Of a stretch of DNA of 64,000 bases, positions 1 through 64,000 are shown one piece after another; position 1 is the first letter of the stretch, and each line of letters begins with the position of its first letter. The position numbers and the translations under genes were made by a program. The DNA lies in assembly GCF_002920895.1 (NCBI RefSeq), contig NZ_PQVG01000005.1:1-64000 (forward strand), written 5' to 3'. The notes under the pieces are model-generated. The model was given only the letters and a program-made list of their open reading frames with translations. It made no database searches and was not told the origin of the DNA. Origin of the DNA: Flavobacterium alvei. GTDB lineage: Bacteria > Bacteroidota > Bacteroidia > Flavobacteriales > Flavobacteriaceae.

Positions 1-83
1 TCTTGAACAATTTGTAATTTAAAAGACATTGTGTAGTCCTTTTGGGTGCGCTTTACATAGCGGCTTTCTTGGGCGTTTTCCAT
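1..83 (-). CDS. IS3-type transposase OrfA, N-terminal fragment (cut by window edge)
   Basis: The first 27 codons of a minus-strand gene start at an ATG (complement of 81-83) and run off the left edge. They begin MENAQESRYVKRTQ and continue into SFKLQIVQ. From memory this resembles the start of the helix-turn-helix OrfA of IS3-family elements in flavobacteria, where OrfA binds the element ends. Only the start is visible, so intactness cannot be judged. The family call rests on short N-terminal similarity and is an inference. Confidence 0.6.
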   Translation of the reverse strand, partial: MENAQESRYVKRTQKDYTMSFKLQIVQ

Positions 84-117
84 AACGATGAATTTTGTGT
101 ATCGTTATTTCAGGACA
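1..117 (-). mobile_element. Probable end of an IS3-type insertion sequence
   Basis: The transposase start lies about 34 bases from a TGTCCTG sequence (complement of 111-117). A TG-starting terminus just upstream of orfA is what IS3-type elements usually show. The other end, the inverted-repeat partner and any target duplication are outside the window, so the exact boundary is a guess. Confidence 0.4.
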
Positions 118-134
118 AGACATATTTTACATAT

Positions 135-168
135 AAAAAACTCATTCGTTATTGAATGAGTTTTTTTT
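135..168 (-). terminator. Rho-independent terminator after the symporter gene
   Basis: CTCATTC (141-147) pairs with GAATGAG (154-160) around a six-base loop. The stem is flanked by A-runs and T-runs on both sides, so it could work in either direction. It lies just beyond the stop of the minus-strand symporter gene and separates it from the IS end. Confidence 0.8.
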
Positions 169-189
169 ATATTTTCTATTTATTTTTTT

Positions 190-1446
190 CTATTCCGAAT
201 CCTCTCCCTCCCATTTTCCAACAACTGATGTTGCCAAAGCATTTCCTAAAACATTTGTTGCACTTCTGAACATATCACAAAAATGATCAATAGGCAAGAT
301 TAAAGCGATACCTTCAATTGGAATTTTAAACATTCCGCAAGTAGCTGCAACAATCACTAAACTAGCTCTTGGCACTCCTGCTATTCCCTTGCTAGTAAGC
401 ATCAAAACTAAAAGCATTGTCATTTGAGTTCCCATATCCAAATCGATTCCATAGGCTTGAGCGATAAATAAACTAGCAAAAGTCATATACATCATACTTC
501 CATCTAAATTGAAAGAATAGCCCAAAGGCAACATAAACGCCACTATTTTATCTTTTATCCCAAAACGTTCCAATTCTTCAGTTAGCTTTGGAAAAACAGC
601 TTCGCTACTGGTCGTACTAAAGGCAATGATTAACGGACCAACAATGTGATTCAATAATGTTTTCATTCTTTTGCCAAGAAATAGGAAACCAATAGCTAGA
701 AGAAAAATCCATAAAGATCCTATTCCAACCAAAAATGACCCAAAAAATTTGATGTAAGTAAACACCAACTCATTTAAATCTTTGATAGCAAAAACTCCCG
801 CAATAGCTCCAAAAACACCCATTGGAGCAAACTTCATTACATAATTCACCATTTTAAGAACGATATGAGATAACACTTCTATAAAATGAGTAACTGGTTT
901 GGCATAAGTACCAATTGATGCTGCTGCTAATCCAAAAAAGATAGAGAAAATTACAATTTGAATAATTTCATTATTCGCCATTGCCTCAACAATGCTTTTG
1001 GGAATAATATGTTCTACAAAATTTTGGGTAGAAAAACTTTTGGTATTTCCTGTCACTTCTGCAGCAGTAGATAAATCAATATTAGACAAATTCAGTCCAA
1101 CACCAGGTTGCAATACATTGACCCAAAATAATCCTATTAAAAGCGAAATAAAAGAAGCGCTAAAAAACCAACCTAATGCTTTTCCGCCCACTCTTCCAAC
1201 GGTTTTTACATCTCCTAATTTAGCAATTCCAGGGACTAATGTACTAAAGACCAATAAAGCAATTATCATTTGCACCAATCGAATAAAAACAGTGGCCAAT
1301 ATTTTTATCTTATCACTAAATTCTTTGGCAAAAGTTGCATCATAATTATGATGAACAAAAATTCCAAAAAATGCTCCTAAAAGCATTGCAATAACAATTT
1401 GAACAGTAAGATTTCCTAAAAAGGATGTTTTTTTGGTTTCAGTCAT
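190..1446 (-). CDS. Dicarboxylate/amino acid:cation symporter (DAACS family)
   Basis: A 418-residue inner-membrane carrier of the glutamate/dicarboxylate:cation (Na+ or H+) symporter family (GltP/DctA/GltPh fold). Visible family marks are the hydrophobic N-terminal segments, the serine-rich re-entrant loop STTSSEA (about residue 278), the FNLDGS motif of transmembrane helix 7 (about 312), and the second re-entrant loop near GIAGVPRA. DMFRSATNVLGNA near the C-terminus holds the conserved Asp and Asn that bind substrate and cation. Length is normal. It stands alone, with a terminator downstream and aroC upstream in the same direction 75 bases away. Family identity is secure, but whether it carries glutamate, aspartate or C4-dicarboxylates cannot be read from the sequence. 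Confidence 0.93.
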   Translation of the reverse strand: MTETKKTSFLGNLTVQIVIAMLLGAFFGIFVHHNYDATFAKEFSDKIKILATVFIRLVQMIIALLVFSTLVPGIAKLGDVKTVGRVGGKALGWFFSASFISLLIGLFWVNVLQPGVGLNLSNIDLSTAAEVTGNTKSFSTQNFVEHIIPKSIVEAMANNEIIQIVIFSIFFGLAAASIGTYAKPVTHFIEVLSHIVLKMVNYVMKFAPMGVFGAIAGVFAIKDLNELVFTYIKFFGSFLVGIGSLWIFLLAIGFLFLGKRMKTLLNHIVGPLIIAFSTTSSEAVFPKLTEELERFGIKDKIVAFMLPLGYSFNLDGSMMYMTFASLFIAQAYGIDLDMGTQMTMLLVLMLTSKGIAGVPRASLVIVAATCGMFKIPIEGIALILPIDHFCDMFRSATNVLGNALATSVVGKWEGEDSE

Positions 1447-1521
1447 TTTTTTTGGGTATTCAGCATAGAGAGCGTTCTGTTTGCAGTTCGAACTGAAACT
1501 ACAAATTATAAACCCAGAATA

Positions 1522-2586
1522 CTATTTAAAGTAAGTTTTATTTATCAAATAAAAATCTGCCAGTACTAGAGCTGCCATCGCTTCGACAATGGGCACTGCT
1601 CGAGGAACAACGCAAGGATCGTGACGCCCTTTTCCTGTCATTTCGGTAATATTTCCTTGATTGTCTAAGGATTCTTGCTTTTGCATAATGGTCGCCACAG
1701 GCTTGAAAGCAACTCTGAAATAAATATCCATTCCGTTGCTAATTCCACCTTGAATTCCGCCCGAAAGATTGGTTCTAGTAGTTCCGTCTGGATTGTATAA
1801 ATCATTGTGTTCGCTTCCTTTCATTTTTGCGCCACAAAAACCACTTCCAAATTCAAATCCTTTTACAGCATTTATAGAAAGCATCGCTTTGCCTAATTCG
1901 GCGTGTAATTTGTCAAAAACCGGTTCGCCCAATCCAATTGGAACATTTTGAATCACACAAGTTACAGTTCCGCCAACAGTATCACCATCTTTTTTGATTA
2001 CTTTGATGTATTCTTCCATTTCTGCAGCCATCTTTTCATCTGGACAACGCACTGGATTGCTTTCAATTTTTGAAAAATCTAATTCTTGATAAGGTTTTTC
2101 TAAAAATAATGGGCCAACAGAAGAAACGTAAGCATTGATTTTTATTTCAGGAAGAACTTGTTTTGCAATGGCTCCTGCCACTACTCTACTGGCTGTTTCA
2201 CGAGCTGAACTTCGTCCGCCACCGCGATAATCTCGAACGCCATATTTTTTTTCGTACACATAATCGGCATGACTAGGTCTGTAATTGTCTTTTATGTGTG
2301 AATAATCGTCCGACTTTTGATTGGTATTTGGAATGATAAACCCGATTGGAGTTCCGGTAGTTTTACCTTCAAAAATTCCAGATAAAAATTGAACATCGTC
2401 TGGTTCTTTTCGTTGGGTCACAATTTTGGATTGCCCGGGTTTTCTGCGTGACATTTCGAGCTGAATAGCATCAAAATCTAATGCGATTCCAGATGGACAT
2501 CCGTCAATTATTCCGCCTAAAGCTTCTCCGTGTGATTCTCCAAAAGTGGTTATTCTAAATAGGGTTCCGTAGCTATTTCCTGCCAT
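1522..2586 (-). CDS. aroC: Chorismate synthase
   Basis: Catalyses the last shikimate-pathway step, 5-enolpyruvylshikimate-3-phosphate to chorismate, in the cytoplasm with reduced FMN. Signatures are [18 protein letters not shown] near the N-terminus, the basic segment SRRKPGQS, the central [11 protein letters not shown] and the C-terminal [18 protein letters not shown] start at the ATG whose product begins [12 protein letters not shown] (354 residues, normal for the family). The reading frame is open 15 codons further upstream, but that stretch does not look like the family and would overlap the promoter. A well-matched promoter lies about 17 bases upstream. It appears to be transcribed alone. 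Confidence 0.97.
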
Positions 2587-2602
2587 TATAATTAGTTTTG
2601 AA

Positions 2603-2632
2603 CAAATATAATATTTTAGTTCAAAGTTCAAA
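2603..2632 (-). promoter_or_regulatory. Bacteroidota-type promoter of aroC
   Basis: Read on the minus strand: TTTG (complement of 2629-2632), an 18-base spacer, then TATATTTG (complement of 2603-2610). This matches the flavobacterial -33/-7 pattern TTTG-N~19-TAnnTTTG. The implied transcript start is near 2597, giving a leader of about 10 bases before the aroC ATG. It also supports the shorter aroC start. Confidence 0.7.
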
Positions 2633-2746
2633 AGTTAAAAGTACGAAGATTTGAATATCATTTCATAATCAACTGATTATTAATTCTTTTTTTATCTTTT
2701 GTAAATTGAAATTAATTTTTATATAAAATTTTACTCAAAAAAATTA

Positions 2747-2754
2747 TACCTTTG
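2747..2754 (+). promoter_or_regulatory. -7 promoter element of ridA
   Basis: TACCTTTG matches the Bacteroidota -7 element TAnnTTTG. The element ends only four bases before the ridA ATG, so the transcript would start at or within a base or two of the start codon. I see no clear -33 TTG at the expected distance. Confidence 0.5.
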
Positions 2755-2758
2755 TTTT

Positions 2759-3139
2759 ATGAAAAAAATAATCTTCACCGAAAAATCACCAGCGCCTATT
2801 GGACCATACAATCAGGCTGTTCTTAAAGGAAATACTCTTTACACTTCAGGTCAAATTGCTATAAATCCAGCAACTGGCGAATTGGTCGTTTCCGATATCG
2901 AAAGCGAAACCAAACAAGTTATGGAAAACATGAAAGCCGTTCTTGAAGCAGCTGGAATGACATTCGAAAATGTTGTAAAATCAACTATATTCATTATGAA
3001 TATGAATGATTTTGGGACTATCAATAGCGTTTATGGTTCTTATTTTGACGAAAAAACCGCTCCAGCTCGTGAAACGGTTCAAGTGGCGGGTTTGCCAAAA
3101 AATGTAAATGTCGAAATTTCTATGATTGCTATTTTATAG
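2759..3139 (+). CDS. ridA: RidA family reactive intermediate (imine) deaminase
   Basis: A 126-residue cytoplasmic protein of the RidA/YER057c/UK114 family, which forms trimers and hydrolyses reactive enamine/imine intermediates made by PLP enzymes, such as 2-aminoacrylate. Visible marks are PAPIGPYNQAV near the N-terminus, YTSGQIA, and APARETVQVAGLPKNVNVEI near the C-terminus with the arginine that salt-bridges the substrate carboxylate. Length is typical. The 3' end overlaps the convergent methylglyoxal synthase gene by 11 bases. The -7 promoter element sits directly upstream, suggesting a very short or absent 5' leader. Confidence 0.95.
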   Translation: MKKIIFTEKSPAPIGPYNQAVLKGNTLYTSGQIAINPATGELVVSDIESETKQVMENMKAVLEAAGMTFENVVKSTIFIMNMNDFGTINSVYGSYFDEKTAPARETVQVAGLPKNVNVEISMIAIL

Positions 3140-3500
3140 CTATAGCATCTATGAATAATTGAGCCGAAGCTTCATTTGTAGCTAATGGAACGTTGTGCAC
3201 ATCGCAAACACGCAACAACATATTCACATCCGATTCGTGTGCGTGACTTGATAAAGGGTCTTTGAAAAACAAGACCATTTTAGTTTTTCCTTCAGCAACT
3301 CTTCCTGCAATTTGAGCATCGCCTCCTTGTGGACCAGAAAGCATTTTTTTTACTTTAAAGCCAGCACTTTCGGCCTTTGATCCTGTTGTGCCAGTACCAA
3401 TAAGTTTTATATCTTCTCGTTGCAAAACCGTTTTGTTTTTGTTTAAAAACTGAACCATATCGGCTTTTTTACCGTCGTGAGCAATAATTGCTATTTCCAT
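3129..3500 (-). CDS. mgsA: Methylglyoxal synthase
   Basis: Converts dihydroxyacetone phosphate to methylglyoxal and phosphate, a bypass of lower glycolysis under phosphate stress. Family marks are AHDGKK at the N-terminus, the phosphate-binding GTGTTG, SGPQGGDAQI carrying the catalytic Asp, and FFKDPL with the downstream HAHESD segment. I start at the ATG giving MEIAIIAHD (123 residues). An in-frame TTG two codons earlier is possible but unnecessary. It lies 30 bases downstream of the sugar-kinase-like gene and probably shares its transcript. Proximity to pfkA and gapA puts a glycolytic overflow valve beside glycolytic enzymes. Confidence 0.95.
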   Translation of the reverse strand: MEIAIIAHDGKKADMVQFLNKNKTVLQREDIKLIGTGTTGSKAESAGFKVKKMLSGPQGGDAQIAGRVAEGKTKMVLFFKDPLSSHAHESDVNMLLRVCDVHNVPLATNEASAQLFIDAIAIK

Positions 3501-3530
3501 TTTCAAATTAATATAAAATCTGTTAAAGAA

Positions 3531-4382
3531 TTATTTGTTGGCAACATGATATGCAATAAGGCCATCTATTGGTCGTCTCAATACATTTCCTAATTTCATT
3601 TCATATTTATCAAACATAACTTGCAGTTCTTCTTTTAGATAAAATGCTATCGAACCTACGAAATGTACAGGAACTTCTTTACAATTATCATATTGTTGAA
3701 CATAGTTTTTGATGAAAGATTTCATCCCTTTGAAAATGATTTTTTGACAAAATGGATGCTCTTTATTTTGGATAAGAAACTTTGCAAATGTGGCTAAATA
3801 GGCATTTGGATTAGGTTCTTTGTATAATTTATTTTTAATGAAATCAGGATCTAAATCATACTCTTTTTCAAATTCTACTGCCAATTCTTTAGGCATTTTA
3901 TTGAAATAATATTTTCTGATTAATTCTTTACCAAGCACATTACCACTACAATCATCCATCACGATGTATCCTAATGATTGCACTTTTTGATGCAAAACTT
4001 TCCCGTCAAAATAACTACAGTTTGACCCTGTTCCAAGAATGCTAACAATGGCTTCTTCTCCTTTTGGGGTTGTAGCATACACCGCAGCATAAGTATCTTC
4101 TTGAACGTCAACAATTGCATTTGGAAAATAGTCTTGAAAAATTCTAGAAAGATCGATTTTCATTCTATCGGTTCCACATCCTGCACCATAAAAGAATAGA
4201 TGTGTTGCTTTTTCTTTATTTTGCAAAATATCAAAACGATCGTTTAATCTTTCGACTATTTCATTTCCATCAAGAATTTCAGGATTTAAGCCTAATGTTT
4301 GTGTGGTGAAAAGTATTTTTCCATCTTCATCAATTGCAATCCAATCGGCTTTTGTAGAGCCGCTATCCACTAATAATCTCAT
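3531..4382 (-). CDS. BadF/BadG-type ATPase, N-acetylglucosamine-kinase-like
   Basis: A 283-residue member of the ASKHA fold (BadF/BadG/BcrA/BcrD ATPase family) that contains N-acetylglucosamine kinases. The N-terminal LLVDSGSTKADW is the first phosphate loop, GAGCGTD and GTGSNCSYF are the other nucleotide-contact glycine motifs, and DDCSGNVLGKELI follows. Bacteroidota homologues are usually annotated as N-acetylglucosamine kinases in cell-wall sugar salvage, but the substrate cannot be confirmed here. The gene follows gapA in the same direction behind a terminator-like hairpin, and mgsA follows it closely. Confidence 0.8.
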   Translation of the reverse strand: MRLLVDSGSTKADWIAIDEDGKILFTTQTLGLNPEILDGNEIVERLNDRFDILQNKEKATHLFFYGAGCGTDRMKIDLSRIFQDYFPNAIVDVQEDTYAAVYATTPKGEEAIVSILGTGSNCSYFDGKVLHQKVQSLGYIVMDDCSGNVLGKELIRKYYFNKMPKELAVEFEKEYDLDPDFIKNKLYKEPNPNAYLATFAKFLIQNKEHPFCQKIIFKGMKSFIKNYVQQYDNCKEVPVHFVGSIAFYLKEELQVMFDKYEMKLGNVLRRPIDGLIAYHVANK

Positions 4383-4385
4383 TGG

Positions 4386-4413
4386 GTTTCAAGTTTTAGG
4401 TTTCAGGTTTTAG
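4386..4413. repeat. Tandem 14-base repeat upstream of the kinase-like gene
   Basis: Two adjacent copies of GTTTCARGTTTTAG (4386-4399 and 4400-4413) differ at one base. They lie just 5' of the kinase start codon, between it and the gapA terminator. No coding role is apparent. Confidence 0.55.
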
Positions 4414-4443
4414 GTGGACTAAAAACTAAAAAAAATTAATAAA

Positions 4444-4476
4444 AAAATCCCGCTAAAATAAATCTAACGGGATTTT
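4444..4476 (-). terminator. Terminator hairpin after gapA
   Basis: AAAATCCCG (4444-4452) pairs with CGGGATTTT (4468-4476), giving a nine-base stem with A/T runs on both flanks. On the minus strand it follows the gapA stop by about 15 bases. It should end or weaken the pfkA/gapA transcript before the kinase gene. Confidence 0.7.
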
Positions 4477-4491
4477 GCTTTGTAAATATAA

Positions 4492-5508
<1,017 letters not shown>

Positions 5509-5512
5509 TTAG

Positions 5513-5534
5513 GCTTAAAGAACCCTCTTTAAGC
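5513..5534 (-). other. Hairpin in the gapA leader
   Basis: GCTTAAAGA (5513-5521) and TCTTTAAGC (5526-5534) form a nine-base stem with a four-base loop, 16 bases upstream of the gapA start codon. No U-run follows in the gapA direction, so it is not a classical terminator. An mRNA-stability or processing element between pfkA and gapA is possible. Confidence 0.45.
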
Positions 5535-5593
5535 GGATTAATTATTAATTTATTATTGTTTATTATTTAATTATTCTTTTGGACAAAGCCATA

Positions 5594-6580
5594 TTAAATC
5601 GACATGATTTCAGAAACTCGAAGCAATTCTCTATCAATTACCGATTCTCCTTTTATAGCTTGTAATAATGGTGTTAGGGTAACCTCGTCATTTAACATAC
5701 CCACCATAAAATTTGATTTTCCTTCTATTAGACTTTCTACTGCTTTCACACCTAATCTACTAGCCAAAACTCTATCGTAGCAAGAAGGCGCACCACCTCT
5801 TTGCATATGTCCTAAAACTGACACACGAATATCATATTCTGGTAAATTAGCTTCAACAAAATCTTTTAATTCGAATACGTTTTTACCAATTTTATCTCCT
5901 TCGGCAATGACTACAATACTAGATGATTTTCCAGTTGCTTTACTCTTTTGAAGTGATTCTAGCAATCTTTCTAATCCTAATTCAGCTTCTGGAATCAAAA
6001 TTTCTTCAGCTCCTCCACCAATTCCAGCATTTAAAGCAATATGTCCAGCATCACGCCCCATTACTTCTACAAAGAACAAACGGTTGTGTGAACTTGCTGT
6101 ATCCCGAATTTTATCGATACATTCAACTACTGTATTCAATGCTGTATCGTATCCTAAAGTATGGCTGGTTCCGTAAATATCGTTGTCTATAGTTCCTGGA
6201 ATTCCCATAACTGGAAAACCATATTCTTGATTGAAAATTTCAGCACCTGTAAAACTTCCGTCTCCTCCAATTATTACTAAGGCATCAACTCCTACTTTTG
6301 TAAGTTCATCAAAAGCTTTTTTACGTCCTTCTGGAGTTCTAAACTCTTTTGAACGAGCCGATTTAAGGATTGTTCCTCCTTTATTGATTATATTATGAAC
6401 ACTTCTTGCTCCCATTTCAATAAAGTCACCTTCAATCATTCCTTGGTAACCTCTATATATTCCTACACATTCTATGTTGTGATAAGCGCAAGTTCTAACT
6501 ACTGATCTAATAGCTGCATTCATCCCTGGTGAGTCTCCTCCAGAAGTTAATACACCTACCTTTTTTATTGTTTTTGACAT
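5594..6580 (-). CDS. pfkA: ATP-dependent 6-phosphofructokinase
   Basis: Phosphorylates fructose-6-phosphate to fructose-1,6-bisphosphate. Visible motifs are the N-terminal LTSGGDSPGMNAAIR, the ATP site IIGGDGSFTGA (Gly after the GGD, as in ATP- rather than pyrophosphate-dependent enzymes), the catalytic GTIDNDI, the substrate segment VMGRDAGHIA, and LGHMQRGGAPSCYDR near the C-terminus. At 328 residues it matches bacterial PfkA. It is the first gene of a likely pfkA-gapA unit. The 209-base gap upstream, shared with the tamB 3' end, should hold its promoter, but I could not identify a convincing TAnnTTTG there. Confidence 0.97.
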   Translation of the reverse strand: MSKTIKKVGVLTSGGDSPGMNAAIRSVVRTCAYHNIECVGIYRGYQGMIEGDFIEMGARSVHNIINKGGTILKSARSKEFRTPEGRKKAFDELTKVGVDALVIIGGDGSFTGAEIFNQEYGFPVMGIPGTIDNDIYGTSHTLGYDTALNTVVECIDKIRDTASSHNRLFFVEVMGRDAGHIALNAGIGGGAEEILIPEAELGLERLLESLQKSKATGKSSSIVVIAEGDKIGKNVFELKDFVEANLPEYDIRVSVLGHMQRGGAPSCYDRVLASRLGVKAVESLIEGKSNFMVGMLNDEVTLTPLLQAIKGESVIDRELLRVSEIMSI

Positions 6581-6789
6581 TATTTAAGTATTAAAAGCGT
6601 AAATTTAATAAACATTCGGCAATTTTAAACCTTTGTTTTTAATAAATTAGTAAAACCCCTCAAATTCAAACGTTATCGTTAATAAGTTACATATTTATTG
6701 TAATAAAAATAATAATTGCCTTGAGAAACGTTAATTTAATGCAATACTATTTTTATTAACTTACTAATTTATGCGAATTCAAAATGAGT

Positions 6790-9700
6790 TTAGTCTTCCT
6801 CTGGAGCTCGCCCTTCTGAGTTGGGATTTAGCACCTTCGAATTGGGTTTATTCGATTTGGATGGGTCACTTTTTTCAGGTGCAAAATTGGAATCGTGGTC
6901 TATTACTCCTGGATTTGGAGCTTTTTCGATTTTTGTATTTTTAAATATTTTATTAGCTAACTCTTTGAAAGTATCAAAATCTACTTCGTATGAAATACCA
7001 ACTCCCTGAGTATAACCAATTCCTTCTCCTATATAACTAATGTCGTTTTCTCTATTAAAAAAGCGCAGATTTACGGTTCCATCTTCATTAACTCTATATA
7101 AAATTTCGACATCACCAACAACCGCTGTTTGATTTATTCCCCCAAAAGGGACTCCGACTTTTCCGTTTATGGTAATTCTGTCATTAATTTTAGAAGAAAT
7201 TGAAGCTACAAATCTTCCGTCAGTTTCTTGTCCTGTAGTTTTATCGGCTCCAATAATATCTAAATTTACTTGAAATTTTTCGTCATCAGAGTGTATCATA
7301 CTTGTTAATAGACTTGAAGCCGTTTCAAATGCACTTTGCGATAATGCGGATTGACTCACCCCATCGGAACTTAAAAAACTTCCTGTAGATAACAAATATA
7401 AAGCTTGTGTTTGTCTTACTTCTTTGTCATTTAATTTATATTCTATTTCGGATTTCATCACATTACTCACCGTTGGAAATTCAAAATTAAAATCCGGTTC
7501 TGGACTTGTCAAATCTCCTCGAACACCTATAACAACATTTACATCAATCTTTTTATTATAAGAACTATTTTCTAGCAAAACAGAGGGATTAGCAGAGGCT
7601 TTATAAACAGCTTCTAAATTCAAACGGGCTTTCATCGGATTGCCTTCCCAAGAAATATAGCCTCCTTTTTTTACTATAAATTTTTTGTCGATTATACCTC
7701 CATATTTAAAATTATACTCTCCTTCATAGGCTTGAAAATCTCCCCACATATTAAACTTTCCTAATGTGTTTATTTTAAGAAGTAAGGTTCCATTTCCTTT
7801 TCCTTTCATTCCATGACCTGTGTTTCGATCTAAAATAACTTCTACTTCGGCATTTGGTGTAATATCTAAGTCAAACTCTAGTTCAAGCCCTTTGTAATTT
7901 CTAGAATTATCTACAATTCCTTTTTTAATATTAAACTTTTCTTTGGCCGTTAAAAAATGTAAAAAATCATTTTCGCTGACACTTTCCGAATCATTTATAG
8001 GGATTTTTAATGACGATCCTTTTTCAGATTTTGCATCAACTTTAATAAACAAAGCATTTGTTGGGCCTTTGATGGTTGCTGTTCCATTAATAAAGGCAAC
8101 TCCATAATAAGCAGCGTCTTCAGAATCTTTGGTGTCAAGTACTAATAATCGCTTTGAATTAATTCCTAAATCCAATTTCCAATCTGAAAAATTACGGTGT
8201 TCTACACTTCCGTTCAAATACCCTTTGGTTCCAAATTTTGTATCGGTAAGCAGATCGTTTTTAAACAAAAACTTCTCGTCTGTCAAATCTACAATAGACC
8301 TTTTATTTAAGGTATAATCAACATTCAAATAAGGAATTTTTAATCCCGCATCATCTATATAAATACGCCCATTAATTTCGGGCTTATTAATATTGCCTTC
8401 AATACTGGCACTCCCTGTTGCAAAACCTCTAATATTCGAAACGACTTCACCGCCAAGCGGGCTTAAAATCCCCAGATTGAACTTGTCTAATTTTAACTGC
8501 AAGTTCAAAATGGTATTTTTATCTTCTATTTCAAAACTTCCATTAACCCCGAAAGACTCTACATTTTCATTTTCGATTGAGGAGTTAAGATAGAATTTTT
8601 TTAAACTTTCATCTCCTGTAATATCAAAATCCAAATTCCCTAAATTGGTATTATTAATATTTAATTTGTCTATTTGAATAGAAGCTGTGGGCTGAAAAAC
8701 ATTTACATTCTGTTTATAATTGACTAATGCATTCAGATTTCCATTGATGACAAATTTCGGATCAGATGGAGTAATTTGATTTAAATCAACATTTTTAAAA
8801 CTCAATTTCAAATCTTTATACGTACTTCCTTTTATATCACCCAAAAAGGTAATTTCTTGTTCATTATGAGTTAGTATAATATTGTCAAAATTGAAATTTT
8901 TGAATGATTTATCAAAAACAATTTGATTATTAGATGTCTCTTTTTCATTCAAATACCAGAGATAATCTTTAAGTTTTATTTCGGATTTATTTAGTCCAAC
9001 TACATTATTATTGTCTTTATTTATTGTGTGATACAAATTCAGATTAAAGTAATCTTGACCTTTTGAGCCTCCCTTAAACTCTGTACGAAAGAATAAAGTA
9101 TCTTTCATTGTTACGTTTATCAAACTAAAATCTCGTATTTTATAATACTTAGTTTTGATGCTATCAAGTTCAATAAAAGCATTATACAACGGGTTTTTAT
9201 TGTCAACTTTCACCCTAATATTATCGAAAGTATTGGTCGAAGCCGTGATTTTTGGCGAATTAAAATTGAGCTTAAATTCTCGACTATCTGAGTTAATATT
9301 TCCCTTTACGACTGTATGGGTAGCAATAGAAATTTCTGGATAAAAAATTTCGATTATTTTATTATAAATTGTAAAATTAAATTTCAAAAACTGCCCTTTT
9401 TTTACCGCAATAGGTTTGTAATTGGTATAAAGACTTCCTAGTGAATTGGTAACTAAATTTTGTAATTGATTGAATTGGAATTTTCCAACAATTTCACCTT
9501 CAACGATATCGGGAGAGTTTACTGTAATGGTTCTCACACGGTTTGAATCAAAAGTAGAATTGATATATAAATCATCAAAACGATACGTTGCTTTTGTGTT
9601 TTGATAAATGACTTGATTAACAAACACATCACCTTGTAGATTGTCTATTGTATTTCCTGCTAATTTCACCACAATATCTCCTTTGAATTTGGAAATAGCA

Positions 9701-11223
9701 TCTTTCATGAAATTTAATTTTTTCAAATCAGCATTTTCAACATTGATATGAAAATCATATTTTGGTTGTTTTTTACTCAAATCGACCAAACCGTCAAAAT
9801 TCAAATTCAAATTAGGATCATTGGCTTTGATTTGTCCTTTATATAGTCCTTTATTAAAATTTCCGTTCAGACCAATATTTGAATAAGTGTATTGGTTGTA
9901 ATTTATTTTAGAAATTTCTCCTTTTAGAGTTGTATTCAAATATTTTTCAGAAAAACCGATACCATCAACATCCAAATTCAAACTTGTTTTTCCAATATCT
10001 TTTCGGTTAATGAAAGCGCCAATGTCAAAATCATCTAAGATAACCGTGCCATCATAGGCTGCCTTGTCTGTTAAATTCATGTTTTTTATTCTCAAATCAG
10101 AATTTAGATTACCAATTTGAGAGCTCATTGCAAAATTTGCGTCTAATGAAGTTGTAGTAACCTGAGCATCGCCTATCAAATTAATTGTACCCAATTTTTT
10201 CAAAATCACAGGCAATCTCTTACCCAAAACATTAGGCAAAATGGTTACTAAATCATCATAATTTGTAGAAAGTCTATCAAAGTTGGCATTCATATAAAAT
10301 GCTCTGCCTTGACTTGGAAAAAAATTTTTAAAATTTATATTTCCAACAATTTGAGATTTCTTAGAGTCTATTAATCTTAAGTTCGATAATACCAAATTAT
10401 TTAACGGTCCTTTGATTCTTCCCTTAATTTTAAACAGTTGATTTTTACCCAATTCATCATAAAAACAACGAATATCATTCGATGCCAAAGTTGCTTTTTC
10501 GAGTTGAATATCAAAGGCTACTTTATCGGTAAAATGAGCGAAATCCTCAATTTCATAATTCATCACCACCGATCCTTTTACTTTTGATTCTTTGGTAATT
10601 AATTCCAAATTTTCGAGTTTAATATGCTTTGTAGTATAACTAAATTTGGTTTTTAAATCTTCTACAAAAATACCTCGATGATCTTGAAATGATAATTCAT
10701 TGACAGTTGTACTCACTTCTGGTCCATAGATTCTTAAGGCTGTGGCGGCTAAATTAATTTTTGTGAAATCGACATCTTTCGGGTTTTCTCTATTTTCATC
10801 AATTAGAGAATACCTTCCGTTTGTAATTTTTACTTTGGTCGCCGTTAACAAAAAATGCTCTTTAGATGGTGGAGCCCCTGTATCAAAAGCGGCAACAAAT
10901 TTATCAAGATTGGAAATTTTTTCTTTTTTGTAAGTTTTCATATTGAAATACAAACCATCGGCTGCAATATCGCCAAAAATCAAATTGACATTCATCAATT
11001 TATCAAAGTCTAAAATATTGGTTTTGATACGATTGGCATAAATAAGAGTATCTTTGTGATGATCTAAAATCAATACTTTTTTGAGTTTTACTCCACCAAA
11101 AACGGTTAGCGAAACTTGTTCGACATTGATGTTTGTCTTATATTTTTCGTTGACAGCATTTGTCACATAATTTCCAATTGCAGTTTGAACAAAAGGTAGT
11201 GTCAATGCAATGCCAAGTACCAA
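6790..11223 (-). CDS. tamB: TamB-like envelope biogenesis protein (DUF490 C-terminus)
   Basis: A very large (about 1,480 residues) inner-membrane-anchored periplasmic protein of the AsmA/TamB family, thought to bridge the two membranes for outer-membrane biogenesis and phospholipid transport. One N-terminal hydrophobic segment is followed by long beta-rich repeats and a conserved C-terminal DUF490 region (about residues 1,000-1,420, including GGYISWEGNPMKARLNLEA), then a disordered Pro/Asn/Glu-rich tail. The start is unresolved. The only standard start is a TTG at 11221-11223, which splits the hydrophobic anchor. The frame stays open upstream to a TAA at 11323-11325 and encodes IKKIIKIVLRILLGLILLLL, a natural membrane anchor, with an ATC (11278-11280) exactly where a Met would be expected. 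tsaD is divergent upstream. Confidence 0.85.
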   Translation of the reverse strand: MVLGIALTLPFVQTAIGNYVTNAVNEKYKTNINVEQVSLTVFGGVKLKKVLILDHHKDTLIYANRIKTNILDFDKLMNVNLIFGDIAADGLYFNMKTYKKEKISNLDKFVAAFDTGAPPSKEHFLLTATKVKITNGRYSLIDENRENPKDVDFTKINLAATALRIYGPEVSTTVNELSFQDHRGIFVEDLKTKFSYTTKHIKLENLELITKESKVKGSVVMNYEIEDFAHFTDKVAFDIQLEKATLASNDIRCFYDELGKNQLFKIKGRIKGPLNNLVLSNLRLIDSKKSQIVGNINFKNFFPSQGRAFYMNANFDRLSTNYDDLVTILPNVLGKRLPVILKKLGTINLIGDAQVTTTSLDANFAMSSQIGNLNSDLRIKNMNLTDKAAYDGTVILDDFDIGAFINRKDIGKTSLNLDVDGIGFSEKYLNTTLKGEISKINYNQYTYSNIGLNGNFNKGLYKGQIKANDPNLNLNFDGLVDLSKKQPKYDFHINVENADLKKLNFMKDAISKFKGDIVVKLAGNTIDNLQGDVFVNQVIYQNTKATYRFDDLYINSTFDSNRVRTITVNSPDIVEGEIVGKFQFNQLQNLVTNSLGSLYTNYKPIAVKKGQFLKFNFTIYNKIIEIFYPEISIATHTVVKGNINSDSREFKLNFNSPKITASTNTFDNIRVKVDNKNPLYNAFIELDSIKTKYYKIRDFSLINVTMKDTLFFRTEFKGGSKGQDYFNLNLYHTINKDNNNVVGLNKSEIKLKDYLWYLNEKETSNNQIVFDKSFKNFNFDNIILTHNEQEITFLGDIKGSTYKDLKLSFKNVDLNQITPSDPKFVINGNLNALVNYKQNVNVFQPTASIQIDKLNINNTNLGNLDFDITGDESLKKFYLNSSIENENVESFGVNGSFEIEDKNTILNLQLKLDKFNLGILSPLGGEVVSNIRGFATGSASIEGNINKPEINGRIYIDDAGLKIPYLNVDYTLNKRSIVDLTDEKFLFKNDLLTDTKFGTKGYLNGSVEHRNFSDWKLDLGINSKRLLVLDTKDSEDAAYYGVAFINGTATIKGPTNALFIKVDAKSEKGSSLKIPINDSESVSENDFLHFLTAKEKFNIKKGIVDNSRNYKGLELEFDLDITPNAEVEVILDRNTGHGMKGKGNGTLLLKINTLGKFNMWGDFQAYEGEYNFKYGGIIDKKFIVKKGGYISWEGNPMKARLNLEAVYKASANPSVLLENSSYNKKIDVNVVIGVRGDLTSPEPDFNFEFPTVSNVMKSEIEYKLNDKEVRQTQALYLLSTGSFLSSDGVSQSALSQSAFETASSLLTSMIHSDDEKFQVNLDIIGADKTTGQETDGRFVASISSKINDRITINGKVGVPFGGINQTAVVGDVEILYRVNEDGTVNLRFFNRENDISYIGEGIGYTQGVGISYEVDFDTFKELANKIFKNTKIEKAPNPGVIDHDSNFAPEKSDPSKSNKPNSKVLNPNSEGRAPEED

Positions 11224-11420
11224 TAATAGTAGGATAAGTCCAAGAAGGATACGTAATACTATTTTAATTATTTTTTTGATACCTACTGTAATTTTAATGA
11301 AATGAAAAATATATTTGCCCCTTTAAAGAAAGTCTCTTTGATAAAAATTCTTTAATTTTGGCTTCTCCGTAACGTTTCTATTACGGATTGTCAAATATAA
11401 TTCAAAATTTGTGCCTTTTT

Positions 11421-12437
11421 ATGCAAAATTCCGAGGTTTTTATTCTTGCTATCGAAAGTTCTTGCGATGACACTGCTGCAGCTGTTTTACAAAACGATAA
11501 AGTTCTGTCAAATGTTGTTGCTAATCAATTGATTCACAATCAATACGGAGGTGTTGTGCCAGAACTTGCTTCTCGTGCTCACCAACAAAACATTGTTCCT
11601 GTTATTGATGCTGCACTTCGCAAAGCGAATATAACAAAAGAGCAATTATCTGCCATTGCCTTTACTCAAGGTCCTGGATTAATGGGTTCTTTATTGGTTG
11701 GGAGCTCGTTTGCCAAGTCATTATCGTTGGCTTTAAACATCCCGCTAATTGCTGTAAATCATATGCAAGCACATATTTTGGCTCATTTTATTGACGAAGA
11801 AGGGTTTGACAAACCAACATTTCCTTTTTTGGCCTTAACTATTTCGGGTGGACATACTCAAATCGTGAAAGTAAACCATTTTTTTGACATGGAAATTATT
11901 GGAGAAACCACCGACGATGCTGTGGGAGAAGCTTTCGATAAAAGTGCTAAAATACTAGGACTTCCCTATCCTGGTGGACCATTAGTAGATAAATATGCTA
12001 AGCTTGGAAACCCAAAAGCATTTGTATTTACCAAACCAAAAGTTCCCGGATTAGATTTCAGTTTCTCGGGATTGAAAACGGCCATTTTGTATTTTATCCA
12101 AAAGAAAAAACTAGAAAATCCGAATTTCATCGAAGAAAATCTTAATGATATTTGTGCCTCCATTCAACATACCATCATCGAAATATTGATGGATAAATTA
12201 AAAATGGCTGTCAAAGAAACAGGCATCAATCAAATTGCTATTGGCGGAGGAGTTTCGGCTAATTCTGGCATTCGAAACACTTTGACCGAAAATAAATACG
12301 GTTGGAAAACCTACATTCCAAAATTTGAATACACTACCGATAATGCTGCAATGATTGGAATTGTAGGTTATCAAAAGTTTTTATCCCAAAATTTTGAAAC
12401 TTCTTCTGTGGTTTCGAAAGCACGAATTCAATTCTAA
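11421..12437 (+). CDS. tsaD: tRNA N6-threonylcarbamoyladenosine synthase catalytic subunit
   Basis: Transfers the threonylcarbamoyl group to A37 of ANN-decoding tRNAs, together with TsaB and TsaE. Marks of the Kae1/TsaD family are AIESSCDDTAAAV at the N-terminus, the metal-binding HMQAH (about residue 115), the glycine-rich SGGHTQ, DDAVGEAFDKSA, and GGGVSANSGIR with the later DNAAMIG. I start at ATG 11421 (338 residues), which gives the usual short lead into the first motif. An upstream in-frame TTG would add 11 atypical residues. rsmE begins three bases after the stop, so the two RNA-modification genes form one unit. Confidence 0.97.
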   Translation: MQNSEVFILAIESSCDDTAAAVLQNDKVLSNVVANQLIHNQYGGVVPELASRAHQQNIVPVIDAALRKANITKEQLSAIAFTQGPGLMGSLLVGSSFAKSLSLALNIPLIAVNHMQAHILAHFIDEEGFDKPTFPFLALTISGGHTQIVKVNHFFDMEIIGETTDDAVGEAFDKSAKILGLPYPGGPLVDKYAKLGNPKAFVFTKPKVPGLDFSFSGLKTAILYFIQKKKLENPNFIEENLNDICASIQHTIIEILMDKLKMAVKETGINQIAIGGGVSANSGIRNTLTENKYGWKTYIPKFEYTTDNAAMIGIVGYQKFLSQNFETSSVVSKARIQF

Positions 12438-12440
12438 ACT

Positions 12441-13151
12441 ATGCAATTATTTTACAATCCAACAATTGATGAAACCACCGAAACCTTTTCTTTTGACAAA
12501 GAAGAAAGCAAACATATCATCAAAGTATTGCGAAAAAAAGATTCCGATATTTTGTTTGTAACCAATGGGTTCGGCTTGCTATTCAAAACCGAAATCACTT
12601 TAGCGTCGGACAATAAATGCACGGTTCAAATTCTTTCTTTTGAAAAAGTAGAACCTTCAAAATATCAGTTACATTTAGCCGTTGCGCCCACCAAAATGAA
12701 TGACCGCTACGAATGGTTTTTAGAAAAAGCCACCGAAATTGGCATTAACGAAATAACCCCAATTATATGTGATCGTTCTGAAAGAAAAGTGATTAACAAA
12801 GAACGTTTTGAGAAAATTTTACTAACGGCTATGAAGCAATCGAATGTTTTATTTCTTCCTAAATTGAATGACGCTATCAGTTTCAAGGAATTTATAAAAC
12901 GCAAAAACGATGGTTTAAATTTAATCGCACACTGCGAGGAAACCGATAAAAAAACTCTAAAATCAGTTTTAAAAACCAATGAAAACGTCACTTTATTGAT
13001 TGGCCCCGAAGGCGATTTCTCTGAAAAAGAAATTGCATTGGCAGTCGAAAATAATTTTATTGCGGTTTCATTAGGAAATACACGATTAAGAACCGAAACG
13101 GCTGCTGTAGTTGCTTGTCATAGTGTTGTTTTTTTTAATGAAAGTATCTAA
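12441..13151 (+). CDS. rsmE: 16S rRNA (uracil1498-N3)-methyltransferase
   Basis: Methylates U1498 of 16S rRNA using S-adenosylmethionine; a SPOUT-class enzyme with a trefoil knot. The N-terminal PUA-like part contains ESKHIIKVLRKK. The knot region shows LIGPEGDFSEKE followed by VSLGNTRLRTETAAV, the RsmE signature. At 236 residues the length is normal. It follows tsaD after three bases. The next gene (DUF4159) begins 10 bases after the stop, so a three-gene transcript is likely. Confidence 0.96.
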   Translation: MQLFYNPTIDETTETFSFDKEESKHIIKVLRKKDSDILFVTNGFGLLFKTEITLASDNKCTVQILSFEKVEPSKYQLHLAVAPTKMNDRYEWFLEKATEIGINEITPIICDRSERKVINKERFEKILLTAMKQSNVLFLPKLNDAISFKEFIKRKNDGLNLIAHCEETDKKTLKSVLKTNENVTLLIGPEGDFSEKEIALAVENNFIAVSLGNTRLRTETAAVVACHSVVFFNESI

Positions 13152-13161
13152 ATCAAAACTA

Positions 13162-13800
13162 ATGAAGAGACTGTTTTATTTATTGTTGCTAATTTCTTGC
13201 TCCTCTTTTTCACAAGAAATTGCCTTGCTGAAATACAGTGGTGGTGGCGATTGGTATGCTAATCCTACTTCATTACCCAATTTGATAAAATACTGTAACA
13301 CCAACATCAACACCAAAATAAAACCCAAACCAGCTACTGTAGAACCTAGTAGTCCCGACTTATTTTCCTATCCTTTTGTTCACATGACTGGTCACGGAAA
13401 TGTAGTTTTTAGTGATACCGACGTTCGCAATCTGAGAAATTACTTGACTTCGGGAGGTTTTATTCATATTGATGACAATTACGGAATGGATCAATACATT
13501 AGAAAAGAAATAGCGAAACTATTTCCCAATACCAATTTGGTAGAAATTCCCGCCAATCATCCTATTTTTCAAAAACCGAATTTGTTCGCCAATGGTTTAC
13601 CAAAAATTCACGAACACGACGGAAAACGACCACAAGCTTTTGGGATTTTTATAGATAATAGATTGGTTCTTCTTTATACTTATGAATGTGATTTGGGGGA
13701 TGGATGGGAAGATGCTGAAGTAAACAACGATCCTCTAGCAGTTCGCGAAAAAGCATTAAAAATGGGTGCTAATATTTTGAATTATATTTTTAATAATTAA
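13162..13800 (+). CDS. Exported DUF4159 domain protein
   Basis: A 212-residue protein with a cleavable signal peptide (MKRLFYLLLLISCSSFSQ) followed by a DUF4159 domain. Its class-I-glutamine-amidotransferase-like fold is suggested by YPFVHMTGHGN and LRNYLTSGGFIHIDDN. The function of DUF4159 proteins is not established. Larger relatives occur with von Willebrand-type and membrane proteins in Bacteroidota. I start at ATG 13162 because the signal peptide begins there. In-frame upstream starts lie inside rsmE. The last Gly-Trp-Glu-Asp-Ala-Glu-Val segment followed by DPLAVREKALKMGANI is typical of the family. The gene ends in a 110-base gap with no clear terminator. Confidence 0.85.
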   Translation: MKRLFYLLLLISCSSFSQEIALLKYSGGGDWYANPTSLPNLIKYCNTNINTKIKPKPATVEPSSPDLFSYPFVHMTGHGNVVFSDTDVRNLRNYLTSGGFIHIDDNYGMDQYIRKEIAKLFPNTNLVEIPANHPIFQKPNLFANGLPKIHEHDGKRPQAFGIFIDNRLVLLYTYECDLGDGWEDAEVNNDPLAVREKALKMGANILNYIFNN

Positions 13801-13910
13801 ACTACAACCATATGTAAATGTCTTTTATGTAAAATATTTGCCAATTTGACAAATTTGTTATATAATTGTTAAAAATTAACTTAAACCACTAATTATACAA
13901 CACTTTTATT

Positions 13911-14858
13911 ATGAAAAAAATTATCTTATCGGCAGCAGTTGTACTGATGCTTATTTCTTGTCAAAACGAATCAACTGAACCAACAACTAGTGCTATTACT
14001 CATCGTCTCTGTGCTTCACACGATGTTCTTCAGGAGCAATTAGAAGCCGATCCAACTTTAGCCATTAGAATGAACGAAATTGAAGCTTTTACGCAAAATA
14101 GAATTTCAAAATCAAATTTTAGATTAGTTAATGGTAAAGTTGTAATTCCAGTTGTAGTAAATGTTTTGTACCGAACTGCTTCCGAAAATATTTCTGATGC
14201 TCAAATACAATCTCAAATTGATGTATTAAATCAAGATTTTACTGCTACAAACACTGATTTTGGTAGTGTTCCTGCAGAATGGTCAGCAATAGCGGCAAAT
14301 GTTGGAATTACTTTTGAGTTAGTAACTATCAACAGAAAATCTACATCTAAAACTTCTTGGGGAACGAGAGATGCTATGAAAAGTACTAAAAAAGGAGGTT
14401 TAGACCCTACTTCACCAACAACGACTCTTAATCTTTGGGCTTGTACTATTGGTGGTGGAATTTTGGGTTATGCACAATTTCCTGGTGGTTCATCTTCTAC
14501 TGACGGAGTTGTGATTGATTCAAAATATTTTGGTCTTTCTGGCACAGCAAGTTATCCTTATAATTTAGGTAGAACAGGAACTCATGAAGTGGGTCACTGG
14601 ATGAATTTACGTCATATTTGGGGAGATGCTTCTTGCGGAAATGACTTAGTTGCCGATACTCCAGTTGCTAAAACTTCAAACTTTGGAGTACCTGCATATC
14701 CTTATGTAAGCACTTGTTTGCCAGCACACAACGAAATGACAATGAATTATATGGATTATACTGACGATAGAGGAATGTATATGTTTACAAACGGTCAAAA
14801 AGCAAGAATGGCTGCCATATTTGTATCTGGTGGTCCAAGAGCTGCAATTGGTCAGTAA
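13911..14858 (+). CDS. M43-family zinc metalloprotease lipoprotein
   Basis: A 315-residue protein with a lipoprotein signal (VVLMLISC, lipid-modified Cys about residue 17) and a pappalysin/cytophagalysin-like (M43) catalytic domain. The zinc site HEVGHWMNLRH (about residues 226-236) has all three His ligands and the catalytic Glu, with Asn where many relatives have Gly. MNYMDYTDDRGMYMFT supplies the Met-turn. Unlike many secreted flavobacterial M43 proteases it has no C-terminal T9SS sorting domain, so it is probably a membrane-anchored periplasmic or surface lipoprotein. Substrate unknown. It is a single-gene unit, with a terminator directly downstream. Confidence 0.88.
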   Translation: MKKIILSAAVVLMLISCQNESTEPTTSAITHRLCASHDVLQEQLEADPTLAIRMNEIEAFTQNRISKSNFRLVNGKVVIPVVVNVLYRTASENISDAQIQSQIDVLNQDFTATNTDFGSVPAEWSAIAANVGITFELVTINRKSTSKTSWGTRDAMKSTKKGGLDPTSPTTTLNLWACTIGGGILGYAQFPGGSSSTDGVVIDSKYFGLSGTASYPYNLGRTGTHEVGHWMNLRHIWGDASCGNDLVADTPVAKTSNFGVPAYPYVSTCLPAHNEMTMNYMDYTDDRGMYMFTNGQKARMAAIFVSGGPRAAIGQ

Positions 14859-14880
14859 TGTTATGTTTCATACGAATACA

Positions 14881-14910
14881 AAAACTCGCTATTTTTAGCG
14901 AGTTTTTTTT
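14881..14910 (+). terminator. Rho-independent terminator after the M43 protease gene
   Basis: An 11-base stem, AAAACTCGCTA (14881-14891) with TAGCGAGTTTT (14896-14906), a four-base loop and a trailing T-run, 22 bases after the protease stop codon. Confidence 0.85.
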
Positions 14911-14936
14911 ATCTTTATCCTCAAAATTATTCAAAG

Positions 14937-16028
14937 ATGATTACATCAAAAATTATTGCAAACGGTATTTTAAGAGCTATTGCCATTTTAGTTTTTACAG
15001 CACTATCATTCTATTTTTTATATTTAATCCAATCGGTTTTAATTTATCTGGTCGTGGCTTTAATCCTTACTTTAATAGGAAATCCAATCCTTGATTTCTT
15101 TAAGAAAAAATTAAAATTCAAACATACTTTGGCTACTATTGCAACTGTTTCAATATTTATTATGCTTATTGCTGGTTTTATTTTGATGTTTATCCCATTA
15201 ATTACTTCTCAAGGAGAAAATTTATCCTTGCTAAAATCTGCTGAAATAGAACGTAATATCACTCAATTAAAAACCCAAACTTTCACCTTTTTAGAAAATC
15301 ATAATATTGACACCTCCAGAATGATGAAAGAAGCCAATTTAGCTTCCAAAATAAATTTAAATTTTATACCTAATTTCTTGAACTCCATTTTAGGAACCAT
15401 TAGCAGTTTCGGCATCGGATTAGCCTCTGTATTATTTATTACTTTTTTCTTTCTCAAAGACCGATTAATGTTCATCATTGGTGCTAAAAAAATAATTCCA
15501 GATACTCACGAAGAGAAGATTCTGAATTCAGCACACAAAATAAATCATTTGCTTTCTCGCTATTTTATTGGCTTATTGCTTCAATTATTTATTGTGTTTA
15601 TTTTGTATATCATTGTATTGTTCATCTTTGATATTCCAAATTTGTTCATCATTGCGTTTTTATGTGCCGTTTTAAACATTGTTCCCTACATTGGCCCATT
15701 AATTGCGTCGATTTTGGCAGCTATTCTAACGATGTTGAGCAACTTAGGTTCCGATTTTCAAACCATAATATTACCCACCACAATTTATGTTTTGATAGGA
15801 TTTTGGATTGTGCAAATTATTGACAACAACTTGTCACAACCCCTAATTTTTTCTAAAAGTGTTAGTTCACATCCTTTAGAAATTTTCCTTGTTATCTTGA
15901 TTGCAGGATTCTTATCTGGAATTTTAGGAATGATCATTGCCGTTCCTTTATACACCATTTTGAAAGTTATTGGAAAAGAATTTTTTCCAGAAAACAAGGT
16001 GATTCAATTGTTTACTAAAAATATTTAA
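14937..16028 (+). CDS. AI-2E family transporter (PerM/UPF0118)
   Basis: A 363-residue multi-pass inner-membrane protein of the AI-2E exporter superfamily, which covers autoinducer-2 exporters, PerM-type permeases and Na+/H+ antiporter-like members. There are hydrophobic segments at about residues 10-60 and a soluble middle part. The C-terminal half carries the conserved NIVPYIGPLIASILAAI and PLEIFLVILIAGFLSGILGMIIAVP stretches. Length is standard. The next gene starts two bases after the stop, so they are co-transcribed. The transported substrate cannot be inferred. Confidence 0.88.
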   Translation: MITSKIIANGILRAIAILVFTALSFYFLYLIQSVLIYLVVALILTLIGNPILDFFKKKLKFKHTLATIATVSIFIMLIAGFILMFIPLITSQGENLSLLKSAEIERNITQLKTQTFTFLENHNIDTSRMMKEANLASKINLNFIPNFLNSILGTISSFGIGLASVLFITFFFLKDRLMFIIGAKKIIPDTHEEKILNSAHKINHLLSRYFIGLLLQLFIVFILYIIVLFIFDIPNLFIIAFLCAVLNIVPYIGPLIASILAAILTMLSNLGSDFQTIILPTTIYVLIGFWIVQIIDNNLSQPLIFSKSVSSHPLEIFLVILIAGFLSGILGMIIAVPLYTILKVIGKEFFPENKVIQLFTKNI

Positions 16029-16030
16029 TT

Positions 16031-17215
16031 TTGGATTTAAAAATACTAAATCCTGAAATTCAACAATTTATCAATAACAATCTTGATAAAAATATTGCCC
16101 AATTAGCTTTGCAAAAAAATCCATTTCCTGAAATAGAATGGATTACTATTTTGAATCAAATTGAAGCTAAAACCAAATCAAAAGACAAACTACCTCATTG
16201 GTTTACGGCTAAAAACATCATTTATCCGAGCAAAATATCGGTTGAACAAACCTCATCTGAAAAAACAGCTTCCTACAAATCAGAACTAGTTTCTGGTGAA
16301 AGTCTAATTGATTTAACCGGAGGTTTTGGTGTTGACGATTTTTATTTTGCCAAAAAAATAAAAGAGGTAACTCATTGCGAAATCAATCCAGAACTCTCTC
16401 AAATCGTTCAACACAACTTCGAACAATTAAACGTAAAAAACATTGATTGTCAGTCGGGAGATAGTTTAGAAATTTTGGCAAAATCAAACTCTAAATACGA
16501 TTGGATTTACATTGATCCTTCTAGAAGAAATGATACCAAAGGCAAAGTATTTATGCTCAAAGATTGTTTGCCCAATGTTCCTGAACATCTTGATTTTTTA
16601 TTTAATTCTTCGGATAAAATTCTAATCAAAACAGCACCTCTACTCGATATTTCCGCTGGGTTATCTGAACTTAAAAATGTAAAATCGATACATATTGTAG
16701 CTTTAGAAAATGAAGTCAAGGAATTATTATGGGAATTACACAGAGATTATTTTGGAAAAACAAACTTAAAAACCGTCAATATTGTCAAGAAAAATCGTGA
16801 AACTTTCGAATTTGTTTTGGATGAAAATTCTATAATTCCTGAATATGGTTTACCCGAAAAATATCTTTATGAACCCAACAGCGCCATAATGAAATCTGGC
16901 GGATTTGATGAAGTGAGTGCTTTTTATAAACTCAAAAAGTTGCACAAACATTCGCATTTATACACGAATTCAGCAATTATTTCTTTTTCTGGTCGAATTT
17001 TCGAAATTGAAAATACTATTTCCTATCACAAAAATGAGATGAAAAATTTCCTACAAGGAAAACAAGCTAATATCACCACCCGAAATTTTCCAGAAACGGT
17101 TGAAAGCATTCGCAAAAAATGGAAAATAAAAGAAGGTGGACATCACTATTGTTTTTTTACAACTGATGAAAATGACAATAAAATAGTCTTAATTTGCAAA
17201 AAAATTACATCCTAA
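16031..17215 (+). CDS. Class I SAM-dependent methyltransferase with THUMP-like domain
   Basis: A 394-residue protein with a Rossmann methyltransferase core. SLIDLTGGFGVDDF (about residue 95) is the S-adenosylmethionine motif I, YDWIYIDPSRR (about 155) is the catalytic DPxR-type motif IV of nucleic-acid-base methyltransferases, and a C-terminal region resembles the THUMP-like domain. An RNA-base target is likely but unspecified. The start is a TTG (16031) two bases after the previous stop. No in-frame ATG lies near, and the N-terminus (DLKILNPEIQQFI) looks complete, so TTG is probably the true start. It overlaps the next gene by one base (TAATG). Confidence 0.85.
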   Translation: MDLKILNPEIQQFINNNLDKNIAQLALQKNPFPEIEWITILNQIEAKTKSKDKLPHWFTAKNIIYPSKISVEQTSSEKTASYKSELVSGESLIDLTGGFGVDDFYFAKKIKEVTHCEINPELSQIVQHNFEQLNVKNIDCQSGDSLEILAKSNSKYDWIYIDPSRRNDTKGKVFMLKDCLPNVPEHLDFLFNSSDKILIKTAPLLDISAGLSELKNVKSIHIVALENEVKELLWELHRDYFGKTNLKTVNIVKKNRETFEFVLDENSIIPEYGLPEKYLYEPNSAIMKSGGFDEVSAFYKLKKLHKHSHLYTNSAIISFSGRIFEIENTISYHKNEMKNFLQGKQANITTRNFPETVESIRKKWKIKEGGHHYCFFTTDENDNKIVLICKKITS

Positions 17216-17781
17216 TGAAACGAGTTTCCCTACTATTTTTTTTACTACTAAGTAGTTATTTATTTGCCCAAAAAACCTGTGAGTATAGCGCCGACGTAAA
17301 AGATTCAATTGGAACCTATAAATTGACCAAGGAATATCTAATTTACGAAAAGAATTTCGCTGGGAATAACAGTTATATCTTTCTCTCTTTGGCTTTGACC
17401 GATGGTACTCCAACTTTGAATATACAAATGATTCAAAAAAGCAAAGAATTTATGAAAGCCAATTGTTTTGACAAAAATTCAAAGTTATTTTTTCAATTAA
17501 ATAATGGAAAAATAGTAACCTTACTACATATTGATCAAGAAAATTGTGGCTCCTTGGTTCGGGATGGAAATGGCTTTGACAACAGACTTTTAGTCGGGAA
17601 TTTTATGTTTATAAAAGGTACTATGGAAGATTTGAAAAGTTCTCCTGTGAATCTAATGCGTATCAAATATTTGACCGATATAGAAGATTATGTGTTACGC
17701 AAAGAAATTACTTCGGAGCTTGACACTAAGGTCTATGAACCCGAAAATTACTTCCTAAATTATTTACACTGCATTCAATAA
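17215..17781 (+). CDS. Exported hypothetical protein
   Basis: A 188-residue protein with a clear signal peptide (MKRVSLLFFLLLSSYLFAQ) and no family I recognise. The mature part is mixed alpha/beta with a conserved-looking pair of cysteines (Cys-Glu-Tyr at the new N-terminus and ENCGSLVRDG in the middle) and ends HCIQ. A periplasmic protein is likely. I use ATG 17215, which overlaps the previous stop by one base. An upstream in-frame TTG inside the methyltransferase gene is less likely because the signal peptide starts at the ATG. Its stop abuts the stop of the convergent dipeptidase gene directly. Confidence 0.75.
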   Translation: MKRVSLLFFLLLSSYLFAQKTCEYSADVKDSIGTYKLTKEYLIYEKNFAGNNSYIFLSLALTDGTPTLNIQMIQKSKEFMKANCFDKNSKLFFQLNNGKIVTLLHIDQENCGSLVRDGNGFDNRLLVGNFMFIKGTMEDLKSSPVNLMRIKYLTDIEDYVLRKEITSELDTKVYEPENYFLNYLHCIQ

Positions 17782-18432
17782 TTAATCACATTTCCATTTG
17801 GTATTCGAAACTTTGTCGTTTGAAGCCGTTTTCAAATTGTAATGCCACCACTCTGAATCTAAAGGATTAAAACCATTTTGAATCATTGTGGTTTTTAATA
17901 ATTCTCTGTTATTTTTTATTTCCTGCGAAAGATTTTGATAATTATGACTGGCTTCAATACCAAAAAAATCAAAAGAGGTTCCCATATCGAGTGCTTTTCC
18001 GTTAGCATCGACTAAAGTGATATCGACAGCTCCACCTCTATTGTGAATCGAACCTTTGCTTGGATCGGCAACATAGGAAGGGTTGGGTACAATTTTCCAC
18101 ATCCTTTTTTGAATGTCTAAAGGGCGGTAACAATCGAATATTTTGATTTTGTACCCCATTTTTATAAAATCGGCATTGGCACTAATCAATGCTTTAATGG
18201 TTTTTAATCGCAAAAAACATTCGGCACAATCATAAACTTTGGCTTTCAAAAAATTGTCTGAGGTGGCATATTTCATATCATAAACAAAATCTTGACTGTA
18301 GTCTTTCAAATTAACGAATGCTGTATCACTCACTATTTCGACTTTTTTGGGCGCAGTAACAGTTTGTGATTTACATGAATAAACACATAGAATTGCACAA
18401 AAAACAAAGATAGGTTTGATATTGAAAATCAT
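17782..18432 (-). CDS. VanX-type D-Ala-D-Ala dipeptidase lipoprotein (M15)
   Basis: A 216-residue zinc peptidase of the M15D (VanX/DdpX) family, which hydrolyses D-Ala-D-Ala. Zinc and catalytic marks are present: FDCYRP (substrate Arg), SIHNRGGAVDI (His and Asp ligands in an SxHxxGxAxD pattern) and EWWHYN (catalytic Glu and third His). The N-terminus is a lipoprotein signal ending CVYSCKSQ, so the mature enzyme is probably anchored in the periplasm. That suggests peptidoglycan-peptide recycling rather than vancomycin resistance, and no van regulatory or ligase genes are nearby. Confidence 0.9.
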   Translation of the reverse strand: MIFNIKPIFVFCAILCVYSCKSQTVTAPKKVEIVSDTAFVNLKDYSQDFVYDMKYATSDNFLKAKVYDCAECFLRLKTIKALISANADFIKMGYKIKIFDCYRPLDIQKRMWKIVPNPSYVADPSKGSIHNRGGAVDITLVDANGKALDMGTSFDFFGIEASHNYQNLSQEIKNNRELLKTTMIQNGFNPLDSEWWHYNLKTASNDKVSNTKWKCD

Positions 18433-18504
18433 GATTTTTATTGAACTTAAATCGATTGATACATTTTCAAATTTGGCAACTACTCCTTAAAAGCTAGTAG
18501 CTAT

Positions 18505-20211
18505 TTACTTTTTTTGAAATTTAATATGCTCATTAGTATTATTGCCAAAATTAACCGATAAAATATAAACACCCGAACTTAAATTCGACACATCAATGAC
18601 GTTTTGATTCGAAATATTCTCCTTAACATAAATAGTTTCACCCAGAATATTGGCAATTTTGAATGATTTAATGATCTTTCCATTAGGAATTTTAATATTC
18701 AAAGTATCCGAAACAGGATTGGGATAGACCACTAATTCGGTATCATATTTTTTAGCCTCAACCCCTAATGAACCTGAAGCTGCAATGGTCAATTTAGGAG
18801 AAAGACTTGAACCCAATTTCAATCCCCAACCCGCTGTCCAAAGTTCTACCAAAACATCATAATACTCGCCATTGGCTAAACTGGTACTTGGTGTTGTGGC
18901 TAAAGGTATGCTAAGCGTAACTTGACTAGGCACATTAACGCCTGTTGATGGAATTAAAAATTGATTTCCTGTACTTTCGGCAATAGTTTGCATCCAAGCT
19001 CCACTCGAATTCCTTTTAAATAAACCAACATAAAAATAATCGGTTGCGGTGTTGGCTGTATAGGTCAAATTTGTAGTTACCGTTTTGCCTTGTTCCACAG
19101 GATTGGCAACAAATCCGTTTATGGTAACTTGTTCCGCTTCAGAAACGGCACCGTCTTTAAAAGCGTCTAAAGCAGGCGAAGGTCTTCCATTGGATTGCCA
19201 AGCATTCAATTGATAGCCGCTCCAAGTTTTTTCGCCTTCTGGTTCCCAATAAATCACGCCAAGGCCTTTTTCGTTTGGAACACTTTTAACCGCAGAAATT
19301 ACTGCAATCAACATATCTTTAGTGTTTTGAACCAAGGTGTAATCGCCTCCAACTTCTACTACCATTACTTCTTTTCCGTATCGGCTTGCCATATCTTTCA
19401 GATTAGTTCCCAAGGCGGCAATGGTCGCTGAATAATCGCTTCCCAGCCAATAAGGATAATAAGACATCCCTATTACATCATATTTTACGCTATTGGCAGT
19501 AATATTATCAAAAAACCATCTGAATCTTGCATTGTCATTTCCTTTGTCAATATGAACGACTACTTTGATGGCTGGATTTATTGCTTTTGTTGCGTCATAA
19601 CCTTTATTCAAAAGTTGTGAAAGTTGACTAAAACTTGTCGAATTACTTCCCTCAGGCCATAACATTCCGCCTGGAATTTCATTGCCTATTTGAACCCATT
19701 CTGGAGTTACACCTGCCGTTTTAAGGTCAGTCAAAACATCAAAAGTATGATTGTAAACATCGTCTAATAATTGTGCAAAAGTATGGGTTGCCCAAGCTGC
19801 GGGTTTGGTTTGTTTGGCAGGATCGGCCCAAGAATCGCTGTAATGAAAGTCGATCATCACTCGCATTCCCAAATTTTGAGCACGAACGGCCATCGCAACC
19901 GTTTCGGCTTTGCTGCAATGTCCATTGGTTTTATCGTTCGAAGGATTGACCCAAACTCGAAGACGAATGGTGTTCATTCCACGGTCTTTTAGCAATTGCA
20001 AACAATCTTTTGGAGTTCCATCGGTATCATAAAAAACATAGCCTGTGGCTTCCATTTGTGACAACCATCCCACATCGGCTCCTTTTGAAAAGACAAAAGC
20101 TGATGAAGCCGATTGTTTTTGTAGAGAAGTTTGCGCTTCAGTTTTCGAAGAAAAAATCAATGCCAATAAAATGGTTATTGACAATAACAATGCGTTTTTT
20201 AATCTTTTCAT
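18505..20211 (-). CDS. GH53 arabinogalactan endo-beta-1,4-galactanase, T9SS-secreted
   Basis: A 568-residue secreted enzyme predicted to cut beta-1,4-galactan side chains of pectin (rhamnogalacturonan I). A signal peptide (MKRLKNALLLSITILLALIFSSKTEAQ) precedes a GH53 TIM barrel of about 330 residues: FSKGADVGWLSQME, RLRVWVNP, MIDFHYSDSWADPAKQ, QIGNEI with the acid/base Glu, and VVEVGG with the likely nucleophile Glu. Then comes a beta-sandwich region and, from about residue 485, a type A T9SS sorting domain (VVYPNPVSDTLNIKI to VYILSVNFG). It would be released or surface-attached through the T9SS. Divergent from the MFS gene. It is the only polysaccharide hydrolase in the window. Confidence 0.93.
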   Translation of the reverse strand: MKRLKNALLLSITILLALIFSSKTEAQTSLQKQSASSAFVFSKGADVGWLSQMEATGYVFYDTDGTPKDCLQLLKDRGMNTIRLRVWVNPSNDKTNGHCSKAETVAMAVRAQNLGMRVMIDFHYSDSWADPAKQTKPAAWATHTFAQLLDDVYNHTFDVLTDLKTAGVTPEWVQIGNEIPGGMLWPEGSNSTSFSQLSQLLNKGYDATKAINPAIKVVVHIDKGNDNARFRWFFDNITANSVKYDVIGMSYYPYWLGSDYSATIAALGTNLKDMASRYGKEVMVVEVGGDYTLVQNTKDMLIAVISAVKSVPNEKGLGVIYWEPEGEKTWSGYQLNAWQSNGRPSPALDAFKDGAVSEAEQVTINGFVANPVEQGKTVTTNLTYTANTATDYFYVGLFKRNSSGAWMQTIAESTGNQFLIPSTGVNVPSQVTLSIPLATTPSTSLANGEYYDVLVELWTAGWGLKLGSSLSPKLTIAASGSLGVEAKKYDTELVVYPNPVSDTLNIKIPNGKIIKSFKIANILGETIYVKENISNQNVIDVSNLSSGVYILSVNFGNNTNEHIKFQKK

Positions 20212-20546
20212 AAGGTATTCTATATTTATATATTATTTGTAGTCAAGACTATTTCAAATCATTGATTTTTCTTTTCTAAGAAACTATTTTAATTCCCAAA
20301 TTTACAAACTATTTTTATTAAAATAGAGAATCTGTGCTTGTAAATAATTTAAAACTATTCCCAAAAATAGCATAATAATTAGCATATGAAAGGATTTACC
20401 AATCAGTTTTTAGTTTGTACCTATCAGTTTCTGATATTCTAAAAAAACAGTCAAATTCTTTTTAGTTTTGAATTCTAATCAATACAAAAGTATGCCCTTC
20501 AGTTGCATTTGAATTCGTATATTCGGCCTTTATTTGGAAAGACAAT
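20212..20546. other. Divergent intergenic region between the galactanase and MFS genes
   Basis: A 335-base AT-rich gap that must carry both promoters. Two minus-strand matches to TAnnTTTG are present (complements of 20297-20304 and 20362-20369), but neither has a -33 TTG at the right distance. I found no convincing plus-strand -7 element, no GTAATCGATTRC operator and no strong hairpin. Confidence 0.5.
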
Positions 20547-21812
20547 ATGATTGCAAAATGGAATGAAAAAAAATCCTATCCTTGGATTGTTGTAGGCTTG
20601 TTATGGTTTGTGGCCTTATTGAATTATTTAGATCGTCAGATGCTTTCGACTATGAAACCAGCTATGATGGTTGATATTCCAGAATTAGCAAAAGCCGAAA
20701 ATTTTGGTCTCTTGATGGCCATTTTTCTTTGGATTTATGCTTTTATGAGTCCCATTTCGGGAATCATTGCCGACAGACTCAACCGAAAAAGAATGATTAT
20801 TGGCAGTCTTTTTGTTTGGTCAGGCGTTACAATGGCAATGGGTTATGCCACCACTTTCAATCAAATTTATATTTTAAGGGGTGTTATGGGTTTCAGCGAA
20901 GCCTTCTATATCCCAGCTGCTTTGTCCTTAATTGCCGATTATCATCAAGGAAAAACGCGCTCTTTTGCCATAGCCATTCACACCACTGGAATTTATTTAG
21001 GACAAGCTTTGGGCGGATTTGGCGCTACTATTTCTAAATATTTTTCTTGGCATTTCACCTTTCATTCTGTTGGTTTGCTTGGTGTTTTATACAGTCTAAT
21101 TCTTATTTTCTTTATAGAAGAAAAGAAAACTTATTTTTTTGATTCTACTCAAAAAATAGCCATTAAAACCGAATTTAAGCAACTGTTCAAAGGGTTGGGA
21201 ATCGTGTTTGGAAATATTTCATTTTGGGTTTTGCTCTTTTATTTTTCGGCTCCAAGTTTGCCTGGTTGGGCTGTAAAAAACTGGCTACCCACTTTGTTTT
21301 CAGAAACTTTACATTTAGACATGGCGCTTGCTGGGCCCATCGCTACTGTTACCATTTCGATGTCGTCATTTGTTGGAGTTTTGATTGGAGGAATAGTTTC
21401 TGATCAATGGGTAATGAAACACCTAAAAGGACGAATTTACACTAGCGCAATTGGTTTGTCACTAACAATCCCAGCGCTTTTTTTATTAGGCAATTGTAGC
21501 AGTATCGAAGCCATTATTGTTGGTGGAATATTCTTTGGACTTGGTTTTGGGATCTTTGATACCAACAGTATGCCTATTCTTTGCCAATTTGTTTCGCCAC
21601 GTTATCGAGCAACGGGATATGGGATTATGAACTTTGTTGGCATTTCGGCAGGAGCGGTAATTACTGAATATTTAGGAAAAGCTGCTGATAATGGAGGAAT
21701 GGGACAAATATTTGTTTTATTGCTATTTGTGGTTATTGCTGCCATTGTTTTGCAATTGGTTAGCTTAAATCCAAAAACAATAAATATGACGGAGGAAGTT
21801 ACCAAATCTTAA
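20547..21812 (+). CDS. MFS transporter, probably for a sugar or sugar acid
   Basis: A 421-residue major facilitator with about 12 membrane segments. Family marks are the helix-1 segment NYLDRQMLSTMKP and the loop 2-3 motif GIIADRLNRKRMIIG. The pattern resembles anion:cation symporter and hexuronate/aldonate-type MFS proteins. It faces away from the galactanase and converges on the fuconolactonase-like gene across a shared terminator, so it may feed the neighbouring fucose-type pathway. Its substrate is not shown by the sequence. Confidence 0.85.
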   Translation: MIAKWNEKKSYPWIVVGLLWFVALLNYLDRQMLSTMKPAMMVDIPELAKAENFGLLMAIFLWIYAFMSPISGIIADRLNRKRMIIGSLFVWSGVTMAMGYATTFNQIYILRGVMGFSEAFYIPAALSLIADYHQGKTRSFAIAIHTTGIYLGQALGGFGATISKYFSWHFTFHSVGLLGVLYSLILIFFIEEKKTYFFDSTQKIAIKTEFKQLFKGLGIVFGNISFWVLLFYFSAPSLPGWAVKNWLPTLFSETLHLDMALAGPIATVTISMSSFVGVLIGGIVSDQWVMKHLKGRIYTSAIGLSLTIPALFLLGNCSSIEAIIVGGIFFGLGFGIFDTNSMPILCQFVSPRYRATGYGIMNFVGISAGAVITEYLGKAADNGGMGQIFVLLLFVVIAAIVLQLVSLNPKTINMTEEVTKS

Positions 21813-21824
21813 TAAAATAAAACT

Positions 21825-21860
21825 AAAAAAAAGGGACGCATAGTTTGTGTCCCTTTTTTT
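21825..21860. terminator. Bidirectional terminator
   Basis: GGGAC (21833-21837) and GTCCC (21849-21853) extended by a long A-run and T-run form a hairpin with U-tracts in both directions. It lies between the stops of the convergent MFS and amidohydrolase genes. Confidence 0.8.
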
Positions 21861-21878
21861 ATTCTATCATTTCAAGTC

Positions 21879-22715
21879 TTAAATATCTAATTTGTAAAAT
21901 GATTTTGCGTTGTTGGTCCAAATCTGTTGTTGATCTTGATTTGAAAGTTGCGAAATATAATCTTCTAGTGTATTTACAATTTTCGAATAATCGGCAGCCA
22001 AATTGCAAACTGGCCAATCCGATCCAAACATTAAATTATGGGTCGAAAAATTCTCAAAAATAACATCTAAATAAGGTTTCAAATCAGCGGTTTGCCATTT
22101 ATTCCAATTGGCTTCGGTTACCATTCCTGAAATTTTACACATCACATTTTCTGCTTTTGCAATTTCAATTATATCCTTTTTCCAAGATTTTATGTTCCCC
22201 GATTTTATATCTGGTTTGGCAATATGATCAATTACAAAAGCTTGGTCAGGAAACGAATGAACCAAATCTATAGCAGCTGGCAACTGTCGATGAAAAATAA
22301 GAATGTCATAAGTAAAATTATACGCTTTCAATTCACGAATGCCATTGCGAAAATCATGTCGAAACATAAAATCATCCGCTTCGCCTTGCACCACATGTCT
22401 AAACCCTTTGATTATTTTATTTTCCGAAAAATGATTCAATCTTTCACTCACGTTTTTATCTCGTAAATCAATCCAGCCAACGACTCCTTTTATGAAATCA
22501 TTTTTGGAAGCCAAATCAACTAAAAAATCAGTCTGTTCTTCCGATTGATCGGCTTGAACAGCTACACAGCCTTGAAATTTATTTTCGGTCAGCAAAGGCT
22601 GTAAATCTTCTGGCAAAAAATCTTTTTGAATTTTTAGCATAGAATCATCAATCCAACTATCTCTTACGGGGTCGAATTTCCAAAAATGTTGGTGAGAATC
22701 AATTCGGTTTTTCAT
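21879..22715 (-). CDS. Amidohydrolase, L-fuconolactonase-like
   Basis: A 278-residue metal-dependent hydrolase of the amidohydrolase_2 family, close in pattern to L-fuconolactonases and related sugar lactonases (L-rhamnono-1,4-lactonase type). DSHQHFWKF near the N-terminus carries the HxH metal motif, KGFRHVVQGE the substrate loop, VIDHIAKPD a central His, and LMFGSDWPVC the catalytic Asp. It would open the lactone made by the adjacent dehydrogenase. It is the last gene of a five-gene minus-strand unit with 5-90-base gaps. Fucono-lactone is favoured by context, but rhamnono- or galactono-lactone remains possible. Confidence 0.85.
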   Translation of the reverse strand: MKNRIDSHQHFWKFDPVRDSWIDDSMLKIQKDFLPEDLQPLLTENKFQGCVAVQADQSEEQTDFLVDLASKNDFIKGVVGWIDLRDKNVSERLNHFSENKIIKGFRHVVQGEADDFMFRHDFRNGIRELKAYNFTYDILIFHRQLPAAIDLVHSFPDQAFVIDHIAKPDIKSGNIKSWKKDIIEIAKAENVMCKISGMVTEANWNKWQTADLKPYLDVIFENFSTHNLMFGSDWPVCNLAADYSKIVNTLEDYISQLSNQDQQQIWTNNAKSFYKLDI

Positions 22716-22720
22716 ACAAT

Positions 22721-23521
22721 TTAAAGACTTACATCATTAATTAAAGCACGATCCAAATGAATATAACCTCCATCAACGCAAACAAATTGTCCTGTGGTAT
22801 GCGAAGAACGATCCGAAACTATAAAAAGTGCTGTATCGGCAATTTCTTCTGCTTTGGTCATTCTAGCTTCAAACGGAATACTTTTATTTATTTTTTGCAA
22901 AACTGCTTCTCCATCGGGTAGCGTTTTCAACCATTCGTCATAAGCTGGAGTAAAACTTTCGGCAATAATTATTGCATTAGAACGAATTCCAAACTGAATT
23001 AAATCGACTGCCCATTCTCTGGTCAAACCAAGAACCCCTCCTTTTGCAGCAGCATAACCCGATGTGCCTCCTTGTCCTGTTAAAGCCACTTTAGAACCAA
23101 TATTCAGAATATTCCCTTTGGATGCTTTTAGATAAGGAAGCGCAAATTTGGTCAATAAAAAATAGCTCACCACATTTAGCTTCAAAGAATTCATAAACTC
23201 TTCATAACTAGAATCCAATCCAGCACCATCATTGACACCGACGTTATTGATTACTGCGTCAATTCTGCCGTATTTTTCAACAATTTTATTGACCGCATTT
23301 TCCATTTGTTCCGGATTTGTAACATCGGTTTGAACAAAAATGGCATCAATTCCTCTTTTTTTAAGTTCTTCAGCATAACCAAAACCTCGTCTATTTCTAT
23401 CAACAAGAGCTGGAATAGCGCCTTCATCGGCCAAACGTTTGACAATGGTTTCGCCAATACTTCCTTCTTTGCCTGCTGAACCCGAAACAACAACTATTTT
23501 TCCTTTTAAATGTAAATCCAT
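22721..23521 (-). CDS. SDR family dehydrogenase, probable L-fucose dehydrogenase
   Basis: A 266-residue short-chain dehydrogenase. The cofactor motif is GSAGKEGSIG (about residues 13-22), the acidic residue after strand 2 is in LVDRN, INNVGVN is the NNxG motif, and the catalytic pair is in SGYAAAKGG. In the non-phosphorylative L-fucose pathway an SDR oxidises L-fucose to L-fuconolactone, and the lactonase gene follows after five bases, which supports that role. Other aldose substrates cannot be excluded. Confidence 0.78.
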   Translation of the reverse strand: MDLHLKGKIVVVSGSAGKEGSIGETIVKRLADEGAIPALVDRNRRGFGYAEELKKRGIDAIFVQTDVTNPEQMENAVNKIVEKYGRIDAVINNVGVNDGAGLDSSYEEFMNSLKLNVVSYFLLTKFALPYLKASKGNILNIGSKVALTGQGGTSGYAAAKGGVLGLTREWAVDLIQFGIRSNAIIIAESFTPAYDEWLKTLPDGEAVLQKINKSIPFEARMTKAEEIADTALFIVSDRSSHTTGQFVCVDGGYIHLDRALINDVSL

Positions 23522-23538
23522 AATGATTTTTTTAAGAA

Positions 23539-24552
23539 TTAATTCAATTCTATAATTGCTTTGATAGTATTATTTTTTGGATCAATCCATTGATCAAAAA
23601 CATCAATCATATCGGTAAAATTAGCCCTATGAGTGATGTATTTTTTAGGGTCAATTTTTCCTGATTTCAGACATTTCATCACAAATTCAAAATCCTCGAT
23701 GGTTGCATTTCGGCTACTCATCAAGGTGGTTTCTCTTTTATGAAATTCAGGATGACTGAAACTCAATTCTCCTTTTTGAAGCCCTACCAAAACAAATCGC
23801 CCTCCGTGAGCAACATAATTAAAAGCACCATTCATCACATTTCTATTTCCTGTGGCGTCTATAACTACATTGACCATATCTCCATTTGTAATTTGCTTAA
23901 GCCTTTCGGTTACATCTTCATTCATTGGATTTATGACAGCGTCAGCTTGAAGTTCTTTTTTGCAAAAATCCAATCTGAAATCATTAATATCCAAAACAAT
24001 AACTTTGGCACCCGCAATTTTAGCAAACTGGATCAATCCAATTCCAATTGGCCCTGCGCCCATTACCAAAACAGTATCTTTGGCTTCAACAGCAGCTCTT
24101 CTTACACCGTGAGCGGCAATGGCTAATGGTTCAACTAAGGCTAATTCATCATAATCCAAACCTTGACTGTGTAGTAAATATTGCTCTGGAACAGTTATAT
24201 ATTCGGCCATTCCACCATCAATATGAACGCCAAACACTTTAATATTGGCACAACAATTGGTCAATCCGTTTCTACAAGCCACACATTCTCCACAATTAAA
24301 ATAAGGTATCAAAGTCACTTTATCACCTGGTTCAAAACCTTTGGCATTTCCTTTAATGTATTCGGCAGCCAATTCGTGACCTAAAACTCTAGGATATTCA
24401 AAGTAAGGTTGTGTTCCGCCATAAGCATGAATGTCAGTTCCACAAACGCCAATTCTTTTTATTTTCAATAAAACTTCACCTTCTTTGGGTTCTGGCCTGG
24501 GTTTTTCTTTCAACTTAAACTCATGAGGTTTTTCACATACAATATATTTCAT
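23539..24552 (-). CDS. Zinc-dependent alcohol dehydrogenase (sugar-acid oxidoreductase type)
   Basis: A 337-residue medium-chain dehydrogenase. GVCGTDIHAYGG and GHELAAE supply the catalytic zinc site, the four-Cys structural-zinc lobe is NCGECVACRNGLTNCC, and GAGPIGIGLIQ begins the NAD-binding fold with Asp in VLDIND (NAD+ preference). The pattern is similar to L-galactonate/L-gulonate 5-dehydrogenases and related enzymes found beside sugar-acid genes. Here it sits between the two short-chain dehydrogenase genes. It may handle L-galactonate or a fuconate side branch. Exact substrate unknown. Confidence 0.82.
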   Translation of the reverse strand: MKYIVCEKPHEFKLKEKPRPEPKEGEVLLKIKRIGVCGTDIHAYGGTQPYFEYPRVLGHELAAEYIKGNAKGFEPGDKVTLIPYFNCGECVACRNGLTNCCANIKVFGVHIDGGMAEYITVPEQYLLHSQGLDYDELALVEPLAIAAHGVRRAAVEAKDTVLVMGAGPIGIGLIQFAKIAGAKVIVLDINDFRLDFCKKELQADAVINPMNEDVTERLKQITNGDMVNVVIDATGNRNVMNGAFNYVAHGGRFVLVGLQKGELSFSHPEFHKRETTLMSSRNATIEDFEFVMKCLKSGKIDPKKYITHRANFTDMIDVFDQWIDPKNNTIKAIIELN

Positions 24553-24572
24553 TTTAATTTTTCCTTTTTAAT

Positions 24573-25427
24573 TTACTTTTTATACCCTACTGCCAATTGT
24601 TTACTAGATCCTAAACCTTCCATTCCCAATTCGATTACATCACCTTCTTTAAGATAAACAGGTTCTGGTTTGATGCCTAATCCAACTCCAGGAGGTGTCC
24701 CTGTACTGATAATATCACCTGGCAATAAAGTCATATATTGGCTAAGATAATGCACCAAAAATGGAATTTTAAACACTAAATTAGAAGTATTGCTGTCTTG
24801 GTATTTTTTCCCATTTACAGTCAACCACATCGACAAATTATCGACATCTGCAATTTCGTCTTTAGTAGCTAAAAAGGGGCCTAGTGGTGCAAAAGTATCG
24901 CAACCTTTCCCTTTTGCCCATTGTCCTCCACGTTCTAATTGAAAAGCTCTTTCGCTATAATCATTATGCAAACAATAGCCAGCTACATAATCCATAGCAT
25001 CGTCTTCTTCAACATAACTTGCTTTTTTTCCAACAACAAAAACCAATTCGATTTCCCAATCTGTTTTTTCACTGTTTTTAGGAATGATTAAATCATCATT
25101 TGGCCCACACAAAGCAGTCGTTGATTTGAAGAAGATGATAGGTTCTGCTGGGATTGGCGCTCCCGTTTCAACACAATGATCGACATAATTCAGACCAATA
25201 CAGATTATTTTTGAAGGCCTTGCAACTGGCGAACCTAAACGTACATCAGCACTAACCTCAGGCAAAACTGGATTGCTTTCTAATGCTTTTTGCAATTTTT
25301 CTAAACCATTTTCTTCAAAAAAAGCTTCATCAAAATCCTTTACAATTGATGACACATCATATCTTTTTTCGTCGATTAAAACTCCAGGTTTTTCTTTTCC
25401 AATGGCTCCAAAACGTATTAATTTCAT
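24573..25427 (-). CDS. Fumarylacetoacetate hydrolase family, probable 2,4-diketo-3-deoxy-L-fuconate hydrolase
   Basis: A 284-residue FAH-family metal enzyme. ICIGLNYVDHCVETG opens the catalytic domain, FFKSTTALCGPND and DWEIELVFVVGKKA carry the acidic metal ligands, and YSERAFQLERGGQWAKGKGCD and STGTPPGVGLG are conserved family segments. In the non-phosphorylative fucose (and rhamnose) pathways this enzyme splits the 2,4-diketo-3-deoxy acid to pyruvate and L-lactate. The neighbouring dehydrogenase that would make the diketo acid supports this. A ureidoglycolate-lyase-type label would be less consistent with context. Confidence 0.82.
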   Translation of the reverse strand: MKLIRFGAIGKEKPGVLIDEKRYDVSSIVKDFDEAFFEENGLEKLQKALESNPVLPEVSADVRLGSPVARPSKIICIGLNYVDHCVETGAPIPAEPIIFFKSTTALCGPNDDLIIPKNSEKTDWEIELVFVVGKKASYVEEDDAMDYVAGYCLHNDYSERAFQLERGGQWAKGKGCDTFAPLGPFLATKDEIADVDNLSMWLTVNGKKYQDSNTSNLVFKIPFLVHYLSQYMTLLPGDIISTGTPPGVGLGIKPEPVYLKEGDVIELGMEGLGSSKQLAVGYKK

Positions 25428-25459
25428 TTTTTTATTTTTTTAAATTAGTTTATTTTTTT

Positions 25460-25513
25460 AAGGAACTGAGTTGCTGAGATAAAAAACTTAGAACCTTAGC
25501 AACTTAGCTCCTT
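25460..25513. repeat. Imperfect inverted repeat in the fucose operon
   Basis: A 19-base arm at 25460-25478 (AAGGAACTGAGTTGCTGAG) and another at 25495-25513 (CTTAGCAACTTAGCTCCTT) can pair with a few mismatches or G-U pairs around a 16-base loop. It fills the gap between the SDR and FAH genes. It may act as an mRNA-processing or partial-termination structure, or be a scattered intergenic repeat. Confidence 0.6.
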
Positions 25514-25516
25514 TTC

Positions 25517-26281
25517 TTAGTTATTCAATTTTATAAAACCTCCGTCAATCGGATAATCACAACCTGTAATAAAACCTGCTTCATCGCTACACAAAAACAA
25601 AGCTAAGGAGGCTATTTCATCGGGTTTACCCATTCGACCAATGGGCTGTGATTGCGATAATTTTTCGAACATTTCTGCTTCTTTTCCTGGATAATTTTTC
25701 GATATAAATCCATCAACAAAAGGCGTATGAACTCGGGCTGGAGAAATCGAATTGCAACGAATATTCTCTCCCATATAATCTTTAGCAACCGACAAAGTCA
25801 TTGCCATTACAGCACCTTTGGCTGTTGAATAAGCAAATCGGTCTGGAAGTCCAACCCAAGCAGCGATTGAACACATATTCACAATGACACCACCATTCGA
25901 CAATCTTAATTGAGGTATTGCAGCAAACAAACAATTATAAACTCCTTTGACGTTCACTTCCATCACACGGTCAAAATCCGTTTCGGATGTGGTATCCACT
26001 TTTCCAACATTGGCAATTCCTGCATTATTTACCAGAATGTCTATATTCCCTATTTTTTCAAATGTAGCCAATACTTCTTTTTGGTTGGTTACATTACAAG
26101 CATATGAAAATACTTTTCCTCCTGCTTTTTGGATGTCAGCTAAAGCCTCTTGAGCACTCTCGATACTCAAATCAAGAATATGAACTTCAGCTCCTTGCTT
26201 TGCAAACAAAGTAGCAATTGCTCTTCCAATTCCGCTACCTCCACCAGTTATTACTGCTTTTTTATTGTTTAATGAAAACAT
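25517..26281 (-). CDS. SDR family dehydrogenase, probable 2-keto-3-deoxy-L-fuconate dehydrogenase
   Basis: A 254-residue classical short-chain dehydrogenase. GGGSGIGRAIA is the dinucleotide motif (about residues 13-23), HILDLS holds the NAD-selecting Asp, VNNAGIAN is the NNAG motif, and FAYSTAKGA is the catalytic YxxxK. It is first in the five-gene operon. Pairing with an FAH-family hydrolase is typical of 2-keto-3-deoxy-L-fuconate (or -rhamnonate) 4-dehydrogenases, which make the diketo acid. Its leader holds a palindromic operator and a perfect -7 element, so it is probably the controlled entry to the operon. Confidence 0.8.
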   Translation of the reverse strand: MFSLNNKKAVITGGGSGIGRAIATLFAKQGAEVHILDLSIESAQEALADIQKAGGKVFSYACNVTNQKEVLATFEKIGNIDILVNNAGIANVGKVDTTSETDFDRVMEVNVKGVYNCLFAAIPQLRLSNGGVIVNMCSIAAWVGLPDRFAYSTAKGAVMAMTLSVAKDYMGENIRCNSISPARVHTPFVDGFISKNYPGKEAEMFEKLSQSQPIGRMGKPDEIASLALFLCSDEAGFITGCDYPIDGGFIKLNN

Positions 26282-26352
26282 ATTAATTACTATTTAATTC
26301 ATTTATATATTACAAACCTTTCTTTTTTTTAATCTTTAAAACACCTGAATAG

Positions 26353-26364
26353 GTAATCGATTAC
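26353..26364. promoter_or_regulatory. LacI-type operator, perfect palindrome
   Basis: GTAATCGATTAC is a 12-base perfect palindrome with the central CG flanked by AAT/ATT that LacI/GalR-family operators typically show. It lies about 15-27 bases downstream of the transcript start predicted for the SDR operon, a position suited to repression by blocking. No LacI-family gene is in the window. Confidence 0.65.
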
Positions 26365-26385
26365 TCAAATAAAATTGAAAAAGAA

Positions 26386-26393
26386 CAAAGATA
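26386..26393 (-). promoter_or_regulatory. -7 promoter element of the fucose-type operon
   Basis: The complement reads TATCTTTG, an exact match to the commonest form of the Bacteroidota -7 element. The implied start is near 26380. The -33 region has no clear TTG, which is common for activator- or repressor-governed promoters. Confidence 0.55.
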
Positions 26394-26428
26394 ATAATAA
26401 TGACTTTAAAAAAGTGTATTATTTACAC

Positions 26429-26440
26429 GTAATCGATTGC
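26429..26440. promoter_or_regulatory. LacI-type operator overlapping a promoter
   Basis: GTAATCGATTGC differs from the palindrome at 26353 by one base. Its 3' part contains the TTG (26437-26439) that serves as the -33 element of the next promoter, so a bound protein would block RNA polymerase. The same 12-mer occurs twice more in front of the giant T9SS genes. Confidence 0.65.
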
Positions 26441-26466
26441 GTAATCCAATCTTATTTTTAAATTTG
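26437..26466 (+). promoter_or_regulatory. Promoter of the SBP-like/CoA-transferase cluster
   Basis: TTG (26437-26439), a spacer of exactly 19 bases, then TAAATTTG (26459-26466): a full match to the Bacteroidota -33/-7 architecture. The transcript start is expected near 26472, about 50 bases before the first gene's preferred ATG. Confidence 0.65.
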
Positions 26467-26523
26467 TCATTACCATCTCTGCTTTATTGCGATATGGATA
26501 CTCAAAATATAATTAGAAAAAAA

Positions 26524-27672
26524 ATGAAAAAACTCAAAGGGATTACGTGGAATCACACCAGAGGTTTATTGCCAATGGTAGCCACTTCCCAACGTTTTAC
26601 GGAGCTGAATCCCGGCATCGAGATCAGCTGGGAGAAAAGAAGTTTACAGGAATTTGCCGATGCTTCCATCGAAGATTTAGCCAAACGATTCGACCTCTTG
26701 GTTATCGACCATCCTTGGACGGGTTTTGGCGCACACACCAATGCCATCCTTCCTTTATCCGATTATCTTTCTCCCGAATACATCAAAGACCAAGAAATAA
26801 ATACCGTTGGGCGTTCTTATGGAAGTTATGTTTTTAGCGACAAACTATGGGCATTGCCAATAGACGCAGCTACTCCCGTGGCATCGGCTCGATTGGATAT
26901 TTTGAAAGAACAAGGATTAAAAGTCCCTGAAACCTATGATGATTTATTGGCTTTGGCCAATAAAGGATTGGTCGCTTTCGCGGGAATCCCGGTAGATGTA
27001 TTGATGAGTTTTTATATGTATTGCTGTAGTTTGGGCGAAGCACCGTTTCAATCTCAAGAAAAAGTAATTTCGGTCGAAACAGGAACAAAAGCCTTGCAAC
27101 AATTTAGGGAATTGGCGCAATTAATCGACCCAGCCAATTTCAACAGAAACCCTATTCAGGTTTACGAAGCGATGGTCAACACCGATGAAATCGCCTACTG
27201 CCCTTTTGCTTATGGTTATTCCAATTATTCCCGAACAGGCTACAGCAAAAACTTGCTCCATTTTTACGACTTGGTAAAATTGAACGCCCAACCAATGATT
27301 AGCTCTTTGGGCGGAACCGGATTGGCGGTTTCTTCTTTTAGCCAACACATTCCCGAAGCTATCAAATATGCCGAATTCACGGGTTCGCCCCAAGTGCAAC
27401 AAAATATTTTCGCCGACAACGGCGGACAACCGGGACATTTACAAGCTTGGAAAAGCGACCGAATCAATGGTGTAACACACGATTATTTCAAAAATACCTT
27501 GCCGGCTTTGGAAAGAGCTTTCTTGCGTCCGAGATATTCCGGGCATATGTACTTCCAAGACCACGCCGGTGATGTCGTTCGCGATTATTTGATGAAAGGC
27601 GGTAACGAAGAATCGGTTTTGTCAGCAATGAATGAGCTTTACGTGAAGTCTTTAAACTTGCAAGCGAAATGA
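26524..27672 (+). CDS. Solute-binding-protein fold (family 1) without signal peptide
   Basis: A 382-residue protein with the look of a carbohydrate ABC-transporter solute-binding protein (SBP_bac_1): ELNPGIEISWEKRSLQEF, then LPLSDYL, LWALPIDAATPVASARLDIL and IPEAIKYAEFTGSPQVQQNIF in the usual order. It lacks any signal peptide or lipobox, starting directly MKKLKGITWNHTRGLLP, so it should stay in the cytoplasm. I prefer ATG 26524, which follows an A-rich stretch. ATG 26494 would add ten charged residues, still no signal. No family-1 ABC permease is nearby. Its stop overlaps the first CoA-transferase start (ATGA). A non-transport role, as enzyme partner or sensor, is an inference. Confidence 0.8.
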   Translation: MKKLKGITWNHTRGLLPMVATSQRFTELNPGIEISWEKRSLQEFADASIEDLAKRFDLLVIDHPWTGFGAHTNAILPLSDYLSPEYIKDQEINTVGRSYGSYVFSDKLWALPIDAATPVASARLDILKEQGLKVPETYDDLLALANKGLVAFAGIPVDVLMSFYMYCCSLGEAPFQSQEKVISVETGTKALQQFRELAQLIDPANFNRNPIQVYEAMVNTDEIAYCPFAYGYSNYSRTGYSKNLLHFYDLVKLNAQPMISSLGGTGLAVSSFSQHIPEAIKYAEFTGSPQVQQNIFADNGGQPGHLQAWKSDRINGVTHDYFKNTLPALERAFLRPRYSGHMYFQDHAGDVVRDYLMKGGNEESVLSAMNELYVKSLNLQAK

Positions 27673-28814
27673 AACCATTAGAAGGACTTATCGTTTTAGA
27701 ATTTTGTCAATTTTTGGCAGGACCTTCTGCGGGATTAAAATTGGCCGATTTAGGTGCCAGAGTCATCAAAATTGAACGCCCCATAAAAGGCGAAGCTTGC
27801 CGACAACTCAGCATCAAAGACCTTTTTGTGGACGAAAGCAGTTTGCTGTTTCACACCATCAACAGAAACAAAGAATCTTTTGCCGCCGATTTAAAAAATC
27901 CTGAAGATTTAATTTTGGTAAAAAAACTGATTGCCAAAGCAGATATTATGACCCATAATTTCCGTCCAGGCGTGATGGACAAAATTGGGTTGACTTTTGA
28001 AGATGCCTTGACCATCAACCCAAAAATCATTTACGGAACCATTACGGGTTATGGCGAAAAAGGCCCGTGGGCAAAAAAACCGGGACAAGATTTACTGTTG
28101 CAATCACTATCAGGATTAAGTTGGTTGAGCGGACGAAAAAGCCAAGAACCCGTTCCTTTCGGCTTGGCCGTGGCCGACTTGATGTGTGGCAATCATTTCG
28201 TACAAGGAATTTTGACCGCATTGTTGAAAAGAGCCAAAACTGGAAAAGGTGTTCAAGTAGAAGTAAGTTTACTTGAATCGGTTTTGGATATTCAATTCGA
28301 ATCGATTACCTCCTTTTTGAATGACGGCGGACAATTGCCCGAAAGAGGCGATGTCAAAGGAAGTGCGCACGCTTTTTTGAGTGCTCCGTATGGCGTTTAC
28401 CAAACCCAGGACGGCTACATTTCCTTGGCAATGGGCGACTTGCTTTTCATTGGAAACCTATTGGGAATTAATTTAGAAAAATACGCAGACAAGCACCAAT
28501 GGTTCGCTTCGAGGGACGAAATAAGAGAATTATTGACTGCCAAATTAATCACACACAAATCTGATTATTGGTTAAGCATATTACAAAGCAAAGGCGTTTG
28601 GTGTGGAAAAGTATTAAATTACAATGATTTAGACAGTCAAGCTTTCGTGAAGGATTTGCAATTGAAACAAACCGTGAAAAATTCGGCGGGAGAAACATTG
28701 GTGACCACCAGAAGCCCGATTCAATTGGACGGAGCAATTTTAGCCAGTTCGAAAGCCGCTCCAAAAGTGGGCGAAGATAATTTACAGATACACGAACAAT
28801 TTTTAAATAACTAA
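27669..28814 (+). CDS. CaiB/BaiF family (class III) CoA-transferase, copy 1
   Basis: A 381-residue CoA-transferase of the formyl-CoA:oxalate/succinyl-CoA type. The start [19 protein letters not shown] and [14 protein letters not shown] form the CoA-binding region, [15 protein letters not shown] and [13 protein letters not shown] are conserved, and [12 protein letters not shown] (about residue 140) carries the catalytic Asp that forms the acyl intermediate. The enzyme moves CoA onto a carboxylic acid. Which acid is unknown. It overlaps the upstream SBP-like gene by four bases and is followed two bases later by a clear paralogue, so a two-subunit enzyme is possible. Confidence 0.9.
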
Positions 28815-28815
28815 A

Positions 28816-29955
28816 ATGAAACCATTGGAAGATTATTTAATAGTAGATTTTAGCCAGTTCCTTTCCGGGCCATCGGCCAGTTTGCGATTGGCGGATTTGG
28901 GTGCTCGTGTCATCAAAATTGAGAAACCCGGCACTGGAGACATTTGCCGAACTTTATATACTTCGGATTTGATAATGAATGGCGAATCGTCCATTTTTCA
29001 TACCATCAACCGAAACAAGGAATCCTTTGCCATCGATTTCAAACAGCCCGATGGACTCGAAAAATTAAAAAACCTATTGGCAAAAGCAGACGTGGTGATG
29101 CACAACTTCAGACCCGGAGTGATGGAACGCGTGGGTTTGAGTTATGATGAAGTCAAAAAAATCAATCCAAATGTGGTTTATGCCGAAATTTCGGGTTACG
29201 GAAACCATCCTGATTTAAAAGATTTGCCGGGACAAGATTTATTGTTGCAATCGCTGACTGCCTTGACTTGGTTGAGCGGCAATCAAGATGACGGTCCAGT
29301 TCCTATGGGTTTGTCAATTGTGGATATGTTGGCTGGAGCGCATTTGGCACAAGGAATTTTGGCGGCTTTGTACAGAAAAGCAACGCACAACATCGGAGCA
29401 TTGGTGCAAGTAAGTATGTTGGAATCAGCTTTTGATTTTCAGTTCGAAACCATTACGACTTATTTTAACGACGGTGGCGAATTGCCCGTTCGAACCAAAA
29501 GCAACAATGCCCACGCCTATTTGGGTGCGCCTTATGGAATTTACAAAACCCAAAATGGATTTTTGGCTTTGGCAATGGGGTCGATTCCCATTTTGGCTGA
29601 ACTTTTAAAATGCGATGCACTGTTGCAATTTCCCGAGAATAAATTTGGATTAAGAGACGAAATCAAGAATATATTGGCCACGCATTTGCTTACACAGAAT
29701 ACCGAATTTTGGTTGAACATTTTGGAACCCGCCGACATTTGGTGTGCCAAAGTATTGAACTACCAAGAGCTTTTTGCCGAAGAGGGTTTCAAAGTTTTGG
29801 AGTTCACTCAGGAAGTTCAAATGCTGGACGGCTATTCCTATCAAACGACCCGATGTCCGATTAAAATTGACGGCGAATATTTTACTTCAACTAAAGGCTC
29901 TCCAAAATTAGGGCAAGACAACGAACGAATTATTAATGAATTTATTGATTGCTAA
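28816..29955 (+). CDS. CaiB/BaiF family (class III) CoA-transferase, copy 2
   Basis: A 379-residue paralogue of the preceding gene. Motifs are in the same places: [42 protein letters not shown] and [13 protein letters not shown] with the catalytic Asp kept. The two copies align along their whole length but are clearly diverged, so this is not a recent duplication. Retained catalytic residues in both argue for two activities or a heterodimer. It ends in a TAATG overlap with the second SBP-like gene. Base composition is richer in G+C than the housekeeping genes. Confidence 0.9.
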
Positions 29956-31178
29956 TGGACAAAATAAGAATCGCCATCCGAAAATTCGACCCTTTTGAAA
30001 GCACCTTGCAAAAGCTGTGGGACTTGTTTTGCCTAGAAAAGAATATCGACGTGAAAGCCGAAATGATTCCTTTGGAATTGAACGACTTGTACGAAGAAAC
30101 CATTGCTAAAAATGGATTGAAAAATGGCGATTGGGATATTGCCCACCTCAACACGGACTGGATTTTTGACGCTGCGAATGAACAAGCGGTTCTCGATTTA
30201 AACCCATTAATTGCCGAAAATGCACCACAAAATTATCCCGAAGGTTGGCATCAATCGTTGTTGCATTTACAACAAATCAATGGCGGAACCTATGGTTTGC
30301 CTTTTCACGACGGGCCGGAATGTTTGATTTACAGAAAAGATTTATTTGAAAACCCAATCGAAAAACAAAATTTCAAGAAGCAGTTTGGCTATGAATTGCA
30401 TCCCCCAAAAACCTGGACGGAATTCACCCAAATAGCCGAGTTTTTCAATCGTCCAGCAGAAAATTTGTACGGCTGTGTTTTTGCCAATTATCCTGATGGA
30501 CACAATATGGTTTTCATCTTTTGTTTGTTGTTTTGGACCAAGGGAGGCTCTTTGTTGAATTCCCGAAATCAAATCGACATCAACCGCCCGGAAGCTGTTG
30601 CGGCATTGGATTATTACAGAAAAATTTCCAACAACAAGAAGGCCGTTCATCCCCAATCGATAGATTTTGGTTCGGTTGAGGCAGGAATGGCTTTCGCCAA
30701 AGGAGAAGTGGCGATGTCCATCAATTGGTTTGGTTTTGCCTCGATGTGTGAAGTCATCGAAGAATCGAAAGTGAAAGGCAAAGTCGACATTGCGGAATTG
30801 CCGCACGACGAAAAGCACGAAACAGCTTCTTTGAACGTGTATTGGCTTTATACCATTGGAACTGGAAGCAAGCATCAAAAACTGGCTTACGACTTTATTC
30901 AATTTGCCACCACGCCCGAAAGCGACAAATTATTGACAACCGAAGGCGGAATTGGCTGTCGAAAATCCACTTGGAACGATGCGGAAATCAACAAAACGAT
31001 TCCGTATTACCACAAGTTGGAACTCTTGCACGAAACGGCCTTGACCTTGCCGCAAACACCGATTTGGCCAAAAGTCGCCGAATTGATAGACAAAATGATC
31101 TTGAAAGCATTGGAAACCGACATTCCATCCGAAAAACTAGTTTCAGCAACACAAATCACCATTCAAAACATTGTTTAA
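29955..31178 (+). CDS. Second solute-binding-protein fold without signal peptide
   Basis: A 407-residue family-1 solute-binding-protein homologue. LPFHDGPECLIYRKDLFENP, PPKTWTEFTQIAEFF, INRPEAVAALDYYRKI, MAFAKGEVAMSINWFGFA and AYDFIQFATTPESDKLLTTEGG are characteristic of the sugar-binding type. It begins [19 protein letters not shown] with no hydrophobic leader, so like its companion it is predicted cytoplasmic. ATG 29955 overlaps the preceding stop by one base, so translation is probably coupled. It is only distantly similar to the first SBP-like protein. An in-frame TTG two codons earlier makes no difference to localisation. Confidence 0.8.
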   Translation: MDKIRIAIRKFDPFESTLQKLWDLFCLEKNIDVKAEMIPLELNDLYEETIAKNGLKNGDWDIAHLNTDWIFDAANEQAVLDLNPLIAENAPQNYPEGWHQSLLHLQQINGGTYGLPFHDGPECLIYRKDLFENPIEKQNFKKQFGYELHPPKTWTEFTQIAEFFNRPAENLYGCVFANYPDGHNMVFIFCLLFWTKGGSLLNSRNQIDINRPEAVAALDYYRKISNNKKAVHPQSIDFGSVEAGMAFAKGEVAMSINWFGFASMCEVIEESKVKGKVDIAELPHDEKHETASLNVYWLYTIGTGSKHQKLAYDFIQFATTPESDKLLTTEGGIGCRKSTWNDAEINKTIPYYHKLELLHETALTLPQTPIWPKVAELIDKMILKALETDIPSEKLVSATQITIQNIV

Positions 31179-31179
31179 A

Positions 31180-32247
31180 ATGAACATTCCCTATAAACCT
31201 TTATTGCCCGAAACCCAGCAACCCATCATCATCATTGGTGCCAGCGGAATCGTGAAAGATGCGCATTTGCCTGCTTATGAAATGGCTGGTTTTACCGTTT
31301 TTGGCATTACCAACAGAACGCTTTCGAAAGCACAGGATATGGCAAAACAATTTGGTATTCCAAATGTTTTTGAAAACGTGGCCGAGGCCGTAAAAAATGC
31401 ACCATCGAATGCCGTTTACGACATTACGGTTTTACCCGATCAATACATCGAAATCTTGGAGCAATTGCCTGACGGAGCCGCGGTTCTCATCCAAAAACCG
31501 ATGGGCAACGATTTGGCGCAAGCCCGAGAAATCGTGGCGGTTTGCGAAAGAAAAAAACTAGTCGCAGCCATCAATTTCCAGTTGCGTTTTACCTCTTTTG
31601 TCAGTGCTGCACGACACATCATCAATCAAGGAATTATTGGCGATTTGTATGATTTGGAAGTTAAAGTTACCGTGAACACACCTTGGGAATTGTTCCCGCT
31701 CATCAAGGAACATCCGAGATTGGAAATCCTTTTTCACAGCGTGCATTACATTGATTGCATTCGTTCGTTTTTGGGAAATCCAAAAGGCGTTTATGCCAAA
31801 ACTAGCCATCATCCTTTGAAAAAATTATCCTCTTGTCGTTCTTCGATTATTTTGAATTATGACGAAGCGATGCGTGTGGTCATCAACACGAATCACGATC
31901 ATCATTTTGGACCAAAACACGAAGAAAGCTACATCAAATGGGAAGGAACCAAGGGAGCGATTAAAGCCAAAATGGGCTTGTTGATGAATTATCCCGATGG
32001 AATGCCAGACGAATTTGAAATTGCATTGCCGAATGATGACGGTGCATTCGAATGGAAGAAAATCGAATTGGAAGGTTCTTGGTTCCCGGAAGCCTTTATT
32101 GGTACAATGTCCAATTTGATGCGCTTCAAGGAAGGTTCCGACGACAAATTATTGGCCAGCGTGCAAGACGTTCTCGACACAATGAAAGTGGTTGAAGCTT
32201 GTTACATCAGCAATAAAAATGGAGGCGTTTCAATAGATGAATTATAA
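31180..32247 (+). CDS. Gfo/Idh/MocA family oxidoreductase
   Basis: A 355-residue NAD(P)-dependent oxidoreductase of the glucose-fructose oxidoreductase/inositol dehydrogenase family. IIIIGASGIVKDAHLPAYE is the dinucleotide fold, DITVLPDQYIEIL leads to the EKP-equivalent QKPMGNDLAQAREI (Gln replaces the usual Glu, Lys kept), and HSVHYIDCIRSFLG supplies the conserved C-terminal-domain His. Such enzymes oxidise sugars, sugar acids or cyclitols. ATG 31180 is two bases after the previous stop. It is likely the redox step of this cluster. Substrate unknown. Confidence 0.85.
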   Translation: MNIPYKPLLPETQQPIIIIGASGIVKDAHLPAYEMAGFTVFGITNRTLSKAQDMAKQFGIPNVFENVAEAVKNAPSNAVYDITVLPDQYIEILEQLPDGAAVLIQKPMGNDLAQAREIVAVCERKKLVAAINFQLRFTSFVSAARHIINQGIIGDLYDLEVKVTVNTPWELFPLIKEHPRLEILFHSVHYIDCIRSFLGNPKGVYAKTSHHPLKKLSSCRSSIILNYDEAMRVVINTNHDHHFGPKHEESYIKWEGTKGAIKAKMGLLMNYPDGMPDEFEIALPNDDGAFEWKKIELEGSWFPEAFIGTMSNLMRFKEGSDDKLLASVQDVLDTMKVVEACYISNKNGGVSIDEL

Positions 32248-32258
32248 AATAATTTAAA

Positions 32259-32332
32259 CCATATAAGGCATATAAGTTCATATAAGCCACAACAAAAGCA
32301 AAAACTTAAATGACCTTATATGCCTTATATGG
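32259..32332. repeat. Perfect 18-base inverted repeat with TATAAG repeats
   Basis: CCATATAAGGCATATAAG (32259-32276) is the exact reverse complement of CTTATATGCCTTATATGG (32315-32332). A third CATATAAG lies just inside the left arm. It fills the gap between the Gfo/Idh/MocA gene and the MaoC gene inside an otherwise tight cluster. It may be a REP-like intergenic repeat or an RNA hairpin, and it has no terminator U-run. Confidence 0.75.
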
Positions 32333-32353
32333 TGAACAAAACAAAATAAAAAT

Positions 32354-32794
32354 ATGTATTTCAAATCCACCTTTTTCGAAGATTACCAACTCAATGAAAA
32401 GCGAGTAACTTTAGGAAGAACCATAACCGAAACTGATTTTGTGGTGCACGCCGGACACACGGGCGATTTTTTTCCGCATCATATGGATGAAGAATGGTGC
32501 AAGACACAGCCTTTCGGCCAACGAATTGCCCACGGAACGATGGTTTTCAGCATTGGCATTGGCTTGACCGCATCGGAAATCAATCCGGAAGCTTTTTCGA
32601 AAGGCTACGACCGAATGCGCTTTGTGAAACCGGTTCATATTGGTGACACCATCCATTCCGAAATTACAATTTCTGAAAAAGGAGAAGCCAAAAGACCCGA
32701 AATGGGCACCGTGACAGAACATGTCGAAATCATCAACCAAAGAGGTGAAGTGGTTATGGTGTGCGACCATCTATTATTAGTAAAAAAGAAATAA
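32354..32794 (+). CDS. MaoC family dehydratase
   Basis: A 146-residue hot-dog-fold protein of the MaoC/R-hydratase family. [25 protein letters not shown] carries the catalytic Asp and His, followed by [15 protein letters not shown] (the HG-loop) and [16 protein letters not shown]. These enzymes add or remove water at a 2-enoyl-CoA (or similar thioester). Next to two CoA-transferases, it suggests that the acid is activated to its CoA thioester and then dehydrated or hydrated. It is separated from the upstream genes by the inverted repeat and followed by the transporter after 22 bases. Confidence 0.88.
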
Positions 32795-32816
32795 CCTTAA
32801 AACCAAAATTATAATT

Positions 32817-34127
32817 ATGCAAGTAACGAACCAAATGGGCGATCAACACGAAGTGCCAACAGAAGAAGGGGTAGGAAACGGAAAAAAATATCTTTTGCCT
32901 TTTATTTTAATAACCAGTTTGTTTTTCCTCTGGGGAATGGCTCACGGTCTCGATGGTATTTTAATTCCGCATTTAAAAAAAGCCTGCCAACTCAACAACA
33001 GACAATCGACATTGATTGATACGTCTATCTTTTTTGCCTATTTTATAATGGCAATTCCGGCTGGAATGATTATTAAAAAAATAGGCTATAAAAACAGTAT
33101 TATTACAGGTTTATTAGTTTTTGCTTCAGGAGCATTTCTTTTTGTCCCTGCTGCAAATAGCACAAACTTCGAGCTTTTCTTATTTGCTTTATTTGTAATT
33201 GGTTGCGGATTAACTATTCTTGAAACCAGTGCCAATCCGTATGCAGCTATTTTAGGCCCGGCAAAATCTTCCTCTAATAGGTTGAATTTGGCCGCATCGT
33301 TTAACGGTTTGGCGGTAACTATTGCACCTTATTTGGGAGGTGTATTTATACTATCTGGAATTAACTACACCCCAGAACAAATGGCTGCTATGCCCGACGC
33401 TACCAAGGCAGCTTATTTTCTTGAAGAAGCATCGGCAGTAAAATTACCTTATATCATTTTAGGAAGTATTTTGGTTTTGGTAGCCATTGTATTTTATTTT
33501 ATGCACTTGCCTTCAATGGTTTCAAAAGAAACCGAAAATGAAGTTAAACCAGGTTTTTTCTCTGTTTTAAAATTTTCGCATTTGAGTTGGGCGGTTGTCG
33601 CACAGTTTTTTTATGTAGGCGCCCAAGTTTGTGTGACTAGTTTTTTCATTCGAATTGCTCAAAAAGAAGCTGGTTTAGATGAAAAAACGGCTGCATTTTA
33701 TTTAACGGCTTATGGCTTCTTATTTATGGCCGGTCGTTTTAGTGGTACTCTCTTTTTAAAATTCATTAAAGATTATATTTTGCTTTCTGTTTATTGTGTT
33801 ATTAGCGTATTATTATGTTTAGTAGCCATTTACGGAAGTGGCATTTACATTATTTATGCTCTTGGTGGTATTGGATTCTTTATGTCTATAATGTTTCCAA
33901 CAATATTCTCTTTGGGATTAGTAGGCTTAAAATCGAATACCGAAACGGGTTCTTCTTGGTTGGTGATGTCCATCGTAGGCGGAGCCATTTTACCTTATGG
34001 AATGGGAACTTTAATCGATATGAAACACGATGATATTCAAGCGGGATATATTATTCCATTGGTTTGTTTCTTGGTCATTCTATTTTTTGGATTAGTGGGA
34101 CATAAAGTAAAAACGGTGGAAAGTTAA
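32817..34127 (+). CDS. fucP: FucP-type sugar:H+ symporter (MFS)
   Basis: A 436-residue, 12-helix MFS transporter of the fucose:H+ symporter family. FFLWGMAHGLDGILIPHLKKA is the helix-1 signature, followed by FFAYFIMAIPAGMIIKKIGYK and LETSANPYAAILGP, all typical of FucP and of related Bacteroidota permeases for glucose, galactose or N-acetylglucosamine. L-fucose is favoured by the fucose-type enzymes nearby, but family members differ in substrate. It is the last gene of the plus-strand cluster, closed by a strong terminator. Its base composition is nearer the genome average than that of the CoA-transferase genes. Confidence 0.85.
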   Translation: MQVTNQMGDQHEVPTEEGVGNGKKYLLPFILITSLFFLWGMAHGLDGILIPHLKKACQLNNRQSTLIDTSIFFAYFIMAIPAGMIIKKIGYKNSIITGLLVFASGAFLFVPAANSTNFELFLFALFVIGCGLTILETSANPYAAILGPAKSSSNRLNLAASFNGLAVTIAPYLGGVFILSGINYTPEQMAAMPDATKAAYFLEEASAVKLPYIILGSILVLVAIVFYFMHLPSMVSKETENEVKPGFFSVLKFSHLSWAVVAQFFYVGAQVCVTSFFIRIAQKEAGLDEKTAAFYLTAYGFLFMAGRFSGTLFLKFIKDYILLSVYCVISVLLCLVAIYGSGIYIIYALGGIGFFMSIMFPTIFSLGLVGLKSNTETGSSWLVMSIVGGAILPYGMGTLIDMKHDDIQAGYIIPLVCFLVILFFGLVGHKVKTVES

Positions 34128-34152
34128 ACGAAATAAATTTATTTAATAACTT

Positions 34153-34190
34153 AAAAACCCAAGATAGTTTCATTTCTATCTTGGGTTTTT
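34153..34190. terminator. Bidirectional terminator between fucP and the OmpA gene
   Basis: AAAAACCCAAGATAG (34153-34167) pairs perfectly with CTATCTTGGGTTTTT (34176-34190) around an eight-base loop, with U-tracts on both strands. It serves the two convergent operons. Confidence 0.88.
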
Positions 34191-34242
34191 CTATTTATAA
34201 TGCCTCTAAAACCGATTTGTTTTTATAGGCTTAAATAACGTT

Positions 34243-36174
34243 TTATTCCATCGAAACAACAATAAACTCACTTCGTCTGTTGGCTTGATGTTCTTCTTCG
34301 GAACATTTCACACCATCGGCACATTGGTTTACTAATTGGGATTCACCATACCCTTTTCCTGTTAGTATGCTAGCATCAACGCCATTTTTCACTAACCATT
34401 CCATAGTGGCTTTCGCTCTTTTTTCAGACAAGACTTCATTGTATTTAGCAGTTTGACGACTATCAGTATACGAACGAACATCAATTTTCATAGTTGGGTT
34501 TTGTTTCATTACATCCAATATTTTCTCCAATTCGAATGCTGCTTCTTTGGTAATTTCGGATTTGTTCAATGCAAAATAAATCACTTTGATTCCAAAACAT
34601 TTAGCCAAATCACCTCCAACAACTACTTTACATCCTGCTTTCTCCAAAGCCACCGGAAAACTGGTCGTACCATCAGTTGTACTAACAATTACTTTGTTTT
34701 CTTTGGTCACATAATCTTCTGCTTGAACTCTTACATAATAGGATTTTCCGCAAACTGCTTCAAATGAATAATGTCCATTCGCATATGATATGGATTCTTT
34801 CTGCAATTCAAATTTCTCATTGAACAAACTCACTTTGGCATTAGGCAAAACAATTTTGCTTTCCATATCGGTAATAAGCCCCTCTATTTGTTGTTTGCAG
34901 ATGATTTCCGATAATTTATAAATATCATCAAATCCCTTACCTCCTGCTCGATTGGAACTAAAAAAACCTTTTCCTTCTTGATCTATAATCATTGCAAAAT
35001 CATCTTGAGAGCTATTGATGGGCGCTCCAACATTTTGTGCTTTTGAAATAGTTCCGTCTTGTTCAATAGGAGCAACAAAAATATCAAATCCTCCAAGTCC
35101 AGGTCGGCCGTCGGTGGCAAAATATAATTTGTTATCAGGTGATACAAAAGGAAAAGATTCTCTACCTTCGGTATTCACTGCGCTTCCTAGATTGACTGGT
35201 TTTCCAAAACTATCGCCTTGAATAGCTACTTTGTATAAATCCGATTGACCTAATGTTCCCGACATATCTGAGGCAAAATACAAAGTTTTTCCATCAGGAC
35301 TCAAGGCTGGATGAGCTATACTGTAGTTGTTATTATTGAATGGCAATTCTATTACGTTGCCCCAAGAATCACCTGTTAACGTGGCTTTATATAATTTGAG
35401 TCGGGTGATTTTTTCATCATCTTTTCCTTTTTTACCATCCAAAAAGTTGTTTCTTGTGAAATATACGGTTTTACCGTCTTTGGAAAATACTGGAGTCGAT
35501 TCGTGAAACTTGGAATTGATCTCTTTACCTCCAAACTGTTTTGGAGCATCTAATTTGCCATTTGGAAGAATTTCCGAGGCATAGATATCAGTAAAAGATT
35601 GATTGGTTTGTTCAAAGACCTTACTGGAATTATTTTCTGCCACTCGAGAGGAGGCAAAAATTAATTTATTTCCTAAAAGGGTACTTCCATAATCGGAATA
35701 TTCGGAATTAATTCCAGCATCGGAAACGGTAAAATGTCCTGAATTGGCTTTTATTTCTTCTAGGTAATTTTTATTATCAGCATATAGCTTAGCTCTTTTG
35801 TCGTTGCCTGATTTTTTATTGAATTGATCCATCATTTCATTGGCTTTATCGTAGTTCCCAATAGATTTCAAACATTGTGCGTATCTGTAGCAATATTCTG
35901 GATCTTGTTCTTTGTTCATTGCAAAAAGTTCGCCATACCATTGGGCAGCCTTAGGCAATTCGGCATTAAAATAATAGGCGTTGCCTAATTTTTGAAACAT
36001 TTTTTCGTCTTTGTAGCCTTTAGCGGCAATACGCTCATAGGTTGCTATGGCGTCAACGTAAGCATTATTATCGTATTTTTTATTGGCTGCTGCTACTTGC
36101 GATTTTTGAGAATATCCTTGTTGCAAAAATCCAACTATCAAAAGTGTACTGTAAAGGAGTGTTTTTATTTTCAT
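34243..36174 (-). CDS. OmpA family protein with TPR and PD40 repeats
   Basis: A 643-residue exported protein (signal peptide MKIKTLLYSTLLIVGFLQQGYSQ). TPR-like helices (about residues 25-130) are followed by PD40/WD40-like beta-propeller repeats (such as FPFVSPDNKLYFATDGRPG and GFFSSNRAGGKGFDDIY), a carboxypeptidase-regulatory-like segment, and a C-terminal OmpA peptidoglycan-binding domain (about 525-640, with DVRSYTDSR and GYGESQLV). This architecture accompanies PorP/SprF proteins and T9SS-secreted adhesins in flavobacteria. It probably anchors the surface machinery to the cell wall. Last gene of the adhesin-porP-ompA operon, 11 bases after porP. Confidence 0.9.
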   Translation of the reverse strand: MKIKTLLYSTLLIVGFLQQGYSQKSQVAAANKKYDNNAYVDAIATYERIAAKGYKDEKMFQKLGNAYYFNAELPKAAQWYGELFAMNKEQDPEYCYRYAQCLKSIGNYDKANEMMDQFNKKSGNDKRAKLYADNKNYLEEIKANSGHFTVSDAGINSEYSDYGSTLLGNKLIFASSRVAENNSSKVFEQTNQSFTDIYASEILPNGKLDAPKQFGGKEINSKFHESTPVFSKDGKTVYFTRNNFLDGKKGKDDEKITRLKLYKATLTGDSWGNVIELPFNNNNYSIAHPALSPDGKTLYFASDMSGTLGQSDLYKVAIQGDSFGKPVNLGSAVNTEGRESFPFVSPDNKLYFATDGRPGLGGFDIFVAPIEQDGTISKAQNVGAPINSSQDDFAMIIDQEGKGFFSSNRAGGKGFDDIYKLSEIICKQQIEGLITDMESKIVLPNAKVSLFNEKFELQKESISYANGHYSFEAVCGKSYYVRVQAEDYVTKENKVIVSTTDGTTSFPVALEKAGCKVVVGGDLAKCFGIKVIYFALNKSEITKEAAFELEKILDVMKQNPTMKIDVRSYTDSRQTAKYNEVLSEKRAKATMEWLVKNGVDASILTGKGYGESQLVNQCADGVKCSEEEHQANRRSEFIVVSME

Positions 36175-36185
36175 AATGAGAACTA

Positions 36186-37112
36186 TTAGAAGAATCTTGG
36201 GGATAATATTCTGTTTTTCTTAGTGAATAATTCATAGCGCAAGAAAAATTCGTGAGAGCCTGAATTGTAGTTGTTCAGTTTGGTAGAATCCATATCATAA
36301 GAATATCCGATAAACCAAGAATCGCTGGCTTGAAACCCAACCAAAGCACTAAAGGCTGCATCCCACCTGTAGGCTAAACCGAGGGTGAATTTTTGGTTAA
36401 TCAAAAAGTTGCCTGATAAATCAACTTGTAGTGGTGCTCCTTGTACTAATTTGGTCAAAACCGAAGGCTTGAACTGAAGACTTGGTGACAAATCAAACAC
36501 ATAACCTGCAATTGCATAGTAATGGATTCTTTCGGTAGCCATAAAAGTAGTAGCGGTGTTGTTGGCACTTTTGTCATAATGATTGCTCTCTAAAATATAA
36601 GGAGCTGAGAAACCTAAATAGGCTTTGTCTGAATATAAATAAAGACCAACTCCCAGATTAGGTGAAAATTTGTTGTCGATGTTATTTTGATATCTAGGGT
36701 CGCCTGGGTTGTAGATGTTTAATTTCGTAAAATCAACATTCAACAAATTAGCACTTCCTTTTACTCCAAAAGACAACTTATAGTTTTCGGAAACATTAAT
36801 AATATATGAGAAATCAACTGCTAAGTTATTCTCCTCTGATGGCCCTATTTTATCGCTTACAACCGAAACACCCAAACCAAGATTCTTTGCAATTGGTGAA
36901 GTAACCGAAAAATTAGCTGTTTGTGGTGCTCCATCGAGGCCTACCCACTGTGTACGGTATAAAGCAAAAACATTCAACGTTTCTCTCGTGCCTGCATAAG
37001 CGGGATTTACAACAGTTGTATTGTACATGTATTGTGTGTACTGAGCGTCTTGCTGGGCATATCCAAGACTTGATAGTAACACCAAAAGTAATCCTATAAA
37101 TTTTGTTTTCAT
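36186..37112 (-). CDS. PorP/SprF family type IX secretion membrane protein
   Basis: A 308-residue outer-membrane beta-barrel protein of the PorP/SprF family. After a signal peptide ending SLGYAQ comes the hallmark AQYTQYMYNTTVVNPAYAG, then FALYRTQWVGLDGAPQT and repeated amphipathic strands. SprF is needed in Flavobacterium johnsoniae to secrete or attach the SprB adhesin, and paralogues are usually dedicated to the adjacent type B substrate gene. Here it follows the 1,246-residue protein by 46 bases, so it probably handles that protein and possibly its divergent neighbour. Confidence 0.93.
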   Translation of the reverse strand: MKTKFIGLLLVLLSSLGYAQQDAQYTQYMYNTTVVNPAYAGTRETLNVFALYRTQWVGLDGAPQTANFSVTSPIAKNLGLGVSVVSDKIGPSEENNLAVDFSYIINVSENYKLSFGVKGSANLLNVDFTKLNIYNPGDPRYQNNIDNKFSPNLGVGLYLYSDKAYLGFSAPYILESNHYDKSANNTATTFMATERIHYYAIAGYVFDLSPSLQFKPSVLTKLVQGAPLQVDLSGNFLINQKFTLGLAYRWDAAFSALVGFQASDSWFIGYSYDMDSTKLNNYNSGSHEFFLRYELFTKKNRILSPRFF

Positions 37113-37158
37113 ATGTTTTTTTTAAAATGGGGAACAAAAAAACTCCCCTAAATTAGTT

Positions 37159-40100
37159 TTATCGATTGATATACAAATAACCTGAACGCTCTTTTGTTAC
37201 ACCTGCTGAATTGACGTATTTAAGCGCATAGAAGTAAGTGCCTTCAGGTAATTCTGCAGATGGAGAAATGGTAGATCTTCCTTCGGACACTCCTTTGAAA
37301 AACTTGTTACCAACCCCATAACCTTCTGCTTCATACACTAATCCACCAAATCTGTTGAAGATATGTAAACTATTGTTTGGATATTTTTCGATATTTCTAA
37401 TAGTAAACACATTGTTTTTTGGATCATCACTTGTAGGCGAAACTCCGTTGAAAATCTCTAAATCATCATCTGAATTTGACAAGTTATGATTATTTGCTTC
37501 GAGATAATCCGGCGTTCCATTTCCATTACTGTCAAAAGGATGTCCATAATTTGTTCCATATTCGTCCTTATTTGAAATTCCGTCTCCATCGCAATCGGCA
37601 GCCAAGAATGCGGCAGAATGTTCTAGCGTGGCGTTCTCTTGTTTGGAATCACAATAGTCATTTGGATTTGTTCCGTCAGCAATTTCTATCTTGTCCAATA
37701 CACCATCTCCATCAGAATCTGAAATTACAATTATCGTTATTGTTGCTGAATTTGACACACCAGCTTGATTGTCTTGAATTATATAATTTATTGGGGTTGT
37801 CGTTCCTGCAAAAGATACCAAAGGATCGAATGTAACAGTTCCGTTTGCGTTTGCTGTATAAGTCCCTTGTCCAGCGACTGTTAATGTAGTTTGGATTCCG
37901 GTTGTAGCTAGATCTAAATCTATCGTAGCTGAATTGATTGTACCGTCAATATCAGTATCATTACTGGCTACTGATACAATTACGTTAGTATCCTTTTCTG
38001 TATTGGCTGTATCATTATTTGCCACTGGCGCATCATTAACTGATACAACAGTTATGGTCAAAGTGGCAATGTTAGATACCAATCCCAAATTGTCATATAC
38101 TGTATAGTTGATTGGAGAGGCAATTCCATTGTAATTTAATACCGGAACAAATGTTACCAATCCTGCATTATTAAAGGTGTAAGTTCCTTGTCCTGTTACA
38201 GTAAATGTAGTTTGGATTCCTGTTGTAGCTGGGTCTAAATCTACCTTGGTTGCGTCAACCGTTCCGTCAATATCTGTATCCATTCCCGGTACATTCGTAA
38301 CTACGTTAATGGTTGCTGAGATATCTTCATTTGTAGTTGCAACATCATTTTTGGCTACGGGTGCATCATTTACAGGTGTAATTGTGACTGTTAAAGTCGT
38401 AACATTGGAAACAAGACCTAAATTATCATTTACCGTGTAGTTAATTGTGCTGGAACCGTTGTAGTTCAATACAGGAACAAAAGTTACTAATCCAGTATTA
38501 TCTATGGTATAAGTTCCTTGTCCTGTTATAGTAAATGTTTTTTGAATTCCCGCCGTGGCAAGATCTAAATCTACCGTGGCGGCATCAACTGTGCCGTCAA
38601 CGTCTGTATCAAGTCCTAACGCATTGGTCACCACATTGATTGTTATGGAGGTATCTTCATTGGTAGTTACCACATCGTTTTTGGCCACTGGTGCATCATT
38701 AACCGCAACAACTGTTATGGTCAAAGTGGATATGTTTGATACCAATCCTAAATTGTCATATACGGTATAGTTGATTGGAGAGGCAATTCCATTGTAATTT
38801 AATACTGGAACAAATGTTACTAATCCTGCATTATTAACGGTGTAAGTTCCTTGTCCTGTTACAGTAAATGTAGTTTGGATTCCTGTTGTAGCTGGATCTA
38901 AATCTACCTTGGTTGCGTCAACCGTTCCGTCAATATCTGTATCCATTCCGGGTACATTCGTAACTACGTTAATGGTTGCTGAGATATCTTCATTTGTGGT
39001 GGCAACATCATTTTTGGCTACGGGGGCATCATTAACAGATGTAATTGTGACTGCTAAAGTCGCAACATTGGAAACAAGACCTAAATTATCATTTACCGTA
39101 TAGGAAATCGAACTAGAACCATTGAAATTAAGTACCGGAACGAAAGTGACTACTCCCAAATTATTTACAGTATAAGTTCCTTGTCCAGCTACTGTGAATG
39201 TATTTTGAATTAATGCGGTTGCAGGATCTAAATCGACAGTAGTTGCATCGAGTGTTCCGTCTGCATCAGTATCATTGGTTACTACATTAACGGTTCCTGA
39301 GGTATCTTCATTTACTGTCAGTACATCATTATTTGCCACTGGTGAAATATTGGCTAACTTTAATTTGGCCGAAGCTGAAGTTTTATTTCCACATACAAAA
39401 TAACCTGTAGCACCCGAATCACTCAGAACAGCATGATATTCAGAATTGCCTAATGCTGCGGTAATACCAGTTATGGTTAAAGAATTATCAAAACTACTAA
39501 TGGCATAAGTTACACCTCCAACAGTACCAGAAACAATATCTGTCCAAGTAGAAGAGCCATTTAATTTTTGTTGCCATTTAAGTGTTGCTGATGCAGAAGC
39601 TCCATTGGGGGTTGCTGAAAAAGTGGCGGTTCCACCTATAAGTACGTTTGTAACATCGACTGGAGCACTTACTGCTGTAATTGTCACTACTGGAGCATAA
39701 TTTACAATAACATAACTTGCCGCTACCACCTTACCATCTGATGTTACATTAAAAGTATCTACAGGAGTTATAGGAGCCACAGTGCCTACAGGATAAGCAT
39801 TCATTCCATATTGTTTATTTGTATCAGCTAATGTACTGTTGCCATAAGCTTCATTGGAATCAGAACAGCCATCTCCATCAGAATCTAAATCAAATTGATT
39901 CGAAAATCCATTTCCATTAGCATCAGTAATATCAATAGTAGCAAATTTCATTGTAGGGCTTCCAGCACTTCGAATGCTTGAAGAGCTTCCAGTAAATCCC
40001 CAAACTAAATCTGCTTGAGTAAATGTATCATAAAATATAGTCATTCTATAGGGTGGAAGCTCAGCATTATTTGCAGGATTAACACCATCATTATTTCTAT

Positions 40101-40899
40101 AATAAACATAACCACTGGCTGCTGCTGGGCCACCACCTTGTGTAAAACCACCAGGAGATAAACTAGTTCCGATTTCAACAGGTTTAGTGATATTAGGTGA
40201 CGGCAAATAACCAGTTACTTCTTTATAATTACTACTACCATCAACATCAGCCGATACCACTGTAACTTTAGTAAGAGTAGCTCCTATGATTGGAGTTGTA
40301 TTTTGATAATTGGCTAAAACAAAGCCAGCTGCTGGTACAAATTTAACAGAATAGGTAACATAAGGATCTTTATTAGGAACCCCTCCAGTTATTGTTAAAG
40401 GACCGTTGTTTTGTATGTTAACAATTCCTGGTGGCAAACCTCCTTTTCCCGTTATTTCCATTATACAATGATAGGACACCCCCCCAGAACTAACGGCATT
40501 ATAAGCGATGGCTCTTCCTCCAAGTGGCAAATCTGTAGTTGAAGTTGACCCTACTGGATATATAGGATCAAATCCTGATACAACCGGAATATCACTTTTA
40601 GTCTCATCAGTATCTAGGATTCCATCATTATCATCATCTAAATCGACCGAATTAATAACCCCATCACCGTCAAAATCATCCGAAGGACCTGTGCCGCCTA
40701 TTACAGCAACAACAGTTTCTTTCTTTATTGCAGATAAAGTAGTAAGTGATGATGAGCTAAGCTCAACTTTATTCCTTTTATTTTGTGCTTCCCCTTTTGT
40801 ATAAAAAAGAATAAAAAACAAAAATAAAAACGCCATTTTATAAAGGAAAAAATTAAAAAAATGTGCGTTTCCATTTTTTTTGAGTAACATTTTTTTCAT
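37159..40899 (-). CDS. Giant T9SS type B surface protein with tandem-95-type repeats
   Basis: A 1,246-residue exported protein. A long signal peptide (about residues 1-39, hydrophobic AFLFLFFILFYT) is followed by thrombospondin-3-like calcium repeats (DFDGDGVINSVDLDDDNDG, about residue 75, and DSDGDGCSD near 345), an Ig-like segment, five cadherin-like repeats of about 111 residues starting VNDAPVA (about 519-1,060), and further Asp-rich repeats. The C-terminal T9SS type B sorting domain (about 1,138-1,246) has NSLHIFNRFGGLVYEAEGYG and LPEGTYFYALKYV. It is probably displayed at the surface as an adhesin or binding protein. First gene of an operon with porP/sprF and ompA; a LacI-like operator overlaps the predicted transcript start. 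Confidence 0.92.
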   Translation of the reverse strand: MKKMLLKKNGNAHFFNFFLYKMAFLFLFFILFYTKGEAQNKRNKVELSSSSLTTLSAIKKETVVAVIGGTGPSDDFDGDGVINSVDLDDDNDGILDTDETKSDIPVVSGFDPIYPVGSTSTTDLPLGGRAIAYNAVSSGGVSYHCIMEITGKGGLPPGIVNIQNNGPLTITGGVPNKDPYVTYSVKFVPAAGFVLANYQNTTPIIGATLTKVTVVSADVDGSSNYKEVTGYLPSPNITKPVEIGTSLSPGGFTQGGGPAAASGYVYYRNNDGVNPANNAELPPYRMTIFYDTFTQADLVWGFTGSSSSIRSAGSPTMKFATIDITDANGNGFSNQFDLDSDGDGCSDSNEAYGNSTLADTNKQYGMNAYPVGTVAPITPVDTFNVTSDGKVVAASYVIVNYAPVVTITAVSAPVDVTNVLIGGTATFSATPNGASASATLKWQQKLNGSSTWTDIVSGTVGGVTYAISSFDNSLTITGITAALGNSEYHAVLSDSGATGYFVCGNKTSASAKLKLANISPVANNDVLTVNEDTSGTVNVVTNDTDADGTLDATTVDLDPATALIQNTFTVAGQGTYTVNNLGVVTFVPVLNFNGSSSISYTVNDNLGLVSNVATLAVTITSVNDAPVAKNDVATTNEDISATINVVTNVPGMDTDIDGTVDATKVDLDPATTGIQTTFTVTGQGTYTVNNAGLVTFVPVLNYNGIASPINYTVYDNLGLVSNISTLTITVVAVNDAPVAKNDVVTTNEDTSITINVVTNALGLDTDVDGTVDAATVDLDLATAGIQKTFTITGQGTYTIDNTGLVTFVPVLNYNGSSTINYTVNDNLGLVSNVTTLTVTITPVNDAPVAKNDVATTNEDISATINVVTNVPGMDTDIDGTVDATKVDLDPATTGIQTTFTVTGQGTYTFNNAGLVTFVPVLNYNGIASPINYTVYDNLGLVSNIATLTITVVSVNDAPVANNDTANTEKDTNVIVSVASNDTDIDGTINSATIDLDLATTGIQTTLTVAGQGTYTANANGTVTFDPLVSFAGTTTPINYIIQDNQAGVSNSATITIIVISDSDGDGVLDKIEIADGTNPNDYCDSKQENATLEHSAAFLAADCDGDGISNKDEYGTNYGHPFDSNGNGTPDYLEANNHNLSNSDDDLEIFNGVSPTSDDPKNNVFTIRNIEKYPNNSLHIFNRFGGLVYEAEGYGVGNKFFKGVSEGRSTISPSAELPEGTYFYALKYVNSAGVTKERSGYLYINR
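37740..39350 (-). repeat. Five tandem repeats inside the type B protein gene
   Basis: Five units of roughly 333 bases, each beginning with the codons for VNDAPVA or a variant. Units 2 and 4 are nearly identical in DNA. 38221-38360 matches 38884-39023 with five differences, an offset of 663 bases. The pattern suggests that a two-unit block was duplicated. Confidence 0.85.
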
Positions 40900-40977
40900 A
40901 AAAAAATAAAATTTAGATTATTAACCCCTTAATTACTGTTGTATTTTTTTTGAATACAACTTTTTAAACCGCTTTAT

Positions 40978-40989
40978 GTAATCGATTGC
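40978..40989. promoter_or_regulatory. LacI-type operator of the 1,246-residue type B gene
   Basis: GTAATCGATTGC on the plus strand (GCAATCGATTAC in the direction of transcription), the same 12-mer as at 26429. It lies one base downstream of the -7 element at 40991-40998, so it covers the predicted transcript start, a position where a bound repressor would block initiation. Confidence 0.6.
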
Positions 40990-40990
40990 T

Positions 40991-40998
40991 CAAAAATA
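40991..40998 (-). promoter_or_regulatory. -7 promoter element of the 1,246-residue type B gene
   Basis: The complement reads TATTTTTG, matching TAnnTTTG. The transcript would start near 40985, with a leader of about 85 bases. No -33 TTG is visible at 18-20 bases, so the call is tentative. Confidence 0.45.
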
Positions 40999-41463
40999 TA
41001 TTTTTTTTTGAATTAAATAAAAAATTGTTTAAAAAATTTAATATAACCTAAAAATTTATACATAAAATTGCTTTATGATAAAAATAACTGCAAATAATAT
41101 ACAATCAAAACAAAGGCTAGAGTTGGTTTTACATAAAAATAAACGAATTTGATTACTGTTAATGAATTGGCACAACATCAAACTCTTGAAATCTATATTT
41201 ACCATACGCAGAAATTGACTTATAATTTAATTAGACAAGTAAGAAATTTGCCTAATATCATATGCAGATAAATCATTTAAAAACAAATAAATATATACAT
41301 ATATTATTTTTTTGCCATTTATTTTTAAAATATCAAAAAAAATCATAGGTTTGAATTCTAATTTAAGAAAAACATTAAAGCAAGTTCTTGCTTTTAAAAA
41401 ACATTCAAAATACATTTTTTTAGAACTCAGCTTAATAATTACATTAATACTATTTAAAATAGC

Positions 41464-41475
41464 GCAATCGATTAC
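41464..41475. promoter_or_regulatory. LacI-type operator of the 2,227-residue type B gene
   Basis: GCAATCGATTAC, the exact reverse complement of the sites at 26429 and 40978, 52 bases before the start codon. Relative to its gene it has the same orientation as the site of the divergent gene. A good -7 element could not be identified beside it: TACCTTTTG at 41473-41481 has one base too many. Confidence 0.6.
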
Positions 41476-41527
41476 CTTTTGATAAATTACAATTAAATCT
41501 GTTGGCTATAAAACTAAAACCATTAAA

Positions 41528-44500
41528 ATGAAAAAAATAGTTGTATTCCTTTTTATAATTATAACTTCAATAAATAGTTATGCACAATTTAGTAAAGTAC
41601 ATTACATCCCACCTATAACAGCAACTTACTCCACTTCGATTGGTGGAAAAAGTACTTGTGATCCTGACGTAGATCAATACATCTATATATCAACCCCAAG
41701 TACTACTCCAGTAACTGTAACCTTGACTCCTCTAGGAGGAACCCCTGTTATAAACACAGTAAGCAACAGTACACCTTGGATTTACACAATAAAAACACTT
41801 CCAAGTGCCATAAACGGATCTCAAACCTCTGGTGGTGTTACAACAGCAAAATTTGGATTTGACAATCAATTATTTGTTCCAAACACATTAACAGGGACAG
41901 TTCAAAAAAACAGAGGGTTTTTAATAGAATCGACCGATTTGGTCTATGCCAATCTTAGAGTATCGTCTGATGTAAGCGGTACTGGTAGTGCCGCTAAATC
42001 TTCTCAAGCTGGTGGTTTGGTAGCCAAAGGAACTAGTGCTTATGGAAAAGAGTTTCGAATTGGAGGGATGGAAAACAAATCAGCACTGACATCAGGCAAC
42101 GAATTTTGTTTATTAAATTTTGCGTCATTCGTTGCAACCGAAGATAATACAACTGTTACAATCAACCTTAGCAATCCTGCTGCAATTGGCGCAATAATGG
42201 CTAATGGAGTAGCTTATAGCGGCCCTATTACTAAAACGTTAAATAAAAATGAGACTTATGTTATAGCGATGCAAAATTCATCCTCAACAACATTTGAAAG
42301 TAATTATATGCTTGGTGGTCTTATTACTTCAGACCGTAATATCGTTGTAAACTGTGGTTCTATTGGGGGAAACAGTCAAATTAAAAACGAAATTCCAGCA
42401 GTGCCTAACTCCATTAGTTTTAATACAGGAGGGAAAGATTATGGATTTGACCAAATTGTACCTTCTGATAAAACGGGAAAAGAATACATATTTATTGGAG
42501 GAGCTGGAATGTTAGCATCGGCCAAAGCCTATGATTTAGAACGTGTTATTATCATTGCTAACGTAAACGGCACACAAGTTTTTAAAGATGGCACTATCCT
42601 TGTCGCTACATTAGCTGCGGGGCAATATTATGTATTTAATGGAAATCATTACACCAATGGCAACTTGTATGTTAAAACATCCGAAAATGTTTTTGCCTAC
42701 CAATGCATAGCAGGAAGTAATGATGCCGGAAATCAAAATATGTTTTTTGTACCACCATTAACTTGTGGTACACCAAGTTCTGTTAACAACATCCCTCTAA
42801 TTGAGCAAGTGGGAATTGTGACCTATACTAATGCTGTTGTAAATATCACTACCGAAGCAACAGCAGCAGAAGCTACTCCTATAATAACAATCGGCAATAC
42901 ACCAATTTCATTGACTAGTCTTAATAGTTCAAGATTTTCAGTAACAGGAAAAACTGGTTTTTATACCTACACCTATCCTAAACCTGGAGTCACTCCAGCC
43001 CCTCCTGCTCTAGTAGGAAATATTTCTGTATCAGCTCCGCATCAAGTATATGTTTCTTATTATGGATCTAACTCTAACGCTACTTATGGCAGCTATTTCT
43101 CTGGATTTGATACCAAACCAATTGTTTCGTCACAAAGTGCAGTGACAGGTACTGCTTGCATAGGCAATACAACTTTAAACATTACTGGAGCATTAGCTAC
43201 TGATACATTTAACTGGTATTATAGTACTACTCCAATTATTGACCCTGCAACTTCGACTCTAATTACGGGTGAAACAACAAGTTCTTATACCCCAAAATCT
43301 ATCACAAGCGGAGGATTTGGTCCCGGTTATTATGCAGTAAGCAAACTCACAGGATGTGCTGCTATTGTATCTGATCCAATTGCTGTAAGCCAATGTCCTG
43401 TTGATGATGATAATGATGGTGTTTTTAACAATATCGATATTGATTCCGACAATGATGGTATAACCAACATATCTGAGTCTTATGGAAACAAAACAATCGA
43501 TGTTTCTGTACCTTCAGGAACTTTAGCCGTAGGCACTTATAGCAATACATACACCAATACCACAACAACTTCTGGTATAGGAAACAGTTTCACAGGAAAC
43601 TCAAACGGCAGTTTTACCACCAACCTTTCAGCAGGAAAGACCAATTCTGTTACACAAAACTTAATTTTTGCAGCCCCAATAAGTCTTGGAATTGTTTACA
43701 ATCCTACAGCAGGCTCTACAGTTAGTTCTTTATCTAATGGCACTTTTATAATCAAATCAGATATCGCAAATACTATAACGGTTTCCAACCCATCCAATCA
43801 GCTTTTAATTGACACCAATTATGATGGAATTTATGAAAATGGAGTAACTCAATTTTCTTCTTTAGAGATTCGATTCATCTTAAATCCTGCAGTATTATTG
43901 GCTACACCTGCCCCTGCAATTGATTTTATATTTCAAACCTATTTGGCTAATTCAATTAGTTTTACACACCAAAATCTTTCCGATAGCCAACCTAATTCCT
44001 CCAGTTTTAGTTTCTATGCTGTTAATGTTCCTAAAGATTCTGACAGTGATGGAATTAACGACCAAGTAGATAAAGATAGTGATGGTGATGGAATTTTAGA
44101 TATTGTAGAAGGTCAAATAGGGAACAAAACCATAGCAACCCCTTTTGCTGATATCAACAAAAATGGTCTAGCTGATAATTTCGAACCAATTATTGCTCCG
44201 GTTGATACTGATTTAGACGGAGTGCCTGACTTTATCGATTTAGATAGTGATAATGATGGAATTTTAGATACTGTAGAAAACGGAGCTACTAATTTAGATC
44301 CTGATGCCGACGGAATAAAAAATTACCGTGATTTAGACAGTGATGGAGATACTTGTAATGATGTTGTCGAAGCTGGTTTCACAGACCCAAATGCTGATGG
44401 CAAACTAGGAATTTCACCTATTACAGTGGATATAAATGGAAAAGTGACTAGCGGAACTGATGGATATACTGCTCCTGCGGGCTCACCTACTGCCTATTAC

Positions 44501-47500
44501 TTAATCGCTGCTACACCAGTTATAACGGTACAACCAACCGCCAATCCAAATTGTACGGCAGGCACTGCCGTAATTTCAATGGTAGAAAATGGTGGAAACA
44601 ACATCAAATGGCAAGTTTCGCCAATTATTGCTCCTATCGTCTGGACTGATATTACTAACAATGCTATTTATTCTGGAGCTAACACTAACACTTTAACTAT
44701 TTCTAGTGCAGCAAACGGTTTCCAATACCGTGCTGTTTTAAACAAAAACGAAAGTGCTTGCACTCTTGTTATTTCTGATATTGTACCTGTAATTTTTAGC
44801 AATTCGCCTGTTGTAGTCGATGTTACTATGGAAGAATGTGATCCCGATTTGGATGGAAAAACTCTTTTCGATTTAACTGCAAAAAACACTCAAATTTCAG
44901 TTAATTCTGCCAATGAAACTTTCACTTATTACACTTCTTTAGCTGGAGCTAATGCCAACAATCCTTTAGAATTAATCAGTAATCCAACAACTTATACCAA
45001 TACGACAGCACACACTATGGAAATTGGAGTAAGAGTAGCCAATCCAGCTGGATGTTCTAGTGTATCAAAAATAACACTAAATGTTGGCATTCAAATCCCT
45101 GCAAGTTATGTATTTCCATCGCCACCACAACCAGTTTGTGATGATGCAGTGCAAGATGGATTTACCACTTTTGACATAAGTGCTACAAAAACAACAATAG
45201 AAGCCCTTTTCCCAAGTACAGGATATACTGTTGCTTATTATCCAACGCAAACAGATGCCACGAATCAAACAAACGCTATAACGAATCTTTCAAGTTATAG
45301 AAATACCATTGCTAACACTCAACCTATTTGGATTCGTGTAAATAACAACAATGCTAATTTTAATACTTGCTATACTTTAGCAACCTACTTCTCATTAAAC
45401 GTAGAAGCATTACCTATTGCAAATTTTGTTACAATTCCAAATCAATGCGATGATAATCATGATGGTAAACTATCTTTTAATACTTCAACTTTAGAATCTA
45501 TACTTCTAGGCGGACAAACCAATAAAACAGTTACTTATTTTGATGCAGCAAACAACCCTTTGAAAGATGCTAATGGAAATTTGATAACAAGTCCTTTTCC
45601 AAATAATTTTGTAACCACTTCACAAACAATAAAAGCAGTAGTAACAAATAATACTGCTCAAAAATGTTCTGCTTCAACTACCATTTCATTTGTTGTAGAA
45701 ACATTGCCTATTGCTAATCCTGTAATAATACCAAACCAATGTGATGATAATAATGATGGAAAATTATCCTTCGATACTTCTACTTTAGAATCTACTGTAT
45801 TAGGTGGACAAACAGGTGTAACGGTTACTTATTTTGATGCTGCAAACAATCCTCTGAAAGATGCTAACGGAAACTTAATAACAAGTCCTTTTCCAAATAA
45901 TTTTGTAACCACTTCACAAACAATAAAAGCAGTAGTAACAAATAGCAGTGGGTTAAACTGCTCTGAAAGTACCAATATTCAATTTACAGTAGAGCCATTA
46001 CCCATTGCAAATTCTGTTACAATTCCAACCCAATGTGATGACAATCATGATGGAAAATTATCTTTCAATACCGCCTCTTTAGAATCTACTGTATTAGGTG
46101 GACAAACCAATGTGTCAGTTACTTATTTTGATGCAACAAACAACCCTCTGAAAGATGCCAACGGAAATTTGATAACAAGTCCTTTTCCAAATAATTTTGT
46201 AACTATTTCGCAAACAATAAAAGCAGTAGTAACTAATATCTCTGGATTAAAATGTTCAGCAAGCGCCAACATTCAATTTGTTGTAGAACCATTACCGACT
46301 GCAAATCCAGTACTCATTCCTAAACAATGTGATGATAATCGAGATGGAAAATTATCTTTCGATACCTCCACTTTAGAATCTACTTTATTGGGAGGACAAA
46401 CGGGTGCAACTGTCACTTATTTGGATGCTGCAAACAATCCTTTGAAAGATGCTAACGGAAATTTAATAACAAGTCCTTTTCCAAATAATTTTCTAACTAT
46501 TTCACAAACAATAAAAGCAGTAGTAACAAATAGCACTGGATTAAACTGCTCTGAAAGTACCAATATTCAATTTACGGTAGAGCCATTGCCTATTGCAAAT
46601 CCTGTACTCATTCCTATACAATGTGATGATAATCGAGATGGAAAATTATCTTTCAATACCTCCTCTTTAGAATCTACTGTATTAGGTGGACAAACGGGTG
46701 TAACCGTTACTTATTTGGATGCTGCAAACAATCCATTGAAAGACGCTAATGGAAATTTAATAACAAGTCCTTTTCCAAATAATTTTGTAACCACTTCCCA
46801 AACAATAAAAGCGGTAGTAACCAATAACACTCCACAAAAATGTGCGGATCAAACCTCTATTACATTTACAATTGAACCATTGCCTGTTGCTAATCCAGTA
46901 ATTATTTCAAGACAATGTGATGACGATCAAGACGGAATATTATCCTTTAATACCACCAATTTAGAATCGACTTTATTAGGTGGACAAACAGGTGTAACTG
47001 TCACATACTTTGATTCTGCAAACAATCCTTTGAAAGATGCTAACGGAAATTTAATTACAAGCCCTTTTCCAGCAAATTTCATTACATCCTCACAAATCAT
47101 AACGGCTGTTGTAAAAAACAATTCAACACAAGGTTGCACCGATAAAACAACTATTACATTTACAGTTGATATTAAACCAATTGCTAATCCTGTTGCCCCT
47201 TTCATTGAATGTGATAACGAATCAGACCCTTTATTACAAGATGGAAAATATACTTTTGATACAAGCACTATTCAGTCCACAATTTTAGGAACACAAACAG
47301 GAATGACTATCAAATATTTTGACGGAAATGGAAATCCATTAAACCCATTACCGAACCCATTTACAACAGCAACACAAACCATTAAAGCCGTTGTCGAAAA
47401 CCCATTAAACACAAATTGTCCGGCAACACAATTCATATCATTTACAGTAAATCCATCTCCAAAAATTAATACAAACATCGATGGAAATGACGATAAGCTA

Positions 47501-48211
47501 ATTTGCTCTAACTCATCCGTATTTACGTATGACTTAGACGCTAGCCTTCAAGATGGATCTTCTACAACAAATTATAAGTACCAATGGTCTAAAGACGGAG
47601 TAGATTTACCTGGAGAAACTGCATACACTTTAAACGGTGTAAACACAGAAGGAAAATATGCTGTAGAAGTAACTAATATAGCAACAACTTGTCGAGCAAT
47701 GAGAATCATTAATGTCTCTGCTTCAGAACAAGCTAAAATTAAATCTATCGAAATTTCAGATTTAACCGATAATAATACTGTAACAATAAATTTAGAATCT
47801 GGATTAAAAGGCAATTATGAATTTAGCTTAGATGATGAAATGGGCAATTATCAAAGTTCAAATGTATTTACAAATGTTTCGCCTGGAATGCATCAAATTT
47901 TTGTAAGAGATATTAATGGTTGTGAAACTACACCTGATATAGCTGCAGTAATTGGAGTACCAAAATTCTTCACACCAAACGCTGATGGATTCAACGACTT
48001 TTGGAATATTAGAGGAATCAGCGGAAACACAAAATACTCTATCTACATCTATGATCGATATGGCAAGCTTATTAAAGAGTTAATCCCAACAAATCTTGAA
48101 GGTTGGGACGGAACCTATAACGGTTCACCACTACCAGGATCCGATTATTGGTACTCTCTAAAACTAGATAATGGTAGAGAAGCCAAAGGACATTTTTCTT
48201 TGAAAAGATAA
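41528..48211 (+). CDS. Giant T9SS type B surface protein with IgGFc-binding-like N-terminus and 98-residue repeats
   Basis: A 2,227-residue exported protein. After a signal peptide (MKKIVVFLFIIITSINSYAQ), the first ~420 residues resemble the IgGFc-binding N-terminal domain (QYIYISTP, RGFLIES, KEFRIGG, QYYVFNG). Thrombospondin-3-like Asp-rich repeats follow (about 625-650, 836-860 and 894-948). Next come Ig-like modules and seven 98-residue repeats (about 1,300-1,980) starting QCDDNxDGKLSF. The C-terminal type B sorting domain (about 2,140-2,227) has FFTPNADGFNDFW, IYIYDRYGKLIKEL and GSDYWYSLKL. Likely a surface adhesin or carbohydrate/host-binding protein. It is a single-gene unit, without its own porP/sprF. 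Confidence 0.92.
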   Translation: MKKIVVFLFIIITSINSYAQFSKVHYIPPITATYSTSIGGKSTCDPDVDQYIYISTPSTTPVTVTLTPLGGTPVINTVSNSTPWIYTIKTLPSAINGSQTSGGVTTAKFGFDNQLFVPNTLTGTVQKNRGFLIESTDLVYANLRVSSDVSGTGSAAKSSQAGGLVAKGTSAYGKEFRIGGMENKSALTSGNEFCLLNFASFVATEDNTTVTINLSNPAAIGAIMANGVAYSGPITKTLNKNETYVIAMQNSSSTTFESNYMLGGLITSDRNIVVNCGSIGGNSQIKNEIPAVPNSISFNTGGKDYGFDQIVPSDKTGKEYIFIGGAGMLASAKAYDLERVIIIANVNGTQVFKDGTILVATLAAGQYYVFNGNHYTNGNLYVKTSENVFAYQCIAGSNDAGNQNMFFVPPLTCGTPSSVNNIPLIEQVGIVTYTNAVVNITTEATAAEATPIITIGNTPISLTSLNSSRFSVTGKTGFYTYTYPKPGVTPAPPALVGNISVSAPHQVYVSYYGSNSNATYGSYFSGFDTKPIVSSQSAVTGTACIGNTTLNITGALATDTFNWYYSTTPIIDPATSTLITGETTSSYTPKSITSGGFGPGYYAVSKLTGCAAIVSDPIAVSQCPVDDDNDGVFNNIDIDSDNDGITNISESYGNKTIDVSVPSGTLAVGTYSNTYTNTTTTSGIGNSFTGNSNGSFTTNLSAGKTNSVTQNLIFAAPISLGIVYNPTAGSTVSSLSNGTFIIKSDIANTITVSNPSNQLLIDTNYDGIYENGVTQFSSLEIRFILNPAVLLATPAPAIDFIFQTYLANSISFTHQNLSDSQPNSSSFSFYAVNVPKDSDSDGINDQVDKDSDGDGILDIVEGQIGNKTIATPFADINKNGLADNFEPIIAPVDTDLDGVPDFIDLDSDNDGILDTVENGATNLDPDADGIKNYRDLDSDGDTCNDVVEAGFTDPNADGKLGISPITVDINGKVTSGTDGYTAPAGSPTAYYLIAATPVITVQPTANPNCTAGTAVISMVENGGNNIKWQVSPIIAPIVWTDITNNAIYSGANTNTLTISSAANGFQYRAVLNKNESACTLVISDIVPVIFSNSPVVVDVTMEECDPDLDGKTLFDLTAKNTQISVNSANETFTYYTSLAGANANNPLELISNPTTYTNTTAHTMEIGVRVANPAGCSSVSKITLNVGIQIPASYVFPSPPQPVCDDAVQDGFTTFDISATKTTIEALFPSTGYTVAYYPTQTDATNQTNAITNLSSYRNTIANTQPIWIRVNNNNANFNTCYTLATYFSLNVEALPIANFVTIPNQCDDNHDGKLSFNTSTLESILLGGQTNKTVTYFDAANNPLKDANGNLITSPFPNNFVTTSQTIKAVVTNNTAQKCSASTTISFVVETLPIANPVIIPNQCDDNNDGKLSFDTSTLESTVLGGQTGVTVTYFDAANNPLKDANGNLITSPFPNNFVTTSQTIKAVVTNSSGLNCSESTNIQFTVEPLPIANSVTIPTQCDDNHDGKLSFNTASLESTVLGGQTNVSVTYFDATNNPLKDANGNLITSPFPNNFVTISQTIKAVVTNISGLKCSASANIQFVVEPLPTANPVLIPKQCDDNRDGKLSFDTSTLESTLLGGQTGATVTYLDAANNPLKDANGNLITSPFPNNFLTISQTIKAVVTNSTGLNCSESTNIQFTVEPLPIANPVLIPIQCDDNRDGKLSFNTSSLESTVLGGQTGVTVTYLDAANNPLKDANGNLITSPFPNNFVTTSQTIKAVVTNNTPQKCADQTSITFTIEPLPVANPVIISRQCDDDQDGILSFNTTNLESTLLGGQTGVTVTYFDSANNPLKDANGNLITSPFPANFITSSQIITAVVKNNSTQGCTDKTTITFTVDIKPIANPVAPFIECDNESDPLLQDGKYTFDTSTIQSTILGTQTGMTIKYFDGNGNPLNPLPNPFTTATQTIKAVVENPLNTNCPATQFISFTVNPSPKINTNIDGNDDKLICSNSSVFTYDLDASLQDGSSTTNYKYQWSKDGVDLPGETAYTLNGVNTEGKYAVEVTNIATTCRAMRIINVSASEQAKIKSIEISDLTDNNTVTINLESGLKGNYEFSLDDEMGNYQSSNVFTNVSPGMHQIFVRDINGCETTPDIAAVIGVPKFFTPNADGFNDFWNIRGISGNTKYSIYIYDRYGKLIKELIPTNLEGWDGTYNGSPLPGSDYWYSLKLDNGREAKGHFSLKR
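45443..47460 (+). repeat. Seven tandem 294-base repeats in the 2,227-residue type B gene
   Basis: Units begin at 45443, 45737, 46031, 46325, 46619, 46913 and 47207, exactly 294 bases (98 codons) apart. The first five share long near-identical DNA around the codons for KDANGNLITSPFPNNF. The last is the most divergent, and two weaker relatives precede the block. Confidence 0.92.
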
Positions 48212-48227
48212 ACAAAAAAACAAAGCA

Positions 48228-48270
48228 ATAAAAAATGGGTTTAGAAATTTTCTAAACCCATTTTTTATTG
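48228..48270. terminator. Bidirectional terminator after the 2,227-residue gene
   Basis: A perfect 18-base stem, arms at 48228-48245 and 48251-48268 (core TGGGTTTAGA/TCTAAACCCA), with a five-base loop and A/T runs at both ends. It lies between convergent genes. Confidence 0.9.
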
Positions 48271-48349
48271 CCAAACCCAAATTTCGGAATAGAAATTTGG
48301 ATTAAAATAAGATTATTTATTAACTCTTTGGGATGTATTATTTAATAGA

Positions 48350-49636
48350 CTAGGTAGGATTTCCAACTATTTCAACGTCTTCCTTATCTCCTTTTTTTCG
48401 CCAATAATTAGCCAATAAAGAACCAGAAACATTCATCCAAGGGCTAAACACTGCCGATGCTAATCCTAGTGTTGCCAGTTTCCCCATAGAACCTGCGAGT
48501 CCTGATGCCATTCCGCCATTTTGCAAACCGACTTCGAAAGCAATGGTCTGACTGCTTTTTTTGTCTAAACCACTTAATCGGCTCAACCAATAGCCAAAAA
48601 AGTAACCCGCTCCATTATGCAAAACAGAAGCCAAGAACAATAAAAATCCTATCTGGATTAAATTATCTCTTCCAGCAGCAGTGGTAACCAAAGTAAAATA
48701 AATAATCCCGAACATCGAAAAATAAGGCATAATCGCATCGATTTTTGGATAGGCTTTGTACAACCAATGGTACAAAACGCCAATGATAAAAGCGCCACAA
48801 CTAAAGTTTAGTATTTCTAATAAATGTGCAGCAGTACTGACTTCGACTAATTCAAAAGCATTACCAAAGAAAACAAAAACAGCCAACCAAAGTGCGGACA
48901 AAACGGTCAAAAAGTAGATTCTTTTTTTAGCGACATTTCCATAATTTTTCAAAATATCGTGAATCATCGCAGCCGCCAAAGGCACAAGAACAATCTTGAT
49001 AATTTCCATCATCATATTGAAAAAATGAACCTCAACCATCGTTCCCGCAAATATTTTCATCAAAAACGGAGTCATAATGGGTGCTGCCAAAGTGGACATA
49101 GCCGTTACAGTAACCGATAAAACCAAATTTCCTTTGGCAATATAAGTCATTACATTCGAAGCCAAGCCGCTGCTACAAGATCCAATCAGGATAATTCCTG
49201 CTGCAATTTCGGGTTGAAAACCAAAGGTTTTGGCAATGAGAAAACCCATAATCGGCATAATGGTAAAATGTCCCAATAAGCCAATAAGCACACCTTTACC
49301 TGATTTTCGAATACCTGTAAAATCTTCGATACTCATCTGCGTCCCCATTCCGAACATCACCATTTGAATGATAATCAGAATAAGCCATTTGTTGCGCATA
49401 TCGAAACTACCCACGTGAAGGAAAAATTCCGGATACAGCAATCCAGCACAAACGGCTGTGATAATCCAAAACGTATATTGATAACCGCTTAAAATTTTAA
49501 CATAACCAATCCCAACAGACAAACTTGCAAAAGCTAAAATGAACGTTGTTTTCCAAAGGGAATCCATTTGTTGAAAAAGTCCAAAACTGGTTATCAAGAA
49601 AAAGGCTAAAGCAAGCCAAAGAAAATATTTACGCAT
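48350..49636 (-). CDS. Bile acid:sodium symporter (BASS) superfamily transporter
   Basis: A 428-residue membrane protein with ten or more hydrophobic segments. Family marks are MVMFGMGTQMSIEDF, GLLGHFTIMPIMGFLIA, GIILIGSCSSGLASNVMTYIAKGN (the Na+/substrate crossover region) and TIAFEVGLQNGGMASGLA. BASS proteins move bile acids, pyruvate, pantothenate and other organic anions with Na+. As the last gene of the RuBisCO-like/kinase group it probably carries a sugar acid or a pathway product. About 60 N-terminal residues form extra membrane segments before the core. Starts 47 bases after the racemase-like gene. Confidence 0.83.
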   Translation of the reverse strand: MRKYFLWLALAFFLITSFGLFQQMDSLWKTTFILAFASLSVGIGYVKILSGYQYTFWIITAVCAGLLYPEFFLHVGSFDMRNKWLILIIIQMVMFGMGTQMSIEDFTGIRKSGKGVLIGLLGHFTIMPIMGFLIAKTFGFQPEIAAGIILIGSCSSGLASNVMTYIAKGNLVLSVTVTAMSTLAAPIMTPFLMKIFAGTMVEVHFFNMMMEIIKIVLVPLAAAMIHDILKNYGNVAKKRIYFLTVLSALWLAVFVFFGNAFELVEVSTAAHLLEILNFSCGAFIIGVLYHWLYKAYPKIDAIMPYFSMFGIIYFTLVTTAAGRDNLIQIGFLLFLASVLHNGAGYFFGYWLSRLSGLDKKSSQTIAFEVGLQNGGMASGLAGSMGKLATLGLASAVFSPWMNVSGSLLANYWRKKGDKEDVEIVGNPT

Positions 49637-49683
49637 AAAAAGGGTTGGTTAATTGGGCTGGTTAGTAATAGTAGAAAATCAAT

Positions 49684-50346
49684 TTAAAAATAAAGCTCCG
49701 CCAGTTTTTTCATAGCAATAGCAGGACTTGCCAAAATCGGCACCAGTTTTTCATCGGCACTCAAGCCATCGACTACCCTTGCCATTGAAGCCTGCGCCAA
49801 AACAATGACATCTACTTCTTTCATTAATTCTTTCAGGGCTTTGGCTACCATTTCGTCGTGCTTGGCTGCGTCTCCACTCATCAAAGCTTCAAAAGCACCT
49901 TCGCATAATTTGGACGTAATCGTTACATTTTTGCCTGCCAATTCCGCTCTTCTTCTCACCAAATCACTGGTGGGTTCCAAAGTCGTTGGCAAGGTTGCAA
50001 TTACGCCAATTTTGTTGCTGATTTGCACAGCTTCATCCGCCATCGCCTGATCAACGCGAATTACGGGAACTGTCGCCAATGTTGCAGCCGTTTCGATGGC
50101 CCTGCCAATGGACGAACAGGTTACCAAAATCACGTCGGCACCTGCGGCTTCGGCAGCTTGAACGTGGCTCACCACCCTCGCAGCCGTGTTGGGCATTAAT
50201 TTACCTTTTTTGATGACGTCTTTTATCAAACTGTCATCAACTATGTTGAAGGTTTCTACTCCACTTAAAAACTCGTTTGTCAACTGTTGAAACAACGGAA
50301 CCAAAGTTGCCGATGTATGTACGAAACCTAAAACTTTTGTGCTCAT
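49684..50346 (-). CDS. Aspartate/glutamate racemase family protein
   Basis: A 220-residue protein of the Asp/Glu/hydantoin racemase fold. The first catalytic Cys is in ILVTCSSIGRA (about residue 78). The second half shows SKLCEGAFEAL, with a Cys near the second active-site position, and VIVLAQASMARV. Both halves have the expected repeated fold. With a DUF1537 kinase and a RuBisCO-like protein upstream (four-base ATGA overlap with the kinase), an isomerase or decarboxylase role on a sugar-acid intermediate is more plausible than amino-acid racemisation. No function can be assigned. The DNA is notably G+C-rich (35 of 60 bases at 50101-50160). Confidence 0.78.
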   Translation of the reverse strand: MSTKVLGFVHTSATLVPLFQQLTNEFLSGVETFNIVDDSLIKDVIKKGKLMPNTAARVVSHVQAAEAAGADVILVTCSSIGRAIETAATLATVPVIRVDQAMADEAVQISNKIGVIATLPTTLEPTSDLVRRRAELAGKNVTITSKLCEGAFEALMSGDAAKHDEMVAKALKELMKEVDVIVLAQASMARVVDGLSADEKLVPILASPAIAMKKLAELYF

Positions 50347-51725
50347 AATTTTTCTCCTTTTAATACTTTTATAAAATAATCGGCGGTACCTACTTGCCCA
50401 CCTTTAAAATTCATTTCTATTCCGTTGACCCATTCATTATCCGAAACTGCCTTGCAAAGCGGCGCTCCTGGAGCCAATGGCGCAATCATTTCCAATGCCA
50501 GAATATCCAATTCGGAGGCGGCATAACTCGAAGTATCGCCACCGGCAAAAAGGATTCTTTTTAGCGGAACAGCCTTTAAAACTTCTTTGGCAATCTGCCC
50601 TAACACTTTACCATAAATGCTGCTACACTGTTTTTGAATCTCATTTTCGGCAATTCCTTTTGATTTAAAAAATAATTCTGTTTCTGCAATACGAGGATCG
50701 TTTGAACCTGTACTGGTATGCAAAATCGTGCTTTTTCCATCATTGAAATTTTCAATAATTTGGGCAACGGTTTTATTAATAATTGCTTCCTGATTTTGAA
50801 TAGCAACTGCTTTACTTTCTAATGGAATTTCTAAAAATCCGTTTTCCAAAGCGTATTCAATTTGTTGGGATGTTACTGGCGAACAACTTCCCGATAAAAC
50901 GAGTATAGGCGAAACTTCACCAACTGATTCAAATGCTGTTGGATTTCCAATGATTTTTTCGTCCTTCCACGCCAATCCCAAAGCCATTTCGATTCCCGAT
51001 GAGCCTACTGAAAACAATGTTTTTTCAGATGTCAATTGATTGAAAACACTTCCAATCGTTTTGAGATGTTCCAAATTAAAACCATCAAAAAACAGAATTT
51101 CCGCTTGATTATTTTCAACCGCTTCTAGAACTTCCGAAGCTCCTTTTTCGATTGTTGTTAAATTAATTAAACTTATGGATTTGTCAGTTTGCTTTGCCAA
51201 ATGAATGGTCAAATCTCCTTCCAAAGCTGGCGTTACAGGGTGTTTGCTCATTGATGGATGGCGGTCAATGCGGTAAATTTCTCCGTTTCCGATAGTCCCC
51301 ATTCGGGCAAAAAGGTTTCCGAACACACAAAAACGTCCCAAATGTGGCGCTGATGGCGAAACCAAAACTGCTTTTTGATTGAAAACTACACTTCCTATTT
51401 CGATAGCTTTTCCAATGTTCCCAACGTGTGGCGCCGAATCAAAAGTGGAACAAACTTTATAATGAAAATGATTTGGTTCAAAACTTTTCAAATTTTCGAA
51501 AGCAGGAAACAATTCTGCTTCCATATCCAAAGGCGATAATGACCTACTTTTTCCAGCCAAGCCAATGGCCTGAATTCCCGGAAAACGATCCAAATCTTTT
51601 GGGGTCGGTTTTTGAAGAAAGAGAACGGTTTTCACTCCGGCCAATGTCAAAAATTCCAGGGCATCCGTAGAACCCGTGAAATCGTCGCCATAATAAGCTA
51701 AAAGCAATTTGTTTTTCCGACTCAT
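50343..51725 (-). CDS. oiaK: DUF1537 four-carbon acid sugar kinase family, OiaK-like
   Basis: A 460-residue kinase of the DUF1537 family. The N-terminal domain shows YYGDDFTGSTDALEFL and the C-terminal nucleotide-binding domain GSCSPVTSQQIEYAL, ILHTSTGSNDPR and LFAGGDTSSYAA. DUF1537 members phosphorylate threonate, erythronate, 3-oxo-tetronates or, as OiaK (EC 2.7.1.231), 3-oxo-isoapionate. I favour OiaK because the adjacent RuBisCO-like gene matches its pathway partner OiaX; the gene symbol depends on that context. It overlaps the upstream gene by one base and the downstream gene by four, indicating translational coupling. Confidence 0.8.
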   Translation of the reverse strand: MSRKNKLLLAYYGDDFTGSTDALEFLTLAGVKTVLFLQKPTPKDLDRFPGIQAIGLAGKSRSLSPLDMEAELFPAFENLKSFEPNHFHYKVCSTFDSAPHVGNIGKAIEIGSVVFNQKAVLVSPSAPHLGRFCVFGNLFARMGTIGNGEIYRIDRHPSMSKHPVTPALEGDLTIHLAKQTDKSISLINLTTIEKGASEVLEAVENNQAEILFFDGFNLEHLKTIGSVFNQLTSEKTLFSVGSSGIEMALGLAWKDEKIIGNPTAFESVGEVSPILVLSGSCSPVTSQQIEYALENGFLEIPLESKAVAIQNQEAIINKTVAQIIENFNDGKSTILHTSTGSNDPRIAETELFFKSKGIAENEIQKQCSSIYGKVLGQIAKEVLKAVPLKRILFAGGDTSSYAASELDILALEMIAPLAPGAPLCKAVSDNEWVNGIEMNFKGGQVGTADYFIKVLKGEKL

Positions 51726-52966
51726 TATTTACCAAATTTTTTAACCGATTCGGCAAATTCTGGATATTTCAAAGCGGTTTCTGCGACAGACAAACCATCC
51801 ACAGCTCCCGTCCAAGCTTGTTGCAAAGCGTTTACACCTGCTTTCGGTCCCATTGGGTGTGCCAAAATTCCGCCTCCCGCCATATATAATAAATCTGTGG
51901 TTTGGGTTCTTCGATAGGTTTCTACCGCTTGTCCGCCCCATTGTCCTGAAGAAACTACTGGCAGAATTTCGTTTCCGCCCAAAAAGGGTTTCAAACACGA
52001 TTTTATCGAAGTCACAACCGAATCATCGGATTCCCAAAATTTATTCTGGATTCCGTTAACGTGCAGTTGATCCACTCCTGCCAAACGCTGAATTTTTTGA
52101 TAAGCAGGAAATTCAATTCCCAATAAAGGATGTCTGTTCAACATTCCCCAACCGTTTCTATGTCCGTGAATGACAAGTTCACCTCGGTCGCAGATTTTCT
52201 TTGTCCCTGCCAACCCAACGCTGTTAATGCTAACCATCGCACAGCTTCCTTTTTCTTGTAAAATCAAATCGTATTTGCGTTGCATTTCGTCTATTTCATC
52301 ACTGATATTGAAGGCATACATTACTTTTTTACCAGTTTGTTGTTCGTTGTCACGAATGACTTTCATAATCGCTTTTACTCGATCATCAAAAAAAGAATTC
52401 GCTGCCGAGCCCATCAGTTCGTCATCTTTGATAAAATCGATTCCGGCATCAATCAGGGATTTCACCAAAGCTGCGGTTTCCTCCACGCTCATCCCGATGC
52501 TTGGTTTAATGATGGTTCCAATCATTGGCCTGTCGCTAACGTCACAGGATAATTTAGAACCTTTGATTCCGAATTTTGGTCCCGTAAAATGAGTTCCACA
52601 AGAATCTGGCACTTCAAAATCCATTAACTTCAAGCCTGTAAACTGTGTGATTTCGTATAAATTCCCCTGTAAAGTACTGATTAAAACGGGCAAGTTATAT
52701 CCAAAGTTCTCTATCGACCAACTCACTTTCACTCTTGCCTGTTGGTATTTTTTTCCAGGAATATTACCTCCCGGAATGGATGGTTCTTCTGCCAAATCCA
52801 ACAATTGAATATCCTCCACACGAGCCGCAAAACGCTTTTTCAATTCTTCGGTTTCGCCTGGAACAGATACAAATGTCCCCGATGACTGCTCACCCGCTAA
52901 AACCGCCGCAGCCTGTTCTACCTTATAAGGCGTTTCTATGAGATATTCTGCAAAAACTCTTTCCAT
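51725..52966 (-). CDS. oiaX: RuBisCO-like protein, probable 3-oxo-isoapionate-4-phosphate decarboxylase
   Basis: A 413-residue RuBisCO large-chain homologue. Equivalents of the catalytic residues are visible: Lys154 in GTIIKPSIG, the metal site Lys180-Asp182-Glu183 in FIKDDELMGS, His267 and His269 in IHGHRNGWG, His302 and the loop-6-like Lys309 in LHVNGIQNKFWES, the phosphate-site SSGQWGG (about 339-345) and AGGGILAHPMG. The sequence differs from true RuBisCO, so carbon fixation is unlikely. Beside a DUF1537 kinase, the best-known match is OiaX (EC 4.1.1.121) of D-apionate breakdown. Other RuBisCO-like isomerases or decarboxylases remain possible. A 428-base gap upstream may hold its own promoter. 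Confidence 0.82.
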   Translation of the reverse strand: MERVFAEYLIETPYKVEQAAAVLAGEQSSGTFVSVPGETEELKKRFAARVEDIQLLDLAEEPSIPGGNIPGKKYQQARVKVSWSIENFGYNLPVLISTLQGNLYEITQFTGLKLMDFEVPDSCGTHFTGPKFGIKGSKLSCDVSDRPMIGTIIKPSIGMSVEETAALVKSLIDAGIDFIKDDELMGSAANSFFDDRVKAIMKVIRDNEQQTGKKVMYAFNISDEIDEMQRKYDLILQEKGSCAMVSINSVGLAGTKKICDRGELVIHGHRNGWGMLNRHPLLGIEFPAYQKIQRLAGVDQLHVNGIQNKFWESDDSVVTSIKSCLKPFLGGNEILPVVSSGQWGGQAVETYRRTQTTDLLYMAGGGILAHPMGPKAGVNALQQAWTGAVDGLSVAETALKYPEFAESVKKFGK

Positions 52967-53394
52967 TGTATTTTTATTCTTTATGATTTTAAAAATCTAA
53001 ATTAAATAAATTAAAATAGTATAACTATCCTGCTTTGTCTTGTATAATTCAGTTAACCTTTAATTTGAAGTTTAATAAAAAACAACTTTTTGTAACCCGA
53101 ATTTCCGATTGGTATCTATGTTTTCTGTTCTGTTTTTAACACATTGGGTAATTCAAAAAAAATGTCCTTTTCACCAAATAATTCAAAATCACATATTAAT
53201 TTTCGACTACCTAATATTTCCCAGAAATAAAGCCAGTCTTTGACCAAACAATTGTTGTATTTCTTCTAAATTGTTGCAGATTTAAGAATCAAAACATTTT
53301 TTTTCAAAATATGCTAACTTTTAACACTCTGTTTCTGAATGCTAATTTTCAGAACAAACTTCAACTTAAAACTAAAAACCAGTTCTTCTTTCAA
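52967..53394. other. Intergenic region upstream of the RuBisCO-like gene
   Basis: A 428-base AT-rich gap in an otherwise compact minus-strand run. It contains a short palindrome ATAGT-ATA-ACTAT (53016-53028) and no open frame that looks real. I found no minus-strand TAnnTTTG and no GTAATCGATTRC site, so whether a promoter lies here is undecided. Confidence 0.45.
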
Positions 53395-54858
53395 TTACTC
53401 TTTAACTGTTACAATTACTCTTTGATACCTTGTTAAACGTGGTGTTCCGTGATCCGAAACTGCTAAAATAATATGGATAGTTCCTAGACCTGGTTCCATA
53501 ATACGTTTTGTAGGTACTACAAAAAAAGCTTCTTGTTGATCTGAATTTTGAATTTCTATTGGCTGACCACTTCGTGCACTTGAAACCGCAAAAGTACCTG
53601 CTTCTTCATAAACAAACCAATTGTATGAAAGTGCATCGCCATCCGGATCAATGGAGCCTTTTGCGCTTAACATTATCTTGTCTCCTTTTTTTGCAACAAT
53701 AATAGTTTCGCCTTCTATTTTTGCAACAGGAGGGTGATTTGCGTTTTTATACTCTTTTATTGTCCAATCAATTCTTGCCGCAAAATCGTTTTGAAACGCC
53801 TCTCTCCATCGCCAAATAGTTTCGTGATTACCTGTATGCCAACGACCATCAACACCCAAAACCTCATCTTGAGCATCTGTCCAAATCGATCTGGTTTCAG
53901 GATACAAATGCCATTTTTGCATCCTTGGGGTATAAAATTCATAACGACCACCCCAACCTCCATATTCTGGATGTTCAGGACTATTCAAACCATTATTAAT
54001 AAGACCTAAAAATGAAGGAGTGTCACCTTCCATCAAATATTCCCAGAAAGGATATTCGGCTCCCAAAGCTCCTTTTTTGCGAATATTTTTATCGAGCCAT
54101 TCATTAGAAACTAAACTGAAATCCGCTCCATCACATCTTGCGTGAAAAAAATCACCACTAATTCCACTCCAAGTGGCGTGATGATAAGCGCCTCCTGAAC
54201 TGAATCCTGGACTTACTATATAAAACAACTCGGGAAATTCTTTTCGAATCCAAGGGCCACTATCATCCTGATCAGAAATGGCATATACCCGAATTTTAGA
54301 AACAAATTTCGCAAGCTCTTTTTTAGAACGTGTTTGTTTTACCTTCCATAATGCTTGTCCTAAAACATTTGGTCCGCCCCAAACAGGAACCCATAATGGT
54401 CTTTCATCATTTTTATCAATAGCTTTTATCAATAATTCTGATGCTGGGGAATCGTATTCTTTTCCAATGGCGTGCATACCATAATCAGGAAGCCCTTGGG
54501 TAATTATTGTTTTTAAATAGTCGGCTGTGGGAAAACCCGTTTCGTGTTTTTCTAAATTATCTCTAACTTTTCCATAAGCCTCGACAATTTGTTTTATTCG
54601 CTCTGGCGCTATCCTTTTTTGTTGGTGGATAGAAGTGGTTGCTGCCAAACCTTCAATATCAAAATTATTCGAATAGACCAAAAAACGAACTAATGACATT
54701 GCATCATCTGGTTCGTTTTCAATATCTGTTAGTACAAATACCCTTGATTTTTCTTGGGCAGCAACAACATTGGCTCCCAAAATAAATAAAACCAAAACTA
54801 TAGTAAATATTCTTTTTGAAAATTTAGGCAAGGTCATTTTTTTCAGTCTAATCATCAT
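53395..54858 (-). CDS. Exported DUF1593 (nucleoside-hydrolase-like, Sde182 type) protein, copy 1
   Basis: A 487-residue exported protein (signal segment [18 protein letters not shown]). The N-terminal domain is DUF1593, which has the nucleoside-hydrolase fold: [22 protein letters not shown] mirrors the Asp-rich calcium site of nucleoside hydrolases, followed by [17 protein letters not shown]. The C-terminal part (about residues 385-487, from PPVAKIEGE) is the Ig-like Sde182 domain, named from a cellulose-binding protein. It probably cleaves or binds a pentofuranosyl-containing glycan in the periplasm or at the surface, but the reaction is not established. It precedes the RuBisCO-like gene in an apiose-type gene run. 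Confidence 0.82.
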
Positions 54859-54928
54859 TTTTTTATTTAAACCTATTAATATCCAACACTTTAAAACTTG
54901 GTATTCTTAACCAGCATTTTTGATAAAC

Positions 54929-56227
54929 TTATTCCTCTTTAAGCCAACTCCAGCGTTTTGCCCAATCTAATAATATGTCGTTTTTCCATTTCAAGATGGT
55001 TTTTCCGCCTTGGATCTTTCCATCATAATAATCAGGGCTGGACTTATCGGTGTACCAATTGGAGCCTAATTTATAATCGGTGGTATAACGATTTTTACCA
55101 GGCCATAAATTGTCGATGACCAATTTCCCTTCTTTTCCATTCAGTTCACTAATAGAAGAGGTAAACTTGTAGTTCAAAATTTCAGCTTTTTTGGGAATGT
55201 ATTTAATGGAATAATTGCCTTTGCCAAGATAATAGCCAGGCCATTTTTGAACATTATCTTTATTATAGGGAACTTCCATCCAAAAACAGGCCGAATCTTT
55301 CGGGATGTTTTTTTCAGGCCCTTTCAAATGGAATTCAAGAATCGAACAAAAAGCTACCGAATCCTTTAAACTAGTAACATTATCATAAACAATGCGGGGA
55401 CTGTGGGTAAATTTCTCAAAACTGCCGCCCCAACTTTCCCGTGTAGGGTTATTTGGATTTCCATCCATCATATAAAGAAGCGAAGGAGTATCGCCCATTT
55501 TAACTTCACCATTGTAGTAGCTTTTAAAATCCTTTCCAAAATTTCCAGCGCCTTCAATGTATTTACCGTAATAATCGGAATTCTTTATGTTATCGGGAGC
55601 ATCATTGGTTGAAAACAAACTATAATAGGAAGAATTCACTTCAATAAACCACAGATTTGGAAAATTTGCTGCGATATAGGCATAACTGTTGGCGCTCCAT
55701 TTTTTGTTCGGTCCGCCAATCCAATACACTCGGATGTTTTTCTGAATTTCCGGAGCGTCGTGCAAGGCTTGGGCAATATCTTCCAATCCGCCCCATCCCA
55801 ATATCCAAAGGGGCTCTAAACTTTTCTTTTTGGCACATTTTATAATCCAGTCCGAACCTTCGGTAGCTTTGGTGTAACCAATGTAAGGTGCGTTTCCTTG
55901 ACGTCCTTGTTTTGCAATGGAACGCAGATAATCAGGTGTCAGAAAACCATTTTTATGTTTTTGCAGTTTAGGTAAATCCTTTTCATACAAATCAATCATA
56001 CGAAGAATTTCCTTTTTGTTTCCATTGCCATAAGAAGGAGAGGAAACCAGCCCCTCTATATTGAACAAATCACTATACATTAGCAAATGAGCCATCGACT
56101 GATTATCGTCAGGATCTGTTCCGCCAATATCGGTACTAATCAGAATTCGGGGTTTGACAAGTACCGGATTTTGTGCCGTCAGGCTAATGGAACAAATACA
56201 GAAAAATAATATTGCTATTTTATTCAT
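54929..56227 (-). CDS. Exported DUF1593 (nucleoside-hydrolase-like) protein, copy 2
   Basis: A 432-residue paralogue of the next gene downstream. I start at ATG 56227 because it begins a clean signal peptide (MNKIAILFFCICSISLTAQ). The frame is open 56 codons further, but that stretch lies within the kinase gene. ILISTDIGGTDPDDNQSMAHLLMYS is the metal-binding motif of the nucleoside-hydrolase fold, closer to the classical DTDxGxDD than copy 1. PLWILGWGGLEDIAQAL matches the second motif. The C-terminal beta region is similar in length to copy 1's but not obviously the same domain. Only four bases separate it from the kinase stop, so it belongs to the sugar-use operon. Confidence 0.8.
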   Translation of the reverse strand: MNKIAILFFCICSISLTAQNPVLVKPRILISTDIGGTDPDDNQSMAHLLMYSDLFNIEGLVSSPSYGNGNKKEILRMIDLYEKDLPKLQKHKNGFLTPDYLRSIAKQGRQGNAPYIGYTKATEGSDWIIKCAKKKSLEPLWILGWGGLEDIAQALHDAPEIQKNIRVYWIGGPNKKWSANSYAYIAANFPNLWFIEVNSSYYSLFSTNDAPDNIKNSDYYGKYIEGAGNFGKDFKSYYNGEVKMGDTPSLLYMMDGNPNNPTRESWGGSFEKFTHSPRIVYDNVTSLKDSVAFCSILEFHLKGPEKNIPKDSACFWMEVPYNKDNVQKWPGYYLGKGNYSIKYIPKKAEILNYKFTSSISELNGKEGKLVIDNLWPGKNRYTTDYKLGSNWYTDKSSPDYYDGKIQGGKTILKWKNDILLDWAKRWSWLKEE

Positions 56228-56231
56228 AGTT

Positions 56232-57713
56232 TTAATTAACCAGCTTGTTCCAAACCTGAAAGTGTTTTTCTGCTTCCAAATATTTACCCGAATGCAAGAC
56301 TTGCCTTTCTCCAAACAATTGTTGCACTTCCTCCAGATTTTTGAAAATTCCTGCACCCAAGCCAGCCAAATAAGCCGCCCCCAAAGCCGAAACATCGGGC
56401 ATCGTGCTTTTTATTACTTTACTGTCGAGCAAATCCGTCAAGAAATCCATAACAAAATTATTGGCCGTTATGCCGCCATTGACCATCAATTCCTGGATGG
56501 GAACGCCAGTATCTTTTTGCATCGCATCCAAAACAGCCTTGATTTGGTAAGGAATGGTTTCCAAAGCCGCTCTCACGATGTGATTTTTTTTGCAGTCGAA
56601 AGTCAAACCTTCGATGGATGCTTTTCGGCTCATATTCCAATAAGGTGCACCCAATCCGCTGAAAGCTGGCACAATGTAAACGCCGTTATTATCTTGAACT
56701 GATGTTGCCATCGCTTCAGTTTCTCGGCTTTCACCAAAGAGTTGCAGTTCATTTTTCAGCCATTCGATGGTGGAACCACAAGAAACAATTACTCCTTCGA
56801 GGGCATAATCAACCCGTTCTTCGGTGCTCCAACAAATGGTCGTTATCATTCCGCTGGCAGACGATTTCGGCTTGTCACCAATGTTCATCAAGACCGAACA
56901 ACCTGTTCCCAAAGTGGCTTTGGCTGTTCCGGGATTTAGGCACCCTTCACCAAAAGCCGCCGCGTGCGAATCGCCAATCATTGCCGTAATAGGCAATGGT
57001 TTTTCGAACAAACCTTCAAAAAGAGATTCTCCAAAATGAAAAGCCGATGGTTTGGGTTCGGGTAAATTGATTCCTTTTAATCCAAAGGTTTCGATTAATT
57101 CTTTGTCCCATTCCAACTTTTCAAGATTAAAAAGTAATGTTCTGGAAGCGTTTGAATAATCTGTTAAATATTGAGTTCCGCCCGTTAATTTATACAACAA
57201 CCAAGTATCAACAGTTCCGAAAAAAGCTTCTCCTGATTGTATCTTGTTTTTTACTGTTTCGTTATTTTGGTTCAACCAAATCAACTTCGTTCCCGAAAAA
57301 TAAGGATCGATGATTAATCCGGTTTTGTTTTTTACTTCGTCGGCAATTCCGATTTTGAAATTTAATTCTTCGCAAATCGCTATCGAACGTTTGCATTGCC
57401 AAACCACAGCCGGAGCAATCGCTTTTCCGGATTTATCCCATACCACAAAAGTTTCCCTTTGATTCGAAATTCCCGCTGATTTGATGTCTTCCAATTTTCC
57501 GCCATTCGAAGTAAAAACAGCCAAACAAGCCTTAACCGAAAGCAGGACATTTTGGTATATTCCTTCGGGATTTTGTTCGACAAAACCGCCTTCCAAATAA
57601 TTGGTTTCCAAAATTTCAGTGGCTTTCGCCAAAACTTCGCCTTTGGTATTGAAAATAATAGTTTTGGTACTGCTCGTTCCTTGATCAATAGCCAGAATTA
57701 GAGAATTTTCCAT
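56232..57713 (-). CDS. FGGY family carbohydrate kinase, probable apulose kinase
   Basis: A 493-residue FGGY kinase (glycerol/xylulose/fuculose kinase family). AIDQGTSSTKTIIF is the first phosphate loop, GISNQRETFVVWD follows, GDSHAAAFGEGC contains the catalytic-base Asp, and GTGCSVLMNIG and MVNGGITANNFVMDFL are the nucleotide-site signatures. The pattern is closest to glycerol kinase, but the setting (Rbs-type transporter and split transketolase) points to a ketopentose such as apulose (apulokinase ApsK, EC 2.7.1.233). Xylulose or ribulose kinase are alternatives. Confidence 0.8.
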   Translation of the reverse strand: MENSLILAIDQGTSSTKTIIFNTKGEVLAKATEILETNYLEGGFVEQNPEGIYQNVLLSVKACLAVFTSNGGKLEDIKSAGISNQRETFVVWDKSGKAIAPAVVWQCKRSIAICEELNFKIGIADEVKNKTGLIIDPYFSGTKLIWLNQNNETVKNKIQSGEAFFGTVDTWLLYKLTGGTQYLTDYSNASRTLLFNLEKLEWDKELIETFGLKGINLPEPKPSAFHFGESLFEGLFEKPLPITAMIGDSHAAAFGEGCLNPGTAKATLGTGCSVLMNIGDKPKSSASGMITTICWSTEERVDYALEGVIVSCGSTIEWLKNELQLFGESRETEAMATSVQDNNGVYIVPAFSGLGAPYWNMSRKASIEGLTFDCKKNHIVRAALETIPYQIKAVLDAMQKDTGVPIQELMVNGGITANNFVMDFLTDLLDSKVIKSTMPDVSALGAAYLAGLGAGIFKNLEEVQQLFGERQVLHSGKYLEAEKHFQVWNKLVN

Positions 57714-57718
57714 AGTCG

Positions 57719-58693
57719 TTATTCTGCTTTTGAATTTGCTTTGTCAATCATCACCGCCAATAGAATCACCATTCCTTTTACGACCTGCTGCCAAAAAGGG
57801 GAAACGTCCAATAACACCAATCCGTTATTTAAAACGCCAATAATTATCGCTCCCAAAACAGTTCCAATAATAGTTCCTCTTCCGCCCGAAAGCGAAGTTC
57901 CACCAATTACAACCGCTGCAATAGCATCCAATTCATAACTCATTCCCGCATTAGGCTGTGCCGAATCCAGTCTGGAAGTGACCATAATTCCACCAATGGC
58001 AGCCAAAGCTCCCGCAAGCGTATAAACGATAATTTTTACTTTGTCAATGTTGATTCCAGATAATTTGGCTGCATTTTCGTTGCCTCCAATGGCATAAATG
58101 TAGCGTCCCAAAGCGGTTTTATTCGAGATAATCATCGCTGCAATGACAACGACAACCGCAATCCAAACCAAAATGGGAATGCCCAAAAACCAACCCGTTC
58201 CGATGTAAGCGAAGTTGGTTCCCAAACTTGAAATCGGATAGCCTTTCGTCCAAAGCATCGTGAATCCTCTTGCCACGGTAAGCATTGCAAGGGTTGCCAC
58301 GAAAGGCGGCACCTTGAATTTGGTGATAACCCAGCCGTTAAAAAATCCCAGAAAAGAGCCTGTTGCAATTCCCGCTAAAACAGTTCCCAACAAGGTAAAT
58401 CCAATAAATAAATCATTCCCGGGAAAAGAGATTCCCGATTTTAAAAGTCCTGCAGCAACTGCACCGCTAAAAGCTAAAATAGAACCTACCGATAAATCAA
58501 TTCCTGCGGTCAAAACCACTAATGTCATCCCAACGGAAATGCAAATATTAACAGAGATTTGTCTCAATACATTCCAGCCGTTATCGACAGTCAGGAATTT
58601 ATCTGAAAGTATCGTTAATCCAATGCACAAAATTAATAAGGCAATTGTGGATTGAAATTTTGCAAGTTTTGAACGATCTAAAGCTATGTTCAT
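57719..58693 (-). CDS. Sugar ABC transporter permease (RbsC type)
   Basis: A 324-residue inner-membrane permease of the ribose/xylose (CUT2) family with eight or more hydrophobic segments. VGMTLVVLTAGIDLSVGSILAFSG and VIGGTSLSGGRGTIIGTVLGA are the RbsC signatures, the latter near the ATPase contact loop. It pairs with the RbsA-type and RbsB-type genes just upstream. ABC importers of this type are uncommon in Bacteroidota, which usually take up sugars by MFS or sodium symport, so the cassette stands out. 11-base gap to the ATPase gene. Confidence 0.92.
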   Translation of the reverse strand: MNIALDRSKLAKFQSTIALLILCIGLTILSDKFLTVDNGWNVLRQISVNICISVGMTLVVLTAGIDLSVGSILAFSGAVAAGLLKSGISFPGNDLFIGFTLLGTVLAGIATGSFLGFFNGWVITKFKVPPFVATLAMLTVARGFTMLWTKGYPISSLGTNFAYIGTGWFLGIPILVWIAVVVVIAAMIISNKTALGRYIYAIGGNENAAKLSGINIDKVKIIVYTLAGALAAIGGIMVTSRLDSAQPNAGMSYELDAIAAVVIGGTSLSGGRGTIIGTVLGAIIIGVLNNGLVLLDVSPFWQQVVKGMVILLAVMIDKANSKAE

Positions 58694-58704
58694 ATCTATT
58701 TAAA

Positions 58705-60210
58705 TTAAATTGTTTGTGGAATTGCCGCTTTCAAAATGGCATCTTCATTGGCATCAGCCGAATTAAACTCGGCGGTTATTTTGCCTTCTGCCATTACCAA
58801 AACGCGGTCTGAAACGGTTAGAATTTCGGGCAGTTCAGAAGAAACCACTATAATGCCAAGTCCCGCTTCGGAAAGTTCCATAATAAGTTTGTAAATCTCG
58901 TTTTTTGCTCCGGCATCGACTCCTCTTGTGGGTTCGTCGAGCATCAAAACTTTGGGTTGGGTTGCCAAGCATCTTGCCAAAACGACTTTTTGCTGGTTTC
59001 CTCCGCTTAAATTTTTCACTGCCAAATGAGGTGACGAAGTTTTTATTTTTAGTGAATCTATGTATTTCTGGGTGAGTTCGAGTTCTTTTTTGGCAGATAA
59101 AAATCCTGTTTGCTGAATGTCTTTCAAAGTACTCAAAGTAATGTTGGTCTTTACATCCAAACCTAAAACCAATCCGTCTCTTTTGCGGTCTTCGGGAACC
59201 AAAACGATTCCGGATTGTATGGCTTCACGAGGCGACTTCAGTTTTACTTTCTGGTTTTCGATGCTAATAGAATCCGAAGTATCGGAAGGGTGAATTCCTA
59301 GAATACATTCCAATAATTCAGTCCGACCGGCTCCCATCAATCCAAAAATTCCGAGAATTTCTCCACTTTTTAAATTGAAATTCAAATTGTCGAGCAGTAT
59401 TCGTTTCGAACTATCTTTTTTTAATAAAGTCAGGTTTTCTACTTTAAGAAGGTCTTCATTTTTAGTGATGCGATGTCCTTTTTCGATGATTTTAATATCA
59501 CGACCCACCATTTTTTTGATGATTGAATCGTGGTTCACGCCATCCATTGTGCCCGTTTCGGTCACTTTTCCGTCACGCAAAACGATGTAACTGTCGGCAA
59601 TTTTGAATAATTCGTCCAGTTTATGCGAAATGTAAACAATGGCTTTGTTCTCTTTTCGCAAGTTTTCGATGATGCCAAAAAGAATCTCCACTTCGTGATC
59701 GCTAATCGCCGAAGTGGGTTCGTCCATAATAATCACTTCGGAATCAGTCAACAACGCTTTGGCGATTTCTACCACTTGTTGTTGTCCTAATTTCAAGTCT
59801 CGAATAAGCGTTTTTGGATTGACGTCCAACTTTAGTCGTGCCAAAAGTTCCTGCGTTTTTTGGTGCATTCCGTTTTTGTCCAAAAAGCCCCAAGCATTGA
59901 CCAATTCTCTTCCTAAAAAGATGTTTTCAGCGATGCTTAAATCGGGAATCAAGTTCAGTTCCTGATGAATAATGGCGATGCCGCAAGCTTGTGCTTCTCT
60001 TGGATTTTCGAAACGGACTTCTTCGCCTTTGTAGATGATTTTCCCTTCGTATTCCGGATAAACGCCGGACAAAATTTTCATCAAAGTGGATTTTCCAGCT
60101 CCATTTTCGCCAATGATGGCCGTGACTTTTCCCGGCAATAATTCCATCGAAACATCGCACAATGCCGTGATACCCGAAAATTTCTTTCCTATTTTTTCTG
60201 CTGTTAACAT
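58705..60210 (-). CDS. Sugar ABC transporter ATP-binding protein (RbsA type)
   Basis: A 501-residue fused double ATPase of the CUT2 family. Domain 1 has Walker A GENGAGKSTLMK (about residue 35), LGQQQVVEIAKAL as signature region and IIMDEPTSA as Walker B. Domain 2 has the degenerate Walker A GLMGAGRTELLE, LSGGNQQKVVLARCLA as signature and LMLDEPTRGVD as Walker B. Complete and of normal length. It energises uptake through the adjacent permease. It starts three bases after the DUF2291 gene stop. Confidence 0.94.
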   Translation of the reverse strand: MLTAEKIGKKFSGITALCDVSMELLPGKVTAIIGENGAGKSTLMKILSGVYPEYEGKIIYKGEEVRFENPREAQACGIAIIHQELNLIPDLSIAENIFLGRELVNAWGFLDKNGMHQKTQELLARLKLDVNPKTLIRDLKLGQQQVVEIAKALLTDSEVIIMDEPTSAISDHEVEILFGIIENLRKENKAIVYISHKLDELFKIADSYIVLRDGKVTETGTMDGVNHDSIIKKMVGRDIKIIEKGHRITKNEDLLKVENLTLLKKDSSKRILLDNLNFNLKSGEILGIFGLMGAGRTELLECILGIHPSDTSDSISIENQKVKLKSPREAIQSGIVLVPEDRKRDGLVLGLDVKTNITLSTLKDIQQTGFLSAKKELELTQKYIDSLKIKTSSPHLAVKNLSGGNQQKVVLARCLATQPKVLMLDEPTRGVDAGAKNEIYKLIMELSEAGLGIIVVSSELPEILTVSDRVLVMAEGKITAEFNSADANEDAILKAAIPQTI

Positions 60211-60213
60211 TCG

Positions 60214-60843
60214 CTATTTGGAATTAATTTCGAGTTGCAACGGAACGATTTCCATCTTGTCCGTCTTTGGATTAGACTGGCTCAATTCTATTCCACCCAA
60301 AAAAGTAATGCTGTCTCCTTTTTGAACTTTCGCAGTAAATGGAGCCACGATTTCGGCTTTTATCAGTTTGTTGATTTCCTCAGAAACGTTGTTCAAATCC
60401 ATCGTGTTGCTGAAATCATCAATGGAAATCAAGCCCGAACAATCTCTCGACGTGTTGCCAAAAATGTATTGGATAGCCAGTTTTATTTCTTCTCCCGAAG
60501 CTGTTTTAAGAGTAACAAATTCCTCGTCGATGGCCGTTACTTTGCCTTCTCCTTTGACGAAGAAATATTTCATATCTCCCTCATTTTGAAAATGGCTGAA
60601 AGCTGTAAATGCCTTTTTGGAGTCTTTTTTCATCGCCGAAAGCAAATCCGAAACAGCAACCGCTTCTTTTTTGGCAGCCGGGATTTTCTCCAAAAGATAG
60701 GTTTTGGCGTAGGCTTTCGCATCAAAAACAGTTGCTATTTTTGACACCTGCATTTCGCTTATCTTTTTGAAGTAAACCGCATTGTACAACAGCAACCCAA
60801 AAAAGAGCAGTATTAAAAAATACTTTATGATTTTTTGTAACAT
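60214..60843 (-). CDS. DUF2291 family protein linked to sugar ABC transporters
   Basis: A 209-residue protein with one N-terminal membrane anchor (FLILLFFGLLLYNAVYF) and a periplasmic domain of the DUF2291 family. KGEGKVTAIDEEFVTLKT and AIQYIFGNTSRDCSGLISIDDFSNTMDLNNVSEEINK are recognisable. DUF2291 genes are typically found between the binding-protein and ATPase genes of RbsB-type transporters, as here. The role is unproven; an accessory to the transporter is the usual guess. Confidence 0.85.
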   Translation of the reverse strand: MLQKIIKYFLILLFFGLLLYNAVYFKKISEMQVSKIATVFDAKAYAKTYLLEKIPAAKKEAVAVSDLLSAMKKDSKKAFTAFSHFQNEGDMKYFFVKGEGKVTAIDEEFVTLKTASGEEIKLAIQYIFGNTSRDCSGLISIDDFSNTMDLNNVSEEINKLIKAEIVAPFTAKVQKGDSITFLGGIELSQSNPKTDKMEIVPLQLEINSK

Positions 60844-60849
60844 ACCTCG

Positions 60850-61785
60850 TTATTTTTTACCGTAAGCAATGTACTTGTCAATGTTTTCTTTGGTCACCAC
60901 CTCAACGGCAATAGGCAATTTTTTAGGAAAATCTTTTTGGCCCTTGAAATAGTCGTCGGCATAAGTGGCGGCAGTTTCGGCGATAATTTTAGGAAATTGC
61001 ATCGCTGTGGCCGTCAATTTTCCTTCCTTGATGGAGTTAATGGCATCTTCGGCACCGTCAAAACCAAAAACTTTTACTTTGTCGGCTTTGTTGGCGGCAA
61101 CCAAGGCTTGGTAAGCACCCATCGCCATAGCATCGTTTCCGCAAAAAACACCGTCAATATCGGGATGCGCCTGCAAAATAGACTCCATTACTTCCATTGC
61201 TTTGTTGCGGTCGAAATCGGCACTTTGTTGGGCCACCATTTTTAAACCTGGGTAATTGTCCACTGAACTATGAAAACCTTTCGAGCGATTCCAAGTGTTG
61301 TTGTCGGAAACAATTCCCAATAATTCCACATAATTCCCTTTTTTCCCTAGTTTGTCCACGAACAATTTTCCCAATTGCACGCAAGCGGAATAGCTGTCGG
61401 AAAGGATTTGCGAAGTCGCCGCATCGGTGGAATTGATTTCCCTGTCCATACAAAAAACAGGGATTCCGGCTTCTTTGGCTTTCGTCGCATTGGCAACAGA
61501 ACCCGCTGCATCTGTCGGATTGAATAAAATAGCGTCATAGCCCGAAGAAATGGCGTTTTCGAAATGATCGCTTTCCAATGCCGTGTTGTTTTGGGAATCA
61601 AAAATCTTGGATTCGTATCCGAGTTCTTTTGCTTTTTTGGCCGCAGTTTCGGCTAAAAATACAAACCAAGGATTGTTTAAAGTAGAAACCACAATGGCTA
61701 TTTTCTTTGGTTCTTCGGCCTTCTCGGATTTTTTACAGCTGGTCAAACTGGCAAAAAGCACTAAGGCTAAAATTAATTTTTTCAT
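60850..61785 (-). CDS. Sugar ABC transporter substrate-binding lipoprotein (RbsB type)
   Basis: A 311-residue periplasmic binding protein of the RbsB/peripla_BP_4 family. A lipoprotein signal ([11 protein letters not shown], lipid-modified Cys about residue 17) is followed by [40 protein letters not shown] and [17 protein letters not shown], all standard pentose-binding elements. The [14 protein letters not shown] stretch closes the fold. D-apiose-specific members of this family are known from other bacteria, which with the downstream enzymes suggests D-apiose; ribose or another pentose is possible. It heads the transporter genes. Confidence 0.93.
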
Positions 61786-61839
61786 AAAAATGGGTTGTTT
61801 TTTGGTTTATTAATAGCTGTTTTTTATTTCAAATAATGA

Positions 61840-62811
61840 TTATAATTTTTTGATTAATTGAAGTGCAGTTTCGGTCAAACCGTCTTCGGAAATTCCGTAA
61901 TGATTTAATATTTCGGTTTGCGAACCCGTAACGGTATATTCGTCGGGAATGCCCACAATTTTGAAAGGTTTATGAAATTGGTTTTCCAATAAAAAAGAGG
62001 CACAAGCTTCGCCTAAACCGCCGTAAACGCTGTGTTCTTCGACCGTTATAATAGCACCAACTTCATTCGAAAGTGACTTCAACAAATTATAATCCAATGG
62101 TTTTATGGTGTGCATACTAACCACCGTGGCTTCAATATTATGCTCTTCTTTTAACTTTTTGGCGGCTTGCAAAGCAGGATATACCGTTTCGCCAGTCGCA
62201 ATTATGGCCAAATCTTTTCCTTTGGCAATGACCCTGCCTTTTCCAAATTCGAAGGTGTTTTCTTTGTCTTCGGTCAAAAGCGGCATTGGTTTTTTTCCAA
62301 AACGAAGGTAAAAAGGCTTGTTGATTTGGCTCGCTTGTCGAATGGCTTGTTCGGTTTCGAAATTGTCCGCAGGTGCCACAATTATCAAATTGTTGATGGC
62401 TCGCAAAGCGGCATAATCGTGCAAACTGTGATGCGTTGAACCCAAGGCACCATAACTTACTCCAGCACTAATACCAATCAATTTCACGGGATTATCGGAA
62501 TAGGCCACGTCATTCTTGATTTGCTCGAACGATCGGGCAGCCAAAAAACAGGCTGGCGAAACGGCAAAAGTTTTTTTGCCTGTCGAAGCCAATCCTGCGG
62601 CAACTCCAACCAATACTTGCTCTGCGATTCCTACTTCAATGATTTGTTTTGGATATTTTTTTGCAAAAGGAACCAATTTTCCCGATCCTCTGGAATCGCT
62701 GGTAACGGCCAAAATATCTCGGTCATTTTCCGCCAATTCTTGCAAGGTCGAAGAAAAAACTTCGAGATTCGCTTTGGCATTATCTGCCGTAATTTCTATA
62801 TGATTTCCCAT
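61840..62811 (-). CDS. Transketolase-like protein, C-terminal subunit (AptB-like)
   Basis: The C-terminal half of a split transketolase (323 residues). ILAVTSDSRGSGKL, IEVGIAEQVLVGVAAGLASTGKKTFAVSPACFL (with the catalytic Glu of the TPP site) and SAGVSYGALGSTHHSLHDYAALRAI with its active-site His are visible, and ITVEEHSVYGGLGEA lies in the C-terminal domain. It forms a complex with the N-terminal subunit encoded four bases upstream. In D-apiose breakdown a split transketolase (AptA/AptB, EC 2.2.1.13) converts apulose-4-phosphate. A general pentose-phosphate transketolase is usually a single chain, which favours a specialised role. Confidence 0.87.
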   Translation of the reverse strand: MGNHIEITADNAKANLEVFSSTLQELAENDRDILAVTSDSRGSGKLVPFAKKYPKQIIEVGIAEQVLVGVAAGLASTGKKTFAVSPACFLAARSFEQIKNDVAYSDNPVKLIGISAGVSYGALGSTHHSLHDYAALRAINNLIIVAPADNFETEQAIRQASQINKPFYLRFGKKPMPLLTEDKENTFEFGKGRVIAKGKDLAIIATGETVYPALQAAKKLKEEHNIEATVVSMHTIKPLDYNLLKSLSNEVGAIITVEEHSVYGGLGEACASFLLENQFHKPFKIVGIPDEYTVTGSQTEILNHYGISEDGLTETALQLIKKL

Positions 62812-62815
62812 TATT

Positions 62816-63637
62816 CTACTTGTTTGCTGCTGCCGTTAATTCTTCAATAGCTTGTGCATATTGTTCCTTGTTGGGAACGCCGTGATGCCAGTTCAATTGA
62901 TTTTCCATAAAACTCACGCCTTTGCCTTTGACCGTGTGGGCAATAATCAAATTGGGTTTCCCTTTTTCGAATGGAAGACTGGCGAAGGCTTCTTGCAGTG
63001 CTTTTACATCATTCCCGTTTACGTGTTTCACTGCCCAACCAAAACTTTCGAACTTGGTATCAACAGGATCCGTATTGCACACATCAGCCGTTGGACCTGA
63101 AATTTGCAAGGTGTTTTTGTCGATGATGGCGCATAAATTGTCGAGTTTGTAATGCGCTCCCGTCAAAGCGGCTTCCCAATTCGAACCTTCGGGCAATTCG
63201 CCATCACCCAACAAGGTAAAAACGCGATAGTCTTTGTCGTCCAATTTTGCGGCAATCGCTGTTCCCACGGCAAGTGGCAAACCGTGTCCCAAAGCTCCCG
63301 TGTTTTGTTCGACACCTTTTATTTTGCGGGTTGGATGCCCGATATAATGGGATTTGTATTTACATAAAGAATTCAAATCGTCCTCCGGAAAAAATCCAAC
63401 ATCTGCCAAAACCACAAAAAGGGCTTCCACGCAATGACCTTTACTTTGAATGTAACGGTCTCTGTCTGGAGAAGCAAAAGTTTCCGGACTCACATTGAGA
63501 ACTTCATTGTACAAAACATTGATGATGTCAATACTGGAAAGGCTTCCGCCGGTATGTCCGGCATTTGCCCCGACAATATATTTCAATATTTTTTGGCGGT
63601 ATTGGTTCGATTTTTCTATCAATAAATTTTGATTCAT
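62816..63637 (-). CDS. Transketolase-like protein, N-terminal subunit (AptA-like)
   Basis: The thiamine-diphosphate-binding half of a split transketolase (273 residues). ANAGHTGGSLSSIDIINVLY, KGHCVEALF, ALGHGLPLAVGTAIAAKL and the Mg/TPP motif GDGELPEGSNWEAAL ending in DKNTLQISG (the conserved Asn) are all present. HTVKGKGVSFMEN near the C-terminus is another family segment. It pairs with the C-terminal subunit downstream. It follows the FucI-like gene by six bases, so isomerase, transketolase, transporter and kinase form one operon. Confidence 0.89.
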   Translation of the reverse strand: MNQNLLIEKSNQYRQKILKYIVGANAGHTGGSLSSIDIINVLYNEVLNVSPETFASPDRDRYIQSKGHCVEALFVVLADVGFFPEDDLNSLCKYKSHYIGHPTRKIKGVEQNTGALGHGLPLAVGTAIAAKLDDKDYRVFTLLGDGELPEGSNWEAALTGAHYKLDNLCAIIDKNTLQISGPTADVCNTDPVDTKFESFGWAVKHVNGNDVKALQEAFASLPFEKGKPNLIIAHTVKGKGVSFMENQLNWHHGVPNKEQYAQAIEELTAAANK

Positions 63638-63643
63638 AATCGT

Positions 63644-64000
63644 TTATTTTGATTTTGAATGGTTGTAAACTTCCCAACCCATATAATTTCCAAGCGCTTC
63701 CTCAAGGATGGCTGCCGTTTTGGAAGCATTCATCACCACGTGATGCTCGAAACCGTTTTTGCACACATATTGCATCAAGTCTTGCAAGCCATCGATTTGA
63801 GCAACGGCCCTGTTTCCAAAAGTATTCAATGGATCATCGGTCAATTCGCCTTCACCCAAATATACTTTGATGACCCCTTTCGGATCGTCGGTGCTGATTC
63901 TTCCATAAGTCAATGGCGAAGCTGGCGTGCGACCGTCCAATGCGCCATACGTATTTTCCACTCCAACCGTTGTTCCTAAAATAGGTGCGTTGCTGATTTG
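63644..64000 (-). CDS. L-fucose isomerase-like protein, C-terminal part (cut by window edge)
   Basis: The last ~118 residues of a gene that enters from the right edge. An internal GTG at 63959-63961 is not the start, since the frame stays open to the end of the window (ISNAPILGTTVGVENTYGA). The fragment resembles the C-terminal domain of the FucI/AraA-like ketol isomerase fold: GRISTDDPKGVIKVYLGEGE, then HHVVMNASKTAAILEEALGNYMGW. In this operon it would convert an aldose (D-apiose or L-fucose/D-arabinose) to the ketose for the FGGY kinase. The active-site region lies outside the window, so substrate and even subfamily are uncertain. Confidence 0.7.
   Translation of the reverse strand, partial: QISNAPILGTTVGVENTYGALDGRTPASPLTYGRISTDDPKGVIKVYLGEGELTDDPLNTFGNRAVAQIDGLQDLMQYVCKNGFEHHVVMNASKTAAILEEALGNYMGWEVYNHSKSK

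Follow-up and report, generated by a model that had tools for sequence, protein, structure and literature searches.

The window, a 64,000-nucleotide stretch of Flavobacterium alvei DNA, carries on its forward strand four closely packed genes. They encode a CUT1-type solute-binding fold (SBPA, 26524–27672, 382 aa), two family III CoA-transferases (CoAT1, 27669–28814, 381 aa; CoAT2, 28816–29955, 379 aa) and a second CUT1-type solute-binding fold (SBPB, 29955–31178, 407 aa). SBPA and CoAT1 overlap by four bases (ATGA), CoAT2 starts one base past the CoAT1 stop, and CoAT2 and SBPB share one base (TAATG). The initial annotation had described a mirror arrangement with overlapping stops and starts; overlaps were present at the SBPA/CoAT1 and CoAT2/SBPB junctions, but the mirror is positional only. 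SBPA and SBPB are 18% identical by profile and fall in separate groups, which rules out a duplicated mirror pair. Pfam matched a Gfo/Idh/MocA dehydrogenase (31180–32247) and a MaoC/PaaZ-C hydratase (MaoC_dehydratas, 32354–32794) downstream on the same strand, as the initial annotation had stated, and these are followed by a FucP-type 6-deoxyhexose/H+ symporter (32817–34127; TIGR00885 fucP, above cut-off).

A divergent operon on the reverse strand begins with an SDR dehydrogenase (25517–26281, NCBIfam). An FAH-type hydrolase follows (24573–25427), for which the best model, 2,4-didehydro-3-deoxy-L-rhamnonate hydrolase, scored 366 bits, below the cut-off of 500. Next are a zinc ADH and a second SDR (22721–24552), both ORFs named by eye, and the operon ends with an L-fuconolactonase-like gene (21879–22715; NF052480, 266 bits, below the cut-off of 400). 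Ahead of SBPA, on the forward strand, lies a TAnnTTTG box (26459–26466), which we take to be a Bacteroidota-type promoter motif; its TTTG was invariant in eight aligned sequences including the window. Pattern counts identified an operator-like palindrome, GTAATCGATTAC, between the two operons (26353–26364) and a second operator-like site, GTAATCGATTGC, at 26429–26440. The pattern occurred nine times at five places in the window, against 1.49 expected, and 25 times at 21 places genome-wide, compared with four matches for the reversed pattern.

Both solute-binding proteins matched SBP_bac_8 and SBP_bac_1 in Pfam (best E 5.8e-10 for SBPA; 1.4e-29, to SBP_bac_1, for SBPB). Their AF2 models, with pLDDT of 93.4 and 94.3, aligned with importer proteins such as MalE3, SmoF and TMBP (TMq 0.78–0.85 for SBPA and 0.79–0.86 for SBPB, best ten PDB matches each). 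Both therefore show the two-lobed fold, as predicted, and the family membership that define a family-1 importer SBP. They resemble the CUT1 importer SBPs (SmoF, T. maritima MalE3, trehalose/maltose-binding protein) over the full-length fold (TMq 0.78–0.86), at 14–23% identity among the matches listed, but differ in having neither an export signal nor, in the window genome, a permease of their own nearby, and in being coupled to CoA-transferases. The alignments were too loose for any claim as to which canonical TMBP-like ligand residues are kept.

CoAT1 and CoAT2 are 48% identical, and the CoA_transf_3 profile spans the full length of each (E 7.5e-91 and 6.4e-89). An Asp, presumably the catalytic residue, was conserved in all 12 aligned CoA-transferases. 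By profile and conserved Asp, both are family III CoA-transferases, with transfer activity predicted. They are the sole genes of this family in the window genome, and are fused to each other in five of nine Hymenobacter loci from the genome scan. Heteromeric BbsEF provides a precedent for two-subunit enzymes of this type. CoAT1 and CoAT2 are thus like other family III (CaiB/BaiF) enzymes in the full-length profile, the Asp and the two homologous, fusible subunits; they are unlike them in their linkage to SBP folds and in reaching none of the NCBIfam cut-offs listed (224.7 bits for the best match, where 750 is required).

Conservation of the neighbourhood was analysed in 34 loci drawn evenly from the Bacteroidota, 80 loci kept from a genome scan, and 18 plasmid loci picked for annotation and variety (17 from 145 matching records, one from five records). 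A CoA-transferase gene lay within 1.5 kb of SBPA in 30/34, 80/80 and 15 of 17 chosen plasmid loci, respectively, and gene order was kept. In the window's family, 199 genomes were compared: a family III CoA-transferase was found in all 17 with SBPA, the window genome included, and in 7 of 182 others (Fisher p 2e-19). Five of these seven match the profile only as far as positions 321–353 of 366; one of the remaining two is a broken fragment and the other is full length. SBPA and CoAT overlapped in 75 of 111 loci, the gap from CoAT to SBPB did not exceed 20 bases in 95 of 97, and, where the order was reversed, the CoAT–SBPA gap was at most 20 bases in 11 of 12, many of these loci being close relatives. 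The locus counts and the co-occurrence by genome rule out a chance neighbourhood. SBPA occurs in Bacteroidota, Proteobacteria and Actinomycetota; SBPB was found in a haloarchaeon and a single alphaproteobacterium as well as in Bacteroidota. SBPB and the Gfo-type gene are fused in one genome, possibly through a frameshift or sequencing error.

The initial annotation had named loss of the four-gene order in other genomes as evidence against its reading; at the loci fetched the order was conserved, with qualifications. SBPB was present at 19 and absent at 15 of the 34 evenly drawn loci, and SBPA sometimes lacked a CoA-transferase on the fetched stretch (4/34, L061, L065, L066 and L077, and one of 17 plasmid loci), which counts against an obligate complex. 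The four genomes concerned encode the transferase elsewhere. At L065, the neighbours of SBPA are an SDR and a UxuA-like dehydratase; at L061, a gene resembling by eye the 7-bladed lactonase of another locus; and in Microvirga, SBPA has no CoA-transferase on the stretch, overlaps mannonate dehydratase and lactonase genes, and has an SDR nearby. SBPA may therefore serve the sugar-acid side without a CoA-transferase. The SBP folds might themselves be pathway enzymes, such as an isomerase, epimerase or lyase acting on a free sugar acid, lactone or keto acid, with the CoA-transferases catalysing a neighbouring step. These three loci, and the many polar SBPA positions invariant over 16 diverse rows, are consistent with such a role. 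We consider it somewhat unlikely, as SBPA and CoAT co-occur strictly by genome with short gaps in either gene order, and no gap in a pathway shared by all loci was identified for SBPA to fill.

The cellular location of the SBP folds was examined by start-codon and hydrophobicity analysis, with starts scored to 60 codons upstream. Neither SBPA nor SBPB had a signal peptide or lipobox by this analysis, in agreement with the initial annotation. An in-frame TTG at 26437, upstream of SBPA, would add an extension that is hydrophobic and lipobox-like by eye, though its score was below the 2.0 threshold. This codon lies within the operator-like repeat at 26429–26440, upstream of the promoter box, and a 94% identical homologue (L082) has an in-frame stop no more than six codons from its ATG; a misread SBPA start was thus ruled out. 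Across the loci, starts adding at least 15 codons were absent in 116/132 SBPA and 93/100 SBPB, and a hydrophobic N-terminal extension was flagged in two SBPA and no SBPB. The leader score reflects hydrophobicity and differs from a signal-peptide predictor: it exceeded 2.0 in 44 of 97 Gfo sequences, a Rossmann protein, compared with 2/108 for SBPA and 1/108 for CoAT2. All 15 SBPA and SBPB proteins from other phyla and plasmids scored 1.28 or less, while 8 of 12 transport SBPs neighbouring the module exceeded 2.0. The four below were from Nitratireductor (0.77, annotated start), Halostagnicola (1.82), Microvirga (1.88) and Ensifer (RbsB-like, 1.67), the last three being leader-like by eye. No clear leader was found on SBPA or SBPB homologues at the loci fetched, and from their sequences they appear cytosolic in nearly all cases examined.

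As the initial annotation had noted, the window holds no family-1 permease (BPD_transp_1); the four matches in the genome are on contigs 2, 4 and 16. The window does contain, about 26 kb from the cluster, a ribose-type permease (BPD_transp_2, 57722–58693) that comes with an RbsB-like protein of its own. A permease and ATPase of their own nearby, as expected of importer SBPs, were not found for SBPA or SBPB in the window genome. The CoAT–SBPA pair recurs in Proteobacteria, often close to ABC transporters. Linked permeases with signal-bearing homologues had been named in the initial annotation as evidence against its reading; no leaders were found, and the permeases that do occur at proteobacterial loci (Nitratireductor, Labrenzia, Shinella, Ensifer) adjoin separate SBPs of their own. 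In Croceibacterium, the SBPB gene overlaps a ribose-type permease gene, and that transporter also has a separate binding protein. The fold and profile of CUT1 SBPs, the upstream TTG and the Croceibacterium overlap would all fit ordinary transport SBPs with misread starts or an unknown exit route to a permease. Given the position of the TTG, the scarcity of alternative starts and the permease locations described above, this seems very improbable.

A further role for cytosolic SBPs would be as sensors or buffers of an intermediate, either in IclR- or LacI-type control or in protection from a toxic lactone or acid. The operator-like sites flank the SBPA operon, and IclR-like genes were found with four seed proteins, some from these loci, at 9/34, 23/80 and 7/18 loci. 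However, the same seeds found no IclR-like gene at 93 of 132 loci, and two distinct SBP lineages per operon would be much for sensing; this role appears unlikely.

The neighbours of the module include alpha-L-rhamnosidases, FucP/RhaT symporters, lactonases, dehydratases and CoA hydratases, which suggests that its substrates are acids of 6-deoxyhexoses or of related pectin sugars. A hydratase gene was present at 27/34 evenly drawn and 78/80 genome-scan loci, with a crotonase type in place of MaoC at some, and in a haloarchaeon and M. nodulans the module adjoins AMP-binding (CoA-ligase-like) genes. GH106 was enriched in SBPA genomes (10/17 vs 30/182 others, p 2.6e-4). GH106 is a general marker of polysaccharide degraders, and the window genome also encodes L-rhamnose isomerase (RhaA), so that the module is not the sole possible rhamnose route there; L-rhamnose was accordingly rejected as a settled substrate. 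Apiose/apionate-type genes occur in both the window and a Croceibacterium plasmid. No direct link between the module and either aceric acid or apiose was found, and neither was retained as a substrate. The gene context speaks for pathways of 6-deoxyhexoses, possibly linked to rhamnogalacturonan, rather than for any single rare pectin sugar.

The non-phosphorylated L-rhamnose/L-fucose pathway proceeds through a dehydrogenase, lactonase, dehydratase, second dehydrogenase and FAH hydrolase and, to our knowledge, requires no CoA, MaoC or SBP fold. The window's divergent operon holds most of the enzyme types of this pathway, as do the Labrenzia and Nitratireductor loci. Between 20 and 34 kb of the window, lactonase- and FAH-like genes are present and no aldonate dehydratase was seen; L-fuconate dehydratase is annotated at the Labrenzia, Shinella and Nitratireductor loci. 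As the remainder of this route (lactonase, FAH hydrolase) is CoA-free in its known chemistry, the module could simply share a sugar-catabolism regulon, with the CoA-transferases acting on a by-product (lactate, pyruvate or acetate pools) while the SBPs would be unrelated passengers. Conservation of order and short gaps across phyla fits this poorly, and it is quite improbable.

CoA thioesters of sugar acids have been proposed in Klebsiella michiganensis, in a deoxyribonyl-CoA route that likewise involves a clustered CoA-transferase (PMC6365646). That cluster includes CoA-synthetase, hydroxyacyl-CoA dehydrogenase and thiolase, and the term 'substrate-binding' is absent from the main text of the report. 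None of these three enzymes was recognised among the ORFs at 20–34 kb, a few of which were judged by eye, and a thiolase query across loci matched 0/34, 0/80 and 1/18, the one match being the source of the query. SBP folds working in the cytosol have precedents in MqnA/MqnD, which are SBP-fold enzymes, and Thi5. These resemble SBPA and SBPB in the cytosolic location predicted for the latter; they belong to another SBP cluster, and we know of no linkage to CoA-transferases.

We tentatively propose that the genes encode a cytosolic module, with no part in transport, of a CoA-dependent branch for the breakdown of 6-deoxyhexose (L-rhamnose or L-fucose type) or related pectin-sugar acids, in which the SBPs would hold the acid for CoAT1/CoAT2. 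A FucP/RhaT symporter, replaced in Proteobacteria by a separate ABC importer, would bring in the sugar, which dehydrogenases and a lactonase would convert to the sugar acid. SBPA, with SBPB where present, would bind the acid in its two-lobed cleft and pass it to the CoAT1/CoAT2 pair, which would load CoA onto the carboxylate; the thioester may then be acted on by the MaoC or crotonase hydratase. The ligand, contact and chemistry in this scheme are inferred, while its computed footing lies in the predicted folds, lack of export signals, conservation, gene coupling, CoAT1–CoAT2 fusion and context. Support comes from the co-occurrence of SBPA and CoAT, the tight gaps, the fusion, the Asp, the leaderless SBPs, the hydratases and AMP-binding neighbours, and the proposed K. 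michiganensis route (PMC6365646). It is weakened by SBPA without a local CoAT, the absence of SBPB at 15/34 loci, the Croceibacterium permease overlap, L-rhamnose isomerase in the window genome, and the lack of a thiolase at 20–34 kb. The interpretation in the initial annotation was supported in part, as regards the conserved set, the cytosolic-looking SBPs, and the short gaps and overlaps, with the two transferases seen fused elsewhere; its fixed-ratio complex, SBP–transferase contact and unusual sugar acid are proposals. In line with its view that no described pathway has this set, no description of an SBP–CoA-transferase set was found in open papers.

Family-1 solute-binding proteins are usually regarded as transport parts outside the membrane, and automatic annotation labels proteins of the SBPA and SBPB type 'extracellular solute-binding protein'. 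A broad set of these proteins appears instead to be cytosolic and tied to CoA-transferases by genome context. Sugar-SBP folds may have been recruited to the cytosol as two distinct lineages, SBPA and SBPB, and become obligatory in a CoA-dependent sugar-acid pathway, as substrate-holding subunits of a heteromeric CoA-transferase or as enzymes; this, like the proposal above, is a little less likely than not. As the module is carried by named strains, it is directly testable. If true, the ABC binding-protein fold would have a new function, and deoxysugars from plant and algal polysaccharides a new route of breakdown. Confirmation would give another task to a fold that is very common in bacteria, establish that sugar acids can be routed through CoA thioesters, and account for many misannotated genes of soil, marine and rhizosphere bacteria.

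The gene order described in the initial annotation was found at 26524-32794 of the window (genome contig 18), to the right of a divergent promoter region. SBPA (26524-27672, located by ORF and profile searches), a CUT1-type sugar solute-binding fold, is followed by the family III CoA-transferases CoAT1 (27669-28814) and CoAT2 (28816-29955), a second CUT1-type fold, SBPB (29955-31178), a Gfo/Idh/MocA dehydrogenase (Gfo; 31180-32247), a MaoC hydratase (32354-32794) and a FucP-type symporter (32817-34127). SBPA overlaps CoAT1, and CoAT2 overlaps SBPB. An NCBIfam search (E 0.001) matched no model to SBPA or SBPB. To the left lies an operon for an SDR, an FAH hydrolase, a zinc ADH, an SDR and an L-fuconolactonase-like protein, the zinc ADH and second SDR being named by eye. 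The best model for the FAH hydrolase was 2,4-didehydro-3-deoxy-L-rhamnonate hydrolase (366 bits, cut-off 500).

A TAnnTTTG box before SBPA (26459-26466), which we take to be the Bacteroidota promoter motif, had TTTG invariant in 8/8 aligned sequences. An operator-like palindrome, GTAATCGATTRC, occurs in the window at 26353-26364, 26429-26440, 40978-40989 and 41464-41475. Genome-wide there were 25 matches at 21 places (reversed control, 4), several bunched on contig 12 (357-407 kb), and the sites look like a LacI-type regulon. Two operator-like sites precede the gene for a 2227-residue protein (41528-48211), whose sole Pfam-recognised region is a CHU_C type IX secretion domain at the C-terminus. 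An imperfect palindromic repeat in the Gfo-MaoC intergenic region (32258-32333) has related copies on genome contigs 1, 12, 16 and 17.

AlphaFold models of SBPA and SBPB (pLDDT 93.4 and 94.3) matched solved sugar SBPs over their full length, with TMq 0.78-0.86 among the top ten hits. These included MalE3, SmoF and trehalose/maltose-binding proteins, the likeness being one of whole-length predicted fold. Hydrophobicity scoring and start-codon analysis found no export signal in either protein, as first claimed, and the homologues scored agree, bar two flagged SBPA. An in-frame TTG at 26437 would add a hydrophobic-looking stretch to SBPA. This start was rejected: it sits within the operator-like repeat, ahead of the TAnnTTTG box, and is contradicted by the closest relative, which has a stop codon within 6 codons of the ATG. 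The closest named relative among the matches listed, where the window's own record may be absent, was a Flavobacterium MAG (94% SBPA identity). Among loci scored, 116/132 SBPA and 93/100 SBPB had no start codon adding 15 or more codons, and an upstream start within 60 codons gave a hydrophobic N-terminus in two SBPA (L101, L102) and no SBPB. Annotated N-termini entered the conserved body at once in SBPA of Sinorhizobium, Labrenzia, Shinella, Ensifer, Nitratireductor, Croceibacterium, Variovorax, Streptomyces, Methylobacterium and Microvirga, and in SBPB of Croceibacterium and a haloarchaeon. Leader scores were ≤1.28 in all 15 of these proteins and >2.0 in 8/12 transport SBPs from the same loci. 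SBPA (100/100) and SBPB (96/97) formed distinct groups in a 27-protein tree, SBPB falling on the transport-SBP side; because this tree is unrooted with long branches, their recruitment history is unsure.

SBPA relatives (E 1e-10) occurred in 17/199 evenly drawn genomes of the family and 19/395 of the phylum, together giving 34 loci outside the window, on stretches of ~20 kb. The neighbourhood proved conserved: CoAT lay within 1.5 kb of SBPA in 30/34, with two or more CoAT in 26/34, SBPB in 19/34, Gfo in 24/34 and MaoC or crotonase in 27/34. A genome-contig scan confirmed at least 568 SBPA relatives; in the 80 loci kept, all Bacteroidota and all close relatives, CoAT was within 1.5 kb in 80/80, SBPB anywhere in 76, Gfo in 75 and a hydratase in 78. 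On plasmids, 145/72,556 records held SBPA relatives, and the 17 of 18 inspected loci with SBPA had CoAT within 1.5 kb in 15 and anywhere on the stretch in 16. CoA_transf_3 is uncommon in the family (24/199 genomes), being found in 17/17 SBPA genomes, the window genome included, versus 7/182 others (Fisher p = 2 × 10−19). CoAT1 and CoAT2 are the window genome's only such genes.

Gaps, estimated from profile starts over a set of loci that includes many close relatives, had a median of -1 for SBPA-CoAT, with overlap in 75/111. Gaps of 20 bases or less were found for CoAT-SBPB in 95/97, CoAT-CoAT in 69/109, SBPB-Gfo in 67/100 and Gfo-MaoC in only 14/96. Most proteobacterial loci had the order flipped, CoAT then SBPA (≤20 bases in 11/12, several being Sinorhizobium). 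CoAT1 and CoAT2 formed a single open frame in 5/9 Hymenobacter loci of the scan (L136, L137, L138, L141, L151), as did SBPB and Gfo in one genome (L060), perhaps by frameshift. An aspartate was invariant in 12/12 aligned CoATs, CoAT1 and CoAT2 included. In Sinorhizobium meliloti 1021 pSymB (locus L163, 10845-11989) the CoAT gene adjoining SBPA is split over two frames; in strain ml21 it is annotated as a single gene.

What the neighbourhoods have in common is CoA chemistry combined with an oxidised deoxy-sugar or a sugar acid, given their transporters, glycosidases, hydratases and CoA-ligase-like neighbours. The rhamnose/fucose pathway scheme serves as background. FucP was present at 12/34 and 73/80 Bacteroidota loci, and RhaT at 13/34 and 3/80. 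With search seeds from three of the loci counted, GH106-like α-L-rhamnosidases were found at 4/34, 33/80 and 1/18 (plasmid) loci and GH78-like ones at 2/34, 31/80 and 0/18. GH106 occurred genome-wide in 10/17 SBPA genomes versus 30/182 others, and in Croceibacterium one run holds SBPA-CoAT, then GH106. L-rhamnose isomerase exceeded its cut-off in 1/199 genomes, that of the window, so a phosphorylated route is also possible there. Loci of Labrenzia, Nitratireductor and Shinella carry L-rhamnose mutarotase, MR-type dehydratase, L-fuconate dehydratase and SDR genes, the first two also FAH hydrolase. A crotonase-type hydratase replaces MaoC at several loci (L049, L054, L062, L172, L179). In Halostagnicola and Methylobacterium nodulans the module is adjoined by AMP-binding proteins, CoA ligases by family. 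L057, L060 and M. nodulans have genes for a four-carbon-acid kinase and PdxA beside it.

The Halostagnicola larsenii plasmid locus (L178, 1-21206) holds SBPB, CoAT, MaoC, two Gfo and an AMP-binding protein, with GH88, α-L-fucosidase and L-rhamnose mutarotase genes. The window itself has a D-apiose/apionate-type locus (48350-63637, - strand), with an OiaK-like kinase and an OiaX-like RuBisCO-like protein that score 427 and 490 bits, short of the NCBIfam cut-off of 700 for each, a ribose-type ABC transporter that comes with an RbsB-like protein, and a transketolase half. Beside it are two adjacent genes with Sde182 nucleoside-hydrolase-like domains (53395-56395). Similar apiose-type genes lie ~10 kb either side of the CoAT-SBP module on the Croceibacterium plasmid.

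In the favoured reading, cytosolic SBPs would hold the sugar acid and deliver it to a CoAT1/CoAT2 transferase, the resulting acyl-CoA then becoming the substrate of MaoC or a crotonase. As a whole this mechanism is tentative, somewhat short of an even chance. SBPA lacked CoAT on its stretch in four loci: L065, whose genome has a CoAT ~18 kb off on the same contig; L077, with two CoATs ~60 kb away; and L061 and L066, with CoAT beside other SBPA copies. No CoAT was found on the Microvirga stretch either, where SBPA (32% identity to that of Sinorhizobium medicae) overlaps mannonate dehydratase and lactonase genes. The Streptomyces CoAT is ~2.7 kb from SBPA, SBPB and CoAT but no SBPA were found on the haloarchaeal stretch, and in Croceibacterium the SBPB gene overlaps one for a permease, part of a ribose-type transporter that also has its own binding protein. 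Because of these loci, an SBP-fold enzyme or sugar-acid binder, and not a strict transferase subunit, stays a serious rival to delivery by the SBPs, for which the close pairing elsewhere speaks. MqnA/MqnD and Thi5, as SBP folds, and BbsEF, as a CoA-transferase, offer comparisons.

The initial annotation knew of no described pathway with this gene set. Cytosolic family-1 SBPs with CoA-transferases were likewise undescribed among the matches listed in open PMC literature, most subscription journals and bioRxiv lying outside that scope, and in the parts consulted of PMC6365646 and PMC9007349. The former proposes a deoxyribonyl-CoA route for Klebsiella michiganensis, which sets a precedent for CoA thioesters of sugar acids. 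Every single part belongs to a known family, but no system known or found matches the conserved cytosolic sugar-SBP/CoA-transferase pairing. Very probably the proteins of the module do not serve transport and belong to a sugar-acid pathway linked to CoA.
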